A stretch of 32,162 nucleotides of DNA from Fidelibacterota bacterium (GCA_021734065.1 JAIPJQ010000017.1:1-32162); one strand, 5' to 3'. Counted from the first letter of the stretch, positions 1 through 32,162 are shown. The notes: a model not told the origin generated them from the letters alone. Numbers and translations: made by a program.

Positions 1-44
1 CGGCTCCCCAAAATGCCGGGCAATTGTCAATCACAGGAGATCAG

Positions 45-323
45 ATGAAGACGATTTATGTGGGCAACCTGCCCTTCAGCGCCTCAGAAGACGACATTCG
101 CAATATCTTTGCGGAATACGGCGAGGTACAGTCCGTTAAGTTAATCACCGACCGTGAAACCGGTCGCCCCCGGGGCTTCGGTTTCGTGGACATGGATGAA
201 GAACCCGCCAAGCAAGCCATCGCTGGTTTGCAGGATTACGCCCTGGATGGCCGTACCTTGCAGATTAACGAAGCACGGGAACGCACGGGTGGTCGTAACA
301 ATGACCGTCCACGCCGCTTCTAA
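45..323 (+). CDS. RRM-type RNA-binding protein
   Basis: This 92-residue protein is a single RNA-recognition motif with a short basic tail. RNP2 is seen near the N-terminus as IYVGNLPF and RNP1 as RGFGFVDM at about residues 45-52. The tail (GGRNNDRPRRF) is rich in Arg, Gly and Asn. Size and layout match the small single-RRM proteins of cyanobacteria and FCB bacteria, which bind single-stranded RNA and are often cold-induced. The start is the ATG at 45, because AGGAGA at 35-40 lies four bases upstream; a TTG at 24 in the same frame has no such site. Two hairpins follow the gene, the second a good terminator, so it is probably transcribed alone. The RNA targets cannot be read from sequence. Confidence 0.93.
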   Translation: MKTIYVGNLPFSASEDDIRNIFAEYGEVQSVKLITDRETGRPRGFGFVDMDEEPAKQAIAGLQDYALDGRTLQINEARERTGGRNNDRPRRF

Positions 324-334
324 TCGGTGATTGA

Positions 335-368
335 TCCGGAAGTCATTCATCTGAATGACTCACCCGGA
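335..368 (+). other. Hairpin in the 3' untranslated region of the RRM gene
   Basis: A perfect 9-bp inverted repeat (AGTCATTCA / TGAATGACT, 341-349 and 352-360) encloses only TC, and TCCGG/CCGGA arms (335-339 and 364-368) extend it. No T-run follows, so it is not a terminator by itself. It lies between the stop codon and the terminator and could stabilise the mRNA or bind a protein. Confidence 0.5.
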
Positions 369-389
369 ATAAAAACCGACCATTAATGA

Positions 390-421
390 CAGGGTACGTG
401 ATTCACGTGCCCTGTTTTTAT
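390..421 (+). terminator. Intrinsic terminator after the RRM gene
   Basis: An 11-bp stem (390-400 pairing with 404-414, including one G-U pair) has a 3-base loop and is followed directly by TTTTTATTT. This is a textbook Rho-independent terminator that isolates the RRM gene from the permease gene starting at 445. Confidence 0.88.
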
Positions 422-444
422 TTCCCAAATCACTAAATTCGCCT

Positions 445-1356
445 ATGCTGAAACCCTACCCGTTGCTCGTTCCAATTCTGCAGGCACTGCTGGTGACCTT
501 CTTGTGGTCAACAAGTTTTATTATCATTAAATGGGGTCTGAGTGAGATCCCGCCACTAACCTTCGCCGGATTACGCTACACGATTGCTTTTCTGGTTCTG
601 CTTCCGTGGGCATTATCACCCAAATACCGTAGCGCGCTCACCTCCCTCAGCCCCCGACAATGGACAAGACTGGCGTTCCTTGGGGTGCTGTTTTACAGCC
701 TGACCCAGGGGGCAATGTTCATTGGACTGTCTCTATTACCCTCTGTAACCGTCAGCCTGATTTTGAATTTTTCACCCATCGTCGTCGCCGTTATGGGGAT
801 GGTCTTTATCAATGAAGTCCCAACCCGTATCCAGGGCGTCGGAACCGCACTATTCATTGTGGGTATTCTGGTCTATTTCTACCCGGTCAGTTTCATTCAC
901 AGTGAGTGGCTGGGTTTAATGGTCATGGTTGTCGGCGTCCTGGTCAATGCCGGCTCAAGTGTTCTGGGACGCACCATTAATTACAATGATGACATCCCTC
1001 CTTTAATCGTCACAGTGGTGAGTATGGGAATCGGGGCAATCATTCTGCTCATCATCGGGTTTACCAGAGATGGCGTCCCGCACATCGGTCTGACAAATAG
1101 TGTTCTTTTATTATGGATGGCAGTGATTAATACCGCGCTTGCTTTCACAATCTGGAATGTGACCCTGCGTTCATTAACTGCCATGCAATCCAGCATCATC
1201 AACGGGACGATGCTGATTCAGATTGCTATTCTGGCCTGGATATTCCTGGGCGAATCGATTTCCCTCAAGGCTGGGATTGGAATGACCATTGCCGCTGGCG
1301 GAGCGATTCTGGTGCAGCTCAAATTTGGACGGAAAACCGCAGTTTCAATAAAATAG
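445..1356 (+). CDS. EamA/DMT-superfamily inner-membrane permease
   Basis: This 303-residue, strongly hydrophobic protein has about ten predicted membrane segments arranged as two EamA repeats (roughly residues 10-145 and 155-293). The first helix carries the family pattern LWSTSFIIIKWGL, and the second repeat ends with the common helix-loop pattern around FLGESISLKAGIGMTIAAGGAILV. EamA proteins export or exchange metabolites such as amino acids, and the substrate cannot be told from sequence. No clear Shine-Dalgarno sequence precedes the ATG at 445, although the frame is unambiguous. The gene sits behind a terminator, and the next gene begins 65 bases after its stop. Confidence 0.9.
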   Translation: MLKPYPLLVPILQALLVTFLWSTSFIIIKWGLSEIPPLTFAGLRYTIAFLVLLPWALSPKYRSALTSLSPRQWTRLAFLGVLFYSLTQGAMFIGLSLLPSVTVSLILNFSPIVVAVMGMVFINEVPTRIQGVGTALFIVGILVYFYPVSFIHSEWLGLMVMVVGVLVNAGSSVLGRTINYNDDIPPLIVTVVSMGIGAIILLIIGFTRDGVPHIGLTNSVLLLWMAVINTALAFTIWNVTLRSLTAMQSSIINGTMLIQIAILAWIFLGESISLKAGIGMTIAAGGAILVQLKFGRKTAVSIK

Positions 1357-1421
1357 CTGCTGCTGGCACATGATTCGCAACGCACCGCGTGGGTAATCGT
1401 ATGTAAACCGGGGAGGTTATG

Positions 1422-2258
1422 ATGCCAGCTTGTCCGTTAATCCGTCTCAATTTTCTAAAAAATCCGGTCTTCTTGTGGTCATTGGCGATTGTGATTACGG
1501 CAGCTTCCGCCATTTACCAGCGTCATACCGGTCCCACCTATCCGGTGGAGGGTGAGTTGACATTGGCCGGGGAAACCATTCACTACGCACTGACCCGCTC
1601 GGCCACTACGGGTGCTGATACACCGGTTGTACTGGGACTGCCGGACGCGTCCATGACGGCTTATCTTCATTTCCGGCGCTATAAATCCTACGACGAATGG
1701 ACGCTGGTTCCCATGACCCGCCAGGCAGATGGCACCGTCATGGCCCTGCTCCCGGATCAGCCCGCGGCGGGAAAAATCATGTATCGCGTTTTGGTAAAGA
1801 CCTCCAGGCTGGATCCGGTTTCCCTCACCGGTGAAGAGCCGGTAATAATTCGATACAAAGGCGCAGTACCCACGGCGGTTTTGATTCCCCATGTCCTGTT
1901 CATGTTCGGCGCCATGCTTTTATCCAATCGGACTGGACTGGAAGCATTGAGCTCGCAGGCGAAACCGCGGAAATTGATGTTTTGGACCATCGCTTTTGTC
2001 ATTCTGGGCGGTCTCATCTTTGGGCCGGTGGTCCAGAAATTCGCCTTTGATGCTTTTTGGACCGGTGTACCCTTTGGGTATGATTTGACCGACAATAAAA
2101 CCCTCATCGCTTTCCTGGGGTGGCTTTTTGCCTGGTGGAAAAACCGGGGTGAAGCACAAAGCCGGGGAGCAATTCTATTCGCCACACTGCTCATGCTGGT
2201 GATTTTCATGATTCCCCACTCTGTTCTGGGGTCTGAGCTGGATTATACCGGGATGTGA
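1422..2258 (+). CDS. Unrecognised membrane protein with one extracytoplasmic domain
   Basis: This 278-residue protein is not one I recognise. It has an N-terminal membrane anchor (about residues 12-30), then a soluble, probably periplasmic beta-rich region of about 110 residues (VEGELTLAGETIHYAL onward). A C-terminal half follows with four further hydrophobic segments near 150-170, 185-205, 225-240 and 250-270. The layout suggests a sensor or scaffold in the inner membrane, but no catalytic motif is visible. GGGAGG at 1411-1416 favours the second of two adjacent ATGs (1422, five-base spacing) over the first (1419, two-base spacing). It follows the EamA gene closely and may be co-transcribed with it. 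Confidence 0.72.
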   Translation: MPACPLIRLNFLKNPVFLWSLAIVITAASAIYQRHTGPTYPVEGELTLAGETIHYALTRSATTGADTPVVLGLPDASMTAYLHFRRYKSYDEWTLVPMTRQADGTVMALLPDQPAAGKIMYRVLVKTSRLDPVSLTGEEPVIIRYKGAVPTAVLIPHVLFMFGAMLLSNRTGLEALSSQAKPRKLMFWTIAFVILGGLIFGPVVQKFAFDAFWTGVPFGYDLTDNKTLIAFLGWLFAWWKNRGEAQSRGAILFATLLMLVIFMIPHSVLGSELDYTGM

Positions 2259-2270
2259 GTTTTTTATTCA

Positions 2271-2350
2271 CCACCAAGCCACGAAGAACACGAAGTTTTT
2301 TAGCTACAGGGGAACACAGATTACACGGATTTGACAGCTTTTCACGGATT
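2271..2350. repeat. Dispersed intergenic repeat (CACGAAGAACACG / CACAGATTACACGGA type)
   Basis: The tract joins CACGAAGAACACGAAG with CACAGATTACACGGA (2315-2329) and a second CACGGATT. The 15-mer CACAGATTACACGGA recurs exactly, inverted, at 31298-31312, and the 11-mer CGAAGAACACG recurs at 29773-29783. These are the kind of short phrases found scattered between genes in many uncultured bacteria. Their function is unknown. Confidence 0.7.
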
Positions 2351-2376
2351 GATTGACCACAGGTACACCCATCTTC

Positions 2377-2396
2377 GTTCCGAACGGATTCGGAAC
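2377..2396. repeat. Perfect 8-bp inverted repeat
   Basis: GTTCCGAA (2377-2384) and TTCGGAAC (2389-2396) are exact reverse complements separated by four bases. No T-run follows on either side. It probably belongs to the surrounding repeat mosaic. Confidence 0.6.
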
Positions 2397-2463
2397 TACG
2401 CCGAGGCAAGCAGAGATGGCACAGACAATCCCGACGTTGTTTCAGTTGTTTTGTATCTGGTAA

Positions 2464-2512
2464 TTGAGATTTGTTTGATTTTTGATGCTTGTGATTTGGG
2501 AATTTCGAATCC
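2464..2512. repeat. T/G-rich repeat element, copy 1
   Basis: TTGAGATTTG is followed by CTTGTGATTTGGGAATTTC and GAATCC. A second, shorter version lies about 480 bp downstream (2944-2981). The two share the same order of blocks with small changes, so they look like diverged copies of one element. Confidence 0.6.
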
Positions 2513-2602
2513 AAGCATTGGTGTTCGTGTTAATCTAGACCAGGGCGAAACACCGGAGCTGTTTTCTATCTGTAGCAATATGGCATCCCTGATAAGACGA
2601 TA

Positions 2603-2714
2603 AACCCGTAGGGGTTCCCTGCTGAGAAGCAAAGACGGAAATAGAAAACCCCCACGGGGTTAAACTTTTTTCTGATCTGATTTTACTACAGAGAGAGAAC
2701 CCCTGACGGGGTTC
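2603..2714. repeat. Cluster of three AACCCC/GGGGTT palindromes
   Basis: Short hairpins with arms related to GAACCCC/GGGGTTC occur at 2603-2616 (loop GTAG), 2647-2661 (loop CAC) and 2697-2714 (loop TGAC). They start 44 and 50 bases apart. The arms are conserved while the loops and intervening DNA differ, which is the pattern of a small repeat family rather than of a gene. The spacers are not supported as CRISPR spacers because the repeats are only 14-18 bases long. Confidence 0.65.
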
Positions 2715-2943
2715 GGGATTTCTGCCAGTTTAAACCATTCGATTCCATTCGATTCACCTGTCCGGCGAAGCCGAGCGAAGACGGATTCGATGTTTGCTCT
2801 TTTAAACCACAGGAAGCAAAAAGCATTTAACCGCTGGGGGCGCAGAGATGGCGCCAAGCTCACAAAGGAGCCGGATATAACTCAGACTTATACCGGGACT
2901 GGACTCCCGTTTTGAGAATTTAGATTTGCGATTTGGAATTTGT

Positions 2944-2981
2944 TTGAGATTTGGCTTTTGTGTTTTGGGATTTCCGAATCC
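2944..2981. repeat. T/G-rich repeat element, copy 2
   Basis: TTGAGATTTG (2944-2953) and TTGTGTTTTGGGATTTCCG with AATCC (2958-2981) repeat the block order of the element at 2464-2512. It is embedded in a longer GATTTGG/AATTTG-rich stretch. Confidence 0.55.
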
Positions 2982-3010
2982 GCCAAACGAAGCGAGGCGA
3001 AGTAAGACGA

Positions 3011-3028
3011 ATCCCGCGTGAGCGGGAT
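3011..3028. repeat. Perfect hairpin ATCCCGC/GCGGGAT
   Basis: Seven-base arms (3011-3017 and 3022-3028) enclose GTGA. The hairpin is GC-rich and has no following T-run, so it is more likely part of the repeat mosaic than a terminator. Confidence 0.5.
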
Positions 3029-3033
3029 GAGGT

Positions 3034-3141
3034 CAATCCGTCAATTCGCAATCCGATAATCCGCCAATCCCCAATCCAGCCATGATGATATCTTGGGATT
3101 TCCCTCACCCGCATACCCGCTCACTCGTTTACCCGTTTACC
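3034..3141. repeat. Minisatellite-like tracts with 7-8 base period
   Basis: From 3034 to about 3079 the unit CAATCCG recurs in altered forms (CAATCCG, TCAATTCG, CAATCCG, ATAATCCG, CCAATCC, CCAATCC). From 3104 to 3141 a second unit ending in ACCCG or ACTCG recurs at about 8-base intervals. Both are imperfect and may vary in copy number between strains. Confidence 0.6.
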
Positions 3142-3222
3142 AGCAATGACTCGCCAGGAACCTCACGCCATATCCCGACATTGAAGCGATATTGTGACCA
3201 GTGACAAAAAGGAGTACGGAAT

Positions 3223-3798
3223 ATGTCGCAGCGATTTAATGACCTGCTGAAAATTGGCGTCATCGCGGCCGGATTGTTATTGATCCCGTTGATAGCGATG
3301 GTCTTAACCGATGAGGTCATCTGGGGACCGGGCGATTTTCTCATTGCCTGGATTCTGCTGGCTGGTGCCGGGATCGCGTACAAGCTGATTTCCGGCAGGA
3401 TGGGTCACACCACCTATAAATACGCTGTAGGTATTGCGGTTTTCACCGCGCTGCTGCTGGTCTGGATGAATCTGGCGGTTGGACTCATCGGGAGCGAGGA
3501 TAATCCCGCCAATCTGCTGTATGCCGGCGTGCTCGTTGTTGGCTTCACGGGTGTGATGTTGTCCCAATTCAAACCCCGCGGAATGTCCCGGGCATTGTTT
3601 CTCACCGCTCTCGCTCAGGCTCTGGTTCCATTCATCGCCATGCTGATCTGGAAACCACCCATGTCCAATGTGGAAGAATCGCTGGGTGTGTTGGGGGTCA
3701 TTGTCCTGAATATGGTTTTCGCAGCTTTGTGGTATGCTTCGGCCAGGCTTTTTCGAAAAGTGGCACGAGAACAGACACTCCCGAATGTCGCACTCTGA
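3223..3798 (+). CDS. Unrecognised small polytopic membrane protein
   Basis: This 191-residue protein has six likely membrane segments (about residues 12-30, 36-57, 66-88, 97-113, 123-143 and 155-178) and a short basic C-terminal tail. No catalytic or transport motif stands out, and I cannot name a family with confidence. AAGGAG at 3209-3214 lies eight bases before the ATG at 3223 and fixes the start. The gene stands alone between the repeat region and the convergent ABC transporter genes, which end 26 bases downstream on the other strand. A role in envelope or stress physiology is possible but not shown. Confidence 0.75.
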   Translation: MSQRFNDLLKIGVIAAGLLLIPLIAMVLTDEVIWGPGDFLIAWILLAGAGIAYKLISGRMGHTTYKYAVGIAVFTALLLVWMNLAVGLIGSEDNPANLLYAGVLVVGFTGVMLSQFKPRGMSRALFLTALAQALVPFIAMLIWKPPMSNVEESLGVLGVIVLNMVFAALWYASARLFRKVAREQTLPNVAL

Positions 3799-3824
3799 AT
3801 TTGGATCCGTAAACTAAATTATCC

Positions 3825-4640
3825 CTACTCTTTAACACTACCCAACATGATACCCTCGATGTAGAAGCGCTGCAGCGCTAAAAAGACGAAGATCACCGGC
3901 AGGACTGTAAGCACTGCCCCGGCCATCATCAATTCCGTATCCTGGGCATGTTCACCCGAGAGATTGGCCATGGCTACGGGAAGGGTATACATGTTCTCAC
4001 GGGTCATGATGATCAGCGGCCACATGAAATCATTCCAGGTTCCCATAAAGGTAAATAAACCCAGGGTTACCAGGATGGGCTTGGCCAGTGGGAGGACAAT
4101 ATGCCAATAAATTTTAAAATCACTGGCACCATCCAAACGGGCTGCCTCAAGGAGTGAGTCCGGGAGTGAATTGATATATTGCCGGATAAGGAAGATGCCA
4201 AAAATACTGGCCATTCCGGGGATTATGACCCCGAGGTAGCTGTTTATCAATCCCATCTGATTCATCATCAGAAACAGGGGCAGCATGGTCACCTGGGCAG
4301 GGATGATCATCGCTGCCAGCAGGAGTTTGAATAAACTTTCTTTGCCCGGGAAATGGAATTTGGCGAAGGCAAAGCCTGCCATGGAATTCACCAGTAGAGA
4401 AAGGCCGGTAATGCTAACGGAGAGAATCAGGCTATTGAAAAAATAGCGTAAAATATTCATGGATTTAAACAGGCGTATATAATGCTCCAAGCTAAAAGAA
4501 TCGGGGATAAAGCGCGGTGGAAACTGGTTGGCGCCCCCCTGAGGCATGAAGGATGCCGATATCATCCAGAGGAACGGAATCAGTGTCATTGAGGCAATGG
4601 CAATCGCCAGCAGGTGTATCAGGAATTTATTGAGCTTCAT
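3825..4640 (-). CDS. ABC sugar transporter permease, MalG type
   Basis: This 271-residue inner-membrane permease of the carbohydrate-uptake-1 family has six predicted helices. The cytoplasmic EAA loop that docks the ATPase is clear at about residues 165-188 (EAARLDGASDFKIYWHIVLP). The N-terminus contains the MalG-type loop with NQFPPRFIPDSFSLEHY. It is the last gene of a leftward operon: its ATG lies three bases after the stop of the MalF-type gene. With that partner it would form the membrane channel for an oligosaccharide delivered by the lipoprotein encoded at 5567-6856. No ATP-binding gene is present nearby, so a shared MsiK/MalK-type ATPase encoded elsewhere is likely. Confidence 0.95.
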   Translation of the reverse strand: MKLNKFLIHLLAIAIASMTLIPFLWMISASFMPQGGANQFPPRFIPDSFSLEHYIRLFKSMNILRYFFNSLILSVSITGLSLLVNSMAGFAFAKFHFPGKESLFKLLLAAMIIPAQVTMLPLFLMMNQMGLINSYLGVIIPGMASIFGIFLIRQYINSLPDSLLEAARLDGASDFKIYWHIVLPLAKPILVTLGLFTFMGTWNDFMWPLIIMTRENMYTLPVAMANLSGEHAQDTELMMAGAVLTVLPVIFVFLALQRFYIEGIMLGSVKE

Positions 4641-4643
4641 GCC

Positions 4644-5540
4644 CTAGACCCCGCTGTAATGTTTTTGGAGTCGCAACTGGACCAGGGTCGCAATAAACAG
4701 GATCAGGAATAGCACAAAGGCGAGTGCAGCCGAATAACCCATTCGCCACCAACGGAAACCTTCCTGGTACATGAGAAGAACAATACTCAGTGTAGCATTC
4801 ATGGGACCGCCCTGAGTCATGACATAAGGTTCTGCGAAGAGTTGGAAATAACCTATGATGGTAATGATTGATACGAAGATTGTTGTGGGCAGGAGCATGG
4901 GGAAGGTGATGTGAAGTAATTCCTGCCATTTCCCCGCGCCATCTATACGAGCGGATTCATACAGTTCTGGCGGAATATTCTGTAATCCGGCGATAAAGAT
5001 AATCATGTTGTAACCAAAATTTTTCCAGACTGCCATGAGAATCAGTGCTGGCATGGCCCATTTCGGATTCCCCAACCAGTCCACCGCACCGACACCTAAA
5101 AAACTCAGTAGATAATTGACCAGCCCAAACGAGGGGTGATAAATGTAGCGCCATACGACAGCCACGGCCACAAGCGTGGTAACAACGGGCAGGAAGTAGG
5201 CCAGTCTGAACAGGGACATGAAACGGATGAGTTTTGAATTGAGGAGCAAAGCCGTACCGAGAGAAACCATCAGGGATAGGGGAACGCCAACGAACACGAA
5301 ATAGAGGGTGTTGCGCATCGCTTTCCAGAAAAGTGGATCGCTTAATAAATTTTTATAGTTTTCCAGTCCTACAAATCGCGCATTCGAGCTATCTGCCAGG
5401 GAATAGATGTCAAAATCAGTAAAGCTCATTAAAAATGACGCTACCACGGGAATAAAGAAAAATACAGCAATAAGCAAAAGCGCTGGAGCCAGAAATAGAG
5501 CAGGACTCATCCAGACCTTGAAAAATCGCCCCGTTTTCAT
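4644..5540 (-). CDS. ABC sugar transporter permease, MalF type
   Basis: This 298-residue inner-membrane permease carries the N-terminal MalF-like sequence (FVGLENYKNLLSDPLFWKAMRNT) and an EAA loop at about residues 195-217 (ESARIDGAGKWQELLHITFP). It has six predicted helices. It lies between the binding-protein gene (26 bases upstream) and the MalG-type gene (three bases downstream), so the three are almost certainly one transcript. The pair should take up an oligosaccharide across the inner membrane; the neighbouring GH144, GH94 and GH3 genes suggest a beta-linked gluco-oligosaccharide. Confidence 0.95.
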   Translation of the reverse strand: MKTGRFFKVWMSPALFLAPALLLIAVFFFIPVVASFLMSFTDFDIYSLADSSNARFVGLENYKNLLSDPLFWKAMRNTLYFVFVGVPLSLMVSLGTALLLNSKLIRFMSLFRLAYFLPVVTTLVAVAVVWRYIYHPSFGLVNYLLSFLGVGAVDWLGNPKWAMPALILMAVWKNFGYNMIIFIAGLQNIPPELYESARIDGAGKWQELLHITFPMLLPTTIFVSIITIIGYFQLFAEPYVMTQGGPMNATLSIVLLMYQEGFRWWRMGYSAALAFVLFLILFIATLVQLRLQKHYSGV

Positions 5541-5566
5541 GTGAATTTCAGTTCCATTAATTTTGA

Positions 5567-6856
5567 CTAATCCCGAGATAGTAACCAGCGACGCTTTTCC
5601 AGGATTTTATCCACGTCCTGATCCAATAGCTCCATTGCTTTTTCCGCTGTCCATTTTCCAAAGACAACATACTCCAGGTACTGCTGAAGTTTCATCGCTA
5701 TCTGTTCCCACTCAGGCACTTGTGGGGTGTTTTTCACTGATTTGAGTTGTCGAAAAAATGCTGCTGTTGGTTTTTTTTCGGATAACGCCATGGAATTCCA
5801 AGTTTCCAGGCGAGCCGGCAAATCCCCGGTTTGGTTATAGAATTCTGATTGCACGTCGGGTTGCGATAAATATTCAATCCAATCCCAGGCGAGATCCTTG
5901 TGCTTGGAGGAACGGAAAATTACCAACGATGATCCGCCAGCCAGGGAGAGTCCGGGATAATCTTCCGTCCTGAGTGCAGGCAAGGGGGCGGTGTCCCAGT
6001 CATCCTGCATCTGCTCGGGTAGTCTGCGGGTCATTTCTCCAATATTCCAGGGACCACTGATATACATGGCGAAAGTGCTTTCCTGAAAACCCTGATAAAC
6101 GTTATTCACCTCGGTCATGCCTTTGGGGGCTCGCCCCTCCTGAAAAAATTGATCGTATATTTCAAGGCCTGCCAGGAATTCCGCACCTGAGAATCCACCC
6201 AAGCTGGCTTTCTCTCTGAGTATCTCTGAACCCTGTTGCATTCCCAATACAATGGGCACCACCCATTCGTTCAAGGGTAGGAATATTCCATATTTTGAAT
6301 GGCCACCCTTTACCAATCGTCTGGAAATCTCCAGCATCTCCTCCCAAGTTTCAGGAGGTCTTTCCCAACCAATTTTGTTGAGCAGATCAGTTCGGTAAAA
6401 AAGTAAGCGCGTATCAACGTACCAAGGAATACCATACAATTTTCCTTCAATCCGATTCGTTTCCCAGATGCCTGGAAAATAAGAGATCGGCGTGATCATA
6501 TTCGATGAATCCACGGACTGATCTAAATTTTCAAGTGCATTCAGCACAACAAATTCCGGGATCCAGGTATTGCCCAATTGGCAGATATCGGGTAATGAAT
6601 TGCCGGCAAAGGCCGTGAGGAGTTTCTCATGAGCTGCCGTCCAGGGAATATTTTGAACCACAACGTGAACACCAGGATTCTCGGATTCAAACCGGGTAAC
6701 AAATTCACGTACCTTATCGCCCTCGGCTCCAAACGCCCAGAAGTCCAGCGTGACGATTTTTTCACCCCTGCTATTGCTGCAGGATATGCTCATCAGCATC
6801 AGGATACAACCAAGGAGCAGGCTTGCGATCAGGGTTCCTGGATTGAGCTTCCTCAT
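5567..6856 (-). CDS. Extracellular solute-binding lipoprotein, sugar family 1
   Basis: This 429-residue protein is the substrate receptor for the adjacent MalFG-type permeases. A lipoprotein signal is visible: MRKLN, a hydrophobic stretch, then SISC with Cys at residue 26. The mature part follows the family-1 fold with the usual patterns (LDFWAFGAEGDKVREFVTRFESENPGV near the start, then ENLDQSVD, GIPWYVDTRLLFYRTDLL, and PPETWEEMLEISRRL). Aromatic residues suited to stacking on sugars are frequent. The gene starts 13 bases after the glucanase gene, so enzyme and receptor are translated from one message. Because the cell is apparently diderm, the receptor would sit on the periplasmic side of the inner membrane. 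The exact ligand is inferred, not shown. Confidence 0.94.
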   Translation of the reverse strand: MRKLNPGTLIASLLLGCILMLMSISCSNSRGEKIVTLDFWAFGAEGDKVREFVTRFESENPGVHVVVQNIPWTAAHEKLLTAFAGNSLPDICQLGNTWIPEFVVLNALENLDQSVDSSNMITPISYFPGIWETNRIEGKLYGIPWYVDTRLLFYRTDLLNKIGWERPPETWEEMLEISRRLVKGGHSKYGIFLPLNEWVVPIVLGMQQGSEILREKASLGGFSGAEFLAGLEIYDQFFQEGRAPKGMTEVNNVYQGFQESTFAMYISGPWNIGEMTRRLPEQMQDDWDTAPLPALRTEDYPGLSLAGGSSLVIFRSSKHKDLAWDWIEYLSQPDVQSEFYNQTGDLPARLETWNSMALSEKKPTAAFFRQLKSVKNTPQVPEWEQIAMKLQQYLEYVVFGKWTAEKAMELLDQDVDKILEKRRWLLSRD

Positions 6857-6869
6857 GCTGCAAAAACCC

Positions 6870-9299
6870 TCATCGTATCAGCAGCAACTTGCCAGATTTG
6901 TACTCAGGCCCGCTGACAAGACGGAATAGGTACATACCGCTGGCCACTTCCCCACCTCCCTCGTTTGTTGCATCCCAAAAAATCTTACCCGAACCGGCCT
7001 CTTGCCGCTGGCTATGGTGATAAAGTTCATGACCCAACAAATCGTAGATCATCAGCTTCACATCGCCAGGTTGTGCAGTCTGGAAGTGAATGCCAACACG
7101 ACCGTTGAAAGGATTGGGATAGGTACTCAGCAAACGAAAATCCTGTGCGGATAGCAAGCGGTCATCATCAGGCTGAACACCAACCGTTGTATCCGGAAAA
7201 AACCCCATGGATTCCAGTGCCGGAGCGATTTCGGGGTTTGCCATGAATTGATTCCAGATCAAGTTGCTACGATAGTTTTCTATCATCACAATGATGGGTC
7301 CCTGGTCAATCGCCAGATAAGAGCTGGAATACCAGTCCTGGGTTTCATTAAAAGCATCATAAAAACCAAAGGGGCCGAAGATTCTGTCACCATGATCTGT
7401 ATAAAAATGGCGAAGCGCAGCCATGGACTCAACGGGAGTATAAGGAAAACTGGACAGCGCTGCGGTGGGCGTGATGGTCCCATTATCCCGATCCATCGTG
7501 GGTTCGTGAGCCAGGTAGCCAAAGGGGTCATCACTGGCAGTAAGTCCCCAACAATTTTCACCATAACCAACATAGCCACCGGGATTATCGATACACCAGG
7601 CCCGGTTGATGAGCGTGTGATTCTGGTTGTTGAAAAAATAATTGGTGTGGCTGTCCTGAATCCCACGCGGGTCGAAACCTAGATAGGAATAATGGGCAAA
7701 GAACAAGGGGCCACCATAGGGCCAGCCCACGTCAAGATTAATGCCGTAATAGCTGTTTCCGTTGTCATACGCAGGGGACGATGCAAACCCATTCTCCCAG
7801 AGTTCACCCGGTACACCATGAGTCGGTGAAGCAACGGCTAACAGGTACACGATCCCGGTTTCGTTGGGTCCCTGAAGCGCAAAATTCATGGCCCAATCAT
7901 GATTGGGTGACCAATGCCAGTAGAGAAAATTGCTGGTTGGTGTTCGTCGATACCAATCCCACTCGACACCTTCCCATAAGCTGGTTGCCAGACTCACGAG
8001 AGCCTGTTCAACGGGATCAGCACCATCGAAATAATTTCGTGCGGCCAGGATTCCTTGAATCAGGAAGGCCGTTTCCACCAGATCACCTCCATCATCGTAT
8101 TGGCTGAAGGGGATCACTTCCCCTGTATTGCCATCCATCCAATGGGGCCAGGCACCATGAAAGCGATCTGCCGTTTCAAGAAACTGAAACAACTCTAATA
8201 GTCTGTTTGCGGCTTCGCTTCGGCTGACAAAACCTCGCTCAGCACCCACAACGATGGCCATGATACCAAAACCGGTCCCGCCACTGGTCACCGTTTCGTT
8301 ATTCCCCGGCGTTCGCTCGCGGGCCATCTTTGAGACTGGATGGGCATAATCCCAGAAATATCTGAAGGTGGCTCGCTGTATCATGTCGAGAAAAGCCTCA
8401 TCATCCTGACTCTGAGTGCTCACCTCGACGCTTAGGGATAACTCGGATTCGTTATAGCTTCCATCAATGGCAGACACTTTGTAGAAACCAGACAGATCCG
8501 ATTCACCAAGGAAATGGTTAAAGAAGGGGATATCCTGCTGTGCGAATCCTACCAAGCTGTAGGTTCCGCCCCAGTTGCTGCGATAAATTCGATAACCTGC
8601 TACATCTTCATCAGCCACCGGGGTCCAGCTCAAATCCACATGCAGGTCGTAACCTACCGCTGTAAGATTCACAGGAATAGCCGGTGCGGTTGTGTCACTA
8701 TTTCCATAGGAGGTCATCCGTATTTCATCCAGAAAAAGGGTATGCTCACTCGCGTCGGATGTACTCTGACCATAAAAGATGGTTTTGATTGATGACATAT
8801 TTGCATTACCGGCCACGGCATAAAAAGTATCCAGCGGCATTGAGAACAATTGCCACTGTCCCAGGGGTATGGAATCGACATATGCTCCCATATTCACGGG
8901 GCTGGTTTTTTGATTGCCGGTATCCTCCAGATAAATATTGGGCAGGTCATCAATGGTCATATCGCCGCTTGAATACAGCCAGAAGGTGAGGAGATCCTGG
9001 GTACTGAGATCGTGTCCCGGCCAACCAATTTCCGCCACTGCCGCACCCCAGTTACCACCCGCCTGGCTGGTCCAATGGAGCCGTAAACTATTGTTTCCCA
9101 TGAACACGGTTGTCTCATCCACCGGAAATTTCTCACCGATGCGTTCCAGCAGGCTGGGTGAATTTACAAAACACCAGCTTGGATCGTATGACGTGGATGT
9201 GGGGCTGTCGTCAAAAAAGATATAATCCTCAGCCTGGGCGAATTTCGTCGTAAGACCCAGAACCAATATTGAGCTTATGATTAATGTTTTCATGGTCAT
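6870..9299 (-). CDS. T9SS-secreted GH144-type endo-beta-1,2-glucanase, multidomain
   Basis: This 809-residue protein has four parts. A signal peptide ends near AQAED (residue 24). A carbohydrate-binding-like beta-sandwich spans about 25-197, followed by a fibronectin type III domain (204-294). The catalytic domain (303-700) is followed by a T9SS sorting domain (720-809, YPNPFNGR at 727). The catalytic part has hallmarks of the COG5368/glycoamylase-like group now placed in GH144: FRYFWDYAHPVS, TSGGTGFGIMAI, ADRFHGAWPHWM, DDGGDLVETAFL, HWSPNHDWAMN, NCWGLTASDDP and YLAIDQGPIIVMIENYR. Characterised GH144 enzymes cut linear beta-1,2-glucan. The start has two candidate ATGs (9299 and 9293) behind GGGAGGGAG. 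It heads the operon with the binding protein and permeases, which implies uptake of its products. Fold and secretion are clear; substrate is inferred from family. Confidence 0.92.
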   Translation of the reverse strand: MTMKTLIISSILVLGLTTKFAQAEDYIFFDDSPTSTSYDPSWCFVNSPSLLERIGEKFPVDETTVFMGNNSLRLHWTSQAGGNWGAAVAEIGWPGHDLSTQDLLTFWLYSSGDMTIDDLPNIYLEDTGNQKTSPVNMGAYVDSIPLGQWQLFSMPLDTFYAVAGNANMSSIKTIFYGQSTSDASEHTLFLDEIRMTSYGNSDTTAPAIPVNLTAVGYDLHVDLSWTPVADEDVAGYRIYRSNWGGTYSLVGFAQQDIPFFNHFLGESDLSGFYKVSAIDGSYNESELSLSVEVSTQSQDDEAFLDMIQRATFRYFWDYAHPVSKMARERTPGNNETVTSGGTGFGIMAIVVGAERGFVSRSEAANRLLELFQFLETADRFHGAWPHWMDGNTGEVIPFSQYDDGGDLVETAFLIQGILAARNYFDGADPVEQALVSLATSLWEGVEWDWYRRTPTSNFLYWHWSPNHDWAMNFALQGPNETGIVYLLAVASPTHGVPGELWENGFASSPAYDNGNSYYGINLDVGWPYGGPLFFAHYSYLGFDPRGIQDSHTNYFFNNQNHTLINRAWCIDNPGGYVGYGENCWGLTASDDPFGYLAHEPTMDRDNGTITPTAALSSFPYTPVESMAALRHFYTDHGDRIFGPFGFYDAFNETQDWYSSSYLAIDQGPIIVMIENYRSNLIWNQFMANPEIAPALESMGFFPDTTVGVQPDDDRLLSAQDFRLLSTYPNPFNGRVGIHFQTAQPGDVKLMIYDLLGHELYHHSQRQEAGSGKIFWDATNEGGGEVASGMYLFRLVSGPEYKSGKLLLIR

Positions 9300-9789
9300 C
9301 TCCCTCCCTTGGTAAGATGAAGCGTAATATGGCAGTGTAGCATTCTCTCTTAAAATGGTGACAACACCTGGTCGTTGAAACTGGGTTCAGGGTTCTCAAA
9401 TGAAGTGAACACACAAACAAAAAAGGAAAACCTTGACATGAACCCAGTGGCGGAAGGTAAACTTTTGGAAGAGATCTTGGAAGAAGTAATCGTGCACGGA
9501 CCTCCCCCGATATATCAGATAAGCCTAAGTATCATTTGCCAAAGCTTGTGCGCTTTCTTCTGAATAGGGCGAATACTGTCTGGGTTTAGCCTGAGAATAG
9601 CCGCCAAGCCCTGTCCCGGAGCATTGTACCCAAAGCCCTAAGGATCGGGCACCACTCTTTTTATCCCTGGGAAGTCCCTCCGTTTTTCGCAGAAAACACA
9701 TTGCGCCACTTGGCCAATCACCTAACTCTCCCAACAACAGGTGTTTACCGGCCTACAAACTCGCTTTACGGTGAGTTAATATTAATGGC
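9300..9789. other. Divergent intergenic region, no supported gene
   Basis: The left part should hold the promoter of the leftward glucanase/ABC operon. A weak candidate is an extended -10 on the minus strand (TGCTACACT, 9341-9334) with TTGTCA 19 bases upstream. A short open frame from an ATG at 9438 (MNPVAEGKLLEEILEEV…) has no good ribosome binding site and no recognisable family; it may be a relic. The stretch 9540-9780 contains nothing I can identify on either strand. Confidence 0.5.
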
Positions 9790-9817
9790 TTGACAAATAC
9801 CAGGACGTCCATATATT
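9790..9817 (+). promoter_or_regulatory. Sigma70-like promoter of the LacI gene and rightward locus
   Basis: TTGACA (9790-9795) and TATATT (9812-9817) are separated by 16 bases. This perfect -35 and near-perfect -10 lie directly upstream of the LacI-type operator and 38 bases before the regulator's ATG. Confidence 0.72.
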
Positions 9818-9819
9818 CG

Positions 9820-9837
9820 AATGTAACCGATTACATT
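9820..9837. promoter_or_regulatory. LacI-family operator
   Basis: AATGTAACCGATTACATT has perfect 7-base arms around a CCGA centre and fits the LacI/CcpA-type pattern TGTAANCGNTTACA. It begins two bases after the -10 box, covering the expected transcription start, so binding would block transcription. The gene immediately downstream encodes a LacI-family protein, so autorepression is the simplest reading. A 9-base half-site (CGATTACAT) recurs at 12782-12790. Confidence 0.8.
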
Positions 9838-9854
9838 TTTTGAATACGGAGACG

Positions 9855-10886
9855 ATGAGTTCCACGTATGGTGATCAAATGACAACAATCAGAGATGTCG
9901 CCAAACAAGCAAAAGTGTCCACTGCCACTGTATCGCGTGTCCTGAATAACTCCGAAAAAGTCAGATCAGCAACGCGAGATCGCGTGAATGAGGTTATCCG
10001 AGAGCTAAACTTTATTCCCAATGCCGCCGCTGTGGGATTGCAACGCAAAAAAACAAAGACAGTTGGTCTCATATTTCCTGACGCCAGCGCCTATTATTTT
10101 GCTGAGATTATCCAGGGGATCAATCGTCATCTCTCTCAAAACGATCATCAGATTCTGATCTCAAGTGCCCATGATGAAGCGGAAGAAATCAAAATTATCA
10201 ATGGTTTTGTCAGGGGTGGGCGTATTGATGGTCTGATCATGATGATGCCCTCTGCGAATGGAAATAATGGGTTCAGAATCCCTTTAGCTTATAAAATTCC
10301 TGAGGTTTTTATCTCCTGTGAGATCAATGCTCCCAGGTCTACCACCATCTTACTGGACAACTACAACGCTGCAAAAGAGATGGTGGAGCACCTGTCAAAG
10401 TTAGGGCACAAGCGTATCGCTTTCATACATGGGGGTGAGCATAACTATGATGCCCACGAACGCTATCGGGGATATATGGATGGGATGAAAGCATGCCCGG
10501 CTGACGAGGAGCTGAATCTGGTCGTTATGGGAAACTTCACGGAATCCTCAGGATTTCAGGCGACTCTCGAACTCATGAAACGCAAACCGACACCCACAGC
10601 AATTTTTGCTGCCAATGATGCCATGGCCATTGGTGCCATTGAAGCCGCCAGAGCTCTGAAACTCAGGGTGCCTGCAGATTTGGCTATCGTCGGGTTTGAT
10701 GATATTTCATCCGCTGCTTACATGGATCCGGCACTCACCACCGTCCACGTTCCCTTGCGTCGCCTTGGACACCTGGCCGCAGAAGCTATGTTGAAAAACC
10801 TGAAAACCAATCTTGCCGACCGCACGACAGAAAAGATCATTATTCCACTGCAACACATCATTCGCAGATCTTGTGGTAGTGAATAG
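9855..10886 (+). CDS. LacI-family transcriptional regulator of the glucan locus
   Basis: This protein of about 343 residues has an N-terminal LacI helix-turn-helix (TTIRDVAKQAKVSTATVSRVLNN), a hinge region (NFIPNAAAVGLQRKKTKTVGLIFPD), and a C-terminal periplasmic-binding-protein-like effector domain ending in the usual IVGFDDISSAAYMDPALTTVHVP pattern. It should repress in the absence of a sugar ligand. The ATG at 9855 follows GGAG closely (three bases). The ATG at 9879, directly before TTIRDVA, is an alternative that matches the common family start. The gene lies right behind its own putative operator and is the first gene of the rightward set, and it probably also controls the divergent glucanase operon. 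The effector is likely an oligosaccharide of the locus substrate. Confidence 0.95.
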   Translation: MSSTYGDQMTTIRDVAKQAKVSTATVSRVLNNSEKVRSATRDRVNEVIRELNFIPNAAAVGLQRKKTKTVGLIFPDASAYYFAEIIQGINRHLSQNDHQILISSAHDEAEEIKIINGFVRGGRIDGLIMMMPSANGNNGFRIPLAYKIPEVFISCEINAPRSTTILLDNYNAAKEMVEHLSKLGHKRIAFIHGGEHNYDAHERYRGYMDGMKACPADEELNLVVMGNFTESSGFQATLELMKRKPTPTAIFAANDAMAIGAIEAARALKLRVPADLAIVGFDDISSAAYMDPALTTVHVPLRRLGHLAAEAMLKNLKTNLADRTTEKIIIPLQHIIRRSCGSE

Positions 10887-10991
10887 AAAGTCAAGATAGA
10901 AAAATTTTAAAAAAAGGGTCCTTTTCCATGGGAATCAAACAACACTGATTTCGGAAAGAGGATTTCAATCGCAAGCAAACAGGAGGACGTG

Positions 10992-12755
10992 ATGAAGAAA
11001 TTACGTGTATTACCAGCACTCCTAGTGGTGTTTACCACTCTGAGTTATCCGGTAGCAGTTTTGGCCGGAAGTCACGCTGATCCGGCCTTTATAAAGGTCG
11101 TGTCAGTAGAAACCGCTCCCACAGTGGATGGTGTTCTCGATGAAAATGTCTGGGCGCGCCGCTATGATCGGCTGGTCTTTAATGCGGGTATGGGCACGGG
11201 CGATGTTGACTTCGCCGTCACCGGCGGCGTTGAGGTTCAGGCCCCTTATACAGACACCACCAGTACAATTGTTAAGATTGTCCATGATGGACTTGACTTG
11301 TACATCAGTCTGGATTCGGATGATAAATCTGTCTGCCGCTTCAACAGCAGTTGGGAAGGCGATGGCATGTTCATGAAGATAAAAGATGCCAGTGGCGCCG
11401 ATATGGAATATAAACTGTACTTTAATCTGGAAGGCACAGATCCAGACATTCACTTGGAAGTTCCAGGTCTTTATCCAACATCAGCCGAAGGAGCCGCTTA
11501 TAAAAAACCAGGTACTATTGTAAACGATACCACCAGTGTCGATTCAGGATATACTGCAGAACTTGTGATTCATCTTGCTGATCTGGGTTATACCGATATG
11601 TATGCTGATATTCCTGTGCTGATCAACATTTTTGATCCGGATGGCTATACGGGTGTAAGTGGCGAAGCCTGGACTGTCGGTCAGTTTTACAAAGCCTGGT
11701 GGGGCAGCGAATGGGGTCCCGACATGCGTATTCTGCGATTGTCAGATCCACCGACCCGCGTTGCCTTTGCTACTGAGGACGAGATTGTCCTGGACGGTCA
11801 GATCAATGAAGCTTTCTGGGCAGGAGCCGAATCGGTTCTTGTCGGCCATAATACCAACGGTTCCACCGGTGGTTATTATGCACAGTGGAGCGATTCGTCA
11901 AATGACTATACGGATGCCAGTGAAACGAGCATCAAGTTCATTCATAACGGCGCATTACTCTATATCGCAGTAGAATCAAATGACATGTCCGTGGGTAAAT
12001 GGTCCCCAGGCTGGGAAGCTGATGGCCTGTTTCTCTGGATGACAGATAAGGGTGATTATGCCCCAGCCGCCCGTAAAGAGATTAAAGCCATGTATTTTAC
12101 CGGTGTAGAGGGAGACGGAATTTCCTTTGAAACCAATGATCAAGTTCCAACTGGTTCTGCCGAAGGCGTCAGCTTTGAACCGACGGGTACGGTGACACAC
12201 TCTGGAACCAATGGCGACGATGCAGGATATTCCATTGAGGTGGTCATCAATACTGCTGATTTTGGGTATGAAGTGGGCGACACTGTACGCTTAAGCACCG
12301 TAATCTGGGATCTGGACTATTCCAGTGCAGATGAATACGATGCCGCTATTGCTGATTATGCACCTGAATGGTGGGGAACCCAGTGGGCTGATCCCAACTT
12401 TGAAAAATACTACATGTATCGCGGTGTTATTTTGAGTTCTGATCCGGTTTCTGCCACTGATTTTGAATCAGTACCAGCAAGCTTTGAACTTTCTCAAAAT
12501 TATCCAAATCCCTTCAATGCAGGGACCGTCATCAGTATGTCTCTGCCCGAATCAGGGAATGCGAATTTGGAGATTTACAATGTGCTGGGGCAGAATGTTG
12601 CTACCCTGTATAATGGTTTTCTCTCTGCAGGGAGTCACAATTTCTCATGGAATAGCCTGGGAAATCACAATCAGCAGCTCAGCACAGGCGTGTATTTTTA
12701 CCGATTGACGGTAGGTGATCAGGTTGCCATCAAGAAAATGGTAATGGTCAAATAA
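10992..12755 (+). CDS. Secreted tandem CBM9-like protein with T9SS sorting domain
   Basis: This 587-residue protein has a signal peptide (cleavage near AVLAGS, residue 26). It has two related CBM9/DOMON-like beta-sandwich modules (about 40-250 and 258-480) and a C-terminal T9SS sorting domain (498-587, NYPNPFNAG then GVYFYRLTVGD and KKMVMVK). Each module starts with the typical pattern: TVDGVLDENVWARR and VLDGQINEAFWAGA. No catalytic domain is present, so it probably binds glycan on the cell surface. AGGAGG at 10981-10986 supports the ATG at 10992 (five-base spacing) rather than the GTG at 10989. It precedes the TonB receptor gene in the position where SusD or a surface glycan-binding protein would lie in Bacteroidetes loci. 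The ligand is not proven. Confidence 0.88.
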   Translation: MKKLRVLPALLVVFTTLSYPVAVLAGSHADPAFIKVVSVETAPTVDGVLDENVWARRYDRLVFNAGMGTGDVDFAVTGGVEVQAPYTDTTSTIVKIVHDGLDLYISLDSDDKSVCRFNSSWEGDGMFMKIKDASGADMEYKLYFNLEGTDPDIHLEVPGLYPTSAEGAAYKKPGTIVNDTTSVDSGYTAELVIHLADLGYTDMYADIPVLINIFDPDGYTGVSGEAWTVGQFYKAWWGSEWGPDMRILRLSDPPTRVAFATEDEIVLDGQINEAFWAGAESVLVGHNTNGSTGGYYAQWSDSSNDYTDASETSIKFIHNGALLYIAVESNDMSVGKWSPGWEADGLFLWMTDKGDYAPAARKEIKAMYFTGVEGDGISFETNDQVPTGSAEGVSFEPTGTVTHSGTNGDDAGYSIEVVINTADFGYEVGDTVRLSTVIWDLDYSSADEYDAAIADYAPEWWGTQWADPNFEKYYMYRGVILSSDPVSATDFESVPASFELSQNYPNPFNAGTVISMSLPESGNANLEIYNVLGQNVATLYNGFLSAGSHNFSWNSLGNHNQQLSTGVYFYRLTVGDQVAIKKMVMVK

Positions 12756-12763
12756 TCCCCCTG

Positions 12764-12784
12764 TCGTTGTATCATTTACAACGA
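12764..12784 (+). other. Intercistronic hairpin 1
   Basis: TCGTTGTA (12764-12771) and TACAACGA (12777-12784) form a perfect 8-bp stem with a 5-base loop, nine bases after the stop of the CBM9-like gene. No T-run follows. Its right edge runs into CGATTACAT, a half-site identical to the LacI operator arm. Confidence 0.5.
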
Positions 12785-12826
12785 TTACATGAGGATTTTG
12801 ACTACGAAAGATCACTGTTGTCCGAG

Positions 12827-12863
12827 TTTCAAGGTGGCGGTATTCAGTGCTGCCACCTTGAAA
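12827..12863 (+). other. Intercistronic hairpin 2 before the TonB receptor gene
   Basis: A 12-bp perfect stem (TTTCAAGGTGGC with GCCACCTTGAAA), extendable by two pairs, has a 9-base loop and ends 29 bases before the annotated start of the receptor. It lacks a T-run, so it looks like a stability or attenuation element that would lower receptor expression relative to the CBM9-like protein. Confidence 0.6.
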
Positions 12864-12892
12864 ATATCGGTGGATAAATCATGTGAAATATC

Positions 12893-15568
12893 ATGGATGG
12901 GCAGCAATTGAAATGGATGTTCATAAAGATGAGATCAGCAATACTGATCGCGTTGATCCTTCAATTCCTTCCGCTGGTGTGCTTCTCAGGTACCACAGGT
13001 AAGCTCAGCGGCAAAATCACCGACGCTGAAACGGGTCAACCCCTTCCTGGTGCCAATGTCTTTCTGTCGGGCACGAATTACGGTGCGGCTACCGACTTGG
13101 ATGGTTATTACATGATTCTGAATGTTCCACCAGGGACATACAGTTTACATGTTCAAATGATCGGTTATCAAGAAATCCGCCAGGATAATATCAGGGTCCT
13201 CACCGACTTCAATTCCATCAACGATTTTAAATTGACTGCCCAAGTACTGGAGGCAGCAACCCAGGTTGAGGTCATCGCAACCCGACCAGATATTCAACGT
13301 GATCGTACCAGTACCTTGGCGGTGATCGGTTCAGAAGAAATAGATAAACTGCCTGTGCTTGAAATGGATGACGTGGTTGGTCTGCAAGCCGGGGTAGTGG
13401 ATGGTCACTTCCGGGGTGGTAGAAGTGGTGAAGTGAGCTATATGCTGGATGGGATTAGTGTCACCGATCCCTATAACGGTGAAATGGCCGTAACCATTGA
13501 TAACAGCAACATTCAGGAGATCAAGGTGATCAGCGGTACTTTTAGTGCCGAATACGGACAGGCCATGAGCGGTGTGGTGAATATCGTCACCAAGAGCGGT
13601 GCACCGAAATTTGGATTGTCAGTAAATGTATATGGGGGTGATTTTATTTCCAGGAACACCAATACTTTTGTGAATATTGACCAACTTGATCCGTCACAGA
13701 ACCTCAGCGGCGAATTTACCCTAACCGGACCTCTGGGAATTCTTGGAAAGGGTGCGGGTTTTGTTTTTAGTGTAAAAAATCAATCGAATGCAGGTCACCT
13801 ATTTGGCATCGAAGAATTTCTACCTTCAGATTCGTCCAATATCGATGACCCCGATCCGGAAAGTTGGTATATCTCCCGATCAGGAAGCGGTGCAATCGTC
13901 CCCATGAATTATAAAAACACCTTTTCCACACACGGCAAACTATCAAAGCATCTGGGTCCCAAGGTCCGAATCGATCTCTCCTCTGATCTAACCCGGCAAT
14001 CCTGGTCAAATTACGACCATCTCTACAAGTATAACCCCCAGGGCATTCAGACCCATTTTAAGGATAGCTACCAGACAACCCTGTCCCTGAACCATTTTCC
14101 AAATTCAAAATTATTTTATACCATCAACTTCTCTCGCTTCAAATCCGACCTGAGTAATTATGTCTACGAAGACTACAAGGATGAGCGCTACGTCAGTACC
14201 CTATTATCCAGGCGGCTGGGCTATGGCTTCTATACCGGTGGAGTGGACATGAGTCACTTCTACAGAAGCAGCACCGTAAATACAATCAAAATCAATTTGA
14301 TTGCCCAACCCAATCGCCATCATGAATTAAAGACTGGAATTGAAGCCCGGAAAAGCGAACTCTGGCAACATGATTTCGGTATAAAACTGGATCGTAGTAC
14401 TGCCTGGCTGCCTGAAATATTTCCCGAAGAACACTGGGGCAATAACGAGTACACTCACAGTCCCCTGGAAGTAGGGATCTGGCTTGAAGATAAGATTGAG
14501 GCTGAACGTCTCGTGCTGGTGGCAGGGCTACGCTATGATTATTTCCAGCCTGATGGACTGGAACCTTTGGATCTGCGAGACCCGGACGGGAGTTACACGG
14601 GAAATTCGGAGGAGGCATTTAAGGATGCCCCAAGCTCATCCCAATTATCTCCCCGTCTGGGATTATCCTATCCGATTAGCGACAAAGGTGCAATCCACAT
14701 TTCATATGGACATTTTTTCCAGATCCCGGCATATGAATATCTCTACCATAATTCAGAATTTGAAATTCAGGGTGGGGATCTAAAGAGCATCGTTGGTAAC
14801 GCTTCACTTTTACCAAAGAAAACAGTGATATATCAATTCGGCTTACAGCAAATGCTTTCTGCCAATCTTGTATTGGACATCACCGGCTATTACAAAGATA
14901 TGCGCAATCTCGTCGGTACTCAAATTTATGAACTCTATATCCTTGGCGATAGCTATGCCCGTTACGAAAATCAAGACTATGGCAATGTCAGGGGCGTGGC
15001 TCTCTCACTTTCCATGAAGCAAATAGGTCTTTTCTCAGGGTCAATTGAGTACACCTATCAAACAGCAGAAGGAAATGCCTCCGATCCCCGCAGTGTTTTT
15101 AATGATCGCCAGAGTGATCCTCCTCGCGCCAGTGAAATCCAGGTGGTACCGCTGGACTGGGATCAGACCCATACCATTGATATTTCAATGACCATGAACG
15201 GAAATAACTGGTATCTGAGTCTCATTGGCCAGTATGGCTCCGGATTGCCTTACACACCTGAGTTTCAGGGTGAACGTACTGCTTTCCAGAATTCTGAACG
15301 GAAACCCAGCACACTGAATCTGGACATGTCTGGAGAATACGGCATCCCTCTGGGGGCTTCCCGTCTAGCTCTGTATTTTTTAATTAAGAACGTAATGGAT
15401 CGTAAGAACGCTAAGGACGTCAATAAGGATACGGGCAGCCCATCATATAGTCTGGTCCCTACCTATGTACCTGAACAATCCATTCACACTTTAGAGGATT
15501 TCCTGTCGCGTCCCGATTATTTCCAGGCTCCTCGTGAAGTGTTGGTTGGTATGAAATTCATACTTTAA
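12893..15568 (+). CDS. TonB-dependent outer-membrane receptor with CarboxypepD-regulatory-like domain
   Basis: This protein of up to 891 residues imports a ligand through the outer membrane using TonB energy. A hydrophobic signal (RSAILIALILQFLPLVCFSG) precedes a carboxypeptidase-regulatory-like domain (36-115, GKITDAETGQPLPGANVFL). The plug follows (about 125-240, with YMLDGISVTDPYNG and EYGQAMSGVVNIVTKSG), then the beta-barrel. It is shorter than a SusC (about 1000 residues) and no SusD gene follows. Starts at 12893 and 12929 are both possible; neither has a good ribosome binding site, and 12929 gives a tidier signal peptide. The 1100-residue secreted protein gene begins 10 bases downstream. 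Import of gluco-oligosaccharides released by the GH144 enzyme is inferred from position. Confidence 0.93.
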   Translation: MDGQQLKWMFIKMRSAILIALILQFLPLVCFSGTTGKLSGKITDAETGQPLPGANVFLSGTNYGAATDLDGYYMILNVPPGTYSLHVQMIGYQEIRQDNIRVLTDFNSINDFKLTAQVLEAATQVEVIATRPDIQRDRTSTLAVIGSEEIDKLPVLEMDDVVGLQAGVVDGHFRGGRSGEVSYMLDGISVTDPYNGEMAVTIDNSNIQEIKVISGTFSAEYGQAMSGVVNIVTKSGAPKFGLSVNVYGGDFISRNTNTFVNIDQLDPSQNLSGEFTLTGPLGILGKGAGFVFSVKNQSNAGHLFGIEEFLPSDSSNIDDPDPESWYISRSGSGAIVPMNYKNTFSTHGKLSKHLGPKVRIDLSSDLTRQSWSNYDHLYKYNPQGIQTHFKDSYQTTLSLNHFPNSKLFYTINFSRFKSDLSNYVYEDYKDERYVSTLLSRRLGYGFYTGGVDMSHFYRSSTVNTIKINLIAQPNRHHELKTGIEARKSELWQHDFGIKLDRSTAWLPEIFPEEHWGNNEYTHSPLEVGIWLEDKIEAERLVLVAGLRYDYFQPDGLEPLDLRDPDGSYTGNSEEAFKDAPSSSQLSPRLGLSYPISDKGAIHISYGHFFQIPAYEYLYHNSEFEIQGGDLKSIVGNASLLPKKTVIYQFGLQQMLSANLVLDITGYYKDMRNLVGTQIYELYILGDSYARYENQDYGNVRGVALSLSMKQIGLFSGSIEYTYQTAEGNASDPRSVFNDRQSDPPRASEIQVVPLDWDQTHTIDISMTMNGNNWYLSLIGQYGSGLPYTPEFQGERTAFQNSERKPSTLNLDMSGEYGIPLGASRLALYFLIKNVMDRKNAKDVNKDTGSPSYSLVPTYVPEQSIHTLEDFLSRPDYFQAPREVLVGMKFIL

Positions 15569-15578
15569 TGGGGATGAG

Positions 15579-18500
15579 ATGAGTTTTAAAAACAAAGTAT
15601 GCATTATCGCCCTAAGCATGTTGCTGATCTCAACGCCCCTGCTCAACGCACAAAATAACATTGATGCGCTACATGGGGATCGTATCAATCGTAAACAGGG
15701 TCTGCATAACGGGAATCTGGTAGAAACACTGTTCTGGAATTTTGGCGAAGTAGCCTGGTGGGGCAAACAACCCTCCGGTGTCTGGCCCAAAGGAACCAAT
15801 CACTCCTATATGGATGGTATTTACCCATTGGTGGCCGCAGAGGTGCAGCTTAGTGATGGACGGATCACTCACATTGTTGAGGGTGGCTACCGAGAGCATT
15901 ATGAAGAGGGTTCCACCGGTATGGAATTCGGATGGCAACCGCTGCCTGATTTTGCCAATCCTGACCAGGATTATATCGCACTCAGCGATGATCCCAATAC
16001 CTGGCCACCCTACTGGCCGGATCAGCCGGCAGACTGGGGGGGGTCCTGGAACGGCTATTTTGGCAGAAAAACCAATGCCGACCAGGAAAGCTATTTTGTC
16101 ATGGATGATTACCAGGATTATGGACAGGATTTTTGGGGGCTCTTCAACTCAGATTCCCTTGACCCGAGTCGTGGCGGCCTGGGAATGCGCGTAGCCGTAC
16201 GCGGTTTTCAATGGTCGAATGTACTGGCTGAAGACATCATTTTCTGGCATTATGATATTACCAATGTATCAACAACCACCTATCCTAAGACGGTTTTTGG
16301 GATGTATGCCGATGCAGGAGTGGGCGGCCAAAACGATAGTAACGATGATCTGGCTTTCTACGACCTGTCTCTGGATCTGGCATATACCTGGGATTCCAAC
16401 AATCTGGGAGAGGGCAATTGGGAAACCGGTTACGCCGGTTATGCATTTCTGGAAAGTCCGGGGAATCCTTTCGATGGTATCGATAATGACGAAGACGCAT
16501 CTGCAGGCTCATCACCTGAGCTGGGGAGCGTGGATTTTCAACCGCGGAACCTGGTTGATGAGGTTGTGCTGATCGATTACCAAAATATGACCGTGGACAA
16601 TAACCGGGGACGGATACTCACCAGTTTCAGCGCGGGAGGATCAGATGATTTTTACCATTTTTCCGGCGACAGCCTCTTCTTGAATCAATATGATAGCGTG
16701 AGCGTCTATGTGCGCGGGTCAACCTACACTGATATACCCTTTAATGGTGTCGATGATGATCTGGACGGAATTATTGACGAAAACGAAGCCGTACATATGG
16801 GGTTAAAGGTTAAGAATTATTTTACTGGCGCCGGACTGGATGATCCGCTCATTGATGAAGCCAGGGATGATGGTGTGGATAACGATGGTGACTGGGATCC
16901 TGAACTCCACGATGTGGGGGCAGACGGGCTGGCGGGTACCGGCGATGCCGGTGAGGGAGACGGACTTCCGACGCTGGGTGAGCCAAACTTTGACATCACT
17001 GATAAAGATGAGTCTGATCAGATCGGACTTACGGCCTTTGATGCTTTCTATATCGGTCAGGGTGTGGAATTTGGTCAGGATGAGGTGATCTGGGATCGCG
17101 TGGCCAACTATCATTTCAGCAACGTAGCATTACCCGGTAACATTGCTTTTCTGTTTGGTTCCGGACCCTTTATCATGCCACCAAATCACACCGAACGATT
17201 CTCCATGGCCCTGGTATTTGGTAAAAACCTTGAAGACTTGAGGCGCAATAAAGAGGTGGTCCAAAATATCTATAACGCCAATTATAATTTCGCCCGTCCT
17301 CCAGAAAAACCTACCGTCACAGCCGTGGCTGGCGACGGCAAGGTGACGCTGTATTGGGATGATTTTGCCGAAAGTTCCTACGATGACCCAGCCTTTACCC
17401 ACCCGGCGACTGGCGGATATGATTTTGAAGGTTACCGGATTTATAAAGCCACCGACGCTTCCTTCAACGATGCCTACAACATCACCAACGGATATGGCGA
17501 AGCAGCCTTCCACGATCCGGTCGCACAATACGATTATGACAATGATGTCCAGGGCTTCTTCAATGTCGATGTCCATGGTATTGAATACTATCTCGGCGGG
17601 GACACCGGTCTGCGACATTCCTGGGTAGACACGGATGTCCAGAATGGCGTGACTTATTATTACGCAGTCGTGTCCTATGACCGTGGCTGGGAAGAAAAAA
17701 ACATCCTGCCCTCTGAATGTACCAAGGTCATCGTCAAGAACAACGCCGGTGAAATTACGGTTGACAAGAATACGGTTTTTGTCACTCCCAATGCCCCGGC
17801 GGCGGGATATGTGTCACCTGAGATCGCTGGAGGTCTACATCGCATACAGGGTTTTGGAACCGGGGATATCCGAATAAATATCATTGATCCGGCCCTGGTG
17901 ACTGATGGAGAATACCGGATCAGTTTTGATGATACGACGCGTCAGGACACGCTCAGCTATACTTTGTCCGAAATAGGATCTGATCCACCTGATACGATGA
18001 TAATCTTTAGCGATTCAGAAGCACTTATGAATGAGGATGTCAACCCCCTTTTCGCAGGCATGCGCATCCAGGTAAGCAATGACACAATAGCGCCAGATCC
18101 GGAAAACACCGGTTGGGCTCAGGGTGTTTCGAATATGTTGATTTACGCTGAACGTGACTCTTACTGGGATGGATTTTTGGGCAGGATTGAAGGATACCCT
18201 GCCTGTTATGAAGTACACTATGGTGTGGTGGACAGTTCCATGTTGAAGAGTAGTTTTAAACATCTCTCAAATTTCCGTGTGATCGATAAAGTCAGTGGAA
18301 AGAAGGTGCAAACCTATCTCTGGGAGCCCTTGGAGAATCGGGATAGTCTGCTTTCTGCCGGAGATTATCTCCGATTGCAATTAAAGGTCGGGGGACTTTG
18401 GCGGGACACCTGGCGGATTTATTTTGTGAGACCTGAAGAGAATTTAATCATGCCGGATTCTGGAGATGTCGCCAATATTGGTATCCACTTACCCTTTAGA

Positions 18501-18881
18501 AGCGGGGATGAGTTCGCCTTCACATCCTTTGCGGCTGACATGGATCAAACGCTGGCAAAACGTCAATTGAGAAATATAGCCGTAGTCCCAAACCCTTATG
18601 TGGCAGCCGCCGCCTGGGAGTCTCAGCGGATGAGTGCATCAGGACGTGGAGAACGCAAGATCAATTTTATCCATCTTCCCCAACAAGCCCAGATCAGCAT
18701 CTTTAATGTGAGTGGGGACCATGTGATCTCTCTGGATCACTTAAGCGGGATAGATGATGGTGCATTGGCGTGGAATCTCCAGACCAAGGACGGGCTGGAT
18801 CTGGCACCAGGCGTCTACATTTATTATGTGGATAGTGCCTTGGCAGGAACATTTACAGGCAAATTTGCCGTGATTAAATAG
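15579..18881 (+). CDS. Large secreted protein with acidic Asp-rich repeats, FnIII domain and VPNPY C-terminal domain
   Basis: This 1100-residue protein starts with a signal peptide (MSFKNKVCIIALSMLLISTPLLNAQ). The first 280 residues are rich in Trp, Tyr and Asp. Three acidic calcium-site-like stretches follow: FDGIDNDEDA (about 298), FNGVDDDLDGIIDENEA (about 388) and DDGVDNDGDWDPELHD (about 430). A fibronectin-III-like part begins near residue 576 (KPTVTAVAGDGKVTLYWDD). The last 104 residues form a sorting-domain-like end (IAVVPNPYV … GVYIYYVDS … KFAVIK). It lies between the TonB receptor (10 bases) and the PorV-like gene, so the three act together. I know no assigned function; a surface partner of the receptor, in place of SusD, is a reasonable guess. 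Confidence 0.85.
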   Translation: MSFKNKVCIIALSMLLISTPLLNAQNNIDALHGDRINRKQGLHNGNLVETLFWNFGEVAWWGKQPSGVWPKGTNHSYMDGIYPLVAAEVQLSDGRITHIVEGGYREHYEEGSTGMEFGWQPLPDFANPDQDYIALSDDPNTWPPYWPDQPADWGGSWNGYFGRKTNADQESYFVMDDYQDYGQDFWGLFNSDSLDPSRGGLGMRVAVRGFQWSNVLAEDIIFWHYDITNVSTTTYPKTVFGMYADAGVGGQNDSNDDLAFYDLSLDLAYTWDSNNLGEGNWETGYAGYAFLESPGNPFDGIDNDEDASAGSSPELGSVDFQPRNLVDEVVLIDYQNMTVDNNRGRILTSFSAGGSDDFYHFSGDSLFLNQYDSVSVYVRGSTYTDIPFNGVDDDLDGIIDENEAVHMGLKVKNYFTGAGLDDPLIDEARDDGVDNDGDWDPELHDVGADGLAGTGDAGEGDGLPTLGEPNFDITDKDESDQIGLTAFDAFYIGQGVEFGQDEVIWDRVANYHFSNVALPGNIAFLFGSGPFIMPPNHTERFSMALVFGKNLEDLRRNKEVVQNIYNANYNFARPPEKPTVTAVAGDGKVTLYWDDFAESSYDDPAFTHPATGGYDFEGYRIYKATDASFNDAYNITNGYGEAAFHDPVAQYDYDNDVQGFFNVDVHGIEYYLGGDTGLRHSWVDTDVQNGVTYYYAVVSYDRGWEEKNILPSECTKVIVKNNAGEITVDKNTVFVTPNAPAAGYVSPEIAGGLHRIQGFGTGDIRINIIDPALVTDGEYRISFDDTTRQDTLSYTLSEIGSDPPDTMIIFSDSEALMNEDVNPLFAGMRIQVSNDTIAPDPENTGWAQGVSNMLIYAERDSYWDGFLGRIEGYPACYEVHYGVVDSSMLKSSFKHLSNFRVIDKVSGKKVQTYLWEPLENRDSLLSAGDYLRLQLKVGGLWRDTWRIYFVRPEENLIMPDSGDVANIGIHLPFRSGDEFAFTSFAADMDQTLAKRQLRNIAVVPNPYVAAAAWESQRMSASGRGERKINFIHLPQQAQISIFNVSGDHVISLDHLSGIDDGALAWNLQTKDGLDLAPGVYIYYVDSALAGTFTGKFAVIK

Positions 18882-18903
18882 GAATCAAGTGACGGAATCC
18901 ACC

Positions 18904-19953
18904 ATGAAACGCTTTTGCGAAACAAGCACCACAAGTGCCGTTCGTCTTGTTGCATGCATTGCCGTATTCATGGCGACCTGGAATCCAATAATGGCTTCTG
19001 ATATTATCAGCAAATCGGGCACAACTGTAGCGCAATTCTTGAAAATTGGCCTGGGGTCCCGAAGTATGGCCATGGGCGGAGCTGCTGCTGCTTCGGTGAA
19101 CGATGCCAGCGCCCTGTACTGGAATCCTGCAGCAGGTGCCTTCTTTGAATACGGGAATGTTCAGGTGGAGCAATGTAGCTGGATTGCAGGTATGGATTTT
19201 AGCTATTATGGCGCAATTATCCCTCTGGGCAACTCACAATCACTGGGTCTTGGCCTCGTCAGTCTTTCCACCGGTGACATGCTGGTCAGAACCGTCGATA
19301 AACCTGAAGGTACCGGCGAATATTTTTCCGCCAACGATCTGGCTATCACTTTATCCTATGCCCGTGCTCTGACGGATTTTTTCAGCATTGGATTCAATGG
19401 AAAGTACATCCATCAACGCATTTGGAATTCAACCGCAGCGGGCATCGTGCTGGATTTTGGGAGCTTATACTATTTTGATAACCGACGCTTGCGCATTGGC
19501 GCTACCGTTTCAAATTTTGGTCAAAAATTGCAGTACAGCGGCAAGGACTTGATGATCGTGTACGACCAGAATCCCGATGCCTCTGGAGATAATTCGCATA
19601 TCCCGGCCATTTTGTACACCAATGCCTGGGATATACCACTGACCTTTCGCTTTGGCCTGGCTTACGATTTACCCAAGCTGAAAATCGGTGAAATCACGCT
19701 TGAAGCAGATGCCGTCCACCCCAATGACAATTACGAATACCTTAATCTCGGTTTCGAATGGCGTCCCTGGTCCGTGCTTGCCCTCCAGGCGGGATATGAA
19801 AGTCTTTTTCAGAAAGATAGCGAAAAAGGTCTGACACTGGGTGGATCTCTTTATCTGGATGTTGGGGGAATGAACCTGGGATTTCAGTACAGCTATGAGG
19901 ATTTTGGTCGTCTTAATTATGTCCAGCGAATCGACCTCCTGCTCCATTTCTGA
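18904..19953 (+). CDS. PorV/PorQ-family (UPF0164-like) outer-membrane beta-barrel protein
   Basis: This protein of about 349 residues has a signal peptide followed by the family signature (AQFLKIGLGSRSMAMGGA … NDASALYWNPA). A FadL-like barrel of alternating strands ends in an aromatic residue (LLLHF). PorV is the T9SS shuttle that receives cargo with C-terminal sorting domains; relatives also occur as accessory barrels in this phylum group. Here it sits beside three genes for sorting-domain proteins, suggesting a locus-specific cargo acceptor or a partner of the TonB receptor. A GTG at 18889 behind AGGA is an alternative start; the ATG at 18904 gives a cleaner signal peptide. Confidence 0.86.
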   Translation: MKRFCETSTTSAVRLVACIAVFMATWNPIMASDIISKSGTTVAQFLKIGLGSRSMAMGGAAAASVNDASALYWNPAAGAFFEYGNVQVEQCSWIAGMDFSYYGAIIPLGNSQSLGLGLVSLSTGDMLVRTVDKPEGTGEYFSANDLAITLSYARALTDFFSIGFNGKYIHQRIWNSTAAGIVLDFGSLYYFDNRRLRIGATVSNFGQKLQYSGKDLMIVYDQNPDASGDNSHIPAILYTNAWDIPLTFRFGLAYDLPKLKIGEITLEADAVHPNDNYEYLNLGFEWRPWSVLALQAGYESLFQKDSEKGLTLGGSLYLDVGGMNLGFQYSYEDFGRLNYVQRIDLLLHF

Positions 19954-20001
19954 TTAAATGCTCGTTAACCTTTTAAAAAATATCATGACGGGATCGCCTA
20001 C

Positions 20002-22383
20002 GTGAATGCTGACCATCAATTTGAAACTGAGTTGGGCTATTTCAATCGGGAGGGTACCGAATATATCATCAAGACTCCCAGGACGCCCAAACCCTGGATA
20101 AATGTGTTGTCCAACGGTCGCTATGGTTTGACGATCTCCCAGTGTGGTGGAGGCTTCAGTTGGTTGGATCATTCCGAGTTTAATCGTATTACCCGTTGGC
20201 ATCAGGATTTGGTGAAAGATGACTGGGGCAAGTACCTCTATGTCCGGGATAATGACACCGGTGAATTCTGGAGTCCCACCTGGTTACCGGTAAAGACTGA
20301 TCTTGATGCGTATCAATGTCGCCATGGTTTTGGATATACGGTCTTCCACTCCCGCGTCAATACGATAAAGATTACGCTGACCGTGTTCATACCCATGGAT
20401 GAACAAATGGAAGTCTGGGATGTGGAGATTGAAAACCTGGGGTCTGAACCCAGATCCCTAAGTCTGTTCAATTATTTTGAATGGACACTTGGCTCCAGCA
20501 ATGACCACCACCGGGAATTTCATAAAAATTTCATCCAGACCCAATTTGAACCTGACACAAATACGATTTGGGCTCAAAAACGGCTCTGGGACATCGCTCT
20601 GGGAGATAGAGGTCACTGGAATATCGACCATCCCTTTAATGCCTTTCTCTCCTGTACCAGCAAAGTCAGCGGATTCGAATGCGACAAGGAAGCCTTTCTG
20701 GGTCAGTATGGCAGCCTTGAGAGACCGGAAGCCGTTGCCAAAAATGGTTCTCCAGGCAAACAGGGAATGTGGCAGGATGCCATCGCCAGTCTCAAAGTCC
20801 CCGTAGAACTGGCAGCGGGAGCCAGACAGAGTCTGGCCTATTTGATCGGCATGTACGCCAGCACTCAGGATTGTCAGGTTGCCATGGGGAAATATCAGAC
20901 GGAAGACCAGAGGATTTCAGCTCTGAATGCGGTAAAAGTGTACTGGTCAGAGCTGCTGGGTGCCCATCAAATGGAGACACCCGATGCATCCATTAACATT
21001 CTGGCCAACGGCTGGTTGAAATATCAGGCTATTTCAGCCCGTATTTACGGTCGTAGCGCCTATTATCAGCAGAGTGGCGCCTTTGGTTTCCGCGATCAAT
21101 TGCAGGACAGTCAGGTTTTTCTGCCCATTGATGTAAGCAAAACTGAAAAACAGATTCGACTCCATGCAGCCCACCAATACATGGATGGTTCCGTCCTCCA
21201 CTGGTGGCATCCCATTGCTGAGCAGGGTTTGCATTCCGGCATTGCTGACAATTATTTGTGGCTGCCCTTCCTGGTAATTTCTTATCTGCAGGAAACAGAT
21301 AACATCTCATTTCTCCAAGAACAAATTCCCTTTTATGATGACCCAAAAACGGCATCGATCTATGAACACTGTCTGAGATCCATTCAACGCAGTTTATTGC
21401 GCACAAGTAAACGCGGACTGCCTTTTATCGGCGCCGGAGACTGGAACGACGGCCTAAGCGCTGTTGGTTTGGAGGAGCAGGGTGAATCGGTTTGGCTGGC
21501 ACACTTTTTATATTTCATCCTGAAGGAATTTATCCTCCTCGCCGACGAGACCGGTGACACTTTGCATCACAAACTTTTTCAGGACAAAGCGCTTGCTCTG
21601 GTCAATGCCATTCAAACTGCAGGGTGGGATGGAGAGTGGTTTATTCGGGCAACCAAAGACGATGGCGAGATCATTGGTGGCAAGGAGTGCCAAGAGGGGA
21701 AGATCTACCTGAATGCACAGACCTGGTCGGTTATCAGCGGGAGTGGCACATCTGAGCAGCAAAAGCAGGCCATGGCAGCAGTTAAACTGCATCTGCTTAA
21801 AGATTTTGGTCCCTTGCTGTTGTCACCTGCGTATAGCAAACCGGATCCCCTTATTGGCTATCTTTCCCGTTACGCTGCAGGAACCAGGGAAAATGGTGGT
21901 GTCTATACCCATGCGGCAACCTGGGCTATTTGGGCATTTGTACTTCAGGGTCAACCAGAATTGGCTTATCAGGTCTACCAGGGTATTTCTCCCATACACA
22001 ACGGGATGATTCCCGCGAGATACCTTGGAGAACCCTATGTAACGCCTGGAAATATTGATGGTCCTGACTCTGCTTATTATGGCCGGGGTGGCTGGACCTG
22101 GTATACAGGCTCGGCAGCCTGGCTCGATAAAATGGTTTCAGAGCGCATCCTGGGTATTCGGCCAACCAGAGCAGGACTGCTTATAGATCCAGCAATTCCC
22201 GCAGAATGGAAACACTATTCCATGACCAGAAAATTCAGGGGAACCGTCTATACCATCAAGGTGAGTAATCCCCTCAATCGTAGCTCGGGTATCCGTGAGC
22301 TCCAGATAGATGGCTCGATCATTCAAGGTAATGTGATCCCGCCTCGACCATCAAAAACCTGCCTGGTGCAGGTCACCATGTGA
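20002..22383 (+). CDS. GH94 glycoside phosphorylase, cytoplasmic
   Basis: This 793-residue enzyme should cleave a beta-glucoside with phosphate to give alpha-glucose 1-phosphate. The N-terminal family pattern is clear (EYIIKTPRTPKPWINVL, residues 20-36), as are GEFWSPTWLPV and YQCRHGFGYT. The catalytic Asp lies in GAGDWNDG (477-484). Phosphate-site residues are kept: Arg in GFRDQLQD (362-369), His in VYTHAATW (634-641) and YTGSAAW (701-707). The length matches cellobiose, chitobiose or cellobionate phosphorylases. DGSVLHWWHP and GFRDQLQD resemble cyclic beta-1,2-glucan synthase GH94 domains and some oligosaccharide phosphorylases. It starts at GTG, with GGGA eight bases upstream, and has no signal peptide. 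Substrate is uncertain; sophorose-type beta-1,2-glucosides fit the context best. Confidence 0.92.
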   Translation: MNADHQFETELGYFNREGTEYIIKTPRTPKPWINVLSNGRYGLTISQCGGGFSWLDHSEFNRITRWHQDLVKDDWGKYLYVRDNDTGEFWSPTWLPVKTDLDAYQCRHGFGYTVFHSRVNTIKITLTVFIPMDEQMEVWDVEIENLGSEPRSLSLFNYFEWTLGSSNDHHREFHKNFIQTQFEPDTNTIWAQKRLWDIALGDRGHWNIDHPFNAFLSCTSKVSGFECDKEAFLGQYGSLERPEAVAKNGSPGKQGMWQDAIASLKVPVELAAGARQSLAYLIGMYASTQDCQVAMGKYQTEDQRISALNAVKVYWSELLGAHQMETPDASINILANGWLKYQAISARIYGRSAYYQQSGAFGFRDQLQDSQVFLPIDVSKTEKQIRLHAAHQYMDGSVLHWWHPIAEQGLHSGIADNYLWLPFLVISYLQETDNISFLQEQIPFYDDPKTASIYEHCLRSIQRSLLRTSKRGLPFIGAGDWNDGLSAVGLEEQGESVWLAHFLYFILKEFILLADETGDTLHHKLFQDKALALVNAIQTAGWDGEWFIRATKDDGEIIGGKECQEGKIYLNAQTWSVISGSGTSEQQKQAMAAVKLHLLKDFGPLLLSPAYSKPDPLIGYLSRYAAGTRENGGVYTHAATWAIWAFVLQGQPELAYQVYQGISPIHNGMIPARYLGEPYVTPGNIDGPDSAYYGRGGWTWYTGSAAWLDKMVSERILGIRPTRAGLLIDPAIPAEWKHYSMTRKFRGTVYTIKVSNPLNRSSGIRELQIDGSIIQGNVIPPRPSKTCLVQVTM

Positions 22384-22431
22384 TGCGAGCAACAAGGGTT
22401 GTTACCCAGTCGGGTTGACCAGGGTCCGCCT

Positions 22432-23832
22432 ATGCAGAAGCAATTATTTCCAGTCATCATTCTTTTTTCAGTGATCTTGCAGTCGTTCACAAGCTGCGGC
22501 GTTCATTCATCACAACCGCTGGCTGTTCCACAAAACAATTTACCTTTAAATAGGACTGAACCTCAACAGATCACCTCCGCAGACAGCCTCTATCTCAGAA
22601 CGCTTGCAGCGGAGACCTGGAAGTTCTTCGCCACATTCGTTGATCGTGCTACAGGCTTGATACCGGACCATATGAATGGTCGGGAGCTTGACCCGTCAGA
22701 TTACACATCGGCGACAAATATAGGTCTCTATATGGTCTGTGTGGCTGCTGCCGAAGATCTGGAATTTATCACCCACGAGCAGGCCCTGGATTATTTGAGT
22801 CGCACCTTGAGTTCCTTGCAGAAAATGGAACGCCACAACGGATTCCATCTCAACTGGTATAGCCTTCCTGCCATGGAAGTCACACGAGCGTATGTTTCAA
22901 GCGTTGATGCCGCCTGGTTGTATGCCAGTGTTGCCGCCATTTCAATCAAATACCCGGAATTGAACAATGGCTGCCAGAATATTCTGGGTGGCGTTGACTT
23001 CGCCTGGCTTTTTGACCCGGCACTTGGGCAATTCTATCTGGGTTATGATCTGGAAAAACAGGAATTCTCACCCTATCACTATGGCATGCTCTGCAGTGAG
23101 AGCAGGATTGTCAGTTATCTGGCTCTCGCCTGGCAGCAGGTTCCGGAGAGTCATTGGACCCGGCTTTATCGTGTCTTACCAGATTCTGTCGATCAACAGG
23201 GTTCACCGCGGCATTTCTCCCAACAGTATGATCAGCAACAAAGCTTTAGCAGTGGCTATTACCTCTATCAAGATTTTCTGCAGATTTTGCCATCCTGGGG
23301 TGGAAGCATGTTTGAATATCTTATGCCCACGCTGTTTGTGGACGAACAACGCGAGGCAACCCTGGGACTGGGGGAGAACGACAAGCGAATTGTTGCCGTT
23401 CACAGAGATTACGCTCTGAACCACCTGGGATATCAAGTCTGGGGCATGAGCCCATGTGCGACACCCGAGGGCGGCTATGATGTCTTTGGAGTCTCAGATA
23501 TTGGCAGCCGTAAAGAGGGGAGTCGTGAAGACATTGTCACACCCCATGCCAGTATTCTGGCCTTAAGCTTTGCACCCCGTTGGGTGGTGGACAATCTTGA
23601 TATCCTGGAAAAGCGTTACAGGCTTCGTGGAGACTATGGGTTCTTTGACTCAGTGAATCCCAAAACGGGAGAAGTCGCCGAGAAATACCTCTCTCTTGAC
23701 CAGGGGATGATTCTGCTGTCAATCAATAATTATTTGAATAGGGGATCTTTGCCCAGGACTTTCAAACAGGTAGGAGCAATGACTAAAGTCTTGGAACTCA
23801 TCGCTCCTGAACCATTTTTCCCTGCACCCTGA
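22432..23832 (+). CDS. Lipoprotein of the glycoamylase-like clan (GH144/GH189-related)
   Basis: This 466-residue protein is a predicted lipoprotein (QSFTSC, Cys at residue 22) that probably faces the periplasm. It resembles the glycoamylase-like module of cyclic beta-1,2-glucan synthases: SATNIGLYMVCVAAAEDLEFI, LQKMERHNGFHLNWYS, YVSSVDAAWL, SWGGSMFEYLMP, and a late VTPHASILALSFAP. LSLDQGMILLSINNYL mirrors the GH144 motif in the glucanase at 6870-9299. That module remodels beta-1,2-glucan. AGGG eight bases before the ATG at 22432 supports this start; an upstream TTG at 22399 would not give a normal signal peptide. The gene begins 48 bases after the GH94 stop. An endo- or exo-acting beta-1,2-glucanase or transglycosylase is inferred. 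Confidence 0.82.
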   Translation: MQKQLFPVIILFSVILQSFTSCGVHSSQPLAVPQNNLPLNRTEPQQITSADSLYLRTLAAETWKFFATFVDRATGLIPDHMNGRELDPSDYTSATNIGLYMVCVAAAEDLEFITHEQALDYLSRTLSSLQKMERHNGFHLNWYSLPAMEVTRAYVSSVDAAWLYASVAAISIKYPELNNGCQNILGGVDFAWLFDPALGQFYLGYDLEKQEFSPYHYGMLCSESRIVSYLALAWQQVPESHWTRLYRVLPDSVDQQGSPRHFSQQYDQQQSFSSGYYLYQDFLQILPSWGGSMFEYLMPTLFVDEQREATLGLGENDKRIVAVHRDYALNHLGYQVWGMSPCATPEGGYDVFGVSDIGSRKEGSREDIVTPHASILALSFAPRWVVDNLDILEKRYRLRGDYGFFDSVNPKTGEVAEKYLSLDQGMILLSINNYLNRGSLPRTFKQVGAMTKVLELIAPEPFFPAP

Positions 23833-23879
23833 GACCCCGAATAGTTAGAGTAGAACACCCTATTATTGGAACCTTCAGA

Positions 23880-25544
23880 ATGGACCTCTCGGTAAAAAAG
23901 CTCGCCCAGGTAACCGCACTGGTCAGTAAAATGACCTCTGAGGAAAAGGTCGGTCAGATGATCCTGGTAGACCCACGCTTCCTGGATACGCCTGCTGACA
24001 TTTCAACCTTCAATATAGGTGGGGTTTTTGTTAATGGTGGTGGAGCGCCGCCACCCAATACGACAGAATCCTGGATTTTATTGGCGGAAACGATGCAACA
24101 CTACGCTGGTAAGTCCTCAATGAAAAAACCCCTGCTTCTGGGTACTGACGCCGTGCATGGTCATAACAATCTGTATGGTTCCGTACTTTTTCCCCATAAC
24201 ATCGGTTTGGGCGCGGGTAATAATCCACAGCGGGTGGAAGAAATTGCTCGCATCACCTCACTGGAATTAGCTTCAACTGGCTTCAATTGGAATTTTGCAC
24301 CCTGTGTTGCCGTGGTTGATGACCCGCGCTGGGGCAGAACCTATGAAAGTTTCTCTTCGAATACCGAAGTCACCACCCGGTTGGGTTCCGCCGCCGTGAG
24401 GGGTATTCAGTCCAGTTTTGGAACAGGCAAAGCCAGAGTTTTAGCCTGTGCCAAGCATTTTATAGGTGATGGAGGCACTGTGGGAGGTGTGGATAGGGGC
24501 AACACAAAGATGGAATTGGCTGAACTTCGAGCGCGTTTTCTGCCTCCCTACGAAGCTGCTGTTGCCGCCGGAGTTGGCAGCATCATGCTTTCCTATAACC
24601 AGTGGAATGGCACACCCTGCCATGCCAGTCGATACCTGATCAGCGACCTGCTCAAGCATGAATTGGGCTTTAGGGGCTTTGTCGTTTCGGATTGGGACGC
24701 CATCGATGATCTGGCCCCCAAGAATCGTTATATAGATGCAATATCACTCTCTATCAACGCTGGTCTGGATATGATTATGGCATCCCGGAAATACAAAGCC
24801 TGTCATGCAGGATTACTGGAACTTCTGTCCAGGGGTGATATCCACCTGTCACGCATCAATGATGCCGTTACACGCATTCTGACGGCAAAAGCTGCGCTGG
24901 GTCTTCTGGATAGGCAACAACCTGAATTGCCTCCAGCAACCCAAATCGACAAAACGAAGAGCCGGAATATCGCCAGAAGCGCTGTCCGAGAATCGGTGGT
25001 TCTCCTGAAAAATGAAGCCATACTACCTCTAAAATCCAAAGTGAAACGAATCCATGTCTGTGGAGAATTTGCCGATGATCTCGGCTTGCAATGCGGTGGC
25101 TGGTCCATCTCATGGCAAGGCAGTAGAGGCAGGATTACAGAGGGCACGACCATTCTGGAAGGCCTGCGTAACCTGGCCGCTCCCGATATGACCGTTAGCT
25201 ATTCGCCGGGTGCCGAAGTGCCTGATGGAATCGACCTCATTATCGCTGTGGCAGGCGAATATCCCTATGCCGAATTTCATGGCGATTTAACAGAATTGGA
25301 ACTTCCGCAGGATCAGCAGGCATTTCTTACAGCACTTACCAATCGCAATGTGCCAGTTTTATGTATCCTTATAGCAGGTCGGCCGCTGGTGATCAAACCT
25401 TATCTGGATAAATTTGATGCCACGGTGGTTGCCTGGCTGCCTGGAACAGAAGGGGATGGTGTCGCTGAGGCACTGTTCAGCCGCGAGCTGCCAACTGGAA
25501 AACTACCAATGGGCTGGCCAGACGACAAAAAACCAACCTCTTGA
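23880..25544 (+). CDS. GH3 exo-beta-glucosidase, cytoplasmic
   Basis: This 554-residue enzyme hydrolyses terminal beta-glucosides. The TIM barrel (about 1-345) has LLGTDAVHGHNNLYGSVLFPHN, WGRTYESFS, KHFIGDGGT and the nucleophile Asp271 in VVSDWDA. The second domain (about 360-545) carries the likely acid/base Glu465 in GEYPYAEFHGD, as in barley ExoI-type enzymes. There is no signal peptide and no FnIII tail, so it acts in the cytoplasm. It ends at TGKLPMGWPDD, slightly before the usual PFGYGL-type end of the family, which may affect the domain edge. It is the last gene of the rightward set, 47 bases after the lipoprotein gene. It should finish oligosaccharides left by GH94; sophorose preference is inferred only from context. 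Confidence 0.93.
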   Translation: MDLSVKKLAQVTALVSKMTSEEKVGQMILVDPRFLDTPADISTFNIGGVFVNGGGAPPPNTTESWILLAETMQHYAGKSSMKKPLLLGTDAVHGHNNLYGSVLFPHNIGLGAGNNPQRVEEIARITSLELASTGFNWNFAPCVAVVDDPRWGRTYESFSSNTEVTTRLGSAAVRGIQSSFGTGKARVLACAKHFIGDGGTVGGVDRGNTKMELAELRARFLPPYEAAVAAGVGSIMLSYNQWNGTPCHASRYLISDLLKHELGFRGFVVSDWDAIDDLAPKNRYIDAISLSINAGLDMIMASRKYKACHAGLLELLSRGDIHLSRINDAVTRILTAKAALGLLDRQQPELPPATQIDKTKSRNIARSAVRESVVLLKNEAILPLKSKVKRIHVCGEFADDLGLQCGGWSISWQGSRGRITEGTTILEGLRNLAAPDMTVSYSPGAEVPDGIDLIIAVAGEYPYAEFHGDLTELELPQDQQAFLTALTNRNVPVLCILIAGRPLVIKPYLDKFDATVVAWLPGTEGDGVAEALFSRELPTGKLPMGWPDDKKPTS

Positions 25545-25555
25545 ACTAAACCCTG

Positions 25556-25567
25556 AACCCCGGGGTT
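25556..25567. terminator. Possible bidirectional terminator between convergent genes
   Basis: AACCCCGGGGTT is a short dyad (loop CCGG) located between the stop codons of the rightward GH3 gene and the leftward symporter gene, followed on the + strand by ATTGTTTT. It is weak (4-bp stem) but well placed. Confidence 0.3.
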
Positions 25568-25577
25568 ATTGTTTTGG

Positions 25578-27110
25578 TTATTCCCCCGTTAATCGATGCC
25601 AGGTATTACCCACGATCAATGTCACGCTGGTCCCAATCAAAGTGTACCAGGTCCAATTCACCAAAGCCGGTTTTCCCAGCGCCATGGGAATCAAAATGAT
25701 GAGTAACATCACGGCAATACCGGCGCTGAAACCCACAATGGCACTGGTTTGTTTGGGTCCTTTGAACAGCACACCCAGTAAAAATGTCCCCAGCAAACCA
25801 CCGTAGGTGATACTGGCAATGCCCAGTGCAATTTCCACCACCGATGCCAGGACATTGATAAATAACAACGCCACGGCGGACAAAATCACCGCCCAGAAAA
25901 TCGTCAGCATCCGGGATGCCCACAAATCCTGCTTGTCGGTGGCGTTTTTTCCAAAATAGGGTTTATACAGATCCATCATGGCGGATGATGAGAGTGAACT
26001 CATACTCCCCGCCAGGGTGGACATGGCTGCCGCAAACAAGCCGGCAATGATGATGCCCTTCACACCTGTGGGCATGTAATTGATAATGAAGTAGGGGAAG
26101 ATCTCATCCGCCTTGTGGAATGGTGCCGCAGCCGCGCTCATATCCACACCCTTGAGCTGGAAAAACACATAGAGTAAAACACCCACAGTGAGGAACAGCG
26201 CAAACTGGAACATCACCATCACACCGCTGCCGATAAGTGCTTTCTGACTGTCCCTCAATGTGCGCGTCGTAAGCAGGCGCTGGACGATCAGCTGGTCCGT
26301 ACCATGCGATGCCATGGAGAGGAATGTCCCGCCGATGAGCGCATTAATCAGCGTGTAGGGTTGGCGAAAAAATTCACCGATACTGTTCCCGAAATCGAAG
26401 TTAAATACCTTGAATTTGTGCATGGGTCCTGCCACGTCGCGCACGGTCTGCCAACCGTTGGGCAGGGAGTTTAAGATGAGAATGCCGGCCAGAATCGCAC
26501 CACCGATATAAATGGTCATTTGTATCACATCCACCCAGATAATGCCCTTCACGCCACCCGTGTAGGTATAAATCAGTGTCACAATGGCAATAATCACAAT
26601 GGAGAGCACATAAATCTCCATGTTGGACCATTCGGCGAAAAATGCCGATGTTTTAAAGATCACCGCGATGGGAATAGCCGTGGCAAACAGCCGTACACCG
26701 TCCGCCGCCACCCGGGTGAACAGAAACACGGTGGAGGCATAGCTGCGGGTCTGATGCCCAAAACGATTTTCCAGCAAATGATAGGCTGTACTCAAATTCC
26801 CCTTCTTATAAGCCGGCAGGAAAATGAAGCTCACAATTACCCGGGCGATCAAATACCCGATGGTTAGTTGGAGAAATGTCAGGTCGGTCACATACGCCAG
26901 CCCGGGTATGCTGATAAAGGTCAGGGTGCTGGTTTCGGCGGCTACAATGGCGAACGTCACCGCCCACCAGGGGATATTGGAACCGCCCATGAAGTAGTCT
27001 TTGATGGTGCGCTGTTTTCCCCCGGAAAAACTCCCGATAGCCGCAATCACCACCAGGTAACCCACCAGAATAATAATGTCCAGTGTTTGAAAACCGCTAT
27101 TCTCCAGCAT
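25578..27110 (-). CDS. Sodium:solute symporter, SSS family
   Basis: This protein of about 510 residues, with some 13 predicted membrane helices, belongs to the SglT/PutP family. It shows YLVVIAAIGSFSGGKQRTIKDYFMGG near the start, WWAVTFAIVAAETSTLTFISIPG in helix 2, and the sodium-site helix AAAMSTLAGSMSSLSSSAMMDLY. Members import sugars, amino acids or N-acyl amino sugars with Na+. AGGAGG at 27120-27115 on the minus strand favours the second ATG (27110, four-base spacing) over the first (27113, one base). It lies 33 bases after the MFS gene and is convergent with the GH3 gene, so it may belong to a separate uptake or recycling unit. The substrate is unknown. Confidence 0.9.
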   Translation of the reverse strand: MLENSGFQTLDIIILVGYLVVIAAIGSFSGGKQRTIKDYFMGGSNIPWWAVTFAIVAAETSTLTFISIPGLAYVTDLTFLQLTIGYLIARVIVSFIFLPAYKKGNLSTAYHLLENRFGHQTRSYASTVFLFTRVAADGVRLFATAIPIAVIFKTSAFFAEWSNMEIYVLSIVIIAIVTLIYTYTGGVKGIIWVDVIQMTIYIGGAILAGILILNSLPNGWQTVRDVAGPMHKFKVFNFDFGNSIGEFFRQPYTLINALIGGTFLSMASHGTDQLIVQRLLTTRTLRDSQKALIGSGVMVMFQFALFLTVGVLLYVFFQLKGVDMSAAAAPFHKADEIFPYFIINYMPTGVKGIIIAGLFAAAMSTLAGSMSSLSSSAMMDLYKPYFGKNATDKQDLWASRMLTIFWAVILSAVALLFINVLASVVEIALGIASITYGGLLGTFLLGVLFKGPKQTSAIVGFSAGIAVMLLIILIPMALGKPALVNWTWYTLIGTSVTLIVGNTWHRLTGE

Positions 27111-27143
27111 CATCCCTCCTGAAAATTCGTTTCAATGCCGACA

Positions 27144-29084
27144 TTATCCGGCATCCGCCTCATCCAATTCCGCCACTGCTTCTTCGTCCGACTTTTTCCC
27201 GAATTCCGGATCCAACGGCAGGAAATACAACAGTATAAAACCCGGAATTGTGGCCAGCAGCACCCAGATAAAGAAATGCTGATAACCGATAATTTCCTGC
27301 AGCCAGCCGCTGAACATGCCGGGGATCATCATCCCCAGCGCCATAAATCCTGTGGTAATGGCAAAGTGGGAGGTTTTGTATTCCCCCTCAGAAATAAAAA
27401 TCATATACAGCATGTAGGCGGTGAAGCCGAACCCATAACCGAACTGCTCAATCCCCACGCAAATATTGATGATGAGGAAGCTGTCCGGCATGGCATGGGA
27501 CAGATAGATGTACAGCGCATTGGGCAGGTTAATGGCAATGGCCATCCACCACAGCCAGTACTTTAGCCCATTTCGCGCCGCCAGAAATCCACCCAATAAA
27601 CCACCCACGGTCAGCATGAGAATGCCGATGGTTCCATAGACGAACCCAACCTGGCCCGTGGTTAATGCCAGACCACCCACCTCCTGAGCGTCCAGCAAAA
27701 AGGGTGACGCCAATTTCACCAACTGGGATTCACCCAGACGGTAGAGGAGCAGAAATGCGATGGATAGCCCAATATGTTCTTTCTTGAAAAACAGCGCAAA
27801 GGTCCGAAAGTAATTTTTGAAAAACTCACCCGCACTCTGAACCGTCCGGGGCACATCGGTCACCGGGCGTGGCAACATGAATTTGTGATACACAAAGAAG
27901 AGGATGAACAATCCGCCCAGAAAGAAAAAGGTCACCGCCCATGAAAGGGGGATATTCCCAGCCTGGACACCAAAAGTGGCTTCGGAAAATGTCCGTAATT
28001 TGGGGTCCAGCTGGATCACCGCCATGACCGGGATATTCCAGTTATCGGCGTTGAAGACAAACCGTTCTCCTTCCACCAGGGAAATGGATTTATCGCCGGC
28101 ACGCCGCCCGAAATTCACCACAAAAGATTTATCAGCCGGTGGCGGGGCAGAGAGGTAGAAATAAACCACGCCCACATTGCCCACACCGTCCTGTGTATTT
28201 ACAGCCACTTCCGACACACCAAAATTCCGGCGCAACCAGGATTCCAGATTCTGTACTACCGCCCGGTCCCACCAGGACATTTCCCGGGAAGATTCTGACG
28301 ACGCCGACCCGTTCTGATTTCCGTTGACTACTTCAATATGACCGTGCGTCAGATTCCATTCCCTGGCCGCCTGTAAAATGGAATCCACCTTTTCCGCTGG
28401 TTGCCGGTCGGTATGAATCACCAACTCCTCCGGTGCATGACGCAGTCTGATTTCACCGCCGGTTTCCGCGAGATTGAGTGCGTCCCGGGTTACGGTGCGT
28501 ACCTGCGCCGCATCGGGTGTGGCCTTCACCGGAATATCCAGGGCTCCCAGGCCACTGTGGCTTTCGATAAATCCCGCCAGAATGATTAACAATCCCTGTC
28601 CGGTAATCATTGCAAAGCGGTAAAACGTGCTGCGCACCCCCACAAACCACGCCTGGTCATGTTTGGACAGCCCCAGCATGTAAAACCCGTCGGCGGCAAT
28701 GTCATGGGTGGCTGAACTGAAAGCCATGAGCCAGAAAATGGTTATGGTAATGGTGAAATAACCCGGCATGGGAATGGTTAATCCCACCGCACCCAGCCCG
28801 GCGCCCACAAAAAGTTGCATGGTAATAATCCAGAACCGCTTGGTTCGCAACAGATCCACCACCGGACTCCAGAAGGGCTTGATCACCCACGGCAGGTAAA
28901 GCCAGGAGGTGTAGAGCGCGATGTCCGTATTGGAAACGCCCATGCGTTTATACATGATAACCGAGACCGTCATCACCACCACATAGGGAATTCCCTCCGC
29001 GTAATACAGCGATGGTACCCACCACCAGGGAGAACGCGTTTTTTTGCCGGTCGTTTGTTTTACAGCGCCATGATTCTTACCCAT
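27144..29084 (-). CDS. AmpG-like MFS permease with large periplasmic insertion
   Basis: This 646-residue permease has about twelve helices. The first half is AmpG-like: PSLYYAEGIPYVVVMTVSVIMYKRMGVSNTDIALYTSWLYLPWVIKPFWSP and SSATHDIAADGF. A soluble insert of about 200 residues (176-375, containing charged and beta-prone sequence) separates two membrane halves and is absent from classical AmpG (about 490 residues). AmpG imports anhydromuropeptides; relatives in FCB bacteria are found with sugar genes, so the substrate may be a glycan or muropeptide. GAGGGC lies three bases before the ATG. The gene is probably co-transcribed with the downstream symporter gene (33 bases apart) and perhaps with aroQ, 114 bases upstream. 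Confidence 0.87.
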   Translation of the reverse strand: MGKNHGAVKQTTGKKTRSPWWWVPSLYYAEGIPYVVVMTVSVIMYKRMGVSNTDIALYTSWLYLPWVIKPFWSPVVDLLRTKRFWIITMQLFVGAGLGAVGLTIPMPGYFTITITIFWLMAFSSATHDIAADGFYMLGLSKHDQAWFVGVRSTFYRFAMITGQGLLIILAGFIESHSGLGALDIPVKATPDAAQVRTVTRDALNLAETGGEIRLRHAPEELVIHTDRQPAEKVDSILQAAREWNLTHGHIEVVNGNQNGSASSESSREMSWWDRAVVQNLESWLRRNFGVSEVAVNTQDGVGNVGVVYFYLSAPPPADKSFVVNFGRRAGDKSISLVEGERFVFNADNWNIPVMAVIQLDPKLRTFSEATFGVQAGNIPLSWAVTFFFLGGLFILFFVYHKFMLPRPVTDVPRTVQSAGEFFKNYFRTFALFFKKEHIGLSIAFLLLYRLGESQLVKLASPFLLDAQEVGGLALTTGQVGFVYGTIGILMLTVGGLLGGFLAARNGLKYWLWWMAIAINLPNALYIYLSHAMPDSFLIINICVGIEQFGYGFGFTAYMLYMIFISEGEYKTSHFAITTGFMALGMMIPGMFSGWLQEIIGYQHFFIWVLLATIPGFILLYFLPLDPEFGKKSDEEAVAELDEADAG

Positions 29085-29198
29085 AATGCCCTCATTGCGG
29101 CCGGGGATAATGTTCCCCGGATTGGCTTCCTCAGTTCAATTCTATGTTAGTCGTCGGCTCGATTTACAGGGTAGCCGGCGTGATGATTTCCTGACCTG

Positions 29199-29642
29199 TC
29201 AGCGCTCATTCTGTTGCAGGTATTGTACCAAAAAGGCGAGACCTTCCAGATAAGATTCCACTTTTTTACCCACCACCTGATGAAGACATACCGGTTCGAT
29301 CACCGATATGCGGCGAAAGTCTTCCCGCTCATAAATGTTGGATAAATGCACTTCCACCACCGGTTTTCCAATGGCATCAATGGCATCCCGAATGGCATAG
29401 GAATAGTGGGTCAGCGCGCCCGGATTCACCAAAAAGCCGTCTGCCCATTTACGACGCCGGTGTAGTGTGTCAATGATGGTGCCCTCATGATTGGTTTGCA
29501 GAATGCGGGCCTCCACCTGTAGCTCCCGGGCCTGTTTGCGGATCGCCCGATTCACCTTATCCAGTGTCAGTGTACCGTACTGGGTCGCGTCCCGCCGTCC
29601 CAATAAATTCAGGTTGGGTCCGTGAATAATCATGATCCGCAT
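29199..29642 (-). CDS. aroQ: Type II 3-dehydroquinate dehydratase
   Basis: This 147-residue enzyme performs the third step of the shikimate pathway, dehydrating 3-dehydroquinate. Family motifs are complete: HGPNLNLLGRRD (7-18), catalytic Tyr22 in QYG, TNHEGTIID (50-58), NPGALTHYSYAIRDA (72-86) and EVHLSNIYEREDFRR (97-111). The ATG at 29642 gives the usual length; a GTG at 29672 would add ten residues without any ribosome binding site. The end of the protein is less typical than the core, with LHQVVGKKVESYLEGLAFL replacing the common glycine-rich stretch, but active-site residues are intact. It acts in the cytoplasm as a dodecamer in known cases. Its position upstream of the MFS gene is probably incidental. 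Confidence 0.93.
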   Translation of the reverse strand: MRIMIIHGPNLNLLGRRDATQYGTLTLDKVNRAIRKQARELQVEARILQTNHEGTIIDTLHRRRKWADGFLVNPGALTHYSYAIRDAIDAIGKPVVEVHLSNIYEREDFRRISVIEPVCLHQVVGKKVESYLEGLAFLVQYLQQNER

Positions 29643-30062
29643 GGGTTTGGTATTCTTTCCCGGGGTTGACACGGCTGGAATTTACACGGCATAACCACCG
29701 GGGCAATGAAATTGGGGGAGAGATTCACCACCACGTCACAACCAACATGGAGAAGATTTCACCACAAAGGCTCGAAGAACACGGGAAAAAGAGGCAACCG
29801 CAGAGATGCCAAGAAGGCGCAAAGTGCGCTGAGGTAAAATTTTTCTAACCCGTCACCCTGAATTTACTTGCCGAGCCGAAGCTCCGCGAAGGCTGGTTTC
29901 AGGGTCTTCGGACGGATTAAGATGCTGAAATGAATTCAGCTTGACTCTTCAGGTAAACATCAACGAACTAGACCGTCCGCATGAAATATTTCCGGGATCT
30001 CCATCCACATTCCCTGAACTCCCCATAAAAATACGACATCAGAAAATTTTTCTTTTCACCCC
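29643..30062. repeat. Intergenic region with dispersed repeats
   Basis: No gene is supported here. From 29757 to 29838 it carries CACCACAAAGGCTCGAAGAACACGG and AACCGCAGAGATGCC-type phrases like those at 2271-2295 and 2840-2872. From 29850 to about 29945 it has a CACCCTGAATTT … TTTCAGGGTCT hairpin and GATGCTGAAATGAATTCAGC, a REP-like unit into which GCCGAAGCTCCGCGAAGGC is embedded. Confidence 0.65.
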
Positions 30063-30093
30063 TTGACCCTAACGTTACGTCATTCCTTATCTT
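30063..30093 (+). promoter_or_regulatory. MerR-type promoter with 19-bp spacer
   Basis: TTGACC (30063-30068) and TATCTT (30088-30093) are 19 bases apart. That over-long spacer is the hallmark of promoters activated by MerR-family proteins, which untwist the DNA. TGAC and GTCA arms (30064-30067 and 30079-30082) and TAACGTTA lie inside it, as expected for the operator. The downstream gene encodes a MerR protein, so autoregulation is likely. Confidence 0.78.
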
Positions 30094-30141
30094 GGTCATG
30101 GTTAACAGGGAAATGCGTCCCGAATCAACAGGAGGATGATA

Positions 30142-30897
30142 GTGAAATTGACCGTGAAACAGGTATCGCAAACAGCCGGCATCAGCAATCGAACGCTGCA
30201 TTATTATGATGAAATCGGATTGCTCCGTCCGGCCAAAACCGGAGATAACGGGTATCGTTATTATGATGACGCCAATGTGCTGAGATTGCAGCAGATCATG
30301 TTCTACAAAGAACTGGGGCTGCCATTGGAGAAAATCCGGGACATTCTGGACGATCCCCACTTCGATACCATTCAGGCGCTGCAGGAACACAAGGCGGCAT
30401 TGGAGCAGAAATTTCACCGCATCCGGTCCCTCATCGCCACCGTGGAGAAAACCCTTAAGCACATCAAAGGAGAGCAGGCTATGACCAAGCACGAGCTATT
30501 CAAAGGCTTTAGCAGTAAGGAAGAAGAACGGAAGGTTCAACAGGAGGCGGAAAAGCGTTACAATCCAGAATTGGTGAAACAGTCTTATCGCAACTGGAAC
30601 AGTTATTCCCATGAGGAAAAATCCGCCATCATGGAGCGGGGTAACGAGATTTTCAGAAATATTGCAGGATTAATAGATCAGGGTATTGCCGCCCCCGAAG
30701 TTCAGGAGCAGGCGGAGGCCTATTTCCAATACATCAATACTTACTATTACGATTGTACTCTGGAAATCTTCCGCGGTCTGGGCAGTTTATATGTGGACAG
30801 TCCTGACTTCCGCGCCAACTTCGATAAAATCCATCCGGATTTGGCGCAATTCTGCAAAGACGCCTTCGCGTATTACTGCGATCAGCAGGAGAAATAG
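30142..30897 (+). CDS. MerR-family regulator with TipAS effector domain
   Basis: This protein of about 251 residues has a MerR winged helix-turn-helix (TVKQVSQTAGISNRTLHYYDEIGLLRP … NGYRYYDD), a coiled-coil linker (about 75-110) and a C-terminal TipAS domain (about 115-250, rich in Tyr and acidic residues). It resembles Streptomyces TipAL and Bacillus Mta, which sense small drugs and activate promoters with long spacers. AGGAGG at 30130-30135 touches the ATG at 30136 and lies six bases before the GTG at 30142, so GTG is the better start. The gene stands alone behind its own 19-bp-spacer promoter. No efflux pump or modifying enzyme is adjacent, so its targets are elsewhere or it sequesters ligands. 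Confidence 0.93.
   Translation: MKLTVKQVSQTAGISNRTLHYYDEIGLLRPAKTGDNGYRYYDDANVLRLQQIMFYKELGLPLEKIRDILDDPHFDTIQALQEHKAALEQKFHRIRSLIATVEKTLKHIKGEQAMTKHELFKGFSSKEEERKVQQEAEKRYNPELVKQSYRNWNSYSHEEKSAIMERGNEIFRNIAGLIDQGIAAPEVQEQAEAYFQYINTYYYDCTLEIFRGLGSLYVDSPDFRANFDKIHPDLAQFCKDAFAYYCDQQEK
30481..30897 (+). CDS. Possible internal start giving a TipAS-only protein
   Basis: An in-frame ATG at 30481 falls at the boundary between the coiled coil and the effector domain and is preceded by AAAGGAG (30466-30472) at an ideal eight-base spacing. It would give a 138-residue free TipAS domain. In Streptomyces lividans, the tipA gene makes such a short form (TipAS) as well as the long one, and the short form mops up the ligand. 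The agreement of position and ribosome binding site supports the same arrangement here, but expression is not shown. Confidence 0.55.
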   Translation: MTKHELFKGFSSKEEERKVQQEAEKRYNPELVKQSYRNWNSYSHEEKSAIMERGNEIFRNIAGLIDQGIAAPEVQEQAEAYFQYINTYYYDCTLEIFRGLGSLYVDSPDFRANFDKIHPDLAQFCKDAFAYYCDQQEK

Positions 30898-30904
30898 AAT
30901 ATAG

Positions 30905-30955
30905 ACCAATCCCAAGTTCTCTCCCTGAGTTCATCGAAGGGCAACTTGGGACTGG
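30905..30955. repeat. Nested inverted repeat (TCCCAAGTT/AACTTGGGA)
   Basis: Outer arms of nine bases (30910-30918 and 30943-30951), with further ACCA/TGGT pairing, enclose an inner CCCT/AGGG hairpin (30923-30926 and 30938-30941) containing GAGTTCATCGA. The inner core matches a common type of dispersed intergenic repeat. It directly follows the MerR gene and could also end its transcript, though no T-run is present. Confidence 0.6.
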
Positions 30956-31359
30956 TTATCTCAATGCGCAAAATGTCACCCTGCAGTTGCCCAACCCTGC
31001 CCGGGTGTTAAATGTTTCTCCACTTCCCAGCTAAACACTTAGATTGACAAATAGTTTATTGAAGGATGAGTCATCATGGGCAAAAGTTTTTGATTCTGCT
31101 TCCTCGGACACCGGCCACGCAGAATTAACCCTGGCAGGTAATAGCTACTCTTTGCTGCTTTTTTCATTGATCGATTGATTTTTCGGCGCTTTCGGCGAAA
31201 TCGCCCTACCAGGAATTTCGCTCTCGGTGTTTTCTGCTGTCAATTAGAGAAATTCGTGGAATTAGTGGTTTCTCTTCTGCCTTCCCAATCTGTGCTCTCC
31301 GTGTAATCTGTGGTTTAAACTTCTTTGGCTTTCAAGGCGCTGACTTAAATTTTCCCGCT
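30956..31359. other. Intergenic region, no supported gene
   Basis: About 400 bases hold no convincing gene. A TTGACA at about 31044 and an ATG at 31076 open a frame of five codons only, perhaps a relic. TTTCGGCG is directly repeated near 31181-31198. Near the right end the inverted copy of the dispersed 15-mer (TCCGTGTAATCTGTG, 31298-31312) appears, in the opposite orientation to that at 2315-2329. Confidence 0.55.
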
Positions 31360-32162
31360 ATGTCAAAAACGACACAAAAACTCAACATCGGTATCGTGGG
31401 CGTGGGGCATATCGGCCGATTCCACACCCGTCACCTGGCAAGTCAAGCCGCATTCGCGTTTTCCGGGATATATGATATCCGTCCGGAACGCGCACAAGAG
31501 GTCAGCGCTGAATTTGGCGGGAAAATCCACGCGGATTACAATCAGCTTCTGGCCGCCAGTGACGCGATTCTGATCTGCACGCCCACCAAAACTCATTACC
31601 CGCTGGCGCTCCAGGCACTGAAGGCAGGCAAACACATTTTCATCGAAAAACCGGTGACCGAATCCGTGGCGCAGGGAGAAGAACTGGTGGAAATCGCCCG
31701 GCGCAACAATCTGAAATTCCAGGTGGGTCACATTGAGCGTTTCAATCCGGCGCTCATGGTACTGAACGATCTGGATCTGCAGCCCATGTTCATCGAGTCC
31801 CACCGTCTGGCCTCCTTTAATCCCCGTGGTGCACAAATGGCGGTGGTGCATGAAAACATGATACACGATATTGATATCATTCTCTCGCTGGTAAAATCTC
31901 CGGTAACAGACATCGCCGCCAACGGTGTGGCTGTAGTGACCAGCCAACCCGATATCGCCAACGCCCGGCTCACCTTTGCCAATGGCTGTGTCGCCAATGT
32001 GACGGCCAGCCGTATTTCCCTGGGACAAATGCGAAAAATGCGCATTTTCCAGCCCGAAACCTATATCACCATCGATTTTCAGCAGCATCAAACCGAAATC
32101 TACCAGCTGAAAAACACCACGGATGTTCCTGATTCAGCCGTGAGTTTTGACATTGCCGGAAC
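31360..32162 (+). CDS. Gfo/Idh/MocA oxidoreductase, GnnA-like, truncated by window end
   Basis: At least 267 residues are present and the frame is still open at the right edge. The Rossmann motif GVGHIG (14-19), EKP (96-98), HIERFNPA (124-131) and MIHDIDI (167-173) identify a Gfo/Idh/MocA NAD(P)-dependent dehydrogenase. FIESHRLASFNPRG and IANARLTFANGCVANVTASRIS closely follow UDP-N-acetylglucosamine 3-dehydrogenase (GnnA), which with the transaminase GnnB makes the 2,3-diamino sugar used for amide-linked lipid A. That role is likely but needs the downstream genes (gnnB or lpx genes). No Shine-Dalgarno sequence precedes the ATG at 31360, though no better start exists. Confidence 0.9.
   Translation, partial: MSKTTQKLNIGIVGVGHIGRFHTRHLASQAAFAFSGIYDIRPERAQEVSAEFGGKIHADYNQLLAASDAILICTPTKTHYPLALQALKAGKHIFIEKPVTESVAQGEELVEIARRNNLKFQVGHIERFNPALMVLNDLDLQPMFIESHRLASFNPRGAQMAVVHENMIHDIDIILSLVKSPVTDIAANGVAVVTSQPDIANARLTFANGCVANVTASRISLGQMRKMRIFQPETYITIDFQQHQTEIYQLKNTTDVPDSAVSFDIAG

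Follow-up and report, generated by a model that had tools for sequence, protein, structure and literature searches.

A candidate SusD-less uptake module in Neomarinimicrobiota and other FCB phyla: a TonB receptor, a large T9SS-dependent surface protein and a PorV-like barrel

The window analysed here, a stretch of 32,162 nucleotides from a member of Candidatus Neomarinimicrobiota, contains three adjoining genes for an outer-membrane receptor, a large secreted protein and a barrel of the PorV/PorQ kind. It raises the question of whether these proteins act together at the cell surface and, as the initial annotation proposed, take the place of SusCD in this lineage, with the large protein as a lid or binding partner. 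To our knowledge, polymer uptake without SusCD is poorly known in the largely uncultured FCB phyla (Neomarinimicrobiota, KSB1, Calditrichota, Ignavibacteriota and others). We lean towards regarding the trio as the outer-membrane part of a SusD-less nutrient-uptake module that depends on the type IX secretion system (T9SS), in which the large protein would be parked on its own PorV-like barrel.

The three open reading frames lie exactly where the initial annotation had placed them (Table 1), and they are closely packed, with gaps of 10 nt (receptor/large protein) and 7 nt (large protein/PorV). The identities proposed for all three products hold up, including the Asp-rich, secreted protein of 1100 residues. 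Such packing is far above chance, because seven of the nine PorV-family genes over the cut-off in the organism's own genome (2.5 Mb) are arranged as a trio. An alternative start for the barrel gene is the ATG at 18904. Scans of the window with Rfam and for tRNA genes gave no match.

Table 1. Annotated features of the window and the evidence for each assignment
Feature	Coordinates	Strand	Evidence
Sugar ABC transporter (predicted): substrate-binding protein 5567-6856, permeases 4644-5540 and 3825-4640	3825..6856	-	
GH144 endo-beta-1,2-glucanase P0009 (predicted), with CBM30 and T9SS CTD	6870..9299	-	Pfam/NCBIfam
LacI-family regulator, first gene of the plus-strand run	9840..10886	+	Pfam
Secreted protein P0005 with T9SS type A CTD (predicted)	10989..12755	+	TIGR04183, 48.6 bits
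TonB-dependent receptor P0001, 891 aa	12893..15568	+	CarboxypepD_reg, Plug, TonB barrel (Pfam/NCBIfam)
Large surface protein P0002, 1100 aa, predicted T9SS export	15579..18881	+	Translation, profiles, AF2 model
P0002 C-terminal sorting/anchor domain (predicted), opened by VPNPY	18519..18878	+	PorZ-model matches of homologous CTDs
PorV/PorQ-family outer-membrane barrel P0003, 354 aa	18889..19953	+	NF033709
GH94 phosphorylase (predicted), no signal peptide seen	20002..22383	+	Pfam, solved-structure match
Predicted lipoprotein P0007, beta-1,2-glucanase (SGL) clan, PF10091	22399..23832	+	Lipobox by eye
GH3 beta-glucosidase (general; predicted), no signal peptide seen	23880..25544	+	Pfam

The receptor, P0001, runs from a CarboxypepD_reg N-terminal extension through a TonB-box-like VEVIAT near residue 125, spotted by eye, to the plug and the beta-barrel. 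It scores 52 bits against the SusC/RagA model TIGR04056, for which the cut-off is 368, and this places it outside that family. Foldseek matches the receptor to TonB receptors, BtuB included, and the receptor barrel of one homologue (L141) was modelled with high pLDDT. We also considered a siderophore or heme receptor, a reading that was set aside because the NCBIfam matches are weak and all far under their cut-offs. P0003 belongs to the PorV/PorQ family (NF033709, 186 bits, cut-off 90) and falls under the cut-offs of both equivalogs, lying closer to PorQ (95 bits, cut-off 220) than to PorV (62 bits, cut-off 250). BamG was matched weakly by 18 of 50 trio PorVs. The translocon is present as well: SprA is encoded in the organism's own genome (774 bits, contig C34) and was found in 59 of 60 relatives, trio carriers and non-carriers alike.

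The large protein, P0002, consists of a signal peptide, a beta-rich N-terminal domain (the N-domain), an FnIII-like domain, another beta domain and a PorZ/PorU-like C-terminal domain (CTD). The signal peptide ends in STPLLNAQN and, by eye, has no lipobox cysteine, so that P0002 does not qualify as a surface lipoprotein. The motif VPNPY, initially taken for the end of the protein, in fact occupies residues 1003-1007 and opens a sorting domain of roughly 95 residues. Of the Asp-rich loops, at about residues 299-308, 393-404 and 426-481, the first and the third barely vary within the family; judged by eye, the loops probably bind calcium. Sequence searches with P0002 found no Pfam match and no PDB relative. 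The AF2 model, built with 77 family members, is mostly beta (pLDDT 85.4, pTM 0.75). Foldseek returned partial matches only for the whole large protein (FnIII arrays, a dextran dextrinase region and PorZ, the top match), with a query TM of at most 0.16, too little to name the fold of the N-domain. A fold search of a viral library gave mainly FnIII-type matches. Full-length similarity to PorZ was found neither by sequence nor by fold (TM about 0.1). The nearest named genome, Candidatus Marinimicrobia CG1_02_48_14, shows 95% identity across the large protein.

To see what the trio might import, we considered the identities of the nearby genes. The plus-strand run of eight genes encodes a LacI regulator, a CTD protein, the receptor, the large protein, the PorV barrel, GH94, the PF10091 lipoprotein and GH3; a divergent run comprises GH144, which carries a CTD, and a sugar ABC transporter whose permeases were assigned by sequence inspection. 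With enzymes (GH144, GH94, the SGL-clan protein and GH3), a CTD protein and a regulator (LacI), this has the make-up of a glycan locus. Over its catalytic domain, P0009 is homologous to solved endo-beta-1,2-glucanases of GH144 (5z06, 3.8e-180; 5gzh, 4.9e-148), the GH94 protein has its closest solved relative in the GH94 domain of cyclic beta-1,2-glucan synthase (8e-159), and P0007 matches a clan of beta-1,2-glucan enzymes (PMC12102758). Because the GH144, GH94 and SGL-clan families match beta-1,2-glucan enzymes, the substrate of this locus is probably beta-1,2-glucan, as judged from the predicted enzyme families. P0005, itself without a CBM9 call, is probably a CBM9-like surface glycan-binding protein. 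Trios elsewhere often have CTD-bearing CBM20 and CBM9 proteins, LacI, GH94, GH16, amylases and PPIase chaperones as neighbours, which supports glycan uptake in general. CBM20 occurs in 18 of 45 downstream neighbours, a number that may stem from few events, and CBM9_1 in 6 of 47 upstream ones. A carbohydrate-locus setting is seen for a share of the trios.

The absence of SusD noted in the initial annotation held up. No SusD was found among the ten window proteins scanned or, with PF07980 and PF14322, in the organism's own genome (82% complete), which also gave no match in a SusC search at 1e-30; PF07980 was found in none of 23 genomes of the window's order. Among 60 relatives, SusD is present in 10 and a SusC over the cut-off in 13. 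Elsewhere in Neomarinimicrobiota, and in Ignavibacteria, SusD is found together with the trio, and of three named strains, two have a SusD over the cut-off beside the trio and one a sub-threshold match. A complete Ignavibacteriota chromosome has ten PorZ-like CTDs and no SusD, and one Sus operon has been reported in Melioribacter roseus (PMC3534657). The proposed replacement of SusCD is thus consistent with the 23 genomes of the window's order but fails as a strict replacement, as SusD coexists with the trio in other carriers. Because some carriers hold both, we read the trio as an alternative to SusCD that is dominant here.

The trio recurs widely, both within this genome and outside it. The organism has about eight copies, and the order receptor, large protein, PorV is seen, whole or cut by a contig end, in the window, twice on C70, and on C30 (where one gene is inserted within the trio), C121, C50, C71 and C78; C145 has a receptor and a PorV with no large protein before the contig ends, and C9 has a PorV alone. 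The large-protein family is present in 56 of the 60 relatives. When named genomes were searched with a profile built from four large-protein sequences, 80 loci turned up, spread over Neomarinimicrobiota, WOR-3/Stahlbacteria, KSB1, Calditrichota, Ignavibacteriota, Gemmatimonadota, Fermentibacteria, Delongbacteria, Krumholzibacteriia and Rhodothermales. Since these loci were picked by the large protein alone, the synteny around them is a fair test, and it confirmed that the arrangement recurs across many FCB phyla: of the testable loci, 73 of 75 have a receptor immediately upstream and 66 of 71 a PorV immediately downstream (65 before one missed ORF was restored). The five PorV exceptions are tandem large proteins (L094, L136), reordered loci (L148, L155) and one locus lacking PorV (L098). 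Median gaps in the recurring trios are 11 and 12 nt, and a second set of loci inside the phylum shows the same arrangement. In all, the trio was seen about 100 times, in phyla that are largely uncultured, and often where SusC/SusD importers are absent. It is also carried by the named strains Stygiobacter electus, TS1B10-1 and TS1B10-2, so the module is testable.

We compared distance matrices for 101 non-redundant trios and found correlations of 0.785 (receptor and large protein), 0.638 (large protein and PorV) and 0.725 (receptor and PorV). Shuffling partners among paralogues within a genome removes the species signal; 1000 such shuffles (17 genomes, 40 trios) gave means of 0.49, 0.36 and 0.49, and the observed values were never reached. 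These results indicate that the three genes are co-inherited as a unit. They speak for a unit rather than a complex, because linkage alone can produce such a correlation.

The CTD of the large protein is the part that most clearly ties it to the barrel. P0002 has the signal peptide and CTD of a T9SS substrate, the CTD being recognised through the family profile (PorZ, PorU, TIGR04183); alone, P0002 scores 17.1-22.5 bits against the T9SS CTD model TIGR04183, for a cut-off of 23. Among 68 CTDs of large proteins, 58 match the PorZ model, 46 the PorU model and 27 the ordinary TIGR04183 tail. The best per-sequence match to the PorZ model is weak (E 1.8e-7), with the likeness confined to the C-terminal domain, and against the PDB the CTD profile finds PorZ and PorU only. 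Proteins next to the trios differ: ordinary CTDs are common among the 45 downstream neighbours (28 in one count, 26 in another), and the PorZ model is outside their 25 commonest models. When the own genome was scanned with the CTD profile, seven matches at 89-174 bits were all trio proteins beside a PorV paralogue, P0002 among them at 160 bits, and the 26 further matches, at most 31.7 bits, were mostly ordinary tails. Over all fetched loci, proteins with the N-domain and a PorZ-like CTD number 152 with a PorV near (by a 5-kb rule), 3 without and 4 at contig edges; one of the three failures, L155, has a PorV further along the cluster. Two N-domain proteins have an ordinary tail, of which one (C132) is without an adjacent PorV or receptor and the other is a second tandem copy. 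Four further genomes, among them Stygiobacter electus and the complete Ignavibacteriota chromosome, contributed 20 fetched regions with 21 proteins bearing a PorZ-like CTD. Of these proteins, 18 lie between a TonB receptor and a PorV, and this holds even for bodies of 639-1222 aa without a recognised N-domain. Because the position in the trio is kept where the N-domain is unrecognised, the constant parts appear to be the receptor, the CTD and the barrel, with a variable body that is swapped in some Ignavibacteriota. In type, the CTD is like the PorZ and PorU domains that are retained, and unlike the tail of ordinary T9SS cargo.

In Porphyromonas, PorU and PorZ keep unprocessed CTDs that remain on their barrels, PorV and PorQ, and it has been proposed that cognate PorV-like barrels play a protective part (PMC10202324). 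In the module that we favour, the large protein would be exported via the T9SS translocon and neither cleaved nor released, its CTD remaining on the dedicated PorV/PorQ-like barrel. This barrel would hold the protein on the cell surface next to the TonB receptor, where its variable body would capture or present a nutrient for the receptor to import with TonB energy. At the window locus, GH144 would cut the glucan outside, the trio would import beta-1,2-gluco-oligosaccharide, and the ABC transporter, GH94 and GH3 would finish the process. We infer retention of the CTD on P0003 and physical contact with the receptor from the CTD type, gene adjacency and precedent.

In a stronger form of this explanation, the large protein's N-domain would cap the receptor like SusD, opening and closing during import. 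The receptor and the large protein do show the highest of the three correlations, the order lacks SusD, and the context is one of carbohydrates. We modelled the two as a fused chain, reading through the stop between the in-frame receptor and large-protein genes (27 pairs are naturally in frame). The AF2 model of receptor barrel and N-domain left both parts confident yet undocked, with a pTM of 0.59, close to the value expected for undocked parts (the barrel being 660 of 1160 residues); pairing was shallow, there was no pair-error map, and the chain excluded the plug to stay within 1200 residues. Because the plug had to be omitted, this weakens the lid only slightly. Against it stand also the middle proteins of some Ignavibacteriota, which have no recognised N-domain, and the lack of a structural match to SusD for the large protein in Foldseek. 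By CTD type and gene arrangement, the link between CTD and PorV is stronger than a lid-like link between large protein and receptor, and we regard a lid as rather unlikely.

If the PorV-like barrel only aids the secretion of its partner, the large protein could be an adhesin or a binding protein that is free or otherwise anchored, and no stable complex would form. PorP/SprF are PorV-like barrels that serve specific type B substrates (PMC10202324), and here, too, there is one PorV paralogue per large protein; such a role is nevertheless a little less likely still than a lid, as the CTD is like the retained type, unlike ordinary cargo, and the receptor, which is equally linked, is unexplained by export alone. 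The large protein might instead be a PorZ-like processing factor, attaching neighbouring glycan-binding proteins and enzymes with CTDs to the surface, as its own CTD, the many ordinary CTDs downstream and the partial Foldseek match to PorZ might suggest. It has, however, no sortase domain and no PorZ body, ordinary-CTD proteins also occur far away from trios in the own genome, and the constant TonB receptor would be left without a role, which makes this improbable. To a similar degree we doubt that the three are mere operon-mates acting separately, the receptor importing, the surface protein binding and the PorV being a general T9SS spare. Linkage alone could underlie the co-inheritance, and this also counts against the favoured module, but the order is conserved over many phyla and the CTD-specific association with PorV exceeds operon habit.

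We found no published description of this combination in open-access papers, the part of the literature covered, so priority is uncertain. A retained, uptake-related role for the trio would mean that the three-gene signature, with its cleanly separable CTD subtype, makes uptake loci and their substrates recognisable in metagenomes. It would assign a role to many PorV/PorQ paralogues annotated by family only, and would extend T9SS beyond secretion to the building of transport complexes.

Several known systems share some features with the trio. The PorZ-PorQ and PorU-PorV pairs also join a surface protein with an unprocessed-type CTD to a PorV/PorQ-family barrel, as is suggested for the trio by CTD type and adjacency; the trio differs in always lying beside a TonB receptor, in its many paralogues per genome, and in a body that is not a sortase and has no full-length match to PorZ. 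In the BAM machinery, the FadL-family barrel BamG anchors the large surface protein BamH near another barrel (PMC12578637), although BamH is a lipoprotein, the partner barrel is BamA and the function is barrel assembly. BtuB-BtuG and similar pairs of TonB receptor and lipoprotein likewise give a receptor a dedicated extracellular capture protein, but with a lipoprotein anchor, a vitamin substrate and no PorV. Like the trio, SusCD of the Bacteroidota, such as the levan utilisome (BT1762-1763), pairs a TonB receptor bearing a CarboxypepD_reg extension with a large surface protein, and its loci likewise encode hydrolases, regulators and proteins that bind glycans. In contrast to SusCD, the trio has a receptor far under the SusC/RagA cut-off, no SusD, a T9SS CTD protein without a lipobox in place of the lipoprotein, and a PorV/PorQ barrel in addition. 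There is in our view an even chance that the trio is a third architecture of energised outer-membrane uptake, parallel to SusCD, in which a TonB receptor works with an interchangeable, T9SS-delivered capture protein held on a PorV-like barrel by its retained CTD, the body being swapped to serve diverse nutrients across many FCB phyla.

In five trios (L249, L251, L252, L255 and L256) the middle protein is 639-1101 aa long and lacks the recognised N-domain while keeping the PorZ-like C-terminal sorting domain (CTD), and thus its body appears to be exchangeable. The N-domain is also found joined to an ordinary T9SS tail, in a protein on contig C132 of the window's genome that has neither a receptor nor a PorV adjoining it. 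One trio lineage carries an additional gene of 450-500 aa between the large protein and PorV (loci L038, L212, L215, L216, L222, L225 and L233); in L038 its product has a lipoprotein-like start. Alignment of the upstream genes (A3) places PPIC/SurA-type prolyl isomerases immediately upstream of 8-9 of the 47 trios.

Features of the window and of related loci
Feature	Location	Strand
GH144 with T9SS tail	window, 6870-9299	-
GH94, SGL-clan lipoprotein and GH3	window, 20002-25544	+
MFS-type transporter, 646 aa	window, 27144-29084	-
Additional gene between large protein and PorV	L038, 6436-7833	
Two trios in succession, own contig C70	L036, 6110-10819; L037, 5395-10092	
N-domain plus ordinary T9SS tail, own contig C132	L043, 577-3345	

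Taken together, the GH144, GH94, SGL-clan lipoprotein and GH3 genes of the window probably constitute a beta-1,2-glucan utilisation locus. GH94 likewise comes after the orthologous trios of L088, L091 and L093, the last of these a Melioribacteraceae MAG. The window's MFS-type transporter, read by eye, has an insert of about 200 residues mid-chain.

Contig C34 of the window's genome (L031, L080) encodes both SprA and a PorV scoring 62.8 bits, which is separate from the trio PorVs and is likely the housekeeping PorV. The large proteins of both C70 trios reach about 1570 aa, and ahead of the CTD they have an insert with putative propeller-like motifs (NLWATSPDG, WFGT); propellers are present in PorZ as well.
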